From positions 1-64,000 of the forward strand of contig PJAB01000001.1 in NCBI GenBank assembly GCA_002887195.1: a stretch of DNA of 64,000 bases, read 5' to 3'. This DNA is from Chrysochromulina parva (Eukaryota > Haptophyta > Prymnesiales > Chrysochromulinaceae). Position 1 is the stretch's first letter. The number at the start of each line of letters is the position of its first letter. A program made the translations under genes and the position numbers. Positions 1 through 64,000 of this stretch are shown here, one piece after another. The notes beneath the pieces are model-generated. The model made no database searches. It saw only the letters and a program-made list of their open reading frames with translations, and had not been told where the DNA came from.

Positions 1-2
1 CA

Positions 3-175
3 TCCTTCGCTTTTGACCGGCAGTTGATGTCGATTGAGCTGCCCGCCGGCCTCACGAGCCTTGGTGATGGTGCCTTCTCTGGCTGCTCCTCATGTCCTCA
101 ATGATGTCGATAGAGCTGCCAGCCTGCCTCACAAGCCTTAGTGCGGGGGCGCCTTCATTGGCTCCTAGAGTCCTA
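3..175 (+). pseudogene. Fragment of a BspA-type leucine-rich-repeat gene, frameshifted
   Basis: Two consecutive repeat units of the LRR_5/BspA kind can be read. The first, from base 3, gives SFAFDRQLMSIELPAGL followed by TSLGDGAFSGCSS and then a TGA stop at 102. The second unit starts at 104 in another frame and reads MSIELPACLTSLSAGAPS. The repeat consensus (x-SIELPAGLTSLGDGAFSGCSSL) is plain in both, but the frame changes between them and the L after CSS is lost. It is either the decayed 3' end of a surface or extracellular LRR protein lying to the left of the window, or a gene with an unrecognised splice here. Confidence 0.6.
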
Positions 176-249
176 GTTGGCAGACCATATGTCGTGGGCG
201 AAAGACGCTGCGCGATTTGGAATCTAGCGATTGAATACGACGTATAATT

Positions 250-260
250 GTACCGGGTAC
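250..260. promoter_or_regulatory. GTACCGGGTAC, near-match to the GTACCGGTAC upstream palindrome
   Basis: This is a one-base insertion variant of the palindrome GTACCGGTAC, 133 bp upstream of the probable ATG of the beta-mannosidase gene at 393. See the finding on this motif. Confidence 0.35.
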
Positions 261-326
261 TGTGGGTTTGGATGGTTGTGAGGCTCGTCTGTGCGGTCCG
301 TGTGCCTTTGTGTGTCCCGTGTGCGT

Positions 327-352
327 CCCGGCTCCCCCGGTGTCTTTTTACT
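327..352. repeat. CCCGG..CCCCCGGTGT..TTTTTAC repeat unit
   Basis: A single copy of the CCCGGC-TCCCCCGGTGTC-TTTTTAC element lies about 40 bp before the beta-mannosidase ATG. The same element is present as an array of about five imperfect copies at 59499-59707, upstream of the thioredoxin/EF-hand gene. Function unknown. Confidence 0.5.
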
Positions 353-392
353 GTTTAATTGACGAATTCCGCGGGTGAGTGTCCGCATTTTC

Positions 393-3300
393 ATGTTGAT
401 GTTCGACTTCTTCAGCCTCGCGACGGCCGCGACTGTAAAGGCCGGGACGCCCTCCATCAACCTTCCGTCCGCCGAATTTCGAGCCTCAGCCGTCATGCCA
501 GATCACCCCATCGCCACCGATAAAGTGGCGTATCTCACAACTGCAGCGGGCACAACGTGGACTGCGAGTCGTGCGGGTGGGGAACCCTTGGGCTGCGAGT
601 TTGTGAGCGACTCCGACCTAAAACCGATCGGCGGGACAGACAGTGGAACCGAGAAACAGGGGGTCGGCTCGCAGGAGGCGTGCTGCAACTTTTGCTGGAA
701 CGAGGGGCTCTGTCAAGCTGCCGTCTTCGTGCCGTCTTCGGCCTCGTGTTGGCTAAAAACGGCAGATGACATGGCTGGTGGCGCGTACCCCAAAGCTGGC
801 GTGACCGCATGCATGCGCAAACGAGGCGCGCCTCCGCCGGAGCTGACCATCCCTGCGGTCGTGCCCGGCGATCTGATCACCGACCTGCAGGCCGCAGGCC
901 AGATCGGCGACCCGCTCTACGAGAAGAATTTTCTGAATGCATCCATCTGGGACCGGTACAACTGGACGTACCGCGCGAGCTTTACGATCGACGAGCCCCC
1001 ATGGAATATGAGCCAGCTGCTCCTCGTCTTTGACGGCATCAAGATGGGCGCCAAAATCCTCGTTAATGGCCATCAGGTCGGCGAGGCGGTCGACCAGTTT
1101 GTGCGCTATAGCTTCAACTTGCTAGTGCCCGAGTACGGGCTGCGCTACGGCAGCGAGGCGCCCAATATTCTTGAGGTGACATTTGACCCGTCCATCAACG
1201 TGGGCGGCCGGTTCATGGCATGCACAGGCGGCTGGGATTGGGCTGCGTACTCGCATACGTACCAGGGTGGCGCACACACGTTCTCCAAGGGGATCTGGAA
1301 GGCAGTCTACCTTGCCACCTCGATGACGAGCGGCGCGGCCATTACGGACGTAGTGCCGCAGGTCTTCTACACTGGCGCCTACCCAGTGGAGCCGCTCGTC
1401 GAGAAGGAGCACGGCGGCTTCCGCGTCGATGTTCGCGTCTTCCTCTCTGCCTCCAGAGCTACCGCTGGCATCCTCTCACTCACCCCTTCGTGGGACGTCC
1501 CGGAGGTGAGCCACTTTTTGAACGTGCCCGCAGGCGAGTCGAACGCGACGCTCACGCTCTATGCGCCCGCCGACAAGATCGCGCTCTGGTGGCCCGTCGG
1601 CATGGGCGACCAGCCCCTGTACAACGTCAGCGTGCGCTTCGCGTACGGAGCGGGTGCGGGCACCCGCGCTGTCGAGTCCTCTCGTACAATTGGCTTCCGG
1701 TATGCAGCGCTGGTCACGGGCAATGACACCGACCCGGCGTACGTCGACTTTGCGGCAAAGTCCGAGGGCACGTCGACGCACGGCATGTACTTCCGCGTCA
1801 ACGTACACGCGCGCCTCAACGCTTCGAACGAACGCCGCGCGCCTCTCCTGTGCCCTCGACGACGTCGACGCGAAGGGAGTTGCCTCCCTAATTTGGGTTA
1901 CCTCCCTAACATGGGTCCCACGGCTCTGACTCTCTCTCTCCCTCTCTCCCTCACGCCCACTCTGCCCCCCTCGCAGGGCGCGGTCATCCTGGCCAAGGGC
2001 GCAAACACCATTCCGATGGAGGAGCTCGAGGGTCGACTCTCCGACGCTGCGCACGTGGCCTTGGTCGAGGCGGCCGTCGGCGCGCGCTTCAACATGCTCC
2101 GCGTCTGGGGCGGCGGCATGTTCTTGCCCGAAGCCTTCTACAATGCGTGCGACGCGCTCGGTGTGCTCGTGTATCACGACATGCAATATGCACAGGAGGG
2201 CCACGCGCCTTCGGTGACGCTCACACAAGAGATGGAGCTGCGGCACATGGTGCGACGCCTGGCGAGCCACACAGCGATCATCATCTGGGACGGGTGCAAC
2301 GAGTGTCAGGTCGTGATGGACACTCCCACGGGCATCTACGCGACCTTTGTGATGACCTTGGTGGCTGAGGAGGACGCGTCGCGCTCCGTGTGGCCCTCTT
2401 GCCCCGCAAAAGGCTGGAGCACGGGCGTGCGCATGCTTGACGCGCTGCCCAACGGCAACACACTCACCACGCCGAAGGAAGGCCCCACGATCGAGACGCA
2501 CGGGCCGTATCAGCACGGCACGGGATTTCCCGCCGTCAACGGCAACAAGCGAATGCAGCTCTTCGACCCGAATATCCCGATCAAAGTGGCCACCGGCCCG
2601 ACGGGCCCGACGCTTCCCAACGTGTTCGCCTCCGAGTTTGGGGCCATCCAATACTCCTCCTTTGAGTCGATGGCGTCTACTCTCGCCCCCGAGCACTGGG
2701 CGCTGCATGGGGGTCAGCCGTACGATACGTGCGAGGGCGGCTTTGCGAGCCAGTGCGAGGGCGTGAACGTGATGGCGGAGCGCAACTACCCGTGCGACAG
2801 CCTGATCAACGTGTACTTTGGCATGCATCCGGACTCGTACTTCAACACGACGGGCGAGGTGCCGTTCAAGCGGCAGCTGTACCAGTGCCTGCTCTCGTCT
2901 GCGCTGAACATCAAGCAGGACATCGAGACGCGCCGCTCCAAGAACGAGCTCGGCATCCTCGTGTGGCAGTTCAACGAGATCTGGCCGACGGGTGGCTGGG
3001 GCTCGATCGAGTACGGAACGCCGGTGGCGGGCCAAGTGCTTGGCGGCCGTTGGAAGCCCCTGCACTACTTCTACCAGAGGTCCATTTACGCCGACCTGAT
3101 GGCATCATGCGGCCACGACGGTGCGTGCTTCGTCAAGAACGACATGGCGGGCTTGAGCTTCTTTGGCGACGTCGAGGTCTCCTCGCTCACCTTCGCCACG
3201 GGCGAGGTGACGAAGCTCACCACACAGACCCTGCAGCTCGACGTGGGCGCGGGCACAAGTGCGCGCTTCACCGTGGACCTGAGCGGCGTGGCCAACACGA

Positions 3301-3740
3301 CGCATATGCTCTTTGCAGCCGTTTACCCGTACTGCGACGGTGCGCATCGGTGCTCGGACGAGGAGCTCGCGGCGCAATCGCGAGGCACGACGCGGCCGCT
3401 CGCTGCCGTTGGCATGCGCGCTGTCCGAGCTGGGGGCGGCGCGGCCTCGTTCAACGAGATCCTCCTCGCACCTCCCAAGGACCTCGTGCTGCCGAAAGCG
3501 AGCGTGACGGCGACGGTTGCACCGAGCCCGAAGGCGGATGGCACGATTGACATCGTTCTCGACGCGACCGCCACCGCGCTGTATGTGACGCTCACCACGC
3601 TCGCGCAGGGGCGCTTTTCGGACAATGCCTTCGCACTCGTGCCTGGCCAGACCAATTTGAGCTTCATCCCCATCGGTGTACTGGACCGCGCGGTGCTCGA
3701 AAAGTCTCTCCGCGTCGAGCACCTCGCGGATCATCTGTGA
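393..3740 (+). CDS. Beta-mannosidase-like glycoside hydrolase family 2
   Basis: Predicted secreted or endolysosomal exo-hydrolase of terminal beta-mannose. The open frame runs from a GTG at 375, but the first ATG is at 393. It opens with a short hydrophobic leader (MLMFDFFSLATAA) and a Cys-rich PAN/apple-like stretch (SQEACCNFCWNEG, residues about 90-140). The GH2 sugar-binding domain follows (VPGDLITDL, YEKNFLNASIWDRYNW). The TIM-barrel has the acid/base motif WDGCNE and the nucleophile motif ASEFG. One GT-AG intron of 174 nt at 1803-1976 interrupts MYFRVN and GAVILAKGAN; removing it gives the family's continuous FRVNG..AKGAN motif. The intron is a multiple of three without stops. CDS join(393..1802,1977..3740), about 1057 aa. 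The exact start is uncertain because GGTGAGT at 374-380 could be a splice donor of an upstream exon. Confidence 0.85.
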   Translation: MLMFDFFSLATAATVKAGTPSINLPSAEFRASAVMPDHPIATDKVAYLTTAAGTTWTASRAGGEPLGCEFVSDSDLKPIGGTDSGTEKQGVGSQEACCNFCWNEGLCQAAVFVPSSASCWLKTADDMAGGAYPKAGVTACMRKRGAPPPELTIPAVVPGDLITDLQAAGQIGDPLYEKNFLNASIWDRYNWTYRASFTIDEPPWNMSQLLLVFDGIKMGAKILVNGHQVGEAVDQFVRYSFNLLVPEYGLRYGSEAPNILEVTFDPSINVGGRFMACTGGWDWAAYSHTYQGGAHTFSKGIWKAVYLATSMTSGAAITDVVPQVFYTGAYPVEPLVEKEHGGFRVDVRVFLSASRATAGILSLTPSWDVPEVSHFLNVPAGESNATLTLYAPADKIALWWPVGMGDQPLYNVSVRFAYGAGAGTRAVESSRTIGFRYAALVTGNDTDPAYVDFAAKSEGTSTHGMYFRVNVHARLNASNERRAPLLCPRRRRREGSCLPNLGYLPNMGPTALTLSLPLSLTPTLPPSQGAVILAKGANTIPMEELEGRLSDAAHVALVEAAVGARFNMLRVWGGGMFLPEAFYNACDALGVLVYHDMQYAQEGHAPSVTLTQEMELRHMVRRLASHTAIIIWDGCNECQVVMDTPTGIYATFVMTLVAEEDASRSVWPSCPAKGWSTGVRMLDALPNGNTLTTPKEGPTIETHGPYQHGTGFPAVNGNKRMQLFDPNIPIKVATGPTGPTLPNVFASEFGAIQYSSFESMASTLAPEHWALHGGQPYDTCEGGFASQCEGVNVMAERNYPCDSLINVYFGMHPDSYFNTTGEVPFKRQLYQCLLSSALNIKQDIETRRSKNELGILVWQFNEIWPTGGWGSIEYGTPVAGQVLGGRWKPLHYFYQRSIYADLMASCGHDGACFVKNDMAGLSFFGDVEVSSLTFATGEVTKLTTQTLQLDVGAGTSARFTVDLSGVANTTHMLFAAVYPYCDGAHRCSDEELAAQSRGTTRPLAAVGMRAVRAGGGAASFNEILLAPPKDLVLPKASVTATVAPSPKADGTIDIVLDATATALYVTLTTLAQGRFSDNAFALVPGQTNLSFIPIGVLDRAVLEKSLRVEHLADHL

Positions 3741-4024
3741 GCGTGGGCGCGCGGCCGGACGTACATTTGCCGTGCTGGGTTCTACTTGATGGCTATGGAA
3801 GACGGGGTTTGATTGCATTGATGCTGGGATGTGTGCTTGGTGCTGACTGCTCGGTGGACTCTGAGTGGGTCTGATTTCTAAAAGCCTGCCGTGCTGACCG
3901 GTTCCTTGGTATTGCCTTGAAGCACATGAAGGTAAAATGATCAACAACATCACTTACGTACATGTATTCGCTCATGCTGCTTGCTGGTGATGTAACATAC
4001 AATATAATCAAGGTTCAAGCTCGA

Positions 4025-6391
4025 TCATTCTCGAGCTGCGGGCGATCCTCTCGTTGGGATGCTCCATACCTGAGAGATCGCTCCACCCGAGAGGCCGTTT
4101 TCGGCAAGCACCACGTGAGCTTCTTTCTCACTCGGCCGCGCTCGTCGTGCGTGGCGCTCCTCCTGTGCAATCAACGGTATGGGACCGTGCGGCACGATCG
4201 GCCTCCCCCGATCGTCGAGTTTGACGAAGCTTGTACTCGAGTTGAGCAACTTGGCTTGCAAGGCGCCCGCCATGGCCTCCATCCTGGTGAACCTGCCCAG
4301 CTGTGGGCTCAGCTGCTCAGTTGCCTGGCCCGCAGACCCAGGGCGGCGAGAGGATGCTGACCAGAGGGCGTCGCCGCGGTTCGGGGGGGACGATGGGCAC
4401 ATTCTCTGGCCGATCATGAAGGTGGGCGAGGAGTCGCACCGATGTAGCTCCGCGTGACGCTGCCGCTGCCATTGCTCCCACTGTTCGGCGCCCCTGCGCT
4501 GTTCCGACGCCTTGCTCCGCGCGTGCTGCGCTTTCAGAAGCATCGAGCGCGTGCTCCGGTCGAGGATGCGAGTGAGCCGCGAGCTCGAGCGAGGCGCCGT
4601 GCCGGGCGAGGGGTCCGCGCTGAGAGCACCGCTGAGAGCTTCGGGCACGGCCCAGCTCTTCTGATCGCCAGCTAATCCCAGGTGCTTCGCGGCCTCGCTC
4701 CGGTGGGCACGAGGCTTTAGCCGTGGGTGCAGGATGGCCGCCCCAGACAACCATCTCTCGAGCTCCAGCACGCTCACCTCGTCGTTGGAGCCTTCTTCAC
4801 GTCCGTTTCGATCGATGGCCGCCACGACGTGGAAAGCACTGAGCGCGACGGAACGCACCTCTTGCTGCCACAGCTGGCGAAGCGCCATGGACGCCGCCGC
4901 CGACGAGCTCATGAAGAAGAGTTCCATGTGATGCAGGTACTCAGACTCGCTCAGTTGACCGTCGCCCGATCGATCCCACGCCTTGATGACATCGGCTACC
5001 TTGACGTCGTGGACCTTGAAGTTCTGGCGCAGCAGCGAGCGAAACGTCTCCACATCCCACTCGATGTCGCCGAGGGCCCATGCTGCGCCCGGGGGAGGCT
5101 GCAACGAGAGCCGACGCACCACAAGGCTTCGCCGATCGTGCGCGTGACGGCGGCCACGCACGAATTCGAAGAGCTCATCGAAGCCGATCGAACCAGAACG
5201 GTCGAGGTCGATGGACTCAAACACGGCATCGAGCTCCCAGGGCTTCGCGTGGCACTTGAAGAGAGTCTTGAGGGTCGTCTGGAACTCCATCTCGTCGATG
5301 AGCTGCTCGCGATCCGAGTTGAAAAGGGCCATCACATCCACGATGGCCGCGCCGCTGCCACTGAGCAGCGCGTGTAACTCCACGCGCACGCCGGCTGCGT
5401 CGCGCGCTCGTATGGCCCAATCTTTCGTTTTCGAGCGCAAATCCGACGCCCCCTCGGCACTGAGCGCGGCCTCGGCGCCGGCAAGCAGCACCATGCAGAG
5501 CATCTCCTTGGCGCGGGCCGAGAGCCTCCGGTTCTCACTATGGCGCTTGACGAGTTCCTCAATACCTTCAAGCTTGATGACGCCTCGTCGCTCCTCATCG
5601 AGTGACGGAAAGATCTTGCGAGCTTCCCCACCGAAGCCGACGCTCGCGCACAGCCGCTCGAACTCGTTGTAGTCGAGCGATCCTGTTTGGAGCCGGTCGA
5701 ACTTGGCAAACTTGTCGTGCAGACCGCCCTGGCCGTGCTTCATGCACCAAGCGAAGAATTCGTTCTTCGTCAATGTCTTGTCGCCGTCGGTATCGGCCTC
5801 GTCGAACCACCTGCGGATGCCCTCGACGCCGACGGCCTCTCGTACGAGTCGAGGGAAATTCGCGTGGAACTCTTCGAAGTCGAGCGTGAGATCGCCGTCG
5901 CGATCCTTCTCTTCGAAGCGCATCGAAGCTCGCTCGGCCAACATCCGTGTATTCAGCTCCGCCGAGGAACCGGACGTGTATACAGTCGGCTCCGCACGCC
6001 ACGTCGGCTCAGGGATCCGGGCCTTTGCCTTCTGGCTACGCACCATCTGCAGCTGCTGCAGCACTGCGAAGGCACGCTGCCTCTCGCCAGCCCCGTCGCC
6101 AGCATCGGGCGAGCTGTACAAAGCTCGGCATCGCTTTTCGATTAGACGGACCTCGATGGCCTTTATGATCGGCGTGTTGCGTGGCTGCACGGATGGCGTT
6201 TGGATGGGTGGCTTTGGCCGCGATGGTGGTGGCCGCGATGGTGGTGGCCGCATCGGTGGTGGCCGCGACGGTGCGAGCCAGGACTTGAGGAGGACGGGTT
6301 CCCTATACACGACCCCAGCTCGGCCATATCCTTTGAATAAGGGCTGCGCCACAGCACTGGCCTGGGTGCCCTCGGGTGTCCCGCGCGACAT
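4025..6391 (-). CDS. Multi-EF-hand calcium-binding protein, Pro-rich N-terminus
   Basis: An intact 788-aa frame from ATG at 6391. The N-terminus has a Pro/Arg repeat (PPPSRPPPSRPKPP, residues about 40-62). Canonical or near-canonical EF-hand loops follow: DRDGDLTLDFEE (about 163), DTDGDKTLTKNE (about 200), DLDRSGSIGFDE (about 395) and DRSGDGQLSESE (about 473). Degenerate loops lie between them (DRLQTGSLDYNE, DEERRGVIKLEG). The C-terminal third is basic and low in complexity. No signal peptide or membrane segment is seen, so a cytosolic or axonemal Ca2+ sensor is likely. It is the first of five EF-hand genes in this window. The precise family is not recognised. Confidence 0.8.
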   Translation of the reverse strand: MSRGTPEGTQASAVAQPLFKGYGRAGVVYREPVLLKSWLAPSRPPPMRPPPSRPPPSRPKPPIQTPSVQPRNTPIIKAIEVRLIEKRCRALYSSPDAGDGAGERQRAFAVLQQLQMVRSQKAKARIPEPTWRAEPTVYTSGSSAELNTRMLAERASMRFEEKDRDGDLTLDFEEFHANFPRLVREAVGVEGIRRWFDEADTDGDKTLTKNEFFAWCMKHGQGGLHDKFAKFDRLQTGSLDYNEFERLCASVGFGGEARKIFPSLDEERRGVIKLEGIEELVKRHSENRRLSARAKEMLCMVLLAGAEAALSAEGASDLRSKTKDWAIRARDAAGVRVELHALLSGSGAAIVDVMALFNSDREQLIDEMEFQTTLKTLFKCHAKPWELDAVFESIDLDRSGSIGFDELFEFVRGRRHAHDRRSLVVRRLSLQPPPGAAWALGDIEWDVETFRSLLRQNFKVHDVKVADVIKAWDRSGDGQLSESEYLHHMELFFMSSSAAASMALRQLWQQEVRSVALSAFHVVAAIDRNGREEGSNDEVSVLELERWLSGAAILHPRLKPRAHRSEAAKHLGLAGDQKSWAVPEALSGALSADPSPGTAPRSSSRLTRILDRSTRSMLLKAQHARSKASEQRRGAEQWEQWQRQRHAELHRCDSSPTFMIGQRMCPSSPPNRGDALWSASSRRPGSAGQATEQLSPQLGRFTRMEAMAGALQAKLLNSSTSFVKLDDRGRPIVPHGPIPLIAQEERHARRARPSEKEAHVVLAENGLSGGAISQVWSIPTRGSPAARE
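6217..6276. repeat. 15-bp tandem repeat coding Pro/Arg motif
   Basis: Four copies of a GGCCGCGATGGTGGT-like 15-mer lie inside the EF-hand gene. On the coding strand they encode the repeated R-P-P-P-(S/M) block near the N-terminus, a likely site of length variation. Confidence 0.7.
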
Positions 6392-7154
6392 GCGGGGCCG
6401 TGCAGTCGGAAGCTAGGAGAGGGTGTAACGTGTGCGTGTCATCGCTGCCTGTAGCATGCATTATATTGCGAACCCGTTTCTTCTGACTTTGAGTTGAAGT
6501 GAGTGAAGTGTGAACGAAGATTTTGCACTGCTGGCGCATACCGGCTGTGTGCGATCTCTCCTGTGTGCTTGACCCCGGGGCTGCAGACCGCGCTCGGCGC
6601 TTACGGGCGAGATGCTATTTGGACGTCCGGTCGAGGTAACATGGTATTGGTAACTACAAAAGATGGCGTCGCGTCCTCCATCCGGAATGAAAAGATACAA
6701 TGCTATTGCGATCAACGCAACTCAGGAATCAGGCTGTCTCAGGCCGTGTTTAGCTTTTCCAGAGGAGCTCTCCAGGATCTAGTTCTAGAGCGTAGCGGTC
6801 GGGTGGAGTATGTTAGTCGAGTACAAAAGCTCAACCCAATGAACCGCACAGGCTCCTAGCCGTACGTTTTCCTCGCCCTGCTCGTCAGCCAAGCGTCGCG
6901 GAGGGTGGAATCTTAGTATTTTTAATACCACCACATCGCGCGACGGCCGACGGGCAAATAGACGACAGAGTCACGCCACCCCTCGTTCACACCTAGCCCA
7001 GGCCGAGTCAGCTGTCACACCGCGCGAGCGTCGCCCTCGAAGGCCACGCTCCCAGTACCCGATACCGAACCATAAAAAACCACTCGCACGATAGCTTGGC
7101 TTCGAAGCATGGCTCTCCTTCTCGACTCTGCACTCTCGCCAGGGAGCCACCATT
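6392..7154. other. Intergenic, no supported gene
   Basis: The region lies between the 5' end of the EF-hand gene and the 3' end of the phosphotransferase gene. Short open frames occur but show no recognisable domain. Composition is less GC-rich than the flanking genes around 6600-6900. Confidence 0.5.
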
Positions 7155-8414
7155 TCACAGTCGGCACCACGAGTGAGCTCCGCGAACGCGGAAGACGTGC
7201 AAGCCAAGGGCACGGGAGCTCACCGAGCACGCCCACACAAAGTAGCCCGCGTGCGCCACGGCGGCGGAGCTAGCGGCGAGCGCGCACGCTATCAGATTGG
7301 CGGGCTGGAGAGACGCGCCGAGGAATCCCATGATCCAGAGCAGGCTGGGCGCCAGGGCTGGCAGTCGCCGGGACGTGACGCGCTCCACCAGTAAGCGGGT
7401 GAGGTACTCGGCGAAGCAGGAGTTGGCGCAGAGCCACAGGAGTCGCATGGGAATGTCTCCGGTTCCGTGGCGCCTCAGGCACGCGTACGACGCGCCGACG
7501 CAGCCCGCATACGTCGCGACAATGCCGCAGTGCTGTACGAGGCCCATGTAGCCGTTGGAGGCACGGCGTGCGCTGCTGCTCACATCAGCGTGGCCGTTGC
7601 GCGCGCTGCTACTACTGCTACTTGTCCTTCCGTGGTCGAGGGCGTGGCAGAACGCGTTGTAGACCGAGCCGACAACCGCCTTCGTGATGTTGAAGATGAT
7701 GCCCACAGCCAGCAGCTGGCGCACTTCAAAGATATGCCCGAATATGCTCGGAGCGTGCATCTGCCATATGCTGGGTGAGTACATGGCGGTCGCGCAGAGG
7801 CAGATGGACATGACACTCTGCAGCTCGATCACGCCCATGTCATCAACCTGCATGCGGCCCGTTTGCAACAACGTCAGGTTGGAGGCGAAAAAGGCCAACT
7901 GCGCGCCGACGAGGACCAACCACGGCCACGGAGATTGGATGCCAAAGGCGAAGGCGTCGATGCAGATGAAGACGATGCAACCCGTGGCCCAGGCGTCAAC
8001 GCCGTGGTCAAAGAGCTCGCCTATCGGAGAGCCTGAGGACGTGCGGCGTGCTTGTTTGCCGTCGCTGCCATCGAGCGTCTGGTAAGACAGGATGAGAACC
8101 GCGTTGGTCGCGTAGACCCAGCCTGGCGCAGCTCCGAGCAGCGACGGGCTGTGAGCTAGCGTGAGCAGCATTGCCACGCCAACGCACGCGCCACCGGCCA
8201 GCGTGATCAGATTCGGTGCGAGCCACTTTGGGTAGACGTGCTCCGCCCACCAAGCCCAGAACTTATCCAGGCCATTTCGTTCGCACAGCGAAAGCGCCGG
8301 CGCGAGATACTGATAGCTTTTCAAGCTCGCGCGCTCCGCTTCGTCCAGCGGATGTACCTGCCAGTAGCGCTGCAGATTTTTGGCCCAAGGCCTGCTGGGT
8401 TTCCCGTTAGCCAT
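7155..8414 (-). CDS. CDP-alcohol phosphotransferase (choline/ethanolamine type)
   Basis: Transfers phosphocholine or phosphoethanolamine from the CDP-alcohol to diacylglycerol, the last step of the Kennedy pathway in ER/Golgi membranes. The family signature is complete: DGSDGKQARRTSSGSP followed by GELFDHGVDAW, that is DG-x2-AR-x8-G-x3-D-x3-D. About eight to ten hydrophobic segments follow. The open frame reaches a TTG at 8495, but the first ATG is at 8414 (MANGKPSRPWAKNL), giving 419 aa, normal for the family. The motif does not settle choline against ethanolamine specificity. A GTACCGGTAC palindrome lies 276 bp upstream. Confidence 0.88.
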   Translation of the reverse strand: MANGKPSRPWAKNLQRYWQVHPLDEAERASLKSYQYLAPALSLCERNGLDKFWAWWAEHVYPKWLAPNLITLAGGACVGVAMLLTLAHSPSLLGAAPGWVYATNAVLILSYQTLDGSDGKQARRTSSGSPIGELFDHGVDAWATGCIVFICIDAFAFGIQSPWPWLVLVGAQLAFFASNLTLLQTGRMQVDDMGVIELQSVMSICLCATAMYSPSIWQMHAPSIFGHIFEVRQLLAVGIIFNITKAVVGSVYNAFCHALDHGRTSSSSSSARNGHADVSSSARRASNGYMGLVQHCGIVATYAGCVGASYACLRRHGTGDIPMRLLWLCANSCFAEYLTRLLVERVTSRRLPALAPSLLWIMGFLGASLQPANLIACALAASSAAVAHAGYFVWACSVSSRALGLHVFRVRGAHSWCRL

Positions 8415-8947
8415 AGGCACCAACTGTGCTCCGCCGTGGAGCCCGGAGAGTCGATCCTTTGTCGACGCACGCCTGTTTGCGCGCACACTGGACAAGGGTT
8501 AGGGAGAGACCTCGCCACGGAGACACAAGATCTATTTGTCACGATTCCAAAAATCCACCCGATGCGGACTTTGCGTGGAAACTGTCATCATGGAAAAAGG
8601 CTGGGAGAGCTGGGACAAACGCCTAGAATGACACTTCTACCGGAACAATTGTACTACGCAGCGCGAGGACCGCGCATCTTGAATGTACGGTACCGGTACT
8701 TGTAACCTGCTCCACATGCCTCCATCCCGTAGAGAGGGTTGTACATGGGGTTGTATGGGGCCACCTGTGCCGCCGCCAACAATGTCGCCGCCGCCGGTGC
8801 CGCCGTCGGTGTTGTCGCCACAGTGCCGCAGTCCTGGACATCATGATCGGGCCGCAGGCCACTGCAAACTGCATTGTCGCCAGTGCCGCGCCGTAGCTGG
8901 TGTGTAACCGCCAGTGCCGCCGACATCGATGCCACCGCCGCCATTTT
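8415..8947. other. Intergenic with GCC-rich imperfect triplet tract
   Basis: Contains the phosphotransferase 5' flank and, at about 8760-8945, an imperfect GCC/GCCGCCAGTGCC repeat next to the 3' end of the cytochrome b561 gene. No supported gene. Confidence 0.5.
8690..8699. promoter_or_regulatory. GTACCGGTAC palindrome upstream of phosphotransferase gene
   Basis: Exact 10-bp palindrome embedded in GTACGGTACCGGTACTTG, in non-coding DNA 276 bp upstream of the ATG at 8414. One of four exact copies in the window. Confidence 0.45.
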
Positions 8948-9739
8948 CTAGTCAGCAAGTGCCCAGACGATCTCGCCTTTGTCGCGTGGGGACCGACGTT
9001 CAGACGAATAAAAGACTAGCCCGACAGCCGCGGCTGCGCAAACCAGGAGCAGCGCAGCCACCTTCCACAGCACATCTGTCCACCCGTAGCCCCTCCCCGC
9101 TGCGCTCAAAATGCCCATCAAAACGCTGCAGAAGCAGAGCGATGCTGCCACAGCACCCCAAAATATGTGTTTGGGGACCCAGGCAGCGCGCGTGGCTAAT
9201 GGGCACAAATAGAAGACGGGAAGCGAAATGGAAGCGTTCAGCACGAAAAGCGTGAGCGCAACCGCACCAAGCCACGAGTGCACCGAGGCGAGATGCACCG
9301 CCGTCCCTGCGGCAGTCAATTCGGCGGCCCTCTGTTGGTGCGCCGACCACATGTAGCAGACACCAACGATGCCGGCTGCTGCTGCCGCAATGTTGAGCGC
9401 CGCATGCAAGGCTTTCGTCGCGGCATGGCTCATGCTGAAAGCATCTCGGTAAACGCGATACGAGACCAGGGCGACGGGAGCCAGCACGGCGAACGCTGCA
9501 GACTGCAGTATAAAATGCATGGATCCTGTCCCGAATGGAGTGGAAACAATCGCGGATAGGATTGCGGCATAAGCTGCCACGATGAAGACGTGGACGCCTA
9601 CGGCGCCTGCAATAAAAGGTGCACTATTGCTCCGATAATTTGCGCTCGTCGTCGATAGATACGTCGAATCTGACCGTGCGTCGTCGAGTAGGGGTTCCTC
9701 GTCGGCGGTGATGCGCTTGTCGTAAGTGGGGCGGAGCAT
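8948..9739 (-). CDS. Cytochrome b561 family transmembrane protein
   Basis: A predicted transmembrane di-heme ascorbate-dependent electron carrier. It has about six membrane helices after a hydrophilic N-terminus of about 40 residues. The four expected heme-ligand histidines can be placed: SMHFILQ, KALHAALN, SVHSWLG and PKHIFWG, in the order and spacing typical of the family. The open frame starts at a GTG (9778), and the first ATG is at 9739 (MLRPTYDKR), giving 263 aa. No DOMON or other fused domain is present. The membrane in which it acts cannot be told from the sequence. Confidence 0.88.
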   Translation of the reverse strand: MLRPTYDKRITADEEPLLDDARSDSTYLSTTSANYRSNSAPFIAGAVGVHVFIVAAYAAILSAIVSTPFGTGSMHFILQSAAFAVLAPVALVSYRVYRDAFSMSHAATKALHAALNIAAAAAGIVGVCYMWSAHQQRAAELTAAGTAVHLASVHSWLGAVALTLFVLNASISLPVFYLCPLATRAAWVPKHIFWGAVAASLCFCSVLMGILSAAGRGYGWTDVLWKVAALLLVCAAAAVGLVFYSSERRSPRDKGEIVWALAD

Positions 9740-10324
9740 ACACGAGAAGTCCTCTCTCCCCAAACCCTGTGAATTCACACCAACAATTAAACAGCAATTC
9801 TGGAATCATTCAATCACAACACACCAACACGTACACGCAATCTCAAAAACATTCACAACACCGACACGTACAACGCCATTCACAATGAGGTCAATGAGAA
9901 AGGAGCAAGGGGCTGAGGGCCTGAGCAACGCGTACCATCGCATAATCCACGAGAGCGTGCATGCATGTGTCGCGTGTGTGTGCGTTGCTTGCCGTTTCAG
10001 ATTCTCTTCCCATCTTTGGTCGAATGTGCGCGAAAATCGACTGACTGTCGAGGCCGCGCGCAATATTAGAGAGGCGGTCGACATATCTAACATAACAAGC
10101 ACACTGGCCCCGCCTCACGTTGCTTCACGCTCACCACATATCCCGATATCCGGATAGATGCAACATGTTAGTTGCCGGCCCCCACGCCCACGCGCCGCCC
10201 TGCACGGTACACTCGGGCGCCATGACGGCATGACACTTGGTCACGGGCTGGATGGGGACTGATGCAAATGCCACGATCACCGCACATGGGCCGCAGCACC
10301 GTCGCACCGAATTGCATCCTTTTC
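9740..10324. other. Intergenic, CA-rich, no gene seen
   Basis: Contains the 5' flank of the cytochrome b561 gene, with an A/C-rich stretch at about 9775-9890, and the 3' flank of the EF-hand module gene. Nothing coding was supported. Confidence 0.5.
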
Positions 10325-13300
10325 CTAACGGACCTTTGGCGGCAACTTCGGCGGCAGGCCCAGGAACTTGGGCTGCGGCGCACCCCCAAGCGAAGGTAGT
10401 GATGAGCTCCCTCGCATTGGGCGCACGGTTGAGCTCGTGACTGCATGCATGCTTGGATTCGGTGTGTTTCTACGGCTCGCCTCCCGGCTCTCGGGCCTAA
10501 TCTCGGGCCTTATCTCGGGCCGGGTCACCTCCTGGCTCTCCTCATTAGGCGCCGTGATGGGCGCCCACATGACGCCCTGCTGCGCCGACGAGGGTGGCGG
10601 CGGCTCTGGCGGCGCCTCGCCGCGGTTGAGGGAGGGGCGTGACGCAGACTGCGCCATCATGAGCTCGCGCGCCTCGCCAGCACCCCGCGTGCGCTGCACC
10701 GGCTGCGCGGTGCTCGCGCGGCTGGGCGAGCGTTGGCTGATCCTGGGCGACGTCATGCGGCTCTCGAGACGGCTCACGTCCTCGACAAAGGGCGTCGCAA
10801 CACGGCCTGGCGAGTAGGAGCGCCCCGGCCATTGTAACTTGCCCTGCTTCTCGAGACGCCCGACGAGCCTTTCGGACTCGTACAGTGGCATCATGCGCCC
10901 GCCGCCGAGTCGGAAGCCCGCCGCCGCGTCCCAGACCGCGTGACCCGCGGGGATGGGAGAGCGCAGCAGCTGCATCTGTATGTCGGCGAGCATACGCCGC
11001 TTGAATTCCGCCTTCTGCTGCGAGACGAGGCGGCACTTGGCACGTTCCTCCGCCTCGCGCTGCATCTCTTCCTGCCGGCGCAGCAGGCGCTTGGCCATGG
11101 CCGCCTCTTGCTGCGCCTGAGCCTCGATGCGTCCACGCAAGCGCTCCTCCAGGAAGCTCGCGTACACAGCGCGCTCTTCTTCGGTTCCGAGCGCGAGCAG
11201 GTAGAGCGGCTTGCGCGCGCCGTTCTGATCGAGGACTGCCTTGGGGCGCGGCCGGCGCATCGCGACGCTTGCCGGGCGCGGTCGCGATGAGTCGAGTAGC
11301 TGGCTGATCAGCCCCTTGACGAAGAGCGAGAACTCGTTGACGTGGATCTGGTTCGAGTCGTCGCCATCGATCGCGCACCAGAGGGCTTTCAGTCGGTCCT
11401 CGGTGAGTCGTCCCTTTTTGATCTGCAGCTTCTTGCGGATGACCGCCTCGAACTCGTCGAAAGTGATGAAGCCGGAGCCGTCGGTGTCGACGTCGGCAAA
11501 CAGGTTGCCGATGCCGTGCAGGCCCTTGCTCTGCAGCTGGAGTGAGTCCTCGAGCTTCTGGTTCACAAGGAGGGAGAGGTCCGTTAATTCCTCCTCTGTG
11601 AGCGGAGGCGCCTCGAGGCTCGCTCGCATCTCGGCGGTGGGCGTGCATGCAAGCGCCGTCCCGAGCCTCAAGGCGCCGAATGTGGACTCCTTGGCCTTGT
11701 CGCGCTTGTACACGCCACGGTGGATCGCCGGAGCGGCCAGCCGGAGGAACCTGGCGAACTCGTCGCGCTGCAGCTGGTTGGAGTTGTCTGCATCGAGTGC
11801 GCACCAGAGTGATCCCAGGCGCTCCTCGGGCATCTCCTTCTTGCTCATGTGGAGATGCTTTCGCGCCACGTCGGTGAACTCATCGAAGGTGATCATGCCC
11901 GAGTTATCCTTATCAACTTCCTTGAACCTGTCGTTTAGAAGGGGGGGGTGGCGACGCCAAATCGATCGGCGAGGAGTGGCAAGGGAGTAGGTGTGTCGAC
12001 CGGGGGCAAGGCGTGGAAATGGACGTAGGTGGCGACCGGGCTTGTGCAAGGCGTGGCAATTGAGGGGCGGGAGGGCGGGGGAGGGGGGGAAGGGCGAGGG
12101 AGGGGGAGGGCGGGAGGGCGGGGGGGCGGACTCACAGGCTAAACCAGCTGTGCGTGTTCTTGTTCTTGTTGTACGCCGACTGCTCGAGCCTCTCATTAAA
12201 GCTCTTCGAGAGCGCGTGGAGGTCTTCCTTGGTGAGCGCCGCCACACCCCCGGCCTCGAGTTTGGCACGCATCTCGGCCGTGGGGGTGGAGGCAAGAGCG
12301 CGCCCGATTCCAGCGGTGTGCAAGCCCCCGAGCTCGATCTTCTTGATCGAGCTCGGCGCCAACTTGGCTTTCTTCTCGACGGCACCTTGCTTTAGCCACT
12401 TGCCCATCTCCTGCGGCATGATCTGGTTCGAGTCGTCCGCATCCAGCGCGCACCAGATCGCCTTGACACGCTCATCCGAGATGACCTTCTTCGGCTGCTT
12501 GAGTTTGTGACGAATCACGTCTTCGAACTCGTCGAACGTGATGTAGCCCGATCCGTCATCGTCGATCTCCTTGAACAGATTGAACCAGCTGTGCGTGCTG
12601 CGGTTGGACGCATAGATCGAGGCCTCGAGCCACTCGTTGAATTGCTTGCTCAGCTCAAGCATCTGGTCCTCAGTCAACGGCGCCTCGAGCTTCGCACGCA
12701 GCTCGGCCGTAGGAGTCGATTCGAGCGCGCGATCGAGCCCAGCAGTCTGCGCGCCGCCGAGCTCAATCTTCTTCTTGTTCAGGTTGTCGGGGCCCCTGGA
12801 CTTGAACTCGTGAGGGATCATCTTGAGAAAGCTGCCCATCTCCTGCGGCATGATCTGATTCGAGTCGTCGGCATCCAGATGGCACCAGAGCGCCATGACT
12901 GTGTCATCCGACATTGCGCTCGGACCCTTTTTGAGCTTATGACGGATGACGTCCACCAACTCGTCGAACGTGATGTAACCAGAGCCTGTGGATCGATGCC
13001 CACATGCATGCGCGCGGTTGGAAGACGCCGGCAGCAGGAGGGTACACGAGGGCTGTGCGGAGGAGATCCACGGCGCGCGAGCGCGCGCGTGGGTCTGAAA
13101 GGCTACTCAAAGACGGGGGCGTATGCCATACCGTCCTTATCAGCCTCCTTGAAGAGATTGAACCACGAATGGATCGATTTCGACTGCTTGTGCAGGTGCT
13201 CCTCAAGCCACCCGGTGAGCTTCGAGGAGAGGTCTTTGATTTGCTCCTGGGTGAGCTCGATCGCGAGGTCCGCGCGCATCGCGGCGGTCGGCAGCGCAGG

Positions 13301-16300
13301 GCCCTCGAGGCTCGACTTGCGCGTCTTGAAGTCTGGTTTCTTGGCTCGCTCGACCTTTCCATACTTGAGGAACATGGCCATCTCATCGGGCGTCACCTGG
13401 TTCGAGTCGTCCAAGTCGAGGGCGCACCATAGACCGGTGAGCGCCTCGTCCGAAAGCGCTGACTGCCCAATCTCGAGCTTGCGACGCAGCACGTCCTTGA
13501 ACCTGGGTGTGGCGAGGCGAGGCAAGTAGCGGAAATCAGTACGAGCAAACGCCTCACGTGAGCAGCAGCAGGCACTGCAGCGCCGGAGCGACCAGGTTGG
13601 AGGGGCACACCAGACGCTGTGCACGGCTGGAGGAAGCGAGTGTGGGCGCTGTGTGCTGCTGAGGCGGCTCACTCGTCCCACGTGATGAATCCCGATCCAT
13701 CCTTGTCGATTTCCCGAAAGAGCTGGTAGGCCGATGTGACTTCGATGCTCTTCTTGTGCAGCGACTCGGTCAACTTGAGGTTGAGCGTCTTCTGGAGCTC
13801 GATGAGCTCCTCAGGGCTGAGCTCTGCCTTGAGGCTGGCGCGCAGCACCGCGGTCTGCGTGCACTCGAGCGCGCGGCCCTTGGCGAGGTCGGCCGAGCCA
13901 CCGAGCTCAATCTTCTTCTTGTTCAGATTTGAGGGTCCCTTGCCCATCTTGATGCTCTCGCCCCCGGCACGCTTGAGGAATTTGCCCATCTCCTGCGGCA
14001 TGATCTGATTCGAGTCGTCGGAATCGAGCGCGCACCAGAGCGCCCTGAGCTTCTCATCCGACAGGAAGCTCGGACCCTTTTTGGCCTTGCGGCGCAGGAT
14101 GTCTTCGAGCTCGTCAAAGGTGATGAAGCCGGAACCTGGGCAGACAGATCGGATGCACATGTACACGCGCGGTTGGCACACGCCGATAAAGGGGCGCGCA
14201 CATATGAGGGGCATGTACACACACACACACAGGCTCACAGCGCAAGTACGCGTCGATTGGAGAGGCTGTGCTGTGTGCGCCATACCGTCTTCATCCGCCT
14301 CCTTGAACAGGTTGAACCACGAATGGGTCGCCATGTTCTTCTTGTACATGAGCTCCTCGAGCCATCCCGTCACCTTCTTGGACAGGTCATCGAGCTCCGC
14401 CTCAGTCAACGGCGCCTCGAGCTTCGCTCGCATCTCGGCCGTAGGAGTCGATTCGAGCGCGCGACCGAGCCCGGCGGTCTGCGCGCCGCCGAGCTCAATG
14501 TTCCTCTTGTTCAGGTTCTTAGGTGCCTTAGAGGTCACCTCATCCGCACCTTGCTTGAGCCACTTGCCCATCTCCTGCGGCATGATCTGGTTCGAGTCGT
14601 CCGTATCCAGCGCGCACCAGATGGCACGCACGGTCTCGTCCGGCACCTTCTTGACGCTCTGGCCGAGGCGGTGGCGCACCACGTCTTCAAACTCATCAAA
14701 CGTCACGAACCCCGAGCCATCTTCGTCGATCTCGGAGAAGAGATTGAACCAGGTATGCACCGAGAGGTTCTTCTTGTAGAGCGACATCTCAAGCCACTTG
14801 CAAAACTGTTTTGCCCACCCAAGCATCTGGTCCTCAGTCAACGGCGCCTCGAGCTTCGCACGCAGCTCGGCCGTGGGCGTCGATTCGAGCGCGCGATCGA
14901 GCCCAGCAGTCTGCGCGCCGCCGAGCTCAATGGTCCTCTTGTTCAGGTTGGCGGGCGCCTTGGACTTGAAATCGGACGCGCCGCGCCGCAGGAAGGCGCC
15001 AAACTCCTGAGGGTAGACCTGGTTAGAATCATCGGCGTCGATGGCGCACCAGAGGGCAATGAGCGTATCTTCGCTTACCGCCGACGGGCCCTTTTTGAGG
15101 CGCCGGCGGAGCACGTCCTCAAACTCGTCGTCTGTGAGAGAGGGAGGGGGGGTCGCAGGGGGGACGGCGGGGGGTGAGGGCCCATCAGGAGTAGTCAGGA
15201 GGTGCCGCAGGCTGAGCTCCTGCAGGTGTCGACAGTGCTGGCGGAGGGAGAGAGCCACAGAGTTGCCAACTTGGCAGCCATTCAGGCTCGGCTGGCTTTG
15301 GCTATTGGTTCGGTGAGTGCATCTCTGCACGCGGCCACACATGTAATGAAGCCCGAGGCGTCTTCGTCAGCCTCGCTGAAGAGGTTGTACCAGCTGTGCA
15401 CCGACTGATTCTTCTGAGCCAGCAACTCCTCCATCCACCGGCACATCTTGCGCGAGAGGTCGTTGAGCTCCTCCTCGGTGAGCTCCGCCTCGAGCTTCGC
15501 ACGCAGCTCGGCCGTAGGAGTCGATTCGAGCGCGCGACCGAGCCCGGCGGTCTGCGCGCCGCCGAGCTCAATGGTCCTCTTGTTCAGGTTCTCTTGGCCC
15601 CTGGATTTCTGCAGGTTCCGCTTGAGGAACTTGCTCATCTCTTGCGGCAAGATCTCGTTCGAGTCATCCGCGTCCAGATGGCACCAGAGCGCATGCAGCT
15701 TGTCGTCCGACAGCTCGCTCGAACCCTTTTTGAGCCTGAGGCGCACCACGTTCTGGAACTCGTCGAGCGTGATCACGCCATCGCCGTCGAGATCGGCATC
15801 GTTGAATAGATTATACCACGAGTGGATGGACTTGCTCTGAGCCCGGAGCGACTCGGCGAGCCACTCACATAGCTTCTGGCTGAGCTCCGTGAGCTCGTCC
15901 TCACCGAGCGGCGCTTCAAGCTTCGCACGCAGCTCGGCCGTGGGCGTCGATTCGAGCGCGCGACCGAGCCCGGCAGTCTGCGCGCCGCCGAGCTCAATGG
16001 TCCTCTTGTTCAGGTTGTCGGGGCCCTTGGCCTTGATGAAGCCACCGCTGCGCCTTAGGAATTTTCCAAACTCCTCGGGCACCACCTGGTTGCTATTGTC
16101 AGCGTCGAGCGAGCACCAGAGCTGCTGCAGCTTGCTATCCGAGAGGACGCTCGAGTCCTTGTGCAGCGTATTCCGCACCACAGTCTGCAGCTCGTCGAAG
16201 GTAATGAAGCCAGAGCCTGCGGAAAGGTGCACATGCACGAGTGCTGTCAGCCCGAGGATGTGTGCAAAGGCCCAAGGCGGATGCGCAGGGATCGGCGAAG

Positions 16301-16562
16301 CGGGGGGGGGAGGAGGAGCACGCGAGCAGCGTGCCACACCGTCCGCGTCAGCAGCGCGAAAGAGCGAGTACCAATTCTGCATGGGCTGGTTTTTCTTCTG
16401 AAGGCTCTCCTCAAGCCACACGATCATCTCTTTGGACAGCGCCGTCAGCTCCTCGTCCGTGATCTCCGCATCTAGACTTGTCCGCATCTCAGCTGTGGGA
16501 GTGCAATCGAGAGCACGACCCCTGGCGGCATCCGCAGCGTCGTTGGCGGACATGGCGGCCAT
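10325..16562 (-). CDS. Giant modular EF-hand protein: ten tandem EF-hand-pair modules
   Basis: Seven exons can be assembled on the minus strand: 16562..16340, 16216..15341, 15131..14286, 14135..13673, 13502..13132, 12985..12136 and 11927..10325. All six introns are GT-AG. The exon lengths add up to 5232 nt, an exact multiple of three, giving 1743 aa from ATG 16562 (MAAMSANDAADAARGRALD). The protein is ten copies of a module of about 135 residues. Each has a spacer (ELGGAQTAGLGRALESTPTA, then a helix ending HSWFNLFKEA), an EF-hand of the type DxDGSGFITFDEF, a linker, and a second loop of the type DADDSNQIMPQEM. The C-terminal 400 residues are different: basic, coiled-coil-prone (RLLRRQEEMQREAEERAK) and then disordered. 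No signal peptide is seen. A large cytosolic or cytoskeletal Ca2+ buffer or sensor is a fair inference; no named homologue is recognised. Confidence 0.85.
11928..12135 (-). other. Intron 6 of the EF-hand module gene, with G-rich tract
   Basis: GT-AG intron of 208 nt joining HSWFSL and FKEVDKDNSG. Bases 12060-12129 are nearly pure G with A/C interruptions on the plus strand (many GGG runs), so the transcript side is a C-rich pyrimidine tract. The plus strand could form G-quadruplexes. Confidence 0.75.
14214..14233. repeat. (CA)n microsatellite in intron
   Basis: A short CA dinucleotide run lies inside the 150-nt intron 14136-14285 of the EF-hand module gene. Confidence 0.7.
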
Positions 16563-16616
16563 GACGACAAGGGCGCAGTTTTCGAAACGGACCGACAACG
16601 CTTATCGCGTGCATGC

Positions 16617-18011
16617 ATGCACAAAAACAGAGGGGATCCCAGTGTCAGTGTGGCTGCTCGGATGACGCCTGGTGCGAAACACCCCAAAGACACGTGGAAT
16701 CCTGGCCTGTTTTGGCGAACTTCGTGGATCCTCGTGGCTCGCCGAATTGCCAGGGCATCCAGGTGTTCAGAGAGGAGCCACGTGTGGCGCCGAGCAATGA
16801 GCACTGCCGCCGGCGCAGGCACGTGGGCCAAGGCAGCAGGACGTCGATCGGGCGGCACTGGCTCTGGCTCCGTCTCTGTGAGTCGATCTACCACTGGTGC
16901 CGTTTCTGTGGGTCGCAGCAAGTTCAGCGAGCCGACAATCACGGGCAGCACGGCAACCAAGGAGACGCCGGAGGCCGTGGCACGCCGCGAGGCAGCGCAG
17001 CTCAGGAGAGTGGCCATCGAGTCGCTTGAACTTGCGATGGAAACCAAAAATCTCGATGTGATTCGCGAGGCGATTCAGGCCAACGGTTCCGATGCGGCTG
17101 ACACGGACGCACTGTTTCGCGCTGAGTGCATGAAAAAGGAACTCCTGAAACAGGCGAAGCTCGCAAGCAAGCAGCAGGAGCAGCAGCAGCAGGCCATCGC
17201 GGCTGCGCAAGCGCCCGTATCGGACACCGCCAGTGCAGTAGCGGCACTGGAGCGAGCGATGGAGAGCTGCGACATTGCGACCCTCAAGGCGGCCATTGCG
17301 GAGCACGCCGAGCTCGCCTCAGAGACGGATGAGCTCGAGCATGCCTCGATGCTGCTGGATCGGCTGGTGGAGAAGCGCAAGGACGAGAAGAAGAAGCGGC
17401 TCAAGGATGCGCCTCCGAGTGCGAAGCAGCCATCCGCCAAGGAGCAAGAGGCGTTGCCAGAGGTCGCTGCTCCCGCCGCTCCGCCGCCGGCCGCGCTGGC
17501 ACCCCATGCTGAGCCAGCCCATGTGCTGCCACCAGCATCGACGCCTCCGCTACCTCCAACTTTGACCGCACCGATTCCGACAGCTTCGATACTGCCTCCG
17601 CCGCCTGGCTTGCCGCTCGGCATCCTCGTGCCGCCGCCAGGAATTCGTCAAGGAATCCGACCACTGCCTGCTGGCGTGGTCGATGGCGTGGTTGGGAGCG
17701 TGCCGCCTGGGATCGTCCCGCTGCCCCCCGGGTTGGTGGTACCGCCTGTCGGCGCGGCGAAGCCAGCACCGGCAACGACTGCTCCGGAGCCTCGGAGCCG
17801 TCGGAGCGGCGGAGCACTCGCCCAGCACAGCGCCCATCAATCGTCCGCGGACTTCCCTTCAAACACACTCGGAACGGGCAAAGGGAAAGGCCGCGGTGCA
17901 TCTGCAAAGACTGCAAACAACGGCGGCCGAGGAGGACATGGCGGCGCGGCGCCAGGGGCGACCACCTCATCGCAAGAGAGAGATTGGGCCGCGCTCCGCG
18001 GCGCAAACTAA
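16617..18011 (+). CDS. Pro/Ala-rich low-complexity protein, function unknown
   Basis: A 464-aa frame from ATG 16617; a later ATG at 16797 (MSTAAGAGTWAKAAG) would give 404 aa and is equally plausible. The middle has two related helical stretches of about 40 residues, each containing an A-(L/V)-x-x-x-(L/A)-E-x-A-M-E pattern: SLELAMETKNLDVIREAI and ALERAMESCDIATLKAAI. A charged coil follows (LVEKRKDEKKKRLK), then a long Pro-rich region with PPPGLPLG / PPGIRQGIRPLP / PPGIVPLPPGL repeats, and a Gly/Arg-rich tail. It is divergent from the EF-hand module gene, whose start lies 55 bp away from the first ATG. No known domain is recognised. Confidence 0.6.
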   Translation: MHKNRGDPSVSVAARMTPGAKHPKDTWNPGLFWRTSWILVARRIARASRCSERSHVWRRAMSTAAGAGTWAKAAGRRSGGTGSGSVSVSRSTTGAVSVGRSKFSEPTITGSTATKETPEAVARREAAQLRRVAIESLELAMETKNLDVIREAIQANGSDAADTDALFRAECMKKELLKQAKLASKQQEQQQQAIAAAQAPVSDTASAVAALERAMESCDIATLKAAIAEHAELASETDELEHASMLLDRLVEKRKDEKKKRLKDAPPSAKQPSAKEQEALPEVAAPAAPPPAALAPHAEPAHVLPPASTPPLPPTLTAPIPTASILPPPPGLPLGILVPPPGIRQGIRPLPAGVVDGVVGSVPPGIVPLPPGLVVPPVGAAKPAPATTAPEPRSRRSGGALAQHSAHQSSADFPSNTLGTGKGKGRGASAKTANNGGRGGHGGAAPGATTSSQERDWAALRGAN

Positions 18012-18103
18012 TGGAGCTTTTTTCGGAAAACTCGGAAAACTCGGAAAACTCGCGCGCGGAAAGGTCCCGGAGATATCGCGCTCTCGACCACATCTCCGAT
18101 CCG

Positions 18104-18847
18104 ATGCTGTACAAAGCCATTTTCGCAGGCCTCCTGCTTGGCACGGACGCGCTCCGCCTCGGCGAGGTCATCGACCGCCGCGCGGCCCTCCGTATTGCTG
18201 CTGCTGCGCCGCTCGCTGCGCTCGCGCAGGCGGCTAGTGCTGAGCGGCCGACGGGTACTACCGCCCTGGGCGGTAGGTGGATGGATTCTGCATCCAGCAA
18301 TATTGTCCTCGGCAGCGGCAATGGCGATTCCAAGGAGGCGGCCACTCTTGCCCTAAACCCGAAGACCGGCAAGGGCACGCAGGACGGCAAGCGCGTGGAC
18401 GACGCTGGTGCCACTTACTATGCTAAATCCCTCACCGGCAGCCCCGGGAGTGCATCGGCCCTCAATGGCCGCAAGGGCGGCAACATCCCCTCGATTCGCC
18501 TCGCCGGCAAGTGGTCCGACCCGATGCACCCGGGCTGCACTCGTAAGATTCAGCTCTCGGCTGGCAAGGCCTTCATCGCTGGCTCTGACGAGGACGGCAA
18601 GCCGGTGCGGTGCCCTCGCTCTTGTGCTTGTGCCGCACCCGATCGCCTCTCCCTGACACCGACTGACTCCTCTATGCGTGTCGCTTTTCTTTACGTGATG
18701 CAGTGGAAGGTCGTTGGCACCGTCACGGGCAATGATATCATCATCGACTTCTCGCCCAAGGGCGGTCCGAAGGACGTGAAGGCCACGTTTGTCATCGGCA
18801 AGGGGATCACCTTCCCCGACGGCAACGTGTGGTCGCGCATCTCGTAA
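18104..18847 (+). CDS. Predicted thylakoid lumen protein with twin-arginine leader
   Basis: The frame is open from 17984, overlapping the end of the previous gene, but the ATG at 18104 gives the best targeting sequence: MLYKAIFAGLLLGTDALR, an ER-type signal peptide, followed by a twin-arginine leader, DRRAALRIAAAAPLAALAQA. Such a stack is expected for lumen proteins of secondary plastids. A GT-AG intron of 99 nt at 18605-18703 is removed to join SDEDGKP with WKVVGTVTGNDI. It is a multiple of three without a stop. CDS join(18104..18604,18704..18847), about 214 aa. The mature part (IRLAGKWSDPMHPGCTRKI ... DIIIDFSPKGGP) resembles small conserved algal plastid proteins of unknown function. Confidence 0.7.
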   Translation: MLYKAIFAGLLLGTDALRLGEVIDRRAALRIAAAAPLAALAQAASAERPTGTTALGGRWMDSASSNIVLGSGNGDSKEAATLALNPKTGKGTQDGKRVDDAGATYYAKSLTGSPGSASALNGRKGGNIPSIRLAGKWSDPMHPGCTRKIQLSAGKAFIAGSDEDGKPVRCPRSCACAAPDRLSLTPTDSSMRVAFLYVMQWKVVGTVTGNDIIIDFSPKGGPKDVKATFVIGKGITFPDGNVWSRIS

Positions 18848-19768
18848 GTTCACGTGGCCTTGGTCCTGTCTTCATCCGTGCCTCTGCCTCGTTCGGTTCT
18901 GCCTAATGGCCGAGGCTAATCTGCATCAAAGACAGAGTCCTTGCGGCATAAGCGCTGCCGCCCGATTTATATTGAGGGTTTTCTCCCATGATCTGACTTT
19001 TTGAGATCTAACCTGAGATCCAACTTGACAATACACAGTGACATGTGTATAATATCGGATATGTCTCTTTTGAGTATTATAATTCGATTCTTCGGTGTAC
19101 TATACCCTTTAGTGCGCGCATGCACGAGTTGCAGAGCGGAGCATACGGAATCCCCGGACCAGCGACCACGCGCCGCGCTCCTGTCTTGTGACGTATAATC
19201 GTCGGTCATGGCGATGCACAGGTGTCGGCTCTCAGGGCTGTGCACACCGCCGCGCGCCGGACCTCCGATCCGTAGCATCTACCGTCTACGGCGATCGGTA
19301 CACGGTGTACGGTACAGCAGTAGACGAGAGAGACGCGACTGTCACTGTGATTCTCGTACTATACTATGTGCACCTCAATGTGCACCGGGTCTGTATACCA
19401 TACCCTGCATCCACTCTTGTACTCAGTACTTGTAGCGCGGCGGTTCCCCGCCCACCGCTCATTGTAGATTGTATTGATTCGTCTTCGTCGAGTGTCGTGC
19501 TGCTCGTGTCGCTTCGCTTCGTAACCATCGAACGGATCCGGTCATGCGCACGTGTATTGATCTATTGCCACACTCGGTGAGTACTCTCTCTCTCCTCAGT
19601 GTCTTGCTGATGCTACTTTACGCTGCAGACGATATGAAAACGGATGAGCAGACGGACTTGAAAAGGAATTGACCACGTGTCCGCGGGCGGACCAGCACAC
19701 ACCCACACGCGGTCGGGAGTCGGGATTTCCCGCCTGGGTTTCGGAACAGCTGCCTCTCTAGCGCGGCT
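18848..19768. other. Intergenic, no supported gene
   Basis: About 920 bp between the lumen protein gene and the 3' end of the next minus-strand gene. It includes a GTACACGGTGTACGGTAC inverted-repeat-like stretch around 19298-19315 and no ORF with recognisable content. Confidence 0.5.
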
Positions 19769-20920
19769 TCAGCTCGCTCCAGCAACGCTGAGCGTGCCCG
19801 GCAGACGTTGTTCAAAGGCATTACTAGAAGGCCACCATCGGTCGGAGAGGGAGTAGGGAGACTTTCTTTTGACACAGTCTGGGTGCGTGAGGACGAAACC
19901 CATCGCGACGTGCCTCACATAGTTGGGCCTTAGCGTTTCGAGGCGCGTGCATTCCGTCTCCATACCTTCGTACACCGATAGATCGGGACCCGCGAGCACC
20001 TTGATGCTCGGATGGCATCTGCCAGCCTTGGTGGCAAAGCCCGCATTTTTGCGCATGGCGGCGCTCCTACTCATCTCCCAGCTCTTCAGGGCGCACTGGC
20101 GCGCAATATCGACGAGTCCAAAGTTCTCCAGGTCAATAATGATCAGGTCCAGCCCAAACCGTGAGCGAACATGGCACGGATTGCAGGCGATTGAGCCGCC
20201 CGTGGAGCCGCGCTGGCACAGTGCTTGCATTGTATCGTTGGCACTGTGTCGCGGGAAAGATGCACGGTGACCGTCGCCGAGTGACGCTGCAGCAGATGGA
20301 CGCGGCATAAACGCCAAGTAATCCCAATAAAAGACCGCCCATCTCGACGAGTTGCTCTTGGGATGGACGATCGAAGCAGGGAGGCGCATACGGCAACCAA
20401 CGAAGACGTCGGGCCGGGCGCGAAGCACCCACGCGTACTGGGAACCCCGCTTAGCTTCGGCGCGTTCGATCAGCTGCAGGCACCGGACGCATCGGAGCGC
20501 AAACAAACATGTGGCAGTGTGCGGATTTGGACCGATCGCATCCGCACAAAGAGACGTGTCGGAAAGCTGTTGCAATGGCACCGGCAACCAGCCCTTTGAA
20601 CCGTCAGCGCGTTGCAGCACCTCATTGTCATTGGTTTCTTCCGCTGCCACGGGCTTCAAGACAGATATAATGGTCGCCATCTGATCAATCGTCGCCTCAG
20701 CTGGTATCCGATCAAAGCCGGCGCGCACGTAAATTTCGTGCTTGGTGTTGTTCGACTCTCGACTGAGCTGCCATTGGGACCAAGCGCGCGTGTAGACCAA
20801 AAAGGTGTCCGCATTGATACTATGCAGCACATTTCGTCGCAGCAAAGAGTGCACCTGCGGATAGATGAGCCCTCGCACCTCGCCGACCAGGCAAGCAGCT
20901 GTCAGGGCCGAATCACTCAT
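19769..20920 (-). CDS. Glycosyltransferase-like protein of unknown family
   Basis: An intact 383-aa frame from a true ATG at 20920. It has the pattern of algal DUF7796-like or glycosyltransferase-like proteins: an N-terminal strand (AACLVGEVRGL), the segment NADTFLVYTRAW, and a central YAWVLRARPDV with the Arg-x-Arg-x-Asp triad often seen at nucleotide-sugar sites. Cysteine-rich segments follow (GGSIACNPCHVRSRFG). No clear signal peptide is present. The family call rests on pattern memory only. A GTACCGGTAC palindrome lies 104 bp upstream of the start. Confidence 0.55.
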   Translation of the reverse strand: MSDSALTAACLVGEVRGLIYPQVHSLLRRNVLHSINADTFLVYTRAWSQWQLSRESNNTKHEIYVRAGFDRIPAEATIDQMATIISVLKPVAAEETNDNEVLQRADGSKGWLPVPLQQLSDTSLCADAIGPNPHTATCLFALRCVRCLQLIERAEAKRGSQYAWVLRARPDVFVGCRMRLPASIVHPKSNSSRWAVFYWDYLAFMPRPSAAASLGDGHRASFPRHSANDTMQALCQRGSTGGSIACNPCHVRSRFGLDLIIIDLENFGLVDIARQCALKSWEMSRSAAMRKNAGFATKAGRCHPSIKVLAGPDLSVYEGMETECTRLETLRPNYVRHVAMGFVLTHPDCVKRKSPYSLSDRWWPSSNAFEQRLPGTLSVAGAS

Positions 20921-21793
20921 TGCCGCCAGTTCGGGACACCGAGCGCCTGCTGAGAAAGCGACCGCAATCGCCTAGTTTCGCCGCGATGTCGCGATGCGGG
21001 TTCGAGACGGCACAGAAAAACCGGTACCGGTACAGTAGATTGCGTCAGCAATCAATCGTCGATGCGGGTGCGGAGGGGTCTTGGGAGTCCAGTTCGATCC
21101 AGGCGGCTTAATCGCTTTTATAAGACGGGCCGGGCGGGTCCGCCTCCGCGTGGTGTTCCTCGCTTCCTCCTCGGTGTAGGGCGGTTGCGGGTTGTTGCGG
21201 GCGGGAGGAACTTGGACCCAAAGGGGTTTGTGGGGAGGAATTCCGTTTCTGTGGGATCGTCCACACGATCGCCCTGTGCACGCTGATCGTGACTGATCCC
21301 CACAGCCTGATTTTGAACTGAGTGAACAAAAGATTACAACGAATTTACAAATATAAAGAGTAAAGAGTCAGCAAATGACTAAGCAATCGAATGGCAAGAC
21401 AGCAGACACTCCGTGGCGTCGCATTGCAGTATGGTCATCTATGGCCATATCTCTCTTGCCTCAGACTCGATTGGACTGCCGACTACGCGATCTCTACAGA
21501 AGCAACGATGAGTTCTCTCGTGCCTCCGGAACGGGCTCCCTTGAACGGGCTCATGAGCTCTCTGTTCCGTCATGCTCATCCATCTGATCCAATATGTATG
21601 CTCTGCCGACCTATGTGCTGCCGTCCATCGGCTGCACATCTGTCTACGCTCATTTGCGAGAAAGCCGTATGGAAAGGGATAGCGGACAGGAAGAGATGCA
21701 GGATGGATGGAATATGTTGCTATTGAGCCCAGCGGCGCAGCCTGCAACCGGATAGTTGCGGCGTCCTAGATATTGCAGCCTCGGAATCTTTCG
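20921..21793. other. Intergenic, no supported gene
   Basis: Holds the upstream palindrome at 21024 and short frames without recognisable content. An AT-richer patch lies at 21330-21375. Confidence 0.5.
21024..21033. promoter_or_regulatory. GTACCGGTAC palindrome upstream of glycosyltransferase-like gene
   Basis: Exact palindrome, extended to ACCGGTACCGGTACAG, 104 bp upstream of the ATG at 20920. Confidence 0.45.
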
Positions 21794-22579
21794 CTAGATC
21801 TTGCAGCCTATAAGCGCATGCATGCCGGAGATGAGGCACTTGAGTGGATCCATGGTGGGATCCCACGTGTCCGGCTCCTTGGCATCGATCTTGCGGCGCG
21901 CTTCAGCCTCCCGGTCGGCCTCTGCCTCGGCCTCGAGGTCGAGCTCGGTACTTGGCCGGCGCACGGTACGCCCCAGCCGGGCGGCCTGCGTAAAGCCCTT
22001 GCACTCGTCCAGTTGCGAGAGACACGAAGGCTTTGATTCAGTACCGGGTGAGTCCTGCGATGAAGACAGCAGTTTCGTGGTGTTTGGCGACATATCTCGT
22101 GCATCGTCGTCGAAATCAAAGCTACGAAAGACGGGCGCCGCCTGCTCCGCCAATGCTGGCCGCCTTGGTCTTGCGTGCGTGCTGGCGAGATTGGCGAGGT
22201 TGGCTGCCACTGCCGCTCGCGACTTCTTGTCGGCGTGAATCGGTGTGAGTTCCTGTTTGGCGTGCTTGATTTTGGAGGGCTGTGTAGCCTGAAGGAGGCG
22301 CTCGAGCTCGGCGGTGCGGCTTCGACCGGCAAAGGGCGAGGGTCGATACGGTTTCGCCGAGCGCATTTGCTCGTTCCAAGAGTTCCAAGAGTCTAGAGAA
22401 TCGAGGATTAGCTCAGAGCTTGTTGTGTCGACGGATGGGCAAGGTGAATTGCCAAGCAGCCCGGGCCTCGGAGTTTCGATGCGCGTTGGACAGTCGGACA
22501 GGGGGCTGAGACAGTTGGTTGTTGAGACTGTCTCATCCACGACAAGGCTCGAGCCTCTCTCGACGCAAGGAAAAAACAT
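21794..22579 (-). CDS. Hypothetical protein, charged and mostly disordered
   Basis: A 261-aa frame with a real ATG at 22579. It is rich in Ser, Pro and charged residues. It has an Ala/Lys helical stretch (ADKKSRAAVAANLANLAS) and an acidic/Arg helix near the end (ELDLEAEAEADREAEARRK). No domain is recognised. Codon use resembles its neighbours, so it is probably real, but the evidence is length and composition only. Confidence 0.45.
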   Translation of the reverse strand: MFFPCVERGSSLVVDETVSTTNCLSPLSDCPTRIETPRPGLLGNSPCPSVDTTSSELILDSLDSWNSWNEQMRSAKPYRPSPFAGRSRTAELERLLQATQPSKIKHAKQELTPIHADKKSRAAVAANLANLASTHARPRRPALAEQAAPVFRSFDFDDDARDMSPNTTKLLSSSQDSPGTESKPSCLSQLDECKGFTQAARLGRTVRRPSTELDLEAEAEADREAEARRKIDAKEPDTWDPTMDPLKCLISGMHALIGCKI

Positions 22580-22760
22580 CGGAATTGAAAAGTGGGATTC
22601 ATCGCGTCACGAATTAGGAAGCTTCGAACGATGTTTGACGATATTCATTCCCAAGTGTGGAATCTATCTGATTGCTCCCAAGTGGACGTACTGACACTTT
22701 GACATGAACTCTGCGACACAACACTCTCGGACACCTCGGGGGTCTGCCAACTCAGCGACC

Positions 22761-24041
22761 TCACTCCTTCTTCTTGGCCGCCTGCTCCTTGAGCATCTGG
22801 CGGTACATGCACAGCGGCATGGTGAGCGAGGAAATTGCTCCGAAGAGCGCCTGCGAGTACAGGATGGTCTTGAAATCGTTATTCTTCGCCAGGGCCGACG
22901 CCCACGGGTTCCACAGCGCCGAAGCGGCGAAGCCCGAGGCGTCGAAGATATTGGTGAAGAGTGCGGTGCCCTTCTTGCCGCCGATCTGCATCGCAAACTC
23001 ACCGGGCGGAATGTAGAAGGGGAGCGCGTATGCGAGGCCCCAGAGGACAGTGAGCGGCACCACCGCGAGCTGCGGCAGGACCGACGGTCCGAGACTGAGC
23101 ACGAAGGGCACCAGCGCGCACAGCAGGAGCTCTACGAGCACCAGCAGCGCCTTGCTGGATTTCGTCAGCCTCTTGTAGTATTCGCCCACGCCGAGGAGGC
23201 CGATCACGGAACCTCCCTGCGCGACGCCGCCGAGCGTGGCCGCCATACCATGGTCAAATCCGTACGACGTGTGCAGCAGCTGCGGGAGGTAGTTCATGAA
23301 GAACTGCGTGTACGTGAACGTGACCGTCTTTGGGATGAGCATGAGCCAAAAGTCGAGAGAAAGAAAGGCGCCGAGGATCGACACATCCGCGGCGGGTGGC
23401 TCCCCGGCCTTCTTGTCGCCGCTGGTGCCCGATTTGGGGTCGCTCGACTTCGGCGCCTCGACCGCTGGCGCGCTGGCCGCTGCGAACTTGTACCCGCAAA
23501 AGAGCAGGAGCAGCGCCTGCAGCGGCAGCATCGGATATTGCACCGAGCGCCAGTGGAAGCCGGCTGTGAGGAGCTGACCGAAGAAGACGTTTCCGATCGT
23601 CGCGCCGAAGCGTGAGGCGGATGCAGTGAAGGCGAGCTGCGCCGATTTCTGCTTGTCGTCAGTGTAGACGGCTCCGATGACTTGAACGATTGCTCCCCAA
23701 GTGATCGTATAAGCGAACGAGTTGAGCCACCACGCGAGGCCGAAGATGTCGACGGATTGCGAGTAGATGGAGGCAAAGGTGGCGAAGATCCAGATGCCGA
23801 AGACGCTGATGAGCACGGGCCAGCCGCCGAGCCGGTCAGTGAACGCAGCGCCGAGCAGCTTGCCGGCGAGGCAGACGATCGAGACAAAGGACAGCTGCGC
23901 TCCGACCTTGTCCTCGAACTCAGCGCCCATCACGGCGTCGGCGAGGACGGAGGTCTTGATGGCCGGGATCATCACACGCCCCATCTGGTTGATCAGCACC
24001 GCGGAGAAGAGCAGCCATGAGGTTGCATCGATGGCTGGCAT
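22761..24041 (-). CDS. Major facilitator superfamily transporter
   Basis: About twelve membrane segments. The loop 2-3 motif reads GKLLGAAFTDRLGG, as in MFS motif A. A charged central loop (KSSDPKSGTSGDKKAGEPP) separates the two six-helix halves, and the C-terminus is KEQAAKKKE. The overall look is that of the organophosphate/phosphate antiporter-like branch, but the substrate is not shown by the sequence. I take the ATG at 24041 (MPAIDATSW), giving 426 aa; an ATG at about 24178 (MFAWLLLIHVESDKG) would add a hydrophobic leader. The gene is divergent from the PG-rich repeat gene, with about 270 bp between start codons. Confidence 0.8.
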   Translation of the reverse strand: MPAIDATSWLLFSAVLINQMGRVMIPAIKTSVLADAVMGAEFEDKVGAQLSFVSIVCLAGKLLGAAFTDRLGGWPVLISVFGIWIFATFASIYSQSVDIFGLAWWLNSFAYTITWGAIVQVIGAVYTDDKQKSAQLAFTASASRFGATIGNVFFGQLLTAGFHWRSVQYPMLPLQALLLLFCGYKFAAASAPAVEAPKSSDPKSGTSGDKKAGEPPAADVSILGAFLSLDFWLMLIPKTVTFTYTQFFMNYLPQLLHTSYGFDHGMAATLGGVAQGGSVIGLLGVGEYYKRLTKSSKALLVLVELLLCALVPFVLSLGPSVLPQLAVVPLTVLWGLAYALPFYIPPGEFAMQIGGKKGTALFTNIFDASGFAASALWNPWASALAKNNDFKTILYSQALFGAISSLTMPLCMYRQMLKEQAAKKKE

Positions 24042-24311
24042 CGATTTTCCCCGTCGGACTGTCGGGCGCACCTGGCGACATGGAGATTGTGGATATGCGG
24101 ATAGTTTTGTGGATGCCGGAACTTGAGATACTCCCTTATCGGATTCTACATGTATCAGAAGAAGCCATGCAAACATGAGGGGAACACGCAGCGTCGTGTT
24201 GAACGCAAACGTCTCCACGTGGAATTCCCGTTGTGTTGGTTGCCCGTTACGCCTTTGTGGGGCGAGCTGTGGGCGTCTTGTCTGCGTTGGCGCACCCAGC
24301 AGTTCCTCGGC

Positions 24312-26075
24312 ATGAGCGGCGCGATCACCGGGCGCGCGCCGCGCACGACCGGTTTCACGTCCTTCACCACGCCCGATGGTGTCGGGCCGGGCTCGTACGT
24401 CAAGCAAACTGACCGTGAGGTGCCAGTCCACGGCTTTGCGCCGTTCTCCTCGACGACTGAACGTGCGGGTGTCATTGCAAAGGGGTCCGAGAAGCTGCCT
24501 GGACCGGGCGCTTACACGACGACTTTCGACAACACGCTTGGGCGAACCCCATTGCAGCCCAACGGCGTACCATCCGGCGCAGGCGCCTCATTTTCGAGCA
24601 AGGTAACTCGAATTCCCGGCGGGCTCAACACTTTGGCTTCGCAACCTGGCCCAGGGCAGTACGAGGTGGCGCCGGCTGCGCAGTTGTTTGAGCGCGTCGG
24701 TAAGCCATCGCTCGCTGGCGGCGCAGGCAGGCGCGCGACGCCGAAGCCAGTGCGTCAGGGCCCACCCTCCATCCCCGTAAGGGAGCAGAGCTTTGGCTAC
24801 GAGGACGCTGGCACAGGCGAGCTCCGCATGCAGCAGCCGCCAGAGGGCGGGTACTCGGGCGTGAGCGGGCGCCGATCTGCCGGCCCTGGAGAGTACGAGC
24901 CGACCAAAGCGACCGCGCTCATCAAGCCTGCGCCCATATGTCCCAATTTTGGCAACAGTCGCGTGCTGCGTGCCGTCTTTGCCGAGAGCTCTGATACGCC
25001 CGGGCCGGGCGCATACACCTCAGCAGAAGCTGACGGGCGCCGCGTGAAATCTTCGGCCAACTTCCTCTCGCGAACGCCGCTCGCATACCAGAAGCTGATC
25101 GATCCGGAGAAGCTCGTGCCCGGCCCCGGCTCGTACAGTGCGCCGCCGAGCATCGTGCCGAAGGCGGTGCCCGAGAACCTGCAAGCCTTCGGCTCGACGC
25201 AGAAGCGTCTCTCGTCCGACGCTCTGACGCCCTTTGAGCGGGCTCGGATGGCCCAGCCCGGCCCGGGCGCCTACGAGGAGCGACGCACCCTAGCCGGCGC
25301 CGTGGGCGCCACGCAGCCCGGCACATTGGCCCAGCCCCCCACCGCTGAGCGCGCTGGCCGCTCTGGGTTCAACTCGTCCACAGTGCGCTTCATCCCTCTT
25401 CAGAAGGGTGACAAGCCTGGACCGGGGCAGTACGATGCCAACGATCAGCAGTCCTTCGTGGCTGCACTCGGTCGCAAGCCACACGGTCGAAATGGCGTCT
25501 TCGGCTCCACGACGCGCCGCTTCCATGCGCTCAAGCAAGACCCCGTGCCCGGCGCAGGCGCTTACAATCCGGTCACGCCGGGCGAAAACGAGGCCGAGCG
25601 CGATGAGGGGCCTTCGTCCGCGTTCGCGTCCGGGGTGCAGCGGTTCACGAAGAGCGCGCCGACGCGCGTCTCCTCCAAGACCGGGCGTGACAAGGATCCA
25701 GTGCCTCCGCCGTGGCAGTACTACCCCCGCACAGACAACGCGTGGGAGGGGACCCATGTGCACCAGGGCGCGGCCTCTGCCAAGCAGAACCGTACGTTCC
25801 TCTCGACGGTGGAGCGATTCCCGGCGGGCGAGATGGGCGGCGGCACAAAAATCCCCACAGGCCCAGGGCCTGGCCAGTACGCGCCCAAGCATCCGCACGA
25901 CGGCTTCCGCAAGCAGCAGACGACTGCGATGTGCTTCGGCACCAAGGAAGGGCGCTTCGACGGGCCACGTGGCGTCTTCTCGGGCGTGGCGCCCACCCCT
26001 GGCCCCGGCCAGTACGAATCCGCGGAGATCTTCGACCCGCTGATCAAGCGCTCGTTCAACATCACGATCGGCTAG
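24312..26075 (+). CDS. Sperm-tail PG-rich repeat (SHIPPO) protein
   Basis: A 587-aa protein from ATG 24312 (MSGAITGRAPRTTGF). The upstream part of the open frame starts at TTG and overlaps the divergent transporter's 5' end, so it was excluded. About twelve PG-rich repeats can be counted, such as GVGPGSYVK, LPGPGAYTT, QPGPGQYEV, TPGPGAYTS, VPGPGSYSA, KPGPGQYDA, VPGAGAYNP, GPGPGQYAP and TPGPGQYES. This family (ODF3/CIMAP-like) binds flagellar microtubules and marks flagellated organisms. No introns are needed. The next gene on the same strand, GCP4, is also a microtubule gene. Confidence 0.9.
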   Translation: MSGAITGRAPRTTGFTSFTTPDGVGPGSYVKQTDREVPVHGFAPFSSTTERAGVIAKGSEKLPGPGAYTTTFDNTLGRTPLQPNGVPSGAGASFSSKVTRIPGGLNTLASQPGPGQYEVAPAAQLFERVGKPSLAGGAGRRATPKPVRQGPPSIPVREQSFGYEDAGTGELRMQQPPEGGYSGVSGRRSAGPGEYEPTKATALIKPAPICPNFGNSRVLRAVFAESSDTPGPGAYTSAEADGRRVKSSANFLSRTPLAYQKLIDPEKLVPGPGSYSAPPSIVPKAVPENLQAFGSTQKRLSSDALTPFERARMAQPGPGAYEERRTLAGAVGATQPGTLAQPPTAERAGRSGFNSSTVRFIPLQKGDKPGPGQYDANDQQSFVAALGRKPHGRNGVFGSTTRRFHALKQDPVPGAGAYNPVTPGENEAERDEGPSSAFASGVQRFTKSAPTRVSSKTGRDKDPVPPPWQYYPRTDNAWEGTHVHQGAASAKQNRTFLSTVERFPAGEMGGGTKIPTGPGPGQYAPKHPHDGFRKQQTTAMCFGTKEGRFDGPRGVFSGVAPTPGPGQYESAEIFDPLIKRSFNITIG

Positions 26076-26768
26076 GCTCACGCGGAGGGACTGCTGCGCC
26101 GTTGCGAGTCCTCCGAGATATGCTCCGAGATATGCTCCGAGAGCGAGAGCCGAGCCTTGTCGACGCCAGTGGATATGGTTGCCGAGCGGAGCGCGTGGAG
26201 TCTGGAGACTCCCCCTATTGGGAGGCTTGCCCTCTCAAGAGGAGAGGGGCGGAGACTCGCGCGTGGGAAGTGAAGCGCCCGCCTCTGAGCTCTGTGGCCA
26301 CGCAGATGGAAGCTGCGCTGTCATGTGATAGAGATTCATTCATTGGACTGGCGTGGGGACTGACAAGGGACGCCACGGTGAAGGTGAGGCGTTTTGAGGT
26401 GTGTCGGCTTCCATCGCCACTGGTGCAGGCACTTTGTAGACACAACGCGGAACGCGTGGCGCGTTATTTTCTGCCCGCAATTTGCCCCCGCCCTCGCCCA
26501 CGCCTCGTTTTTCGGACGCACCATTGCAGATTGCACCCCGCGCCACTGCACTCTGCAGAATCGCTGCTCGTCCGACGGGGCGTCGACGGCGACGCTCAGG
26601 CGATGCGTCACGCGACCCGGCGCGGCGCGGGCGCGGGCGTCGCGTCGTTGCTCGTTAAGTTGCTCGTTCCTAAACACGATTGGCCTGTGTGGAAGACAAG
26701 TGTGAAGAGGGCTTGGGCGACAAATTCCTCAGGGTTCCGGCGGCCTCGTCCGGGCCCGACAGACGAAG
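26076..26768. other. Intergenic upstream of GCP4, no gene seen
   Basis: About 690 bp with a short direct repeat GAGATATGCTCC (twice, about 26117-26140). No supported coding region. Confidence 0.5.
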
Positions 26769-29279
26769 ATGGTCCTCCAGCGCGAGGTGCTCTACAGCCT
26801 CCTCGGTTACACGGGCCGCGTGGTCGTCGAGGTGGCGCCCGGCCAGCTCGAGCTCGCCGCTGGCCTGCCGCTCGTCGATGCTTCCGAGCACGCGCTCGTC
26901 CGGCGGCTGCTCGTGCTCGGCGGCTGCTACTGCGTACTTGACGCCTTCGTGTCGTCGCAGCTTGTGAGCTGCGACGGCGGCGAAGACGGCCGTCAGGGCA
27001 CACGCCGATCGCGCGGCGCGTACGTCGTCGCCTTCGCGCACGGCCTCGACGAGTGCCTTCAGCCGTACCGGGCGCGCGTGCTTGACCTGGAGCAGCAGCT
27101 TCTGCGCTCGCCCGCCCTCTCGCTTGCGGCGCTGCAGCTGGGCTTCGGCGAATTTGAGCTCACGCTGCCCGCACTGCGCCGGCTGCTCGAGGACGTCGAG
27201 CACCGACAGCTGCGCGGCGTCGCGCTCCTCGACTTTCTGCACGACGAGGTCGCCAGCTGCACGCACTCCTTACGTGACGCGTTGCGCGTGCTCGTGCGGC
27301 ATGCGCAGCGCGTGCTGCGCTCGCAGCTGGCTGCGTGGCTGCTGCACGGCGAGTTGCTGCCCGGCGACGGCGACTTCTTCATCGAGCGTGCCAAGCCACC
27401 CGCCGCTCACGCCCACTCGGCTGCTGCTGCTGCCGCAGGCGAGGCGGGCGCTGCTGCTGCTGCAGCTGCGAACTGCCTCGAACGTTCGAATGCCAGCGGC
27501 GCCTCTCCTGGCGCCGGCGCTGCTGCAGCGGGCACATCGAACGCGGCCACGGATGATGACGGCGCGGTCGGTTGGAGCGCCTTCGAAGTGGACGTGGCGC
27601 GCAAGCCTGCTTCGCTCCCGATGCGCGTGGTGGAGCGCATCCTCTTCATCGGAAAAGCGGTTCGCGTGCTGCGTGCGTCCGAGCAGAAGCAGGCGGACGC
27701 GGCGCGGCTGGCGCTCGTGGCGCGCGACGCGAAGCGGCTCGCCGCTGCGGAGGCAGACGAGCTCGCACCGCCGCTCTCGCCCACCTCGCTTCTCACGGCA
27801 AGGCTCAGCGCAACGTCGCCACCGCGACTCTCGCTGCGCTCGCCGCCGCAGCAACTGTCGTCGGTGCCGAGCCCACGAAGCCCGGCGCTTCAACCCGAGG
27901 CGGCGGCGGCGGCGGGCGTGGGCGGCGTGGCGAGTGCGCGCGCCATGCTCGCGGCGGCTGAGGCGTCTCTTGAGGCGGCCGAGCTGCGGCAGCAGCAGGC
28001 GGCGGTCGCTGAGGTACATGCCGAGGCGGAGGGTCTCGCCGCCCTCAGGGCGCTCTCTCGAGGGCGTCGTCGCGGGCATACGGGCGGCGCCGTGGATGAG
28101 GGAGAGGGTCCGCCGTTGGAGGGCGGCGTCGAAGAGGCGGAGCAGTTGGTGGAGCAGCCTGCCGACGTCGACGGGCGGACGGGGCGCTTCGGTAGCGCCG
28201 TGTTGGGCAGCGCCCACGGTCTGCCGACGGGCTCGCGCGCGTCCGCCTTGATGCGTCGGGAGCTCGAGGCGGCCGCGCATGCGCTGCGACGGCTGCCCAC
28301 GAGCGACGGCCTCGTGCAGCTCGCCCCTCTCGAGGCACTCCTCGCGCGCCTCCACCGGGTCGCGTCCTCCTCGCTCTGGCGCCATCTCACCATCGAAGGA
28401 GGCCTCCTTGACCTGCTGCGCGCGATGAATGGCTACTTTTTGCTCGCCAAGGGCAACGTCTGGCACACGCTGCTCGAGGAGCTGCGCCCTTCGATGGCCG
28501 AGCGCCCGAACGCTCACCTCGACCTGAGCGCAGCGCTGCTGCATGCGACCAGCGCTGAGCCGCCCGAGCCTCACTTGCACGGCCTGCGGCTCGTGCTCCT
28601 CCCGAGCGCTGTACCGGGCGCCTCGGCGTACGAATGCTGGCGAGGCCTGACGCTGACCCTCGCGGTGCCGTGGCCGTTGCAACTGCTGATGCACTCGGCG
28701 TCCATCGCGCGTTATTCGGAACTCTTCCGCTTCCTTCTCCTTGTCAAGCGCGTCCAGCTTGAACTCCAAGCGGCCTGGATCGAGCAGGCGCACTTTTCGC
28801 GCCTACCCGCTGAGCAGCGCGCGCTGCTGCTGCCGCTCTGGCGGCTGCGTGCTCACATGGCCTTCCTCATCGACAACCTGCAGTCCTACCTGATGGTGGA
28901 CGTGCTCGAGGCGCAATGGCAGTCTTTCATGCGCGTCGCTGAGACGTGCGCCGACTTTGAGGCGCTCGCGGGCGCGCACGAGGCGTGCCTGAGCGCGCTG
29001 CACGCGCAGTGCTTTCTACAGGCCTCCTCCGTCGCCACCGCGCTGCACGAGATCTTTCAGCTCTGCCTCGCTCTCTGCCGCATGCTCTCGTACGCCGACC
29101 GGGGCACGCGCGCCGAAGCCGCCTACCGCTCGCAGTTTGCGACCGTCTCGCGCGAGTTCAGCCGGCAGTCGGCCTTCCTCTTCGCCTTCCTGTCCAACAT
29201 GTCCTCGCCGCAGGCGTCGCCCCACCTCGCGCAGCTGTTGCTGCGGCTCAACTTCAACTCCTTCTGGCGCCCCGGGTGA
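26769..29279 (+). CDS. TUBGCP4: Gamma-tubulin complex component 4 (GCP4)
   Basis: A core subunit of the gamma-tubulin ring complex, which nucleates microtubules at centrosomes or basal bodies. The 836-aa frame starts at ATG 26769 with MVLQREVLYSLLGYTG, matching the short N-terminus typical of GCP4. GRIP1 features follow: LRRLLEDVEHRQLRG, LLHGELLPGDGDFFIE, and FEVDVARKPASLPMRVVERI followed by LFIGKAVRVL. GRIP2 then follows (LWRHLTIEGGLLDLLRAMNG, YFLLAKGNVWHTLLEEL). The C-terminus ends ASPHLAQLLLRLNFNSFWRPG. An Ala/Ser-rich insertion at residues about 215-260 and a longer one at about 320-480 make it larger than the usual 660-670 residues. No intron is required. Confidence 0.88.
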   Translation: MVLQREVLYSLLGYTGRVVVEVAPGQLELAAGLPLVDASEHALVRRLLVLGGCYCVLDAFVSSQLVSCDGGEDGRQGTRRSRGAYVVAFAHGLDECLQPYRARVLDLEQQLLRSPALSLAALQLGFGEFELTLPALRRLLEDVEHRQLRGVALLDFLHDEVASCTHSLRDALRVLVRHAQRVLRSQLAAWLLHGELLPGDGDFFIERAKPPAAHAHSAAAAAAGEAGAAAAAAANCLERSNASGASPGAGAAAAGTSNAATDDDGAVGWSAFEVDVARKPASLPMRVVERILFIGKAVRVLRASEQKQADAARLALVARDAKRLAAAEADELAPPLSPTSLLTARLSATSPPRLSLRSPPQQLSSVPSPRSPALQPEAAAAAGVGGVASARAMLAAAEASLEAAELRQQQAAVAEVHAEAEGLAALRALSRGRRRGHTGGAVDEGEGPPLEGGVEEAEQLVEQPADVDGRTGRFGSAVLGSAHGLPTGSRASALMRRELEAAAHALRRLPTSDGLVQLAPLEALLARLHRVASSSLWRHLTIEGGLLDLLRAMNGYFLLAKGNVWHTLLEELRPSMAERPNAHLDLSAALLHATSAEPPEPHLHGLRLVLLPSAVPGASAYECWRGLTLTLAVPWPLQLLMHSASIARYSELFRFLLLVKRVQLELQAAWIEQAHFSRLPAEQRALLLPLWRLRAHMAFLIDNLQSYLMVDVLEAQWQSFMRVAETCADFEALAGAHEACLSALHAQCFLQASSVATALHEIFQLCLALCRMLSYADRGTRAEAAYRSQFATVSREFSRQSAFLFAFLSNMSSPQASPHLAQLLLRLNFNSFWRPG

Positions 29280-29725
29280 CGTAGAGAGCATGCCTTGCAG
29301 GGACCGGTGTCGGGGCTCGGGGCGGGGGCGCGTAGAGAGACAGCCCCAAAACCCGTCCCCAATTCAGAGTTTCCAAATTAGTCGTAAATTTGAGACAATC
29401 TAAATTACACGTAATTAAAAAGGTATCTGGCGCACGGAGCACTTTTCATCCCCGACTGAATGTGTGTTGCTTGCAATGGCTTCCTGCCCGGACACGGCCT
29501 CTCTAGCCAGCTAGAGACGTGGCCCATCCGTGTGCAGATCACCACTTCGGCTCATGTACCCTGCTGGCTGCTGATGCGCACCCGCGTCGCACGCGACGCA
29601 CGCGCGCACTCGGCAACGCGCCGCCGCGCGTGCAAATCGCAGCCAAGAGCGCGCTTGAGCATGGCCCACTGCCTCCTGTATGCTCACGTAGCCTGTTCCC
29701 CTCCTCGCTCGCAGCAATCAAACAA
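29280..29725. other. Intergenic / 5' flank of light-harvesting gene
   Basis: Contains an AT-rich segment at about 29350-29425 (AAATTAGTCGTAAATTTG). A pyrimidine-rich tract ends in CTCGCTCGCAG at about 29713, which could be the acceptor of a 5'-UTR intron just before the ATG at 29726. Confidence 0.4.
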
Positions 29726-30340
29726 ATGTCCGCTGTCGTCGCCCTTGCCGCCTCCGTCCAGGCCTTCCAGGCCCCGGTCATGCGCTCGCGCACCGTCCAG
29801 ATGTTCTCCGAGGGTGACCTTGGTGTCCTCCCGCCGCTCGGCGTGTACGACCCGCTCGGCCTCATTGAGACCCGCGACATGCGCCGCTACGAGATCATGG
29901 AGATCAAGCACGGCCGCGCTGCCATGCTTGGCTTCCTCCACGTGATCGCCCTCCACGCGGGCATCTACGTGCCCGGCTACCTGTCCACGTCGGCGAACCT
30001 CAAGTTCTCGGACGTCCCGATCGGCTGCTTCGCGTCCCTCGAGGCCGTTCCCACCGCGGGCTGGCTGCAGATCATGATCCTCACCTGCATGCAGGAGGCG
30101 GGCACCGGCTTCGCCTCCAAGGCGCAGACCGAGGACGGCGAGGCCGGCGACATTGCCCTCGACTCGTGGGTGCGCTATGACGACCCCGAGGTTAAGACCT
30201 TCAAGCTCAACGCCGAGCGCCAGAACGGCCGCGCGGCCATGATGGGCATCACCGGCTGCCTCGTCCACGAGCTCCTCGGCGTCGACGCACTCTACCCGAC
30301 CGGCGGCCTGGGTGGCGCTGCGCCCCCGACCATCTTCTAA
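29726..30340 (+). CDS. Fucoxanthin-chlorophyll-binding light-harvesting protein
   Basis: A thylakoid antenna protein of the FCP/LHC family, 204 aa from ATG 29726. The leader MSAVVALAASVQAFQAP contains the A-F cleavage motif of plastid proteins in red-derived secondary plastids. The two Chl-binding membrane helices with internal symmetry read YEIMEIKHGRAAMLGF (helix 1) and FKLNAERQNGRAAMMG (helix 3). A less conserved middle helix lies between them (GWLQIMILTCMQEAGTG). The C-terminus is typical (TGGLGGAAPP). The open frame extends upstream to 29519 without evidence of coding. Confidence 0.92.
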   Translation: MSAVVALAASVQAFQAPVMRSRTVQMFSEGDLGVLPPLGVYDPLGLIETRDMRRYEIMEIKHGRAAMLGFLHVIALHAGIYVPGYLSTSANLKFSDVPIGCFASLEAVPTAGWLQIMILTCMQEAGTGFASKAQTEDGEAGDIALDSWVRYDDPEVKTFKLNAERQNGRAAMMGITGCLVHELLGVDALYPTGGLGGAAPPTIF

Positions 30341-30670
30341 GCAAACGGCCACATGGCAAGTTAACGTAGGCCCCTGGATGCCTCTGAGCTGGAAAGCCAA
30401 TTGTGTATTTTGATTTCCATAACCTCAGCGGAACCCTTGAAATGTTTGGACATTGTTATGTACCTTCAATAATCTGCAGCGATGCGATCACGCAATACGC
30501 GCATCGTCCATCGACGAAGGATGTGGCATCCGCGCGTCGACCCGCGCGGTGTGCGTCACACATTCCAACGAATCTATCGTCTCTGTCTGCGGACTCATTC
30601 TCGGCCCGTCTCCCGTGCCCCGTCCCACCGGTCACGCTATGGGAGAAACTCAGTCCTCCGGGCTGCGAAG
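30341..30670. other. Convergent intergenic region
   Basis: The shared 3' flank of the light-harvesting gene and the following minus-strand gene. Nothing else is seen. Confidence 0.5.
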
Positions 30671-31588
30671 TCAGATGATCTCGGAGAACGCGCGAGGTCG
30701 ATAGGGCTCCCGCGGTCGAGAGAAAGCGTGCACCGGATACGCCGCACGCGCCGTCGATTCGGGCACCGGATCTTGTGAGTCCGATGAGAACGGCGACGGG
30801 TTCTTTACCGGGAGGATGGCCAATGTCCGACGCACGGGGTGCACAAGGAAGGCAGCATGGCTCGTCGATTGCACTTCCGATGGCGGCACGTTGCCGAGCA
30901 TCGAGGCAGAGGTCGTCCGAGGCCGATATGGCTCCCTCATCGAGAAAGGATGTTCGTGGAAGGTAGTCTTGCTTGTGGTGCCGTGCACGCTGAACGAGCG
31001 GTCCTTGCGCTCGTCGTGCCAGGGCGGTGTTGGCCCAGACATAGGAGGGAGACATGGAACAGTGTTACTGATCCGGCCGTGCATGATGAAGGTCTCGTGA
31101 GAGGTGCTGCGACCAAGTTGTTGCTGCCCAGCCGTCTCCCATGGAACTTGGCTCGGCTTCGGCTTCGGCGTTGGCACGCGCTGCGCTGGGCCGTGCTCCA
31201 TGTAATGAGTACGGTGGGTGCTGATGAAGCCATCAGCACCATTGTCGCCCCAAGCAAATGGAGAGGTCGCATTCTTAACCGGTGTCAGCGATGCAAGACT
31301 GCTTTGCGACAACGAGCGATGCAACACCATGTGGAAGGGGTCCGGTGGGCCATGAGCAGCAACTGGAAAGTTGTCATCAGAAAACGGCCGGGCGATTGTC
31401 ATCGTGCGAGTCTTGCGAGGCCGCCCATCGATGCTGCCCTCAACATGAACGCGTTTTGGCTTGCTCAGGATACATGTCTCGAGGGTGCCGAGGGACTTGA
31501 CACGAAAGAGGCTACCGCACTGATGATTGAGGATCGCCTGTTCAGCAGCACGAAGAGCTGCACCCGGGACGCTGATGGTTGCAGGCAT
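30671..31588 (-). CDS. Repeat protein, possibly microtubule-associated
   Basis: A 305-aa frame from a true ATG at 31588. A degenerate motif (S/T)-(T/S)-x-x-x-(F/Y)-x-x-H recurs at least five times: STHRTHYMEH, STSHETFIMH, TTSKTTFHEH, STSHAAFLVH and STARAAYPVH. A REPYRPR block appears twice near the end. Short, evenly spaced aromatic/His motifs recall axonemal microtubule-binding proteins (SAXO-like), but the motif is not the standard one, so this is only an inference. It is divergent from the acid phosphatase gene, with 231 bp between the ATGs. Confidence 0.55.
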   Translation of the reverse strand: MPATISVPGAALRAAEQAILNHQCGSLFRVKSLGTLETCILSKPKRVHVEGSIDGRPRKTRTMTIARPFSDDNFPVAAHGPPDPFHMVLHRSLSQSSLASLTPVKNATSPFAWGDNGADGFISTHRTHYMEHGPAQRVPTPKPKPSQVPWETAGQQQLGRSTSHETFIMHGRISNTVPCLPPMSGPTPPWHDERKDRSFSVHGTTSKTTFHEHPFSMREPYRPRTTSASMLGNVPPSEVQSTSHAAFLVHPVRRTLAILPVKNPSPFSSDSQDPVPESTARAAYPVHAFSRPREPYRPRAFSEII

Positions 31589-31819
31589 GACCTTGCGTTC
31601 CGTGATCCGTGAACGACTGAAAAAAAACGTTCACCATTTGGCATCTTTTGCATGCCACTGCCCTTCGCAAAAACAAGTTGTCACGTTCAAATCTTCAAAT
31701 CTTCGCGTCGACCCTCTTCACTTGACGTGGGGTCCAATTCCGTGGCCAATCCGACGAAACAAACGCCGTCGGACTTTGCCGACTTCTGGAGTCGGGAACT
31801 CCGATCGAACCATCACTCC

Positions 31820-32966
31820 ATGAAGATCGCCGCGACCCTTTGCCTGCTCCTTGCCTCCACGGAGGCCTACTACTTCTATTCGCTGGGCGACTGGGGTGGG
31901 AGCAGTGACTCCTCGCCCACGACTCAAGTGGAGAAAAACAACGCCGCCGGCATGGTCCGGGCGGCCCATGGCCTCGATGCGAGCAAACCAGAATTTGCGC
32001 TGCTCGTGGGTGACAACTTCTGTGTGTGAGCCGATCTCGAACCCGAACCTCTGCCATCTGCCCTGCTGAAGGCCTCTCCCACAATGTGCCCTGCTGTATG
32101 ACTTTCCCACAATCGAACTCATCGGTGGCTCTCCACATGTGCTAACCAACTGAGCAGACAGCGCTGGCATCGCTGGCAATGAGTACTCAAAGCGCTTCAC
32201 GCAAACGTTCGAGAACGTCTTCGACATCTCGAACCCTGAGCTCAACACCCCCTTCTACGCGATCGCGGGCAACCATGACCACGGCGGCAACGTGACCGCA
32301 CAGATCGCGTACTCGAAGCACTCGAGCCGGTGGACGTACGATGATTATTGGTACACCAAGTCGCACACGGACAACGGCATCACGACGCAGGTCGTCATGA
32401 TCGACACTGTCACGATCGCGGGCATGGCCTACAAGAACGATTCCACTGGCGAGATCCACTCGAACGAGCCGCACCCTATGCAGGCGCGCTTGGCCTCGCA
32501 GCTCCAGTGGCTCGAGGACACCCTCAAGTCCTCGACTGCTGACTACCTGTGGGTCGTCGGCCACTACCCCGTCTACTCCCAGTGCGAGCACGGCCCCACG
32601 GGCGCGATCATCAGGAACGTGCTGCCACTGATGTCCAAGTACGAGGCGTCGGGTTACATCGCGGGCCACGACCACTGCTCTGGATATTACTTCGATGACA
32701 ACATGGCGTTCGTCATCGCAGGCGCGGGTAAGGAGTGCTGCTACTCGCCCGACAACCTCAACAACAAGGCCAACCCGGGCGAGCCGTGGTTCCGTATGGA
32801 CAAGGGAAAGAACCAGGGCGACGGCGGCGGCTTCGCCTCCTATCACGTCAACGCAACCGGAACGCAGATCCGATTCCACAAGGCTTCCACCGGCGAGGTC
32901 CAGTATGAGCCGCCAGTCATCAAGCCGCGTGCCAAGCGCTCTATGCTGGTCGAGCAGGCCGCGTGA
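31820..32966 (+). CDS. Purple (tartrate-resistant type) acid phosphatase
   Basis: A secreted binuclear metallophosphatase of the ACP5 type. CDS join(31820..32021,32158..32966), 336 aa; the total length is a multiple of three. The signal peptide is MKIAATLCLLLASTEA. All five metal motifs are present: GDWGG, GDNFY, GNHDH, GHYPVYS and GHDHCS. The GDNFY tyrosine is split by the 136-nt GT-AG intron (TTCT|GTGTGTGAG ... TGAGCAG|ACAGC), giving GDNFYSAGIAGNEYSKRF, which fixes the splice. A C-terminal extension (KPRAKRSMLVEQ) follows the catalytic domain. It probably scavenges phosphate from organic esters outside the cell or in the vacuole. Confidence 0.92.
32059..32113. repeat. 28-bp imperfect direct repeat in intron
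   Basis: Two neighbouring copies of TGCCCTGCTG-x(6-8)-CTCCCACAAT lie at 32059-32085 and 32086-32113, inside the acid phosphatase intron. Confidence 0.6.
32090..32157 (-). other. tRNA-like segment at the intron acceptor of the acid phosphatase gene
   Basis: The reverse complement of 32141-32155 reads GCTCAGTTGGTTAGC, a perfect tRNA D-arm (box A-like). About 20 nt further along, GAGTTCGATT resembles box B. The flanks GCTGT and ACAGC, 70 nt apart, can pair as an acceptor stem. No normal seven-base anticodon loop forms, so this is a tRNA-derived fragment or a coincidence, not a functional tRNA. Read on the plus strand, the D-arm supplies a CTAAC branch-point-like element and the splice AG. Confidence 0.35.
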
Positions 32967-33366
32967 GCGCGTCGTGTCGAGCGGCTGTGCGCTCGACTGA
33001 GCGCGTCTCCGGTCTCTCGTGGTCCATGAGTGCGCACACGGTGTGGCAGGGCGCCGTCTGTAGGCACCTACCGGCGCGGCGCGCCCATGCCCCGTGCGCG
33101 CGTGGCCATGAGGGGCGAGGCGCTCGTCGCTCGACATGGGTCCATGGCGATCGATAGCTCGAGCTGTGCGAATACGACGAAAGACGAAACCGATGTAACG
33201 CGCAACGAAATAACGGAAATAACTCTTGTTTCTGTTGTTAACAGCGTCCCGCGCCATGCATTCGATGCATCGATAGCCGCCGGGCGGCAGACGTCGAGAA
33301 ATGTTAACCGAGAAAGCCCAGAAATTCGGCAGAGACTACTTGTAATCGCACACGCGCCGGGTCCGA
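32967..33366. other. Convergent intergenic region
   Basis: The 3' flanks of two convergent genes. No gene is seen. Confidence 0.5.
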
Positions 33367-34974
33367 TCACGCGCTACAGCTGTATGCGGCCGGCACGGAA
33401 CGCGCCGACACTCCTCGCGAGGACGCCGCACGCAGCATCGTGAGCGCCCACGTGTGGATCGCACCCCGATTCTCGCCGATCCAACTCTCAAGCAGCGGCA
33501 GGCCATGCTGGCGTAGCTTGCCCAGCGCGGGAGCGAACGACTGTGTGGCCTCCTCATCAGGCTCAAGCGAACGGTCGGCGGCGGCCACGAGCTCACCGCC
33601 CGGCTCGCCTCCAGCAAGCGCCGAGTGGCATATGTAGTGCAGCATGGCGGCAAGTGCCTTGAGGTTGCTCATGGCGCGCGATGACGGCTTGGCAGCAGCG
33701 ACGCCGTACTCCTTCGGCTGGAGTAGCAGCTGCTGAATGACGACGCGCGTGATGATCAGTCCGAGCGCGAGCCGCACGGAGCCCAAGGCCGTCGCCATGT
33801 CCGTACCGTTCTTCTGACGCACGAGCACTGCACGTTCCGACGGCCAGAGCGGAAACTCCTTCGGCCATACCACCCGCTTGTGGCAGAGCATGTTCAGGCT
33901 GTGAAGCAGCGGCGCGGGCGCGTCCTGCACGGCGCTGAGCAGCGCGTCAAGCACGGAGCGCGTGCGCACGCGGAGCTCGTGGAGTTTATGGGATATCTTG
34001 TCCACTTCGGTCGCCATGTCGCTCGATGGACGGCGACGAAAGAAGCCTAGCGCGCCACCCGAGCCGCCACCCTCTCCCCAATCTAAATGAAGGCGCGTGT
34101 CGGCGATGATGGACTGCACGATTGGCCGCAGTGGCACGCGCAGCCACTCGGCCGCGTGGCTGGACAGCGACGCAAGCAGCGCGAGCGCCTCCTCCTCCGA
34201 TATAGAATGGCTCGCCGCGCGTGCGCGCAGCCGGAGTGCGAACAACACGGCCATCCCAGCCGCCGCAATGCCCGAGAATCGTGTCTTGGCGCCCTCGGTG
34301 GCACTCGCCTTCCTGCCCGCTGTAACGCCCACTGCCGTTGCCACTGCCTTGTCAGAGCCCTGTTCATTCACGCCGGCCACAATGGAGGCGAATGACTGAA
34401 GCGATTGGGCCTCCACTGCGTTCACAGGGCAGACGATGCTCTTCCTTGCTTTCTCGATATGCGAGCGCGGGCGCCGGTCGGCCTCCGCCTCCGCACGACG
34501 CGCGGCGTCCTCCTCTGCAGCCTTCTTGACGTGCGCCATGAGCTCACCGTGCATGCTGAGCGCCTTCTCGAGCTGCTTTCGCAGTTGCTCACTGGCCTGC
34601 GCCTCGGACGATGCCTGCATCCCTGAGGGTGATGGGTCCCTGGGCCAACGAGGAAAGCGCGGAGGCGAGAGGCCGCCGATTCCCGACGGCTGGAGTGCGC
34701 GATCGCGTGAGATCGACCCAGCCACACGTGGAGGCGGGCTGCCGTACTGCCATGCAAATCGATCGCGAAATTTCGGCTCGCGAGGTGGCAGCATAGTGGC
34801 CAACCTGATGCACTGTGTTGCCAACTTGGAATTGTGCGCGTCTAATGCTGCGATCCGATCTTGGAGCTGTTGCACGGCGACGGCATAGTCGGGCGTGGGT
34901 GCCGCAGCGAGTCGAATACGCGTGGTAATCTTGTCCAGTTGCGCCGACAGGAAGTCGTCCAGGGCGTCGGCCAT
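33367..34974 (-). CDS. Coiled-coil protein of unknown function
   Basis: The frame is open from a TTG at 35097; the first ATG is at 34974 (MADALDDFLSAQLDKITTRI), giving 535 aa. The N-terminal 60 residues and residues about 120-180 are predicted coiled coil (QLRKQLEKALSMHGELMAHV, EDAARRAEAEADRRPR). The C-terminal half is a helical domain with hydrophobic helices (MAVLFALRLRARAASHSISE, TALGSVRLALGLIITRVVIQ) and a conserved-looking NMLCHKRVVWPKEFPLWPSE. No named domain is recognised. It might be an algal-specific scaffold protein. Confidence 0.6.
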   Translation of the reverse strand: MADALDDFLSAQLDKITTRIRLAAAPTPDYAVAVQQLQDRIAALDAHNSKLATQCIRLATMLPPREPKFRDRFAWQYGSPPPRVAGSISRDRALQPSGIGGLSPPRFPRWPRDPSPSGMQASSEAQASEQLRKQLEKALSMHGELMAHVKKAAEEDAARRAEAEADRRPRSHIEKARKSIVCPVNAVEAQSLQSFASIVAGVNEQGSDKAVATAVGVTAGRKASATEGAKTRFSGIAAAGMAVLFALRLRARAASHSISEEEALALLASLSSHAAEWLRVPLRPIVQSIIADTRLHLDWGEGGGSGGALGFFRRRPSSDMATEVDKISHKLHELRVRTRSVLDALLSAVQDAPAPLLHSLNMLCHKRVVWPKEFPLWPSERAVLVRQKNGTDMATALGSVRLALGLIITRVVIQQLLLQPKEYGVAAAKPSSRAMSNLKALAAMLHYICHSALAGGEPGGELVAAADRSLEPDEEATQSFAPALGKLRQHGLPLLESWIGENRGAIHTWALTMLRAASSRGVSARSVPAAYSCSA

Positions 34975-35532
34975 TTTCCTGCCGTGAAACACGCAACCGC
35001 CGGGTGTGAATACCCCTCTCGAATCTGGCTCCCATGCCGGGTCGTTGAGATGCGCGAGGACGGACGGGGTTGCGTCTCTTTGGGGGGTGGCGTGCAAACT
35101 TCTACTCGCCGCCCCTCGGCTTGACGGCTTGCCAATTCTCGGGGGTTTTCACCGCCCACGTCGCGCCGGGCGCACTCCCTCCCGAGTTCATACTGGGGCC
35201 TGCCGCTCGGTTTCTATTGTATTGTATTCTCTTCACGGCTCTGTTGCTTACGTGTTGTGTTATTTAAATTCAATATTCATAATAAAAAATTCATAAATGA
35301 CGTACCTGATTATCTTTTTCCAAAGTCAAGGAGCCTAAAGGGCTCGGCTTGCGCACATCAGTACCGTGCATGGTGCCGTGCCATGTTGGAGAAGTATCTC
35401 GTCACCACCCACTCTGCTTCAAGATCGGAATGAATCCTTCGCGTATCTGACGCCGCAGAGTTTATGCACCCAAGCGGTCGCACCGAGCTCTTCGGAAAGC
35501 GTCTTCGGTGCTCGGTGGCCAGGCCTTGCTGC
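34975..35532. other. Intergenic, no supported gene
   Basis: The 5' flank of the coiled-coil gene and the 3' flank of the VKOR gene. An AT-rich patch lies at 35255-35300. Confidence 0.5.
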
Positions 35533-36039
35533 TCAATCTTCCTTCGCGCCCTTACCATCGACGGCACGGAATTCAAAGATGGCGACTGCGAGCATGCTGA
35601 AATTGACAAAGTGAAAGCCAGTGCACACGATGCAAAAGTCGCCCAAGATGAACTTGAGCACGTAGAGCAGGTAGCAGCTGAAGCAGGCTCCCACGGTAGC
35701 GACTGTGAGAAAGATGATCTTGCGGAACGGGATGATCGCCCACAAGCATGCCGCCAGGAAGTAGGCTGAGTAGAGCATGATGCCCGCAGCTGCGAGGCCG
35801 AGGTCCAGGTCGCTTTCCTTGGGCACCAAGCCCCAGTGGGAGAGCGGATGCGCATATGGCGAGCGGAAGACCTCGGTACACGAAAACTTTGCGGAGATGT
35901 CGCAAAGTGCCTCGTAGCCGTCCTCGTCCATGTGGGCCTCGACCGAAAGGGCGTACCCCGCGATAGCGAGGCCGAGAAGGGCCAACACCTGGGTCTTCGT
36001 CGAGCGCGCGACCATTTCAGAAAGGGAGCGCCACGTCAT
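35533..36039 (-). CDS. Vitamin K epoxide reductase (VKOR) family
   Basis: An integral membrane thiol oxidoreductase that reduces quinones and links to disulfide formation. The frame begins at a GTG (36108); the first ATG at 36039 gives 168 aa (MTWRSLSEMVARSTKTQ), close to VKORC1 length. Four hydrophobic segments are visible. The loop cysteines are LCDISAKFSC (C-x7-C) followed by VFRSPY, and the active-site CxxC is FCIVCTG in the last-but-one helix. No fused thioredoxin domain is seen. It is head to head with the phosphoglycerate kinase gene, 205 bp between ATGs. Confidence 0.92.
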   Translation of the reverse strand: MTWRSLSEMVARSTKTQVLALLGLAIAGYALSVEAHMDEDGYEALCDISAKFSCTEVFRSPYAHPLSHWGLVPKESDLDLGLAAAGIMLYSAYFLAACLWAIIPFRKIIFLTVATVGACFSCYLLYVLKFILGDFCIVCTGFHFVNFSMLAVAIFEFRAVDGKGAKED

Positions 36040-36244
36040 CTTCACACTTCCGCACACAGTGTTGAAGCTCCTCCAATGGTGATCCCCGCGCGCTGCGCTG
36101 CCGAGCACTATGCGCGACTTGGGTCACGCCCCCCTTTCGTAAACGAGTGCACTTCGTCTGTGCCCCGAACCGCGAGATCGCGTCTCTCTCCGACGAAGAC
36201 TCCTTCCGGACGGCTCGCTGTGACGCATCAAGAAAATCGCATCC

Positions 36245-36866
36245 ATGCCGAAGCTTGGTCTCGCCGACGTTCCCGATGCTGACTTGAAGGACAAGCGCGT
36301 CTTCATTCGCGTCGACGTGCGCATCGCCGTTGCTGCCCGATAATGCCAACAGCCCTGCCTCGAAACGCACACAAATTAGCCCACCCTCGCAACTCATGCG
36401 GGTGGACCTCTGTGCACAGTTCAACGTGCCTCAGGACAAGAAGGACCCAACGATCATCACCAACACCGCTCGTATCGACGGCGCGCTTCCCACGATCAAG
36501 TACTGCCTCGACAAGGGTGCCAAGAGCGTCGTGCTGGCGTCGCACCTTGGCCGTCCCGATGGCACGGCGCAGGCCAAGTACTCGATGGCCCCCGTCGCCA
36601 AGGTGCTCCAGGAGATCATCAAGAAGCACGGGTGGACGGATCCTTCGGGCAAGGACACGGCCGTGACCTTCGTCTCCAACTGCTACGGCCCCGATGTCGA
36701 GGCCGCGTGCGCCGACCCGGCGCCCGGCTCAGTCATCCTTCTGGAGAACGTGCGCTTCTGCGTCGAGGAGGAGGGCAAGGGCGTGGACGCGGCGGGCGAG
36801 AAAATTAAGGCGGACAAGGAGAAGGTGAAGGAGTTCCGCGCGTCGCTCGCCAAGCTCGCCGACGTG

Positions 36867-36901
<35 letters not shown>

Positions 36902-37640
36902 GCACTCGTCGATGCTCGGCGAGGGTTACGCTATCCGCGCGGCGGGTCTGCTGGTGGCGAAGGAGCTCGATGCGTTCGGCAAGGTGCTCGACGCGCCGGT
37001 GAAGCCGGTGCTCGCCATCCTCGGCGGCGCCAAGGTCTCGGACAAGATCCTGCTCATCAAGAACATGCTCGACAAGGTCGACAAGCTCATCATTGGTGGC
37101 GGCATGGCATACACCTTCCTCAAGGTCATCGATGGCATGGCGATCGGCTCGTCACTCTGGGACGAGGAGGGCGCCAAGATCGTGCCCGAGATCATGGAGA
37201 AGGCCAAGGCCAAGGGCGTCGAAATCATCCTGCCGATCGATTTCGTCGTCTCCTCCAAGTTTGGGGAGGACGGGGAGGTCAAGAACGCGACCAAAGCGGA
37301 AGGTGTGCCTGACGGTTTCATGGGGCTGGACTGCGGTCCGGAGACGATCAAGCTCAATGCGGCCGCCATCGAGTCGTCGAAGACGATCATCTGGAACGGC
37401 CCGATGGGTGTCTTCGAGATGGCCAAATTTGAGACGGGCACCAAGTCTATGATGGACACCATGGTGGAGGTGACGAAATCGGGCACCATCACCGTCATCG
37501 GCGGTGGTGACACCGCGACCTGCTGCCTGAAGTACAACACCGAGGACAAGGTGACGCACGTCTCCACCGGCGGCGGTGCCTCGCTCGAGCTCCTCGAGGG
37601 CAAGGAAATGCCCGGCATCTCTGCGCTCTCGGACAAGTAG
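36245..37640 (+). CDS. PGK: Phosphoglycerate kinase
   Basis: A glycolytic enzyme that converts 1,3-bisphosphoglycerate and ADP to 3-phosphoglycerate and ATP. CDS join(36245..36316,36420..37640), 430 aa. The first exon has only 24 codons ([20 protein letters not shown], then IRVD). A 103-nt GT-AG intron follows, and the second exon resumes at [20 protein letters not shown], restoring the family signature KRVxIRVDFNVP. Further motifs are SHLGRPDG (here ASHLGRPDG), a stretch of [18 protein letters not shown] and GGGDTATCC. No plastid leader is present, so this looks like a cytosolic isoform. Confidence 0.96.
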
Positions 37641-38181
37641 GAAGGGGTGCCGGCCGGACGGCTGCGGGCGCGGCTCTGAGTTGGAGCCAGCGACCGGGTC
37701 TTCGGCCAGCAGGCCAAGTCGAGTCTCGGTGTCGAGCTGTTGATGCGCGGCATGCGTGCCTAAAGCTACCGTGTTCTGGGTCGTGGCATCGGCTCTCTGT
37801 GGCTCGGAGGGGTCCGGTCGGACTCGGAGGGCGTATCCGCTGGGCCGTCGTGACGCGCGTTGGGTCGCACGCAACCACGTCATCGTTTGCGGCAAAATCC
37901 CCGAGTGTGGGCCCCGGCGGGGACCCTTCAACCCAGTGCCCGGGTAGGTTAATCCCTAACGGCCTCAGCCGGCCTCAAACTCAACGTACACTACAACCTA
38001 ATGTGCATCTCATTGTACAGCACGATGTAACAAATAAAAGCGAGCACGGGGTCCTGTCTCCTGTCTACTCATAGTTACGCGTGGCAGCCGGCACCGTCGA
38101 CTCACCGCCGTGGCGCTGCGTGGCTGCGCTGTCCTGGCGCCAGTCACTGTGCAGACGCCACACCGCCAAAGCCCACGCGCC
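37641..38181. other. Convergent intergenic region
   Basis: The 3' flanks of the PGK and FAM50/XAP5 genes; an AATAAA lies near 38034. No gene is seen. Confidence 0.5.
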
Positions 38182-39111
38182 TCACTTCTTGGGCGGCGGC
38201 CGGTTCGGCTCGAGCCGATTGAAGGGGAGGCTGCGAGTGCGAACGTACTCGCTCCAAAGCGGCTCGTCCGTGGACTCATACGCGCGCCAGTAGTTGAAGG
38301 GTACCAAGTGCTTCGACTGCTCGAAGTAGCGCCGCTCAACCACGACGATGCCGTGCGCAAAGTTGTCAAAGAGCGGCTGCTGCGTGTCGGCCCACTTGCG
38401 AGTAGAGAGCTCGACGAGGGTGACGGAGCCTGGGATCGTGAATGTACCCTGCGGCATGCCCGCGCAGGAGCAGCACAGGCGTACGTCACGCTCCTCGCGC
38501 ACGCCGCCAATGACGATGGGCGCAAACTTGCCGCCTCGCTGCTCGACAGCGTTGCGCACGGCGACCGCGACCTCGTCGGCGGTGAAGCCGCGCTTGACGA
38601 GCACCTCGCCGTCCACGTAGCCGCACGTGACTTCCTTCTGGGTCACAGCCGAGCGATACGTGTACTTGAGCGTGATCTGCTCATCGCGAAGCGCCGCCTG
38701 CTGCTCCAGCAGCGCACGCATCGCGACGTCCTGCTTCGCGCTTGCCTCCTCCTTTTCGCGGGCATTGAGCTCGAGGAAGGAGACGTTGGCCTCCTGGCAT
38801 TTGCCGATCTTCTTCGCGCCCACGGTTGGGCTCGCCTCGGCGGCCTCGGCGTCGAGGTCGTCTCCAAACGAGAGGCCGCCGAGCGCCGCGGCCTTCCTCT
38901 TCTTCTTCTTCTTGCTGTCGCTAGGAGGGTCGTCGGCTCCGGCTGCGGCCGCCGCTTCCGGCTGGCTACTCACGCCGCCGTCAGCCATCTTCTTGAGTGC
39001 AGTGAGAGCCTTCTCGCGCTCGATCTCCTCGCGCTTGCGTTTGTAGTCCTCCTTGGACTGGAAGCCGGCGGAGGACTGCACGAGCTCGCGCTCGAGGTCG
39101 TTGGAGGCCAT
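38182..39111 (-). CDS. FAM50/XAP5-family nuclear protein
   Basis: A nuclear protein associated with spliceosomes in other eukaryotes. ATG 39111 (MASNDLERELVQSSAG) gives 309 aa; an ATG at 39150 would add 13 residues. A charged N-terminal coil (YKRKREEIEREKALTALKKM) and a nuclear localisation-like KKKKKRKAAALGG come first. The XAP5 domain follows: DEQITLKYTYRSAVTQK, TLVELSTRKWADTQQPLFDN, and VVVERRYFEQSKHLVPFNYW, matching the family's ERxWYEKNKHIFPxxxW ending. The C-terminus is somewhat longer than usual (PLPFNRLEPNRPPPKK region). It is head to head with the anthranilate synthase gene, 143 bp between ATGs. Confidence 0.8.
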   Translation of the reverse strand: MASNDLERELVQSSAGFQSKEDYKRKREEIEREKALTALKKMADGGVSSQPEAAAAAGADDPPSDSKKKKKRKAAALGGLSFGDDLDAEAAEASPTVGAKKIGKCQEANVSFLELNAREKEEASAKQDVAMRALLEQQAALRDEQITLKYTYRSAVTQKEVTCGYVDGEVLVKRGFTADEVAVAVRNAVEQRGGKFAPIVIGGVREERDVRLCCSCAGMPQGTFTIPGSVTLVELSTRKWADTQQPLFDNFAHGIVVVERRYFEQSKHLVPFNYWRAYESTDEPLWSEYVRTRSLPFNRLEPNRPPPKK

Positions 39112-39254
39112 AGCGGACGGTGAGTGCTTTTTGTCCAGAGCGACGAGCATCTATGATGCATCTCTACGAGAATACGCGAGAAATCGCATTCCCCTCCTGA
39201 GGCCACGTGCGTGTTTGCTGATGATCCTCGCACAAATTTTTCCATGTTTTCCAG

Positions 39255-42101
39255 ATGAAAGTTCGCAAGCCCCGAGGTCACCCCGGAGACGCAATGACCT
39301 CGGAGCCCCCTATTGCGTCTCCGCTCAAGCGTGGCGCTGCGGCCTTCGACGGCGCGCCGCGCGGGAAGCGCCTGCAGGGCGAGCTCCAAGGCGACGCGAC
39401 GCAGCCTCAGCGCACTCTCGGCGCGCCGCGAGCACATGCACGCCTCGGCCGCTACGAGACGGCGGGAGGAGTGTTGGTCGACTGCAACTCGTCAGGAGTG
39501 GAGGACCCGAACGCCGCGCTCGAGGCCCTCATCGATAAGCTCGAATCGCACCGTGGCTGCCTCTTTGAGTCTTCGTACGACTTTCCCGGTCGTTACGCGC
39601 GCTGGACGATGGGCTTCAGCGACCCGCCGCTCGTGCTTGAGGCACGCGGACCAGCCTTTGATGTTACCGCGCTCAACGAGCGCGGGCGCGTGCTGCTGCC
39701 GGCGATCGTGGCCACGCTGCGCGCGAGTCCTGCGCTTGACACGCTCGTCGAGCAGGAGGGGCTGCTGCGCGGCACCGTCAAGCCGGCCGAGGCGGGCTTC
39801 ACCGAGGAGGAGCGGTCGCGCCAGCACTCGATCTTCTCGATCGTGCGCGCGCTGCAGGCGCTCTTCGCCTTCGAGGACGAGCCGCAGCTCGGGCTGTACG
39901 GCGCATTCGGGTACGACCTCACCTTCCAGTTCGAGTCGGTCAAGCTGCACCAGAAGCGCGATGCCTCCCAGCGCGACCTTGTCCTCTTCCTGCCTGACGA
40001 GATTCTCGTGATCGACATCCTCTCGAACGCCGCATGGCAGCTGCGCTATGAGTTCTCCGTCGGCGGCCGCTCGGCCTGGGTGAGCTCCACGGCAGGGCTT
40101 GCGCGCGGCGGGGAGAGCGTGCCGTACGTGCCCACTCCCGAGGCGCAGATCGTCAAGCGGCGCGATCACGTGCCGGGCGCGTTCGCCACCAAGGTGCTCC
40201 GGGCCAAGGAGGAGTTCAAGGTCGGCAACCTCTTCGAGAGCGTCCTCTCGCAGACCTTCTTCGAGCCGTGCCCGCACGGGCCCTCGGCCGTCTTCCGCCG
40301 GCTGCGCAAGCGGAACCCGTCGCCGTACGGCTTCCTGATCAACCTGGGGAACTCTGAGTATCTCGTGGGGGCCTCGCCTGAGATGTTCGTGCGTGTCGAG
40401 AAGAACGACAAGGGGTGGCGTTGCGAAACGTGCCCGATCTCGGGCACGATCAAGCGCGGTGCGAACGCGATGGAGGATGCGGAGAACATCAAGAAGATCC
40501 TGTCCGATGCCAAAGAGGAGAGCGAGCTGACCATGTGCACGGACGTCGACCGGAACGACAAGAGTCGCATCTGCCGTGCGGGCTCGGTGCAGGTCATCGG
40601 ACGACGCCAAATCGAGATGTACTCGCGCCTCATCCACACCGTCGACCATGTCGAGGGCTACCTACGCGAGGGCTTCGACGCGATGGACGCCTTCCTTGTG
40701 CACACGTGGGCTGTCACCGTGACAGGCGCACCCAAGACGTGAGTGCTTGCTGACGGCCGTTGATTTGAGTGCCTCCGTTTGTGCACCACTGTTTGAGTGC
40801 ATGCTGATGGTCACTGATGACCACCCAAGACATGGGCCGCCGTCCGAGTCGTCGAAGAGAGGACTCCCTGACTGCCTCTGAGTGCATGCTGATGGGGACT
40901 GATGGCTACCCTCATCAGAGAGGACTCCCTGACTGCCTCTGAGTGCGTGCTGATGGGGACTGATGGCTACCCTCATCAGAGAGGACTCCCTGACTGCCTC
41001 TGAGTGCATGCTGATGGGCACTGATGGCTACCCTCATCAGGTGGGCGATCCAATTCCTGTCCGATCTCCCTCCGAGCCACTATGCTGATTGCATGCTGAT
41101 TGCCTCCCTCATCAGGTGGGCGATCCAATTCCTGGAGGAGATGGAGGAGAGCCCTCGATGCTGGTACGGCGGCGCCGTGGGGATGCTCGGATTCGATGGG
41201 CACCTGAACACGGGCCTCACTTTGCGCACCGTGCGCATCGCGAACGGCGTGGCCGAGGTACGCGAAGCCGCCCCCTGCGCCGTCACCTGTGGGGAAATGG
41301 CGCCATGATGAGCACATGCATGCTGGTGTACCGCAGGTACGCGCCGGTGCGACGCTCCTCTTCGACTCGGAGCCCGAGCTCGAGGAGCGTGAGACGGAGC
41401 TCAAGGCCTCTGCGATGCGCGATGCCGTGCTGCGGGATGATTCGGAGAGTGCGGCCGGTGCGCCCTCCACTCTGCCGGGCCCCGCAGCGCCGCCGCGGGC
41501 GCCCAACGCGGCGCGCATCTTGCTCGTCGACCACCAGGACTCGTTCGTTCACACTCTCGCCAACTACATGCGCCAGACGGGCGCGCTCGTCACGACGCTC
41601 CGTAACGGCTTCGCGCCGTCGGTCCTCGACACGCTGCAGCCAACTCTGGTCGTCCTCTCGCCCGGGCCAGGCAATCCGCGCGACTTCGGGCTCTCCGTGA
41701 GCATCGATCTCGCACTCGCACGCAAGCTCCCCATCTTTGGGGTGTGCCTCGGCCTGCAGGGGATCGTGGAACATTATGGAGGCGAGCTCGGAGTGTTGCC
41801 CCACCCACAGCACGGCAAGCCCGCACAGGTGACCATCCAAGAGCCGTGTGGGCCCCTGCTCGAGGGGTTGCCGACCTCCTTCCAGGTTGGCCGTTACCAC
41901 TCGCTACACTCGAAGCCAGCCAAACAGCCGGCCTGTCTGCGCACGACCGCCATCACCACTGACGGTTGCGTGATGGCCATCCAGCACACGTCGCTCCCCA
42001 TCGCGGCCGTGCAGTTCCACCCGGAGTCGATCCTCACGCCGCACTCGCTCGGCATGCAGATGATCTCCAACGCTCTCAACAACCTCAAGTGGACCGAATG
42101 A
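39255..42101 (+). CDS. trpEG: Fused anthranilate synthase (TrpE-TrpG)
   Basis: The first committed step of tryptophan synthesis: chorismate plus glutamine to anthranilate, probably in the plastid. CDS join(39255..40738,41116..41257,41337..42101), 2391 nt, 796 aa; a second ATG at 39294 is possible. The N-terminal TrpE part has [35 protein letters not shown] and VTGAPKTWAIQF. The C-terminal TrpG glutaminase has [24 protein letters not shown] (nucleophile Cys), GRYHSLHS and VQFHPES. The join between domains ([16 protein letters not shown], then ETELKASAM) matches the rhizobial/azospirillum type of fused enzyme as I recall it. Intron 1 (377 nt) carries a minisatellite; intron 2 is 79 nt. Confidence 0.92.
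40858..41040 (+). repeat. 61-bp minisatellite, three copies, in anthranilate synthase intron 1
   Basis: Three nearly identical 61-bp units occupy 40858-40918, 40919-40979 and 40980-41040. Each starts AGAGGACTCCCTGACTGCCT and ends GGCTACCCTCATCAG. Each unit end resembles the true intron acceptor CCCTCATCAG at 41115. Partial, diverged copies lie before and after. Confidence 0.9.
41041..41134 (+). other. Duplicated acceptor and exon start
   Basis: CCCTCATCAG|GTGGGCGATCCAATTCCTG occurs twice, with the AG ending at 41040 and at 41115. The copies are 75 bp apart, and the segment between them is open in frame with the downstream exon. The second copy gives the conserved protein ([14 protein letters not shown]); use of the first would insert 25 residues. 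Confidence 0.75.
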
Positions 42102-42380
42102 CAAGGGTCGGTCACAGAGCCGCGGCGAGCCGGAGTGGCGGACATTCCTTCAAGGAGATGCAAACAACGAGCAGCGAGCACACCTTCTGAAACACGGAGG
42201 CACTCGTACAGTTTTACGCTTGGTTGGAGGGCGGGCGAGACGACGTGATCCAGATGTGACGTGAGCAATTGGACGTGAGACGACGTGCAATTACACAGCA
42301 AGGATTTATGAAGTCCTCACGACAAAAGCAGCTGTGTCGCGCTTCCATATTTTCCAAAAGTTGACTCCCCTTTAGCATGA

Positions 42381-43142
42381 CTATGCTGGGGCTACCGCCC
42401 CTACTTGCAACCCGGGACTGACAGCTTTGCCCATGCCCGAGGCGCCCGAGAGTACCTTGCTCATCGCGAGCTTGGCGCCCTTGATGGCAGCGCCGGCTGC
42501 GCCTTTGAGCTTCGCCACAGCGGCTTGGGTCGTGGCAAACACCACCAAGTCCGCCGACGTGCGCTCGGCCTTGTATTCCGACCAGGCCCCGTTGTACACC
42601 CAACGGACAGTAGGAAAACCACGTATGCCAAGCTTCTGCGCGAGACCAGGATTGTCGTCGCTGTTGACTGCTGCGGTCTTGATGCCCAGACGCTTGAGGA
42701 TCGATGCCGCCTTTTTGAATTCCGGCACCATTTTGATGCAGTGACCACACCACGGCGCGTAGAACGTGACCAGTGTCCCGCCAGACTTGTCCTGTGCAAG
42801 TTCTTCTAGCTTTGCTGCATCGGCTACGATGACATCCGAGTCGCCGTACTCGCTCGGTTTGTCGGCTGCTGTGAGCTGTCGCGTAACGGCCTGCATACCA
42901 ACCGCCGAAAACGCGGCTGCTGCCCTCTCGCAGGCCTCCTTCGGCCCCTGGATCACCACCGATTTACCAGCTGCAGCAACCCGCTCGAGCAAGGGGTTTG
43001 CCTGCTCCGCGGTTACGCCCATGCTCTGAAACACCTTGAGCGCTTCGTTCGAGGAGACACCGTCCGTAGCATGCAGCTCAACGACGTGCTGCGCGCGTGT
43101 GAGTGCAGCCACCACAGAGACAAAAAATGTGAGCGCCCTCAT
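42381..43142 (-). CDS. Secreted/ER thioredoxin-domain protein (PDI-like)
   Basis: A 253-aa protein from ATG 43142; the upstream part of the open frame is not needed. The signal peptide is MRALTFFVSVVAALTRA. Residues about 20-90 (VVELHATDGVSSNEALKVFQ ... LLERVAAAGKSVV) resemble the ribosomal L7/L12 C-terminal fold. A thioredoxin domain follows with the redox site YAPWCGHCIKM at about 131-135 and the cis-Pro motif GFPTVRW. The tail is Ala/Lys-rich. No KDEL-like retention signal is seen at the end (VGAVAPA). It may act in the ER, or in the plastid if the signal peptide leads into a transit peptide. Confidence 0.8.
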   Translation of the reverse strand: MRALTFFVSVVAALTRAQHVVELHATDGVSSNEALKVFQSMGVTAEQANPLLERVAAAGKSVVIQGPKEACERAAAAFSAVGMQAVTRQLTAADKPSEYGDSDVIVADAAKLEELAQDKSGGTLVTFYAPWCGHCIKMVPEFKKAASILKRLGIKTAAVNSDDNPGLAQKLGIRGFPTVRWVYNGAWSEYKAERTSADLVVFATTQAAVAKLKGAAGAAIKGAKLAMSKVLSGASGMGKAVSPGLQVGAVAPA

Positions 43143-43300
43143 CGTCGTCGGCGGAGGTGTTGGCTGTCGACGAGGTTGCCTGTGGTGATTTCTTTTCTTC
43201 CAAAAGAAATGTCCTCGCAATCACGTTTCTAACATGAAGTCTCCTCTGTCCTCTGATGCGGTCTTGCAGGTCCGACGATGGAAAATTTCCCACCTGTACT

Positions 43301-43310
43301 GTACCGGGTA
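43301..43310. promoter_or_regulatory. GTACCGGGTA, near-match to the upstream palindrome
   Basis: Lies in the 290-bp divergent interval between the thioredoxin-domain gene (ATG 43142) and the coiled-coil gene (ATG 43433), preceded by TGTACT. Confidence 0.35.
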
Positions 43311-43432
43311 AGGGCGTTTCGCGTCTGCATCCTTTCAGAAAACTTTTTCGTGCGGTTCTCCATTTGCTTGTGAGTTGTGGCAGCACCACAGCCGGCGAAA
43401 GTGGGGGCCCGCGGTGTGGGCGACCACCCTCC

Positions 43433-46123
43433 ATGTCGGATTCGGGATCAAGATATGACTCCGAGGAGGAGGGGGAGGAGTTAGGGGAGGAGTTCGACGA
43501 AGAATTCGCGCCGGATGCGGGTGGTGAAGCTGATCCAGAGGCTGAAGATGAGTACAGTTTTGTGGAGGAGGACGGACAGGTGAAGGCACGGTCTCCCTCC
43601 TCATCTGCAAGCTGGCAACGACGAGCAGGCGAGAGGGTTCGTGGAGTCGAGGATGAGGCAGACGATGACGAGGAAGAATCATTCGTGCAGAACGAGGAAT
43701 CTTTCGAGCAGCACGAGGATGACCACCAATTCGAGGAGAAAACAGCATCCTCGCTCACGTCCGACACGCCCTTTGTTCCCACACCCGGCGGCGTCTTTGC
43801 CATGCTAGCGAGCGTTTCGGACGCCGCCGGCGACCTTCCCCCGCTTTTTTTCCGGTCGTGTGCGCCTGCAGCTGCAGGCGTGTTGACTTCTCCGCAGGAA
43901 GTATCGAACGCGAGACGACGTTTGATGAGAATCTCGGAAGAGCCCAGTTCTCCTCCTGCAGAGTCAAGTTCTCCTCCCGCAGGAGACCTGGAAGCGGCAC
44001 TTGAAGCCGACCAGGTTTCGGGGGAGGCCCCGGCTGATCTAGCAGGAGTTACAGTGCGTGCGTTTGATGCAGATGGCGACGGAAAGCTTTCGTTCGGAGA
44101 CATGGGAGCTATGCTCGATCAAGCGCTGGGCGGGGCGTTGGGTGGCGTGGCCGCGTTGATGGCATCTCTGCCGAACATGGCCGCGCCTGCGCCTGTGCCC
44201 AAACCTGCGCCAGCCCCCAAGCCTGTGCCAGCCCCCGAGCCTACGCCAGCGCCCGAACCTACGCCGGCGCCCGAGCCTACTGGATTTGAGGATCGCTTGG
44301 GGTTGCATTGGACACGGCTGGACCAGAAGCCCTTCGGTCGACGGCTCGAGAATGCAAAGCTTTCCGCTGCCATCGCGGAAGGCAAGAGGACATTTACTCG
44401 AGAAGAGTTTGAAGGCTTGAAACTGGGTCGTGACCTGCACGATGATACCTTCTACATCGTCGCGAAAGGGGTCTACTATGAGCCGACGCCTCAGGAAGGC
44501 TCGATCCTCTGTCCGCTGTGCAAGCGCGTCTGGCTGACCGTCACGCTAGACGGATGGATTACGACCGAATTTGTGGGGAGCTTCGTCGGAACGGGCAAAT
44601 CCTACAGGCTAGCCCAGGGAAGCCGGGACGACCACGTGTGTGCCGGACACTGCAACGTGGGCAGAATGAAGCTCGCGACAAGGGATCTGGCCTCACCTAT
44701 CGAACTGCTGCGCGAGAGAGTGGATGCGATGCTTCGAGGCGGGACTTTGCAGCCCAGAAAGGAGGTGGAGGTGGCGGCCAAAACAGTACAAGACGTCTCG
44801 CCGACTCGACGTCACAGTCGAGATGTCTTGAACTTTACGGCCGAGTCGGCGAAAGTGAAAGGGCCTGCACATCGCCGCAAGAGCAGCAAGAGCAGCAAGA
44901 CGCTGCCGACCTCAGCCCGTGGGAACTTAGCCCGGCCATGGCTTTCGTTGGAATCCTCGACGACGTCGTCGGAGGCATCGCCGGGCGCACTGATTCGAGA
45001 AACAACTACGGAGGCCCTCGTTCGTCGATTCGAGGTCGAGCGAGCAAGACGCGAGCTGGGCGAAGAGGAGCGCCAGTTGCGCAGGGAGCGCCAAGAGTAC
45101 CTCAAGCACGAGGCGGAGCAGTACAAGCAGCACTGCGTTACCGTGGTCGCTGCCGAGCGGGATCAAAAGACACGCATTGATGCTGCTAGGAAGAGTATCA
45201 TCGAGGCGCGCACAGCGCGAGGGAAAGAGACCCAGCTGCAAAGCCATGCTATCAGCGAGGAGCTCGAACAGCGGCGCCTCTCCTACGACATCCACCAGCG
45301 ACGACGCGTGCAAGAGACGAAAAGCATGCAGGAGCGTGCCATCCAGAATGTCTTCGAGGTTGCTCGCGCGGGCGGGATACGTGCCCTTGAGGCAGGGCGT
45401 GTAGCAAAGCAGGAACAGCTGGTGAACGAGGTCGCTGTCGACCACGCGCGCCAGGCCAGACTCGAGGAGAAGCGCGAGCGAGCGCGCACGGCGCGCGAAG
45501 CGATGCCCGACAGGCTCGCTTCCTCCGCCGCTCTGTGGGCGCAGGATCGGGTGGTGGCGGGGCAGGTGCTGCGCGCCATCGCATCTGAGGGCAAGTTGCA
45601 GCGAGAGGCGGAGATCCAAGCTCGTCGCGAAGGCGCGCTTGTGTTCCGCGACGAAGTGCGGTCGTGGAGGGACAGCAGCCGAATCGTCCGTGCGCAGATC
45701 GAGGAGGGCCGGAAGCAGCTCGCGCAGACGACGCGCGAGCAGCGCGTCGTCCACGAGGAGGTGTGCCATCAGATCGTGCAGCAGGCGATGCTCGCGCGCA
45801 AGGTGTCGCACGACAGCGTCTGCCTCGCTCGGCAGGCAGATGAGGAGCTCGTGGTGGAGTACCAAGAGTTCCAGCACGCGATTGAAGCGGAGGCTCAAAG
45901 CTACACCGACAAGCGGGCAGCGGCCGCCAAACGGGCAACGGCAGCACGAAAGCGTGACCGGCGGCAGGAGCGTGGCCGCATGCGTGGCCTGTTGCTTCAG
46001 ATTGCGGGCCGGCCGCCGCGTGTCGACTCCGTGCCGCACGCTCCGCTGAGCCTGACGCACCCTCCCCGACCGTGGCCCTTCAGCCCGCCGTCGCGCGAGG
46101 ATAGGCTAGCCATTAGGATATGA
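43433..46123 (+). CDS. Large coiled-coil protein with one EF-hand
   Basis: The frame is open from ATG 43256, but ATG 43433 (MSDSGSRYDSEEEGEELGEE) is a better start, giving 896 aa. The order is: a very acidic N-terminus of about 120 residues; a single EF-hand loop, DADGDGKLSFGD, at about residue 210; a Pro/Ala repeat with (P-A-P-x-P) units at about 250-285; a globular part with paired cysteines (ILCPLCKRVWLTV ... DDHVCAGHCN) that may bind zinc; and a long charged coiled coil over the last 400 residues (RRELGEEERQLRRERQEYLK). It is probably cytoskeletal. The family is not recognised. Confidence 0.65.
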   Translation: MSDSGSRYDSEEEGEELGEEFDEEFAPDAGGEADPEAEDEYSFVEEDGQVKARSPSSSASWQRRAGERVRGVEDEADDDEEESFVQNEESFEQHEDDHQFEEKTASSLTSDTPFVPTPGGVFAMLASVSDAAGDLPPLFFRSCAPAAAGVLTSPQEVSNARRRLMRISEEPSSPPAESSSPPAGDLEAALEADQVSGEAPADLAGVTVRAFDADGDGKLSFGDMGAMLDQALGGALGGVAALMASLPNMAAPAPVPKPAPAPKPVPAPEPTPAPEPTPAPEPTGFEDRLGLHWTRLDQKPFGRRLENAKLSAAIAEGKRTFTREEFEGLKLGRDLHDDTFYIVAKGVYYEPTPQEGSILCPLCKRVWLTVTLDGWITTEFVGSFVGTGKSYRLAQGSRDDHVCAGHCNVGRMKLATRDLASPIELLRERVDAMLRGGTLQPRKEVEVAAKTVQDVSPTRRHSRDVLNFTAESAKVKGPAHRRKSSKSSKTLPTSARGNLARPWLSLESSTTSSEASPGALIRETTTEALVRRFEVERARRELGEEERQLRRERQEYLKHEAEQYKQHCVTVVAAERDQKTRIDAARKSIIEARTARGKETQLQSHAISEELEQRRLSYDIHQRRRVQETKSMQERAIQNVFEVARAGGIRALEAGRVAKQEQLVNEVAVDHARQARLEEKRERARTAREAMPDRLASSAALWAQDRVVAGQVLRAIASEGKLQREAEIQARREGALVFRDEVRSWRDSSRIVRAQIEEGRKQLAQTTREQRVVHEEVCHQIVQQAMLARKVSHDSVCLARQADEELVVEYQEFQHAIEAEAQSYTDKRAAAAKRATAARKRDRRQERGRMRGLLLQIAGRPPRVDSVPHAPLSLTHPPRPWPFSPPSREDRLAIRI

Positions 46124-46621
46124 AGAGTAGCCAACATAACATTTACGTTTACTTAAACGTTAGGTTGACTTAATGTACGCCGCGCAAACCCGCGCTACCG
46201 CGATCCGCGACACGTGGTCGGAGGCGTCGATTTTGCGCTCTATGCTTGGAACGCGCGGCCGGCCATGGGCCATGCCTGGCGGGTGTACGATGGAGATCCC
46301 GACCGTGGTACCGCGTAGGTCTATGGATTTTCGGGCAACACGAGACGGACACCCGAATCATTTCCGATTTCGAACCATGACCACGAGCTGGGAGCTGCGT
46401 GCGCTGGCCATGGGGTACCCTACGTGTGCACCCTACGTGCCTCAGTGGGGATCTCGACCTGTAGTAGTTGTCTTGGTAGTTATACTGGTCAACTACACGG
46501 TGTGTCTGTGTCTCACAATAACTCACTAACTCTCAGGATTGGGGTATTATTCAGCCAAACTTTGCATTCACAGCCAATGTTTATAATCACACACCACGCG
46601 CCGCGGTTTGTTGTCAACGCT
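46124..46621. other. Intergenic; short inverted repeat
   Basis: No supported gene. A perfect inverted repeat ACGTTTA-CT-TAAACGT lies at 46145-46160, just after the preceding gene. A CCCTACGTG direct repeat lies at about 46418-46441. Confidence 0.5.
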
Positions 46622-47881
46622 ATGCCGAAGACCGTTGATGGTCGCGCAACCAAGTCGGCAATAGTGGTCGCTGGGTCGTCAAAATTGTTACGTCTGGTGC
46701 GGAGCGAAGCGGGCGGTACAACGTGGGCATTCGTGGAGCCGTCGAAGGTGGAAGGGAAGGCGGCGGCACCGAGCACCGCTGCCATCTCGAGTACCGCGGT
46801 GGCGAGCAAAGCTGCCAGCTCAAGCAACGCTGCCACCTCGGGCGCGTCATCCTCGTCGACGTCACACTTGGCGTCCTCCTCGTCTTCCACCGCCTCTCCT
46901 TCCAGTGCGATGCGATTCGAGCATGACGCCCCGTACGGCCAGTGTGTGGGCACGCTGCGTTGGAGCGAGCAGGACCGATTTCCAGTGCTTGCGCCGTGGC
47001 CACGGGGCGAGGTGGCGGGGACACTCACGAATTGGCGCGACTACCTGGAGATGCGCCTGCCGCCCGACGCGACGGGTACCATCCGCGTCGAGCCTCCCAT
47101 GCTCGATGGGCTCTCGTATCCGCTGACGCTCGTTTACGCGCTCCAGCGGCTGCGGATGCAGCCGCCATCCCCCGGGCCGCTCACGCTGCTGGTTGTGGGC
47201 GCCTCGTCCAAGGCGGAGGAGAGGCTGATGCGTGAGTCCACGTACTGGTACGAGCTCACCCACTTCTTCCCAGGCACGCAGATCGAGCTCGTCTTCTGCG
47301 GCCCCGAGATCAGCCACGCGTCGCATGGACGCTCGACGCGCCATGCTGGGCGCCATGGTGCGCTGAGCTCACGCTGCTACCACGGCACGCTGGGCGAGCT
47401 GCTGCGCACGGAGCCGCATCACACGGCCGAGGACACGATCGTCGTGGGCTTCAACACGGGCATGGGTAACACGAGCGCGGGCATGGCCAAGGGGGGCTTC
47501 ATGCTCATGCAATCGTGGCTCCCCGATCTCGTCGACCTTCTGCGCGTGGGTTTCGTAGCGATCTTCACGTGCGCCAACGACTACTCAGATCTGCGCGGCG
47601 AGCTCGCGATCTTCGCGCAGATCCTGCGCGCGGAGCTCGTCCTGCCGCCGCAGCGCTCGCCCTTCAAGGCCGCGACCGTCGTGCGCGAGTCCGACGCGGA
47701 GAAGTGTGAATGGTCATGCTCCTCCTGCTACCTGTACGCCGTGTGCGGCCGCGTCGACGGTGCGCCGCCGCTGCCCGCGAGCAGCATGCCCGGGGCGGAG
47801 GGCATGGCCGAGCTTGTTGCCAAGGTCAAGAAGGCGGCCAAAGCCCTTGCGCGCACGCAGACGGTGTCGAGCGTGCCGTGA
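46622..47881 (+). CDS. MSS51 C-terminal-domain-like protein
   Basis: From ATG 46622 (MPKTVDGRATKSAIVVAGSS) the protein is 419 aa; the frame is open further upstream without support. After a Ser/Ala low-complexity segment (about residues 45-95), the body matches the C-terminal domain found in MSS51 and MYND-type zinc-finger proteins: LTLLVVGASSKAEERL, YWYELTHFFPGTQIELVFCG, DTIVVGFNTGMGN, GGFMLMQSWLPDL and FTCANDYSDLRGE. The MYND finger itself is absent from this model, so it may be a stand-alone C-domain protein. Its biochemical role is unknown. Confidence 0.75.
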   Translation: MPKTVDGRATKSAIVVAGSSKLLRLVRSEAGGTTWAFVEPSKVEGKAAAPSTAAISSTAVASKAASSSNAATSGASSSSTSHLASSSSSTASPSSAMRFEHDAPYGQCVGTLRWSEQDRFPVLAPWPRGEVAGTLTNWRDYLEMRLPPDATGTIRVEPPMLDGLSYPLTLVYALQRLRMQPPSPGPLTLLVVGASSKAEERLMRESTYWYELTHFFPGTQIELVFCGPEISHASHGRSTRHAGRHGALSSRCYHGTLGELLRTEPHHTAEDTIVVGFNTGMGNTSAGMAKGGFMLMQSWLPDLVDLLRVGFVAIFTCANDYSDLRGELAIFAQILRAELVLPPQRSPFKAATVVRESDAEKCEWSCSSCYLYAVCGRVDGAPPLPASSMPGAEGMAELVAKVKKAAKALARTQTVSSVP

Positions 47882-48222
47882 CGCGTGAGCCTGCCGACGG
47901 AGTGCCGTGACGCGTGTGACGTGAGAGCCGTGGCGCGGCGAGACCCAGATCGAGAGCACTCCCTTCGACGAGGATTTGACCCGCACTCGGGCGACTCAGA
48001 GCGCACATGGGCTCAGGCGGCGTAGCATCGGGAAGCGTAAAGCGGGCGGTGCGGTTTTTATGATCCTTCGAAGAGTCGATCCAGGGCTCTCCGAATATTA
48101 ACCCTCGCGCTTATAAAGAACACTTCAACACAGACTTGCACCTGCCTTCCAAATTTGACGCCGGGTCCACACGCGATTCAGCCGGTTTCGTTTAACGTTC
48201 AGCCGGTAATCCGGGTCCCGGT
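47882..48222. other. Convergent intergenic region
   Basis: Nothing coding is seen. An AT-richer stretch lies at about 48050-48130. Confidence 0.5.
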
Positions 48223-49668
48223 CTACCGCCACCTTGCGATGAAATGATGCAGGTCGGGCCTCCACGTTGGCCCCTTGTGGTGCACTTTGTGGCTGCCCTT
48301 GCCCTCGCCCCTGTGGTGCACCCTATGGCTGTGATGGCTCTCGCCTTTGTGGTGCACCTTGTGACCACTCTTGGGATCATCTTGACTCCCGCCCGCCGGC
48401 GCGACCTCGTCGCCGTCTGCCGTGCCATTGAGGCCGAGGTGGTGCGCAACGAGCGCATCGATGATAATCTCGGCATGCGTCTTGGTCGTCGTAATATTTT
48501 TCCAGTCGCTGAGCACGTCGTAGATGTGGCCGCCGTGCGCAAAAAGGTCGTTATATGCATTACCATAGGCATTGTAGTGACCTTTGCCGCCGGGACCTCT
48601 TATCCACGATCCGCCTGACGCAAGCATCTTCATGCCAGCACCCTTCAACATCAGACGCACGCGGCCGTTTTTTTCGCGATCCGTTCCTTCCGCCTCGATC
48701 ATCAACACTCGAAACGCAGCAATATCGGAAGTGTTCAGCGCCGCCTCCTCCGCTCCTTGCACGTCGATCGAACCAAAGTCCACGTGCCCATGAACGTTGG
48801 CGGCTACAAGCGTGCGAAGTTCTCTGCATGGCACTGGGACCTCACCGCTTTTTGCCAGGTGCCCTTGCCATCGATGGAGGTACGCCGGGGTCGTGAGTGA
48901 TTTCACAGTCGCTACTGCGGCACTGCTTCCAATTAGATTGCTCACGAAGACGGTGCGCCCATTCTCGCACGCTGCCGCGTGCACCATCGCGGCGTTGCGA
49001 CCCGAGGCGAGAAGATCACGGAAGCTACTTGGATTGGCTTCGATGAGGAGGCCTGTCCAGCCCAGGCACCGCTCGAGGGCATACGTGTTTGATCCATGCA
49101 CGCCATCGAATGCACCAATCTCGAGAAACACGCCAGTACGCCGCTGGTCACGTGTGAGCTGGCGCATAAGAAGCGGCAGCACCGTGACGCTCTCATCTGT
49201 AGCCCAGCGCAAGAAGCAGTCTGTCTGCTGTGCAAGCCTCTTCACCACCTTATCTGGAGCTCGTCTCATGGCCTCATGCGTCCGGATTCCGTCCGACAAG
49301 GCTCCGACGTATACCTCTTCGTCGCCCAAGCTGCCATATGCAAAGTGGCGTTGTAAATGCTTGAGACGTTCAAAGTTCACTTGATCACAGTTGCACTGTG
49401 TTGCTTGCGTGCGCTGCTTTGCTGAAGATTCGCTTGTGCAATGCGTGCGGCCAAGTGCCCCACATGAAAATACGCCCGAGCAGCCATTCCACACGGCAAT
49501 TTTAGCATTGCCCACACACTCGTAACTGAAGCGGTACGCGCACGGATAAACTTTTGACATCGGCTGCAGAATGCTCACGTTGCAAGTATCGGTATAGGCA
49601 TAGCTCAATTCAGGTGGATACCGGTGCAGACCAGCCACCGCAACGACGAGCGAGCGTGCGAGGCCCAT
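48223..49668 (-). CDS. FkbM-family methyltransferase with His/Lys-rich tail
   Basis: An SAM-dependent methyltransferase-like protein of 481 aa, from ATG 49668 with a signal peptide-like start (MGLARSLVVAVAGLHR). A Cys-rich N-terminal part (residues about 28-95) precedes the FkbM domain: FLEIGAFDGVHGSNT (SAM motif I), GLLIEANPSSF, VDFGSIDVQGAEEAAL and VLMIEAEG. The last 60 residues repeat a VHHKG unit (GHKVHHKGESHHSHRVHHRG and SHKVHHKG), unusual for the family and possibly metal- or polyanion-binding. The presence of a signal peptide suggests a Golgi or secreted enzyme, perhaps acting on glycans. A near-copy of the GTACCGGTAC motif lies 21 bp upstream. Confidence 0.82.
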   Translation of the reverse strand: MGLARSLVVAVAGLHRYPPELSYAYTDTCNVSILQPMSKVYPCAYRFSYECVGNAKIAVWNGCSGVFSCGALGRTHCTSESSAKQRTQATQCNCDQVNFERLKHLQRHFAYGSLGDEEVYVGALSDGIRTHEAMRRAPDKVVKRLAQQTDCFLRWATDESVTVLPLLMRQLTRDQRRTGVFLEIGAFDGVHGSNTYALERCLGWTGLLIEANPSSFRDLLASGRNAAMVHAAACENGRTVFVSNLIGSSAAVATVKSLTTPAYLHRWQGHLAKSGEVPVPCRELRTLVAANVHGHVDFGSIDVQGAEEAALNTSDIAAFRVLMIEAEGTDREKNGRVRLMLKGAGMKMLASGGSWIRGPGGKGHYNAYGNAYNDLFAHGGHIYDVLSDWKNITTTKTHAEIIIDALVAHHLGLNGTADGDEVAPAGGSQDDPKSGHKVHHKGESHHSHRVHHRGEGKGSHKVHHKGPTWRPDLHHFIARWR

Positions 49669-49688
49669 TTTATCGACCTACTTGTACA

Positions 49689-49698
49689 GTACCGGTAT
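49689..49698. promoter_or_regulatory. GTACCGGTAT, near-match to the upstream palindrome
   Basis: Lies in the 206-bp divergent interval between the FkbM gene (ATG 49668) and the EF-hand/IQ gene (ATG 49875), within TTGTACAGTACCGGTATACC. Confidence 0.4.
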
Positions 49699-49874
49699 AC
49701 CGCGCGGCGCGGAAACCAAATTTGGTAGGTGAACAGTGATCCGTTGGCGAAGGAGGACCGAGTGGGGGATCAAGCAAGAAGCTAAAAACTCGACTCGCCT
49801 TACGGTTGCGAGCGAAAAGAAGAAGAGCGAAAAGGACGCAAGCATGCTTTGTGGACGTTACATGTTGACTCCAC

Positions 49875-51674
49875 ATGTCAGCTCTGACATGCGGGATAGT
49901 GTACCAGCGCCCCAGACATGATGCATGGCTGCGTGAGAAGCTGATACCTATCGAGGGCAAGCCTGGCTTCTATTATCCGAACAAGGAGCACGCCCTACGA
50001 GCGCGCATACAAGGCCTCCGTGGGCAGGCTGTTGACTCAAACTTCAGGCTGAGTGCGAGCAATGGCATCAGCGTGGCCGACCAGCTCATGCAAGTGCTCG
50101 CAGTGAATCGCGTGCGAGTCATTAATCTGTTCAAGTCGTTCGACGCGAACGCGGACGGCCGGGTGACGCGAATCGAGTTCCACCGCGCGTTCGAGCATTT
50201 GGGCTACGCGGACTATCTGGAGGAGGTGAATGAGCTCTTCCTGAGCCTCGACGAGGACGGCACGGGTGCCATCGAATTCGACGAGCTGCACCGCAAGCTG
50301 CGCCAGACGAGCCCACTCGCCTTGCGGACATCAAGTGCCAGCACCTCGCGGACTTACTCGCGGACCAGCACGCCAGCGGTCGGCGGCATCCGATCGCCGC
50401 GCCCACCATCTTGCACGCAGAGCAGGCGGGGCCCCTCGGCGCTCACCTCGGCGCGCCAAAGCTCCAGCCGCGCCTCCAGCCGCGCGCCTTGCATCATGCC
50501 GGCCCTCTCGTCCACCTACGATGTCGGTTCCTTGTACGATGACTCGCGTCCACGTTGTACGATTCCGATTCATTCGTCAGCCTGGACCAGCGAGACAAGC
50601 TTGCTCGTCAGTTCAGATCTCTTCGAGCTTCGCGACGAGCTGCGCTGGACGCAGGCGCAGCGGCGGCTCTGGGCAAGTCGACGGCAGGCGAATCTCTCTC
50701 GCTTGCAAGGCCTTCGCTGGCTGCAAGGCAAGCGAATGCCAGCTGGGTGCGTGCCACCGTCACTTTCCGACGACCCGCCCCTTTCGCCATCGAACCGCCC
50801 TTTCGCACCCGCGCCGCCGCAGCCGTTCTTTGCGATGCTTCCCACAGAGGCGATCATCGATGCGCTCGTGCACGAGCGGCTCGAGGAGTCCCTCCGAGCA
50901 CTTCAGACGTCGCGAAAGGCCATCCACACGGCGGAGGTAGAGGAGGAGAAGGCTGCTGAGGAAGGCGCGCGGCGAAATGCTGGCTCAGCCAAAGCAGAGG
51001 CGGAGGCAAGGGCAGCAGAGGAGTCAGAGGCGGCGACGAAGCTGCAGGCTCAAGTGCGCGGCCGTGGCGTGCGCCAACATGCAAGGGAGTCTCGATCGGA
51101 GCCAGAAGGGAGGACGAGCCTGAAGGTCATCGAGCATGCGGAGGAAGCGGCAGCGCCCTTGTCGGAGGAGGCGGCGGCGCCAGTGTCTGAGGAGGCGGCG
51201 CCTGCGTCTGAGGAGGCGGTGCCCGCGTCTGAGCTACAGCCCCGGCCAGAGGAGACGGTGCTCGGGACTGCGGAGGCGGCGCCCCTGAACATCATGGACG
51301 CGCCCATTATGGTCGCGGATGGACCAGGTCACTTACCAGATCACCGCCGGAACTTTGTGGTCATCAGTGTCGATATCGAAGAGTCGAGCCACACGTTCAT
51401 TGAGGTGAATGCACTCTCATCGCCTGACGCACTCGTGACCGTCGCCATCGACATCGAAGAATCATGCCACGCGTCCTTTGAGATCATGAACGCTCTCCCA
51501 GAAGGGCTCGTGAGCATCGAGTTGCCCGTGCGTCCTTCGAGTCGCGCGTCCATGAGACTCGACATGGTCTCTGTCTCTGATGCGCTCGTGAGCGTCGATT
51601 ATCTCGTGCGTCCTTCGAGTCGCGCGTCCGTGAGGCTCGAGACTCTCCCTGACGTCGATGTCGATGCCAACTAG
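49875..51674 (+). CDS. EF-hand and IQ-motif protein with acidic repeat tail
   Basis: A 599-aa protein from ATG 49875 (MSALTCGIVYQRPRHDAW). Two EF-hand loops form a pair: DANADGRVTRIE and DEDGTGAIEFDE (about residues 89-137). A long Ser/Arg-rich region follows. A helix then leads to an IQ-like calmodulin-binding motif, AATKLQAQVRGRGVRQ (about residue 390). After that come SEEAA(A/P)P(A/V) tandem repeats, and two related segments of about 30 residues around VISVDIEESSHTFIEV / VTVAIDIEESCHASFEI and VRPSSRASMRL / VRPSSRASVRL. A Ca2+/calmodulin-regulated scaffold is a fair inference. Confidence 0.7.
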   Translation: MSALTCGIVYQRPRHDAWLREKLIPIEGKPGFYYPNKEHALRARIQGLRGQAVDSNFRLSASNGISVADQLMQVLAVNRVRVINLFKSFDANADGRVTRIEFHRAFEHLGYADYLEEVNELFLSLDEDGTGAIEFDELHRKLRQTSPLALRTSSASTSRTYSRTSTPAVGGIRSPRPPSCTQSRRGPSALTSARQSSSRASSRAPCIMPALSSTYDVGSLYDDSRPRCTIPIHSSAWTSETSLLVSSDLFELRDELRWTQAQRRLWASRRQANLSRLQGLRWLQGKRMPAGCVPPSLSDDPPLSPSNRPFAPAPPQPFFAMLPTEAIIDALVHERLEESLRALQTSRKAIHTAEVEEEKAAEEGARRNAGSAKAEAEARAAEESEAATKLQAQVRGRGVRQHARESRSEPEGRTSLKVIEHAEEAAAPLSEEAAAPVSEEAAPASEEAVPASELQPRPEETVLGTAEAAPLNIMDAPIMVADGPGHLPDHRRNFVVISVDIEESSHTFIEVNALSSPDALVTVAIDIEESCHASFEIMNALPEGLVSIELPVRPSSRASMRLDMVSVSDALVSVDYLVRPSSRASVRLETLPDVDVDAN

Positions 51675-52123
51675 GAGTCAATCCAAGCACCTTTTGAGCA
51701 CCCTTTGAGATCGATGCTATCTACACATGAAACGTCCGAGGCGGCGGGCGCGTCCTTGTCTGAGGAGGCGGCGGGCCGGCGGCGCCCGTGCCTGAAGAGG
51801 CGGCCCCGGCGCGCCCGCGGAGGCGGCGCCCGCGTCCGAGGCGGAAGCGCCGGAGGCGCACTGTAAGTGGTTGGTTACCAGCTAGTTACTTGTTTGTCAC
51901 TACAGACTACTACTCACTATTAAGCGGCATCCGGCAAGTCACGTACCGGGCAAGTTACTACAACTAGCAAGTTACTAACAAGAGTCCACCGCGCACCGGT
52001 GACGTTTGAGCGCCTTGTGTTCTTTGCGTGGTAGTGGCAGAGGCGCGTAGCGTCTCAAACACACAGAGCTGACCTTTTCTCCTTGTACTTTTCTGATGAG
52101 TTCACGGACTTGAGGACGCCGAT
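51675..52123. other. Intergenic with decayed SEEAA-coding repeat
   Basis: Just after the stop codon, bases 51735-51860 hold more copies of the GAGGAGGCGG/GCGCCCGCGTCTGAGG-type repeat that codes SEEAAPA inside the preceding gene, but the frame is broken. From about 51860 to 52000 there are TTACTA-rich repeats (AGTTACT, several copies). Confidence 0.55.
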
Positions 52124-52945
52124 ATGGACGATATGGAGGCACCAACATCCGCCGAAGTGCGTACTGCACCAGATGGCGCCGCCTACACCAAGGAAGAGTT
52201 CATGGCGTTCTTTGGCGGCACCCGGGAGTGGGACCAAGCTGCTCCGCGAGCAACTAAGCATAATGCTCCGACGCACTTTGTCGCATTTCGCTTACCGTCT
52301 CCCGAGCTCCACGCAGAGGTTCAGAGGGTGCAACAGCTTGTTATTGGCCGTGATGGGCGGCTTGCTGGCACCGATGTACCTCCGGAGAAATCTCATCTGA
52401 CGGCATTCGTTCTTCATTGCGCCGATGACGAGGCTATGGCGCGTGCACGCGAAGCCATGAATGCGTGCGCTCCTCTGCTCATGGCGATTCCAAGACCGAC
52501 GCTGCATCTTTGGGGCCTCGGAAGCTTTGGAACACGCGTGCTATATGTGAGCGTGGGCGAGTCTGACGGATATCGAGCGCGCTTGAGCACCATTGTTGAT
52601 GATGTGGCAGCTCAATTTCGCGCCTTCGGATTGGCAGTGCAACATGAGACGGGCGCGTGGGTGCCACACGTGACGCTGCTCAAGACGAGCCGCGTCTCAG
52701 GTGGGCCTCGGGGAGCGTGGAGCTCGAGGAGGCACCGAGGCGGGGTACCTCCGCCCAGTATTGCCGCGGTTGCCTTCGACGATCTCGTGAACGAGGTCGA
52801 TTTGGGATGGCACACATTGCCGAGCATGGAGCTGTGCGCGATGCAGGGCGTCGGCGCGGACGGCTTCTACCACGTCGAAGCAGCGCTGCCATTCCCCTCT
52901 ATTTGCTCTTTTGATTTTGACGGTGCGGTGGACGGAGAGTCCTAA
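52124..52945 (+). CDS. 2H phosphoesterase (AKAP7-like)
   Basis: A 273-aa protein with a true ATG at 52124. After a short helix-forming lead (YTKEEFMAFFGGTREWDQA), the 2H fold begins: PTHFVAFRLPSPELHAEVQR. The two H-x-T motifs are SHLTAF and PHVTLLK, about 120 residues apart, as needed for 2',3'-cyclic phosphodiester hydrolysis. The similarity is to the central domain of A-kinase anchor protein 7. A Gly/Arg-rich loop after the second motif (GGPRGAWSSRRHRGG) is an insertion. No intron is needed. Confidence 0.82.
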   Translation: MDDMEAPTSAEVRTAPDGAAYTKEEFMAFFGGTREWDQAAPRATKHNAPTHFVAFRLPSPELHAEVQRVQQLVIGRDGRLAGTDVPPEKSHLTAFVLHCADDEAMARAREAMNACAPLLMAIPRPTLHLWGLGSFGTRVLYVSVGESDGYRARLSTIVDDVAAQFRAFGLAVQHETGAWVPHVTLLKTSRVSGGPRGAWSSRRHRGGVPPPSIAAVAFDDLVNEVDLGWHTLPSMELCAMQGVGADGFYHVEAALPFPSICSFDFDGAVDGES

Positions 52946-53205
52946 TTTTAATGTTGAGCTGTAGACGACGTAAAGCTATGGCGTATGGGCGTCAGAGCCG
53001 TGCACGCGACGCCGAAGACGACACACAGGCACATGGCACACACACACTTGTAGGCACACGGCGCTCGGCGGGGCGGACGATAGTGGTCAGGTGTGCACAT
53101 GCCACATCCGATTCTCGCAGTGCACATCGCAGCCCGGCGGTGCCGCACGGAGCGGCCCCAGCCGCGAACGCACGCGAGGCTACTTTCTCTAGCCATCGCC
53201 CTTGC

Positions 53206-54575
53206 TCAGATCTCGACCTCGCGCATCCAGCCGTGCCGATCCTCCTCCTCGCCGAGCTGGATGGCCATGAGCGTTTTGCGTAGCTCGTTGAGCACCTCGA
53301 ACTTTCCAAACTCATACTTGACGTCGCCATCAGTGATGGAGGCGATCGGCGCGACCACCGTTGCAGTGCCGCACGCACCGACCTCATCCATGGTTTTGAC
53401 CTCCTCCCAGCTCACAGGGCGCGGCTGTACGGTGAGGCCCTTGTCCTTGGCGAGCTGCATCAGCATTTTGTTGGTAATCGATGGCAGGATCGAAGGCGAG
53501 TGTGGCGTGACGTATTCACCATTCTTCGTGATGCCCAAGAAATTAGACACGGAGAACTCCTCGACGTACTGATTCTCCTTCGCGTCCAGGTACAGCGTCG
53601 TGCCGAAGCCACCCGCCTTGGCCAGCTTGAGCGGCAGGAGGTCGGCCGCGTCTGCGCAGCGTCCGTACGCACTCACCCACACACACGCTCTAATGAAGGA
53701 GGCACAAGAGAGAGAGAGAGAGAGGCAGGCAAGAGAGAGAGAGAAACAGGCAGCCGGCACGGCAAGGAAATCGCCGCTCTCTCGCCGCTGCGCGCGTGGT
53801 TCGAGGGAGGACGGACGCGGCGCGCACAGTTGCCGCCCGCCTTGACGCCGCCAGTTCCTCGCGGCGCCGCGCGGTCAAAGTCCTGGCAGATGACCGCGTG
53901 CACGCCGCTCTGCACACCCTTGCCAAAGTAGTTGCCCACAGGCGTGACAGCAACCATGAATGTAAACTCGGGGCACGGCTGGAGGCCAAGGATAGGGCCC
54001 GAGCCCATCAGGAAAGGGCGGATGTACATCGAGCCACCCGACCCGTATGGCGGCACGAACTCCGCGTTAGCACGCACGGCCCAGTCGATGGCTTTGTTGA
54101 ACATCTTCTTGGGCACCGGCGCCATGACGAGGCGCGCAGCGCCTGTGTTCATGCGCGCTGAGTTTTCGTCGAGGTTGCACACGCGAATCCGGCCGTCCGC
54201 ACACCGGAACGCCTTGCAGCCCTCGAAGAGCGTCATGCCATAGTGCAGAACGCCCGCGTGGATGTGCATGTTCATGTACGGGTCCCTGATGAAGCGGCCG
54301 GCGTCCCATGAGCTCGTCTTGCTGGACCATGTGTGCCGCACGTGCCCATTTGTCGGCAAGATGCCGAACGCCAGCTCCTCCCAATTAGTTATTCGCGCCG
54401 GCTCTGTGCGCGGCGGCAAATGCGCCTCTGCCTCAGCGAGTTTGCCTTCCAGACGGCTCACCTGCAGTAGCAGCTCCAGCTCGCGAGGGCTGACGCTGGT
54501 CGCGTCACTGCCCAGCGTACGTATCTTCCACGATGCGACGGCGCTTCGTGGAAGAGCACGAGCGATGCCGAGCAT
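53206..54575 (-). CDS. Branched-chain amino acid aminotransferase
   Basis: A PLP enzyme that interconverts Val/Leu/Ile and their 2-oxo acids. CDS complement(join(53206..53651,53828..54575)), 397 aa; the length is a multiple of three. The N-terminus (MLGIARALPRSAVASWKIRT) looks like a mitochondrial leader. Motifs are HYGMTLFEGCKAFR, GSMYIRPFLMGS, the PLP-lysine segment RGTGGVKAGGNYAADLLPLK and YVEEFSVSNFLGI. The 176-nt GT-AG intron splits the Tyr of GGNYAAD (AACT|GTGCGC ... GCGCAG|ACGCGG). A GA/CT microsatellite fills part of it. Confidence 0.93.
53704..53748. repeat. (GA)n microsatellite in intron
   Basis: Two GA runs separated by GGCAGGCAA lie in the aminotransferase intron. On the transcript they form a CU-rich pyrimidine tract. 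Confidence 0.8.
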
Positions 54576-55172
54576 TGTCGACCCACGTTCACACCAGGCA
54601 CGACCTTTCCGACTGTGAGTTGGTGCCTTCTCGGGGACCGCAAACTCCTGCTCACAGCCGTTTCACACAGAGCTGACGTTCACACATATGTTTGCATGTT
54701 GTGCTTCTCTGAGTTCTCTGCGTCTGGGTTGCGTCACAGTGTTCAATAAGCCTATGTAGAGGCAATTACCTGAGTAGTGAGAAGGTCCCCCTAGGTCAAA
54801 AAGTGCGCTCGGTGAGTCGGTCTAATCGGTCCCCCTGTGTGAACGGTCAAGGTGGCACCTTTTCAAAAGGACACGCTTACATCATGGTTCATGCGATACT
54901 AGAGAGGCTGGACGGGCGGGGCGGGGAACAGACTTGACTAAAAGTCGTGCCGTAAGAAAGTACTAGCACATGACCGCGGACGAGGGACGTCACGGTCCCC
55001 GGGGGCGAACGTGAAACGCGCGACCGTCCCCTCGCGCGCGCCCACCACACACTGGGACCGGGCTCTCCGCCTACAAGAGGACGGAACTCGATCCCCACGC
55101 GGTGTCAACACAAGTACAGAGTACTCGCTCGCCGGGCTACGCTGCAGCGTGCAGAGCACCACGTCGGTCCGA
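54576..55172. other. Intergenic, no supported gene
   Basis: The 5' flank of the aminotransferase gene and the 3' flank of the bestrophin-like gene. Nothing is recognised. Confidence 0.5.
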
Positions 55173-56447
55173 TTAACTCACATTCACACTCGAACGCTCC
55201 AAGGGGGTACGTACGAGCGTTCGCATCCTGCGCACGTCGGCCATCAGCCACTTGTGGCACTTGATCAGTGGCAGGATCGCAAACGGCTCCTCGATCTGCA
55301 CGGCAATGTCCTCTATCGAGAGGAAAATGAAGGAGACAAACATCATCGCCGCCGCGAGCCCTATCTGAGGCTTGTCGAACAAGTTGGTGGACGCGGCGCT
55401 GACGTCGGCAAAGGTGCTCGCAAGCGCAAACGGGAGCAGAGAGAGCCAAAGCCACAGGAAGCGCACCGAGTACCGCGTGTATCCGAGCGGGATGGGTACG
55501 CGGAGCAGATTCTCGCACTTGCCAAGTGCTGCAGTCACCTTGCTAAACTCGTCGTCGATGTTGACCTCCTGCCCCTCTGAGATGGAGGTCAGCCGGCGGG
55601 AGACCCCGATCGAGATCGCAGTGATCGCCAGGTAGGGCGTCGTTGCCACCTTGGACCCATCTGAGGGCACATTCTCGGCGCGCCCGGCGGCAAATCTGAG
55701 CAGCTGGGCCTCCTGCACCGCCTTGAGTGGCTTGCCGCGGAGGTACGAGCCCATAATCCAACCATGCAGCAGCACGCAGGCGTCAATGAGCTCCAAGGCT
55801 GCGAGGCGCTCCGCATCGCTGAACTTATCGCGGCCGCTCCAGACCACCAGCTTGCGTATGATGGAACGGAGGGATGACGTGATCTGCCACACAGCCTCAC
55901 AGCCATTGGTGAAGCGGTCGTTTGCCGTGTCGGTGCGGAACACCAGCAGCAGGCCCAACACAGGTGAGGTGAGCTCGAAGGGCGTCAAGGGCAGCTGAAT
56001 CGACGGGAGATTCGTCAGCCACGGCAGCATAGGCTGGTCCATGCTCGCCACGGTCGAGGGATAGAATTGTGCAAAATCATTATAGAGCCCGATGAGAAAG
56101 GAGTAGACGACTAACGGTGCGACGGTGCCGCTAATGCGTCGGGTGGTAGGACCGACCAAGATGCCAGGTATGAGACGAGAATATCGTGACGACGACCTGT
56201 GCTGGTCCCAGCGGGCGATGTCAAACGGCGCCTCATCATCGCGGTTGCCGTCAAACACCACTGGCTGCTCGGACAGCACACCACCGCGCGTGACGCTGGC
56301 CTCCTGGCGAATTTCATCGAGAAGGCTGCAGCGTGGCCGCGGGTGCCTCGGCATGCTCCGAGGTGTCATCAAAGTGAGCACCCTCGGCATGCCCCGAGGC
56401 GTCATCAAAGCTAGGGCCAGCACTTCTGGCGAGACGATGAGCACCAT
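55173..56447 (-). CDS. Bestrophin-like (UPF0187) anion channel
   Basis: A 424-aa protein from a true ATG at 56447. Conserved family segments are APLVVYSFLIGLYNDF, PVLGLLLVFRTDTANDRF, PIPLGYTRYSVRFLWLWLSL and FLSIEDIAVQIEEPFAILPL. Plant and algal members act as chloride or bicarbonate channels in thylakoid or envelope membranes. The N-terminal 60 residues are basic and could be a targeting peptide; they contain a 12-residue duplication (MTPRGMPRVL / MTPRSMPRHP) coded by a 36-bp direct repeat at about 56347-56418. It is head to head with the isochorismatase-like gene (199 bp). Confidence 0.85.
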   Translation of the reverse strand: MVLIVSPEVLALALMTPRGMPRVLTLMTPRSMPRHPRPRCSLLDEIRQEASVTRGGVLSEQPVVFDGNRDDEAPFDIARWDQHRSSSRYSRLIPGILVGPTTRRISGTVAPLVVYSFLIGLYNDFAQFYPSTVASMDQPMLPWLTNLPSIQLPLTPFELTSPVLGLLLVFRTDTANDRFTNGCEAVWQITSSLRSIIRKLVVWSGRDKFSDAERLAALELIDACVLLHGWIMGSYLRGKPLKAVQEAQLLRFAAGRAENVPSDGSKVATTPYLAITAISIGVSRRLTSISEGQEVNIDDEFSKVTAALGKCENLLRVPIPLGYTRYSVRFLWLWLSLLPFALASTFADVSAASTNLFDKPQIGLAAAMMFVSFIFLSIEDIAVQIEEPFAILPLIKCHKWLMADVRRMRTLVRTPLERSSVNVS

Positions 56448-56645
56448 TGAAATCTTATTTCAGTCGCGAGTGAGGGAGCCGATCACCGATCACCCCACCA
56501 AAATCTGCAACCAAAATCTCAAAAGCGAGCACACCGGAGATTTTGTTCTCGATACCGGGGATGTGTGTCCAAGAGAAATCGAGGCATCGAAATCTCCCAA
56601 GTCTTCCCGCGTACGCGGTAACTTTTTTCGACTGCCCGCTTTGTG

Positions 56646-57542
56646 ATGAGCGTCGTCCATGGATTTCTCGATCTCGTCGTAGCCGTCGCCGGCTTCCACG
56701 CGGTATCTTCACGTGGAGGGTCACTCATGATGGCTGACCGCGTCTTCGCTCCAGCAGAGGCCAAGGGCGGCATCCCGATCCACAATAGCCGGACGGCCCT
56801 TCTGTTTATTGAGTACCAGAATGAATTCACCTCAGAAGGCGGCAAGCTGCACAGCGCAGTTCGCCCCTGCATGATGCAGAACAACATGCTCGAAAAGTCG
56901 GCCGCAATCATGAACGAAGGTCGTGCACGTGGGGTCAAAATATTCCACGTACCCATCTCCTTCAAAACCGACGCAAGTGATAACCCGAACAGGAACCTCG
57001 GCATCCTGGCGGGCTGCGCGGCGGATTCGTTGTTCACCGAAAACACTTGGAATGCTGCCTTTCATCCAAGCATGCAACCCGATCCCTCTGACATCGTCAT
57101 CAAGGGCAAGAAGGGCCTTGATGCCTTTCCGGGTACAGATCTGGAGGCCCAGCTGAAAGCCCATGGCATCGAGACGGTGGCTCTGGCCGGCTTCTTGACG
57201 AACTGTTGCGTCGAGTCTACGATGCGCACCGCGTACGAAAAGGGTTTCAACGTGGTAACACTTGTGGATGCTACCGCGACAACCTCGGCGGAGGGGCAGG
57301 CGGTCACTTCGGGTAGCTACGGCATGTTCTCGCAGCCCATGACAGTCGCGGAGTTCTCGCGTCAAATCTCGCGTCAAATCTCGGTCGCACCCACAGGATC
57401 GATGTCGTCATCGCGCGAGAGTCACGGCGGCAAAGGCTTTGGCGGCGGTGAAGCTACGCGTGACCTTGCTCCAACGTACAAAGACCAGCACGACCCGAAG
57501 GGCAAGCAGCAGGCCATCCATAAGGCGCGGAGTCCTCTGTAG
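56646..57542 (+). CDS. Isochorismatase-like cysteine hydrolase
   Basis: 298 aa from ATG 56646; a later ATG at 56727 or 56730 would drop a hydrophobic leader (MSVVHGFLDLVVAVAGF). The fold's motifs are the N-terminal strand ALLFIEYQNEFTSEGG, VIKGKKGLDAFPGT (catalytic Lys) and ALAGFLTNCCVESTMRTAY (nucleophile Cys). The usual catalytic Asp of (I/V)DMQNDF is Glu here (IEYQNEF), as in a subset of the family. The C-terminal 60 residues are hydrophilic and low in complexity. The substrate is unknown. Confidence 0.82.
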   Translation: MSVVHGFLDLVVAVAGFHAVSSRGGSLMMADRVFAPAEAKGGIPIHNSRTALLFIEYQNEFTSEGGKLHSAVRPCMMQNNMLEKSAAIMNEGRARGVKIFHVPISFKTDASDNPNRNLGILAGCAADSLFTENTWNAAFHPSMQPDPSDIVIKGKKGLDAFPGTDLEAQLKAHGIETVALAGFLTNCCVESTMRTAYEKGFNVVTLVDATATTSAEGQAVTSGSYGMFSQPMTVAEFSRQISRQISVAPTGSMSSSRESHGGKGFGGGEATRDLAPTYKDQHDPKGKQQAIHKARSPL

Positions 57543-57603
57543 AGTACCTCGCAAAGCGGACGGCCTGAACTCGCGGCTCGAATGTACTAACGAATGTACA
57601 TAT

Positions 57604-57613
57604 GTACCGGTAC
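57604..57613. promoter_or_regulatory. GTACCGGTAC palindrome upstream of DUF6625-like gene
   Basis: Exact copy in the 274-bp interval between the isochorismatase-like stop and the ATG at 57817, 204 bp before that ATG. Confidence 0.45.
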
Positions 57614-57816
57614 TATCCGAAACGAGTCGAAGAGGACTCATTGACATATTCGACTCGTTGTTTCCGTTTTTGCGTTTTGTGGGACGCAAGGGTTTTCGCA
57701 GGTTGAGCCTCTTCCCTTGGTGCGTTGGTCACTTTTCGGCGCGGCTCTTAGAGAAACGCTCTCAAAGTTTCACAGGGTTGGTCTCAGGTGAGTGTTACCG
57801 TTCACACTTCTCGTTC

Positions 57817-59379
57817 ATGGCGGCGACCATCCCGGCGTCCCTCGCGTTCTTGGTCTGCCGTTGGGGCGGCTGGCCCGGCTGGACGCCTCTCCTGCTGCGC
57901 GGCTTCGCTCTTAACCCGACGGTCACATTCTTGCTCCTCTCCGATGCATCACCGGCTGCGCTGCTACCTCCGAATGTGCAGTTCGTGCACGTGACCCTGG
58001 AAGCCCTCCTCAGCCGGCTGCGTTCAACGGTTGGCTGCACACTAAAATCGCTGCGCGCGTCGGGCACGTTTGCCTCTGGCCCATCCTCTGCCAAGACCAA
58101 CGACCTCAAACCCTTTCTTGGTATTGTCTTTTCCGATTTGCTGCGCCCTTACGCTTGGTGGGGCTATCTTCAGGAAGACCTGCTGGTGGGCGACCTGCGC
58201 GCCTTTGCCAACGAGGCGCTGCTCGCGCGCGCCGACGTCATCTGCCCGTACCTTGCGCCGCTCAACGCGTCGGGCGTCATGATGCTCTTTCGGAACACGG
58301 ACGGTGTGAACAACGTTTGGCGGAAGTCGAGCGCGGTGAGACGAGTGCTGAGCGACCCCAAGTACTTGGTCTTCGACGAGTGGTGGGGGGCGCTGGCGAA
58401 CGACGACAACTTTGCGCGCGTGCTTGGGCGCGAGGCGAGCGCCGGCCGGCTGCGTCTTCACATGGCGAGTGCTCGTTTCAAGTGGATGGCAGACGACAAG
58501 CTGTATCCGCGGACCAAAGGGGCGACTGTGACCACCAATCCGAATTTTGTGGCGTGCTGGGCGCGGGGCAAGCTGTGGACTGCGGCCGCGGGCGTGCCTA
58601 CGCCGTGCGCAACGCCGGGGATCGGTTCCGGCGCTGCCGGGGGCGACAGCGACGGCGGCGGCGACGGCGGCGGCGATGGCACCGGCGGCGGCAAGGGCGG
58701 CGGCAGGAGAGACGTAGCCATAGAGGTAGCCATCGTGCACTTCTCTCGGCTCAAACGGCGTCCGTGGCTCGCCACCCTGCGCCTCGACAGCATCGCAAGC
58801 GCCGTGCGCACTGCCGATACCTTCGCAGTCACCACCACGGGCGTCTTCCTCCCAGAGCCAGCGTGCGATGAGAACGCGACTTGGGCGAACCGTTACGGGC
58901 TCAGCTGCGCCGGGTACGAGGCGGAGGGGCACTGTGCGGATGGGAAGGCTTTGCCAGGCCATTCGTGGGCACTGGGTGCCGCCTTCGGACAGCCCGAGCG
59001 CGCGTGCTGCGCGTGCGGCAAGCTCCCTGAGCGCCGCGCGCGCCGCGGTGGCTCAGTGCGCCACTGGTGGCTGAGCGGCCTCCTGGACCCTGACGATCGT
59101 ATCTCCGTGAGCTCCGCTGAGCTCTGGGGCCATGTGCGCGCGCTCGGGGAGCGCGACGCCGCCCTGCGTTGCGAAGGCGCGCGTGCGGTGTGCGCCCAGC
59201 GCCCACAAAGCTGCAATCCCCGGAGGGAGCGCACCCCATGCCTGGCGGTGGGTGAGCAGCCCGAGCTGCCGTGCGTGCACGTTGAGCGCGGGAGCCCGAC
59301 GGCGGCGGACACGCTTGGAGCTCGCCCGTGCGCCGCAGCCAAAAGGAAAGGCAGCCGACACGCCTCGACATTTCCGTGA
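57817..59379 (+). CDS. DUF6625/glycosyltransferase-like protein with Cys-rich C-terminal module
   Basis: The frame is open from 57439, but the protein similarity begins at ATG 57817 (MAATIPASLAFLVCRWGGW), giving 520 aa. CAGGTGAGT at 57785-57793 could be a donor of an upstream exon. The conserved core is NDLKPFLGIVFSDLLRPYAW and WGYLQEDLLVGDL, with a D-containing EDLLVGD site, then VFDEWWGAL and ASARFKWMADDKLYPR. A Gly/Asp low-complexity linker (about residue 270-295) follows. A Cys-rich module then begins (CDENATWANRYGLSCAGYE) and ends ERACCACGKLPE, of a type common in algal extracellular proteins. Its role is likely in glycan synthesis. Confidence 0.7.
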   Translation: MAATIPASLAFLVCRWGGWPGWTPLLLRGFALNPTVTFLLLSDASPAALLPPNVQFVHVTLEALLSRLRSTVGCTLKSLRASGTFASGPSSAKTNDLKPFLGIVFSDLLRPYAWWGYLQEDLLVGDLRAFANEALLARADVICPYLAPLNASGVMMLFRNTDGVNNVWRKSSAVRRVLSDPKYLVFDEWWGALANDDNFARVLGREASAGRLRLHMASARFKWMADDKLYPRTKGATVTTNPNFVACWARGKLWTAAAGVPTPCATPGIGSGAAGGDSDGGGDGGGDGTGGGKGGGRRDVAIEVAIVHFSRLKRRPWLATLRLDSIASAVRTADTFAVTTTGVFLPEPACDENATWANRYGLSCAGYEAEGHCADGKALPGHSWALGAAFGQPERACCACGKLPERRARRGGSVRHWWLSGLLDPDDRISVSSAELWGHVRALGERDAALRCEGARAVCAQRPQSCNPRRERTPCLAVGEQPELPCVHVERGSPTAADTLGARPCAAAKRKGSRHASTFP

Positions 59380-59413
59380 AAGTGTGTTGTATATTATATG
59401 TGACGGTCTGAAG

Positions 59414-59423
59414 GTACCGGTAC
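59414..59423. promoter_or_regulatory. GTACCGGTAC palindrome upstream of thioredoxin/EF-hand gene
   Basis: Exact copy within AAGGTACCGGTACAGG, 313 bp before the ATG at 59736. Confidence 0.4.
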
Positions 59424-59498
59424 AGGACTCGCGAGTACAACCGATTGTGCGAGTCCCGAGTATGTTCCGGTTCGGCTGTTCTCGTGTTTCATTGTTCC

Positions 59499-59707
59499 CC
59501 CGGCTCCACCCGGTGTAGACCCGGTGTTATTGTAGACCCGGGTAACCGGGTGTTTTTGAACCGGCTACCCATGTGTGTCCCGGCTACCCCCCGGTGTATT
59601 TGAACCGGAACGATGTCCCGGCAGCCCGGTGACTTTTTACCGGCACGATGAATGTGTCCGTGATAGACCCGGCACCCCCCGGGTGTCTTTTTACCGGCAC
59701 GATGAAT
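59499..59707. repeat. Array of imperfect CCCGG-rich repeats
   Basis: About five imperfect copies, spaced some 40-50 bp, of CCCGGC-x-CCCCCCGGTGT-x-TTTTTACCGG. The last two copies continue CACGATGAAT. The array ends about 30 bp before the thioredoxin/EF-hand ATG. The same unit occurs once at 327-352. Confidence 0.75.
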
Positions 59708-59735
59708 CTCGTGGGGCAAGATTGACGAACGAAAG

Positions 59736-60803
59736 ATGGGCTTCGGCCTCCTCCTCGCGGTCGCAACTCCTTCGCTGCAATCGCAAGTCGTGGCAGCACC
59801 TCGGCACGCGCGAGGTGCAAATCTGCACGCATCACGCGCATGCGTGCGCCTCGGCGTGTGGCCGCCCATCCTCGACACGGAGAGCTTCCACGATGCGGTG
59901 CAAGGATTCGATGGGCTGACTGTTGTCAAGTTCTTTGCGCCCTGGTGTCGCACGTGTAAAGCTGTCGCCCCAGCGTACGAACGCTTCGCCAGCAAAGCCG
60001 AGAATGACGCGCCGGGGCGCATCCAGTTCTTCCAGGTGAATTTCAAGCTGAATAAGGAGCTCTGCCTTGGTGAGCGTGTGTACCAGCTGCCCACAGTCCA
60101 CTTTTACACCAAGGGCCTCGGTCGCGTCAACCGCTTTGTGCTCACATCGCAGACAGCAACGGCGCGCCTCACCACGCAAGTGGAGCGCTTCCTCGGCGCC
60201 TCGGGCCACCTGGAGCTGCTGCAGTCGCTGCGAGCCTCGGCGCTCAGCCCGTTGGTGCAGTACGTGGACCTCGTCAACGTGATGACCGCGCTAGCAGACG
60301 CGCCCAAGTACCTCGAGAAGGCCGACGACGCGACGATGGTGGCCAGCGCGCTCGGTGGTCCACAGAACCGAGAGAAGCTCGAGCGCCTCTTCGAGCGGCT
60401 GGATACGAATGCGAACGGCGTGCTCGACTCCGACGAGCTCGAGGCGATCGTGCGCGCCGTCGGCGGTGAGGAGCTCGCCATCGGAGCCAGGCCCTCGCTC
60501 CGCGCCGTCAACCTGCAGCTGGACAAGGAGTCCTTCGTCCGGCTGCTCAGCGCCAAGGCGGTTGCCGACTTTGACAAGCCCGATCAGGCGCTGCTCCCCG
60601 CCTTTGAGGCCTTGGATGTCGACGGCGATGGTGTGCTCACGCGCGACGAGGTGCTCAAAGCGATGCTGCGGCTGCCCGGCGGCGAGGAGCTCGTTCGCGA
60701 GAGCGAGCAAGCCTTCGATGCGCTCGACGTCGACAAGTCGGGCACGCTCGATTACGAGGAGTTCGTCACGATGATGAGTGGCGGACGCTTCGAGGACGGC
60801 TAG
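59736..60803 (+). CDS. Thioredoxin domain fused to three EF-hands
   Basis: 355 aa from ATG 59736. The N-terminus MGFGLLLAVATPSLQSQVVA looks like a signal or bipartite plastid leader. The thioredoxin domain spans residues about 45-150 with the active site APWCRTCKAVAP (CRTC at 71-74 instead of CGPC) and cis-Pro YQLPTVHFY. Three EF-hand loops follow: DTNANGVLDSDE (223), DVDGDGVLTRDE (294) and DVDKSGTLDYEE (331); a fourth, degenerate hand may lie at about 263. The make-up recalls green-algal calredoxin, but with the domain order reversed. A Ca2+-controlled redox protein, perhaps plastid or ER, is inferred. Confidence 0.85.
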   Translation: MGFGLLLAVATPSLQSQVVAAPRHARGANLHASRACVRLGVWPPILDTESFHDAVQGFDGLTVVKFFAPWCRTCKAVAPAYERFASKAENDAPGRIQFFQVNFKLNKELCLGERVYQLPTVHFYTKGLGRVNRFVLTSQTATARLTTQVERFLGASGHLELLQSLRASALSPLVQYVDLVNVMTALADAPKYLEKADDATMVASALGGPQNREKLERLFERLDTNANGVLDSDELEAIVRAVGGEELAIGARPSLRAVNLQLDKESFVRLLSAKAVADFDKPDQALLPAFEALDVDGDGVLTRDEVLKAMLRLPGGEELVRESEQAFDALDVDKSGTLDYEEFVTMMSGGRFEDG

Positions 60804-61065
60804 TCCGGTCAGGATGTTGTACAGACTAGTACAGTTGTCGAGTGGGCGGTTTTCTAGATTCTACGACGCAACGGTTTGAACGCGGTCTTTTATTATCTTT
60901 TATAGGTGGTCTTATACTACATGTAGCTCTTATTAGAAGAAACCACCAGCCCGCCGACTTTGTTGGAGCGCATGCAGGCCCAAAGTCAAAGCTCCGACAG
61001 CATCGAGTGGCCCTTGGAGTGGCCCTGCGGCACGCGCGACGCGGGGGAGATCCGATCGGCGGTAC

Positions 61066-63000
61066 TCAGGGGATCAGTGTCATGGCGTGCCATTTCTCGG
61101 CTTCTTCTTGCGCTTCAGTCCAAGGCCTTTTTGTACCTTCTACCAAGGCCTCTGCCGCCGCATGCGCCTTCATCTCACCCTCTTGATTGCCCTTCTTCTC
61201 GGACGCAGTGCCAAGCGCCGTCTCGGGCACATCCGTCGCGTTCGACGGCCCCGCCGTTTGCCCATCAAGATTCGCGATTCGCTCATCGAGATCTCCCGCG
61301 AGTTGCTCGAGCCTGCTTGCCATCTGGGGCAAGTAGTCCGAGACTGATGGTAAGTAGTCCGAGAGCGACGGCCAGTCCGAGGACTCACCAGGTCCAGGAG
61401 TCACTGAGTAGGACTCTGACGACGACGGAGCTTCCGGCGTGACCAAGAGATCGGAGAAGACGTCATCCGGCGGTAACTCATCCGGCGGATCCGCGTACAC
61501 ATTTGGCCACTCTAATGGCCACTCCGAGGGTCTCGCCGAGGACTCATGTTCGGTGTGTACGCCGCCGTCGTGCTCGGCAGATGTCACGCTGCCGTCCTCA
61601 GTGCGCGCTGGGACGGGCTTGTTCTGTAGCGCGGAGTACAGGCGGCAGAATTCGAGGAGCTCGTCGGGCGTCGCGCGCAGCGCCTCGAGGACGGGAGCCC
61701 ACTCTGAAGGCTCCGAGCCCAGGAGAGCGACCACAGATGGGTCCGAGAACATTCTGGACCATTCCGAGGATGTGAATTCCGAGGATAGTTGAGAGGATAG
61801 TTGTCCTTGCTCGATGCCGTCGTCGTCGGCATGCATTGGCAGGGGCATGGCGCGCATCGCGGCGAACATTCGAGGCCATTTCGATGGCTCGTTGACAAGC
61901 ATGTCGCGCAGTGCGGCGAACGACCATGGCCACTCCGAGAGGGAGATGGGGGAGAGCTCGTGCTCGGCGTGCGCGCTCCTGTCATCAGCAAATGTGGGGT
62001 TCGGCACGAGAGTGTCGTGCGCGCCGGGGCCAAGCGCTCCTTCCACGACCTTCCACGACCTTCCATGAGGTCCTTCCACGACCGCCAGCGCGACTGTGCG
62101 GCCAGCCTCGTCGATCTCGTCCTCACTCGCAATTCGAAGGGCCTCCTTGATGGCAGCCGCCGCGATGACGTTCCCTAGTGCGGTCTCCCCTGAGGTCTCC
62201 CCGAGCTCCTGCTTCTTGTGGTGGAGGGGCACGTCGACATTGACCTCCTCCCAGACCAACCGTGACGTGCGTGCGGGTGCGGCGGGTCCCTCCGCCGCCG
62301 CCTCCGCCGCCCTCTCTCGTCGGAGCTCCTCAACCTGGCGTGCCCGTCTTCGCTGGAGCTCGGCCCATTCCGCCTCCGTCCTCCTCTCCTCCGGCACCTC
62401 CTCCTCCGGCTCCTCGCCTTGGCGGCTTGAGATCTGGTCGGTGGGAGACCACATATCGTCAACATCATGCTCGACATCGAAGATGTTGTCGTCGTCGAGC
62501 ATGGAGCCGACCGCGGCGTCGGCGAGCTCCGGTTCGTTGTTGAGGGGCACGTCGACGCTGCTTGGGATCTCGTCGGTGGGAGACCACATATCATCAACGT
62601 CATGCTCGACATCGAAGATGTTATCGTCGTCGAGCATGGGGCCGACCGCGGCGTCGGCGAGCTCCGGTTCGTTGTTGAGGGGCACGTCGACGCGGCCTGG
62701 GTTCTCGTCGACGTCATGCTCGGCATGAAGGATTCGGTCGTCGTCGAGCATCGCGTCGACCAAATCTTCCACAGTCCAAATCTTAGCTGGAATGGGGGCC
62801 GGGCTACTGGGCGCTGGACCGATGGCGTCGATCATGACCCGCCTGCGCCTCGCACGGGTCACATCCTGGCGGAGCCATCTGTTGCGGACAAACTCCTGGA
62901 GCAGCAGGCTCGCTTGCAATCTCCGATTCATGTTCATAACCTGCTCGAGCGCATCCATGTCATCGGGTGCCGAGGCATAACCACCGGGCGAGAGCGGCAT
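61066..63000 (-). CDS. Acidic protein with 45-residue tandem repeats
   Basis: An intact 644-aa frame from ATG 63000. After a basic N-terminus (RWLRQDVTRARRRRVMIDAI), an acidic unit VDVPLNNEPELADAAVG-x-MLDDDNIFDVEHDVDDMWSPTDEI occurs twice nearly unchanged, with a shorter third version before it (MLDDDRILHAEHDVDE). The middle has an Arg/Glu coiled coil (EERRTEAEWAELQRRRARQV). The C-terminal half has repeated Ser-Glu-Trp-Pro blocks (LSEWPWSFAALRDML, PSKWPRMFAAMRAM, SSEWSRMF, PSEWAPVLEALRA, PSEWPLEW). No known domain is recognised. It may be an algal-specific protein. Confidence 0.6.
   Translation of the reverse strand: MPLSPGGYASAPDDMDALEQVMNMNRRLQASLLLQEFVRNRWLRQDVTRARRRRVMIDAIGPAPSSPAPIPAKIWTVEDLVDAMLDDDRILHAEHDVDENPGRVDVPLNNEPELADAAVGPMLDDDNIFDVEHDVDDMWSPTDEIPSSVDVPLNNEPELADAAVGSMLDDDNIFDVEHDVDDMWSPTDQISSRQGEEPEEEVPEERRTEAEWAELQRRRARQVEELRRERAAEAAAEGPAAPARTSRLVWEEVNVDVPLHHKKQELGETSGETALGNVIAAAAIKEALRIASEDEIDEAGRTVALAVVEGPHGRSWKVVEGALGPGAHDTLVPNPTFADDRSAHAEHELSPISLSEWPWSFAALRDMLVNEPSKWPRMFAAMRAMPLPMHADDDGIEQGQLSSQLSSEFTSSEWSRMFSDPSVVALLGSEPSEWAPVLEALRATPDELLEFCRLYSALQNKPVPARTEDGSVTSAEHDGGVHTEHESSARPSEWPLEWPNVYADPPDELPPDDVFSDLLVTPEAPSSSESYSVTPGPGESSDWPSLSDYLPSVSDYLPQMASRLEQLAGDLDERIANLDGQTAGPSNATDVPETALGTASEKKGNQEGEMKAHAAAEALVEGTKRPWTEAQEEAEKWHAMTLIP
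62433..62705. repeat. 135-bp in-frame tandem repeat
   Basis: Two adjacent copies of a 135-bp unit, with very few differences, encode the 45-residue acidic repeat of the minus-strand gene. A third, partly diverged copy overlaps the right end. Confidence 0.85.
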
Positions 63001-63179
63001 GCCTGCTGGCCGTGGACTGCGGAGTGGAGGGTTTCACGAGGTGGGCCGTGTTTGCGTGCAGTGTTTGCGTTGCAAATGCATTCCGATCCGCCGGTTCGTT
63101 TTCGAACAAGCGTCGAACCTCGATGCTCGAGTGTCGTGGTTCTCAAATAATCGTTACGAAAATTGCATGCCGATTCTGT

Positions 63180-64000
63180 TCATCTCAAACATAAACTCTT
63201 GGCCCACACATGCTGAGCGGCTCTGTGTACGAGTGCATGCCGGCGTGCGAGCGCAAGAGCGTCTCGATCATAGCCGCCTCCTATGACACAAGCGATGGGC
63301 ACCTTTCGGCCCACGCACGTTTCGATGACGAAGCGATCGCGCTGGTAGATGCCGGCCGAGGTCAGGTTCAAATGCCCCAGCTCGTCGCCCTCGAAGACGT
63401 CAACGCCCGCGTCATACAGCACGAGCTCCGGGTGGAACTCATCGATGACCGACGGCAGCACGAGCCGCAGCCGCCGCTGGTACTCTGCATCTCCAGTGCC
63501 ACGAGGCAAGTCCTCGTCCCAATCCTGAGGCGCGGGGCAGGAGCATGGGGCGCAGACGCGCTGCCTGTCAGCCGGCGAGGCAGCCGAGGCAAGGGACGCG
63601 GAACGAGGCCTCTGGCTGCGTCGCGCCGTTACCGAGACCGCCTTGCGAAATGGAAAATTCGCGCCGCAGTGGAAACTCAACGTATAAACTTCTGGCTCGT
63701 CTGCAAAGATCGCAGCGGTCCCATCACCTGGTGAGTCTCAAGAGTACAAGACCAGTCAGCGAGCGAGGCCAGTCGAGGCCCATGAGGAGTCACAAGGAGC
63801 AGCCCGCACGAGTTAGAGAAACGAGACGAGCCAGTGTACCCTGGTGTACGTCAAGGTCGACGATGAGGACCCTGCCAATGCCGGCGTTGTTGCGAGCCCA
63901 CGCAGTGGCCACGGCGAGATCGTTGAGGATAGTGAAACCAGAGCCAAATGAGCGGTGTGCGTGATGCGTGCCGCCTGCTAAGTTGGCCGCCAGGCCATGC
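63180..64000 (-). CDS. Histone deacetylase family protein, 3' part (gene runs off the window)
   Basis: Zn-dependent deacetylase of the acetoin-utilisation/class IV-like branch. Exons are complement(63180..63524, 63633..63727, 63840..>64000). Joined motifs are LAGGTHHAHRSFGSGFTILN (active His pair), VLIVDLDVHQGDGTAAIFAD (zinc Asp and His), FHCGANFPFRKAVSDWDEDL, ELVLYDAGVDVFEGDELG (zinc Asp) and CVIGGGYDRD (Tyr). Introns are 112 nt (CAGG|GTACAC ... ACCAG|GTGATGG) and 108 nt (TCG|GTAACG ... CCTCAG|GAT). The second intron is a multiple of three without stops. The 5' end lies beyond base 64000. Confidence 0.88.

Follow-up and report, generated by a model that had tools for sequence, protein, structure and literature searches.

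A tandem EF-hand-pair protein family in the haptophyte Chrysochromulina parva and its possible role as a Ca2+-responsive microtubule scaffold

Background

Among proteins that carry several EF-hand pairs in a single chain, a close described system is CFAP115 (FAP115), an EF-hand microtubule inner protein of cilia, which has four EF pairs in Tetrahymena and a mass of 110 kDa, as described in PMC10105768. Spasmin is introduced in PMC6398456 as a 20-kDa centrin-related protein. The same paper treats the haptonema, which coils within a few milliseconds by a mechanism that it describes as unknown and motor-independent. The published coiling model presented there postulates Ca2+-binding MAPs; the account of that model names no member of this class, and centrin at the haptonema tip is the only Ca2+-responsive protein that it places in the organelle.

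Here we describe a gene of C. parva that lies in a window of 64,000 nucleotides, meaning the whole stretch of DNA that was analysed. Computation gave us the gene model and its modules, the ligands of the loops, the family to which the product belongs, the conservation of the tail, the split of charge and the structural resemblance. Our reading, which we put forward tentatively and hold at somewhat less than even confidence, is that the product is an elongated Ca2+-responsive scaffold on microtubules, made of ten EF-pair modules and a basic tail.

Results

The sequence-only reading from which this work started had proposed one multi-exon gene with seven exons, six GT-AG introns and a frame of 5232 nt, and recomputed splicing reproduced it. 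The gene occupies the minus strand, which that reading had not named, of the window from 16562 to 10325, and its spliced CDS of 5232 nt (1743 aa plus stop; ~195 kDa) is open up to the final stop, the remaining two frames having 38 and 56 stops. The start ATG is at 16562-16560, with another in-frame ATG three codons downstream, and the stop ends at 10325. All boundaries below come from computed splicing.

10325..16562, minus strand: whole gene, with an N-terminus similar to that of the database protein P0042
16340..16562, minus strand: exon 1, 223 nt
16217..16339, minus strand: intron 1, 123 nt, GT-AG, phase 1, between D.DG and SG of an EF loop; length a multiple of three, stopless in frame
15341..16216, minus strand: exon 2, 876 nt
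15132..15340, minus strand: intron 2, 209 nt, GT-AG, phase 1
14286..15131, minus strand: exon 3, 846 nt
14136..14285, minus strand: intron 3, 150 nt, GT-AG, phase 1, same D.DG and SG position; length a multiple of three, stopless; sequence related to intron 5
13673..14135, minus strand: exon 4, 463 nt
13503..13672, minus strand: intron 4, 170 nt, GT-AG, phase 2
13132..13502, minus strand: exon 5, 371 nt
12986..13131, minus strand: intron 5, 146 nt, GT-AG, phase 1, same D.DG and SG position
12136..12985, minus strand: exon 6, 850 nt
11928..12135, minus strand: intron 6, 208 nt, GT-AG, phase 2
10325..11927, minus strand: exon 7, 1603 nt

Since introns 1 and 3 keep the frame and hold no stop, the frame alone is no proof of either. 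For intron 3, comparison with P0021 lends support, in that the flanking exons (96.3% identical, 414/430) are better kept than the intron (77.6%, 38/49, with indels). Predicted orthologue pieces P0035, P0048, P0027 and P0018, from an assembly whose longest contig is 7269 bases, are 57-78% identical to the window protein over their aligned length, intron read-through included, and their starts or ends coincide with introns 1, 2, 4 and 6, four of the six, or lie no more than about a dozen residues away. P0035 starts just past intron 1; the end of P0035 and the start of P0048 lie near intron 2, the start of P0027 and the end of P0021 near intron 4, and the ends of P0027 and P0020 together with the starts of P0016-P0018 near intron 6. 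P0027 also has a 38-residue insertion beside intron 5, an in-frame read-through. Pieces from other assemblies are arranged as in the window gene, and we take these boundaries as independent support for the gene model. Of the 15 possible pairings of the introns, that of introns 3 and 5 alone, with a score of 39, lay above every one of 500 shuffles (maximum 27); a relationship of intron 1 to introns 3 and 5 was not borne out, the other 14 pairs lying within the shuffles (lowest p 0.066).

That the ten modules described below belong to two or more neighbouring genes, or to a mis-assembled array, is conceivable in that the model comes from genomic sequence alone and that P0020, from a very close strain, joins module 4 to module 8 via an identical linker, so that either array length varies or one assembly has collapsed. 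We nevertheless consider it highly improbable, given the single open frame across six GT-AG introns, the order m3-m4-m5-m6 in P0021, whose first part is shared with P0020, and the two other assemblies (longest contigs 7269 and 7691 bases) that contain pieces reaching from module 1 as far as the tail.

Computation confirmed the ten modules, each a helical spacer plus an EF-hand pair, and hence the 20 EF-hands that had been noticed from the sequence. The successive periods are 144, 142, 144, 144, 146, 132, 144, 143 and 145 aa (range 132-146), so the module of 135 residues first given was a real repeat measured a little short; pairwise identity between the modules is 41-73%. Coordinates were worked out from the splicing and the module calls.

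15948..16502, minus strand: module 1, intron 1 inside
15522..15947, minus strand: module 2
14881..15521, minus strand: module 3, intron 2 inside
14449..14880, minus strand: module 4
13861..14448, minus strand: module 5, intron 3 inside
13295..13860, minus strand: module 6, intron 4 inside, short linker
12717..13294, minus strand: module 7, intron 5 inside
12288..12716, minus strand: module 8, used for structure prediction
11645..12287, minus strand: module 9, intron 6 inside
11294..11644, minus strand: module 10

Membership of the EF-hand superfamily is clear from PF00036 (269 bits, cut-off 25.4) and PF13499 (246 bits, cut-off 30), and prediction of one module's structure, which had been suggested as a check, gave helix-loop-helix for module 8. 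Both loops carry D1, D3, S/D5 and E12 in every module (10/10 first, 10/10 second), so the usual Ca2+ ligand set is present in 20/20 loops. The second loop had been singled out as a distinct, specially kept type with Asn, and this did not survive comparison: it differs from the textbook loop solely at position 6, which is N, D, G or S across the family. N6 is found in all ten modules of the window protein; among the database proteins D, G or S takes its place in 36/144 second loops that are complete, and in own-genome paralogue frames in 21/35. From module to module the first loop is about equally conserved, with an amino-acid identity of 0.76 (second loop 0.79). The invariant part is D.D[DN]SN together with E12, and the exact string DADDSNQIMPQEM occurs only in modules 7 and 8 (2/10).

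Where modules share an amino acid at a four-fold site, third-base agreement was 0.38 in the first loop (n=72) and 0.47 in the second (n=47), with 0.35 expected from composition, and 0.72 in the linkers (n=265); modules 1-5, 7 and 8 were used, 6, 9 and 10 being omitted because of divergent or missing linkers. Recent duplication as the cause of the alike EF loops was rejected, third-base agreement being low against the amino-acid agreement, whereas the linkers look recently homogenised.

Downstream of module 10 the protein ends in a basic tail, whose conserved core emerged from alignments and paralogue matches.

10325..11293, minus strand: C-terminal tail, 322 aa, pI 11.1, S/P/R-rich
10790..11068, minus strand: conserved tail core, FKRR.L..I...LLRSPIP...RLGGGR..PLYESERL...LE....WPG

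The motif RSPIP...RIGG.R..PLY.SERL is common to many family proteins: besides the window protein it is present in P0001-P0006, P0008 and the own-genome members C572, C361 (degenerate) and C639. By eye it is absent from P0007, P0009, P0010, C797, C269 and C554, and therefore marks only part of the family. A Pfam search of a frame that includes the tail gave no match; a match of the tail to one PDB chain (E 0.22) and a Pfam match for one of 11 members (E 0.11) were taken as chance.

Judged by its modules, the window protein belongs to an unnamed tandem-module family with several members in the genome. It shows the family module (~144 aa, comprising a TPT..MR..L spacer, a long helix and an EF pair, present in at least two copies); the module profile matches P0001-P0010 and own-genome frames, and several paralogous genes of the same genome have the full module. 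The full module with its spacer occurs at least once in 44 of the 51 database proteins found (11 from one search and 40 from another). Three other EF-hand frames of the window (4025-6412, 49869-51674 and 59706-60803) were rejected as members, the profile matching them via its EF-hand part only (19-23 bits), and one pattern scan of viral contigs gave 107 pattern matches and no confirmed relative. In P0001, modules 9 and 10 find their best match in modules 9 and 10 of the window protein (70 and 72%). The last modules at least are therefore not interchangeable, whereas some of the others are.

As far as searched, the earlier statement that no named protein has this architecture holds. Pfam and NCBIfam recognise only the EF-hands and do not represent the module or tail family. 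The best-scoring NCBIfam model, the XopAW EF-hand family NF041410, is reached via the EF-hands: three pieces of the window protein score 27-42 bits (cut-off 120), and P0001 (125 bits, five stretches) and P0006 (152 bits, six stretches) pass, we think by summing EF-hands. No name for the family was found in an open-access subset of the literature on haptophyte EF-hands, the haptonema, spasmin, CFAP115 and flagella, and excerpts from papers about Phaeocystis, the proteins of coccoliths and the transcripts of haploid E. huxleyi name no such protein.

As a side comparison, two of 58 LHC matches in the same genome were run against PDB chains. For L047 the best were 9UEN (E. huxleyi, 310 bits), 8Z11 (I. 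galbana, 294) and 9uh3 (260), followed by a drop to 180, which points to a haptophyte host. L046 gave a less clear picture: 9vfj took six of the first nine rows, among them rows 1 to 4, with 9uen and 9jj8 in rows 5 and 6.

In a Foldseek search with a tandem model, itself weak, all seven significantly matching chains were axonemal, from about four proteins. The microtubule reading derives from these look-alikes together with the basic tail. Of the two guesses first offered, a Ca2+ buffer or a long contractile or cytoskeletal protein, the cytoskeletal role is the better supported. The buffer becomes its rival, a soluble high-capacity protein like calbindin or secretagogin scaled up, with a tail for localisation only. 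Such a protein would agree with the full ligand sets, with the lack of a membrane-like segment in what is probably a cytosolic protein, and with calbindin-D28K and secretagogin being the best non-axonemal matches of the tandem model (ranks 9-12); it would have no need for a tail motif, yet the motif is kept in members with about five to ten modules, and the positional matching of the last two modules also argues against it. We regard it as unlikely.

Somewhat less doubtful, though still less probable than the microtubule scaffold, is a signalling Ca2+ sensor scaffold, in which each EF pair, much as calmodulin does, would offer partner peptides a Ca2+-dependent pocket and the protein would have no link to microtubules. 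The EF pair itself is calmodulin-like in profile and structure comparisons, and P0009, P0010, L037 and L038 join modules to quite different tails or N-terminal parts. Against this, the 18 Pfam families that the window protein matched include no signalling domain, be it kinase, phosphatase, C2 or another, and the significant look-alikes of the tandem model are axonemal.

Discussion

In the microtubule scaffold that we favour, ten EF-hand-pair modules on a string could take up as many as 20 Ca2+ per molecule, and the basic, partly helical tail, perhaps with the spacer helices, would anchor the protein to a partner lattice. Ca2+ on many modules in register might then make the array longer or shorter, change how stiff it is or alter its contacts. 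That the modules bind Ca2+, that the protein attaches to microtubules and that this mechanical effect follows are what we infer.

A bolder extension, which we consider very improbable, is that the family supplies the Ca2+-binding MAPs that drive haptonema coiling. Proteins tens of nm long would lie along the haptonemal microtubules with the tail as anchor, and many EF pairs switching at once would let Ca2+ strain the bundle, so that twist becomes coil. If one EF pair were to cover 8 nm of microtubule, by analogy with CFAP115, ten modules would span 80 nm. Whether haptonemal, flagellar or neither, the family offers concrete, cloneable candidates. Regardless of the haptonema, these proteins form an EF-hand family that has no name yet, can be recognised by its tail and has several copies in one genome, and within which the length of the module array may change.

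Several known systems share parts of this design. Calmodulin, centrin and CDPK have four EF-hands in about 150 aa, with or without an attached kinase, and membership there does not fit a protein of 1743 aa with 20 EF-hands and no kinase among the Pfam families listed. Nor does that of the spectraplakins (ACF7/MACF), in which a GAR microtubule-binding domain comes after the EF-hand pair and spectrin repeats are present: the 18 Pfam families with E<=1 include neither GAR nor spectrin; in spectraplakin 5ve9 only the EF pair and spacer of the window protein find a resemblance. Spasmin and centrin systems likewise use EF-hand proteins and shorten cell structures on Ca2+, but the window protein is a 195-kDa ten-module chain without centrin architecture. 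Calbindin-D28K and secretagogin resemble it in having tandem EF-hand pairs in one soluble chain; they have six EF-hands, without long spacers and without such a tail. Radial spoke protein 7 (7jtk_M), the second PDB chain for the module profile, is axonemal with EF-hands, its best stretch covering only the EF pair and excluding spacer and tail. With ten pairs, the window protein shares the tandem EF-hand pairs of axonemal EF-hand MIPs. One of its look-alikes, 8v3l chain A, is a 1218-aa Tetrahymena doublet microtubule inner protein, with 10-18% identity and a poor superposition (rmsd 19 to 29 A over the tandem). CFAP115 does not appear by name among the best 60 of 427 and the best 60 of 251 PDB chains listed, an absence to which we give no weight, and no sequence relation to it was seen beyond the EF-hands. 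The likeness is in the plan, several EF-hand pairs in one chain of a long thin protein, as the window protein would also be; what sets the window protein apart from CFAP115 is its ten pairs, its module of ~144 aa, the two helices of its spacer and its basic tail, which is conserved.

Gene model and domain organization

The sequence-only reading had assembled a multi-module EF-hand gene from seven exons, and our computation reproduced it: six GT-AG introns leave 5232 nt, in frame, encoding ten modules and 20 EF-hands.

16562-10325, minus strand: coding sequence in seven exons, ATG at 16562, stop ending at 10325 (strand read, splicing computed)

The coding frame is open, and 38 and 56 stops interrupt the two alternative frames of the spliced sequence. 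The predicted product has 1743 residues (194.9 kDa), in which a Pfam scan found 10 EF-hand_1 and 17 EF-hand_7 stretches; no membrane-like segment was seen in it. In each module a short helix (TPTAEMRA.LEA) precedes a longer one, and two EF-hand loops follow, the starts of which are 40 residues apart. The modules, which begin at residues 21, 165, 307, 451, 595, 741, 873, 1017, 1160 and 1305, share 41-73% identity with one another, and the last 322 residues form a basic tail.

Introns 1 and 3 have lengths that are multiples of three and are stop-free in the reading frame. For intron 3, support comes from the database relative P0021, against which the intron has diverged faster (77.6% identity) than the flanking exons (96.3%); for intron 1, it comes from another relative, P0035, which starts after this intron. 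More generally, the relatives provide an independent test of the gene model. The near-identical pieces P0016 (99%, 98 member sequences) and P0017 (94-96%) start shortly after intron 6. Four pieces, P0035, P0048, P0027 and P0018, come from a second assembly ('ncbi', longest contig 7269 bases); they end or start at or near introns 1, 2, 4 and 6, with 57-78% identity to the window protein over the aligned length, intron read-through included. A third assembly contributes three pieces; we infer from the equal longest contig that pieces of one assembly belong together on a contig.

Pieces from the third assembly ('ena', longest contig 7691 bases)
P0042: N-terminus and module 1
P0014: modules 3-7
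P0023: modules 9, 10 and part of the tail

Conservation of module order

When 13 module pieces from P0035, P0048, P0014, P0042 and P0023 were set against each of the ten window modules, 10 scored highest at the expected position, module 1 of P0042 by a slim margin (152 vs 151 bits). The three exceptions all scored highest with module 5: the first piece of P0035 (116, vs 105 with module 1), its third piece (module 3 outside its best four) and the last piece of P0014 (189, vs 181 with module 7). P0027 and P0018 matched modules 6-9 and 9-10, respectively, at their own positions. P0001 (1062 aa, source 'jgi', 62%) keeps the order of the window protein from module 5 through module 10 to the tail; only its counterpart of module 7 is closer to module 5 (71%) than to module 7 (65%). 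Modules 5, 7 and 3 are mutually alike. None of the orthologue pieces compared carries all ten modules; overall, the order of the ten modules seems older than the split of these lineages.

Introns 1, 3 and 5 share one codon position in the first loop, and there is a sequence relationship between introns 3 and 5, which argues that a module was copied together with its intron at least once. Apparent intron read-through was also seen in P0048, P0014 and P0023 against window modules 4, 6 and 9, which have no intron there; in module 4 of P0048 and module 9 of P0023 it lies inside the first loop. Intron positions may recur between modules.

EF-hand loops and array evolution

Positions 1 and 3 are D, position 5 is S or D and position 12 is E in all ten first loops and all ten second loops. 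In every second loop of the window gene N replaces G at position 6; Asn tolerates the backbone angle usually supplied by Gly in EF-hands. This Asn loop had been taken for a distinct type, a view that we abandon, because position 6 varies among relatives: N 108, D 27, G 7 and S 2 in the database proteins (144 complete loops from 166 module hits, near-identical strains included), and N 14, G 14 and D 7 in paralogue frames of the same genome (35 of 42 hits). Asn at this position is therefore a frequent alternative within the family, in a loop that is ordinary in other respects.

Judged by the third bases at four-fold sites, selection rather than recent duplication appears to maintain the EF loops, and the linkers look recently homogenised. 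Together these would fit an array able to grow or shrink through recombination in its linkers. In P0020, whose strain is very close to that of the window, module 4 runs into module 8 inside an identical linker; this may reflect a seven-module allele or a collapsed assembly. P0021, which shares its first part with P0020, is not shortened at that point.

Distribution of the family

With length filters of 0.55-1.75 of the query, the whole-protein search scored 7990 proteins, 11 of them at E<=0.001, and an alignment of C-terminal halves returned 40 among 7996. At least one full module with spacer was found in 44 of the 51 database proteins. For some of the other seven (P0011, P0044, P0045, P0048, P0049, P0050 and P0051) the lack is explained by their being pieces, and P0011, P0050 and P0051 are probably plain EF-hand proteins. 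A single-module search of the organism's own assembly (45.07 Mb, 2199 contigs; 128 candidates scored) hit 65 stretches, those of the window among them, spread over 21 contigs; the weakest may be plain EF-hands. Paralogue frames were read from twelve fetched stretches; where modules were compared, the frame on contig C572 shares 97-99% identity with P0008.

Paralogue frames in the own genome, by contig
C572: five modules, one split by an insertion; same tail as the window protein
C361: five modules; degenerate tail
C639: modules in pieces; same tail as the window protein
C797: eight module hits; other tail
C269: four modules
C554: long N-terminal part and two modules
C789: two modules

A 1179-aa frame on a further stretch (L044, G000:C1050:5000-10500) mixes three family-like modules with additional EF-hand pair units.

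The conserved tail

Besides the window protein's own tail, a tail search of the genome found C572 (3.7e-10), C639 (8.7e-8) and, weakly, C473 (0.009); C653 (E 1.2) was taken as chance. On C473 the motif (RLGAPVLTLYQSERLIERMERFSLWEWP) lies in a 182-aa frame at E 0.009 only (L040, G000:C473:20000-25000), with no EF-hand modules in the 5 kb fetched. The tail may exist independently of the modules. R55, L64, E68, R69 and E75 (first-row numbering) are invariant over eleven tails and fall within RSPIP...R[IL]GG.R..PLY[EQ]SER[LM]...E.

The tail matched no Pfam family and no PDB chain above chance, and three window pieces scanned against NCBIfam gave no family above cut-off. The spacer is unmatched by sequence among the best 60 of 427 PDB matches listed, all of which begin at profile position >=25 and most at 40-48. 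The earlier statement that no named protein has such an architecture held: Pfam, NCBIfam and the open-access literature searched describe neither the spacer-bearing module nor its ten-fold array nor the tail. The EF-hand pair itself is an old kind of domain.

Genomic setting

A Radial_spoke gene in the genome suggests that the host builds a motile cilium. The window also carries two cytoskeleton/cilium genes, which adjoin each other, and other frames:

24105-26075, plus strand: SHIPPO-repeat (sperm-tail PG-rich) frame
26706-29279, plus strand: gamma-tubulin complex component frame
59706-60803, plus strand: single frame, thioredoxin domain then EF-hands
4025-6412, minus strand: EF-hand protein outside the tandem-module family
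49869-51674, plus strand: EF-hand protein outside the tandem-module family
29819-30274, plus strand: light-harvesting (Chloroa_b-bind) stretch

The genome holds 58 stretches of light-harvesting type. One of these (L047) scored 310 bits with 9jj8_A/9uen, 294 with 8z11_A and 260 with 9uh3_G in the PDB, the next being 180; the one other stretch compared (L046) gave a less clear result. A passage of PMC12716418 identifies 9UEN as photosystem I of E. huxleyi and 8Z11 as that of the haptophyte I. galbana. The L047 scores thus make a haptophyte host very probable.

Proposed function

The window protein combines a row of ligand-complete EF loops, an acidic array and a conserved basic tail. We tentatively read it as microtubule-associated, at somewhat under even chances; that it is a signalling scaffold is rather unlikely, and that it is a buffer more doubtful still. 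In the proposed mechanism, the protein would dock through its tail, perhaps on microtubules; Ca2+ loading would neutralise part of the array's charge and open the EF pairs, and the array would then alter its length or grip.

The ciliary microtubule inner protein CFAP115 places one EF pair per ~8 nm of microtubule (four pairs, 32 nm; one pair, 8 nm), as stated in a passage of PMC10105768. For the haptonema, Nomura and colleagues (PMC6398456) describe extra protein covering the microtubules and propose that Ca2+-binding MAPs strain the bundle, so that twist becomes coil; centrin at the tip is the only protein named in the part of that paper considered here. The tandem-module family is a fair candidate for this class of MAPs. 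That it is in fact that class, one part of the microtubule-associated reading, is improbable; a plain flagellar role seems likelier.
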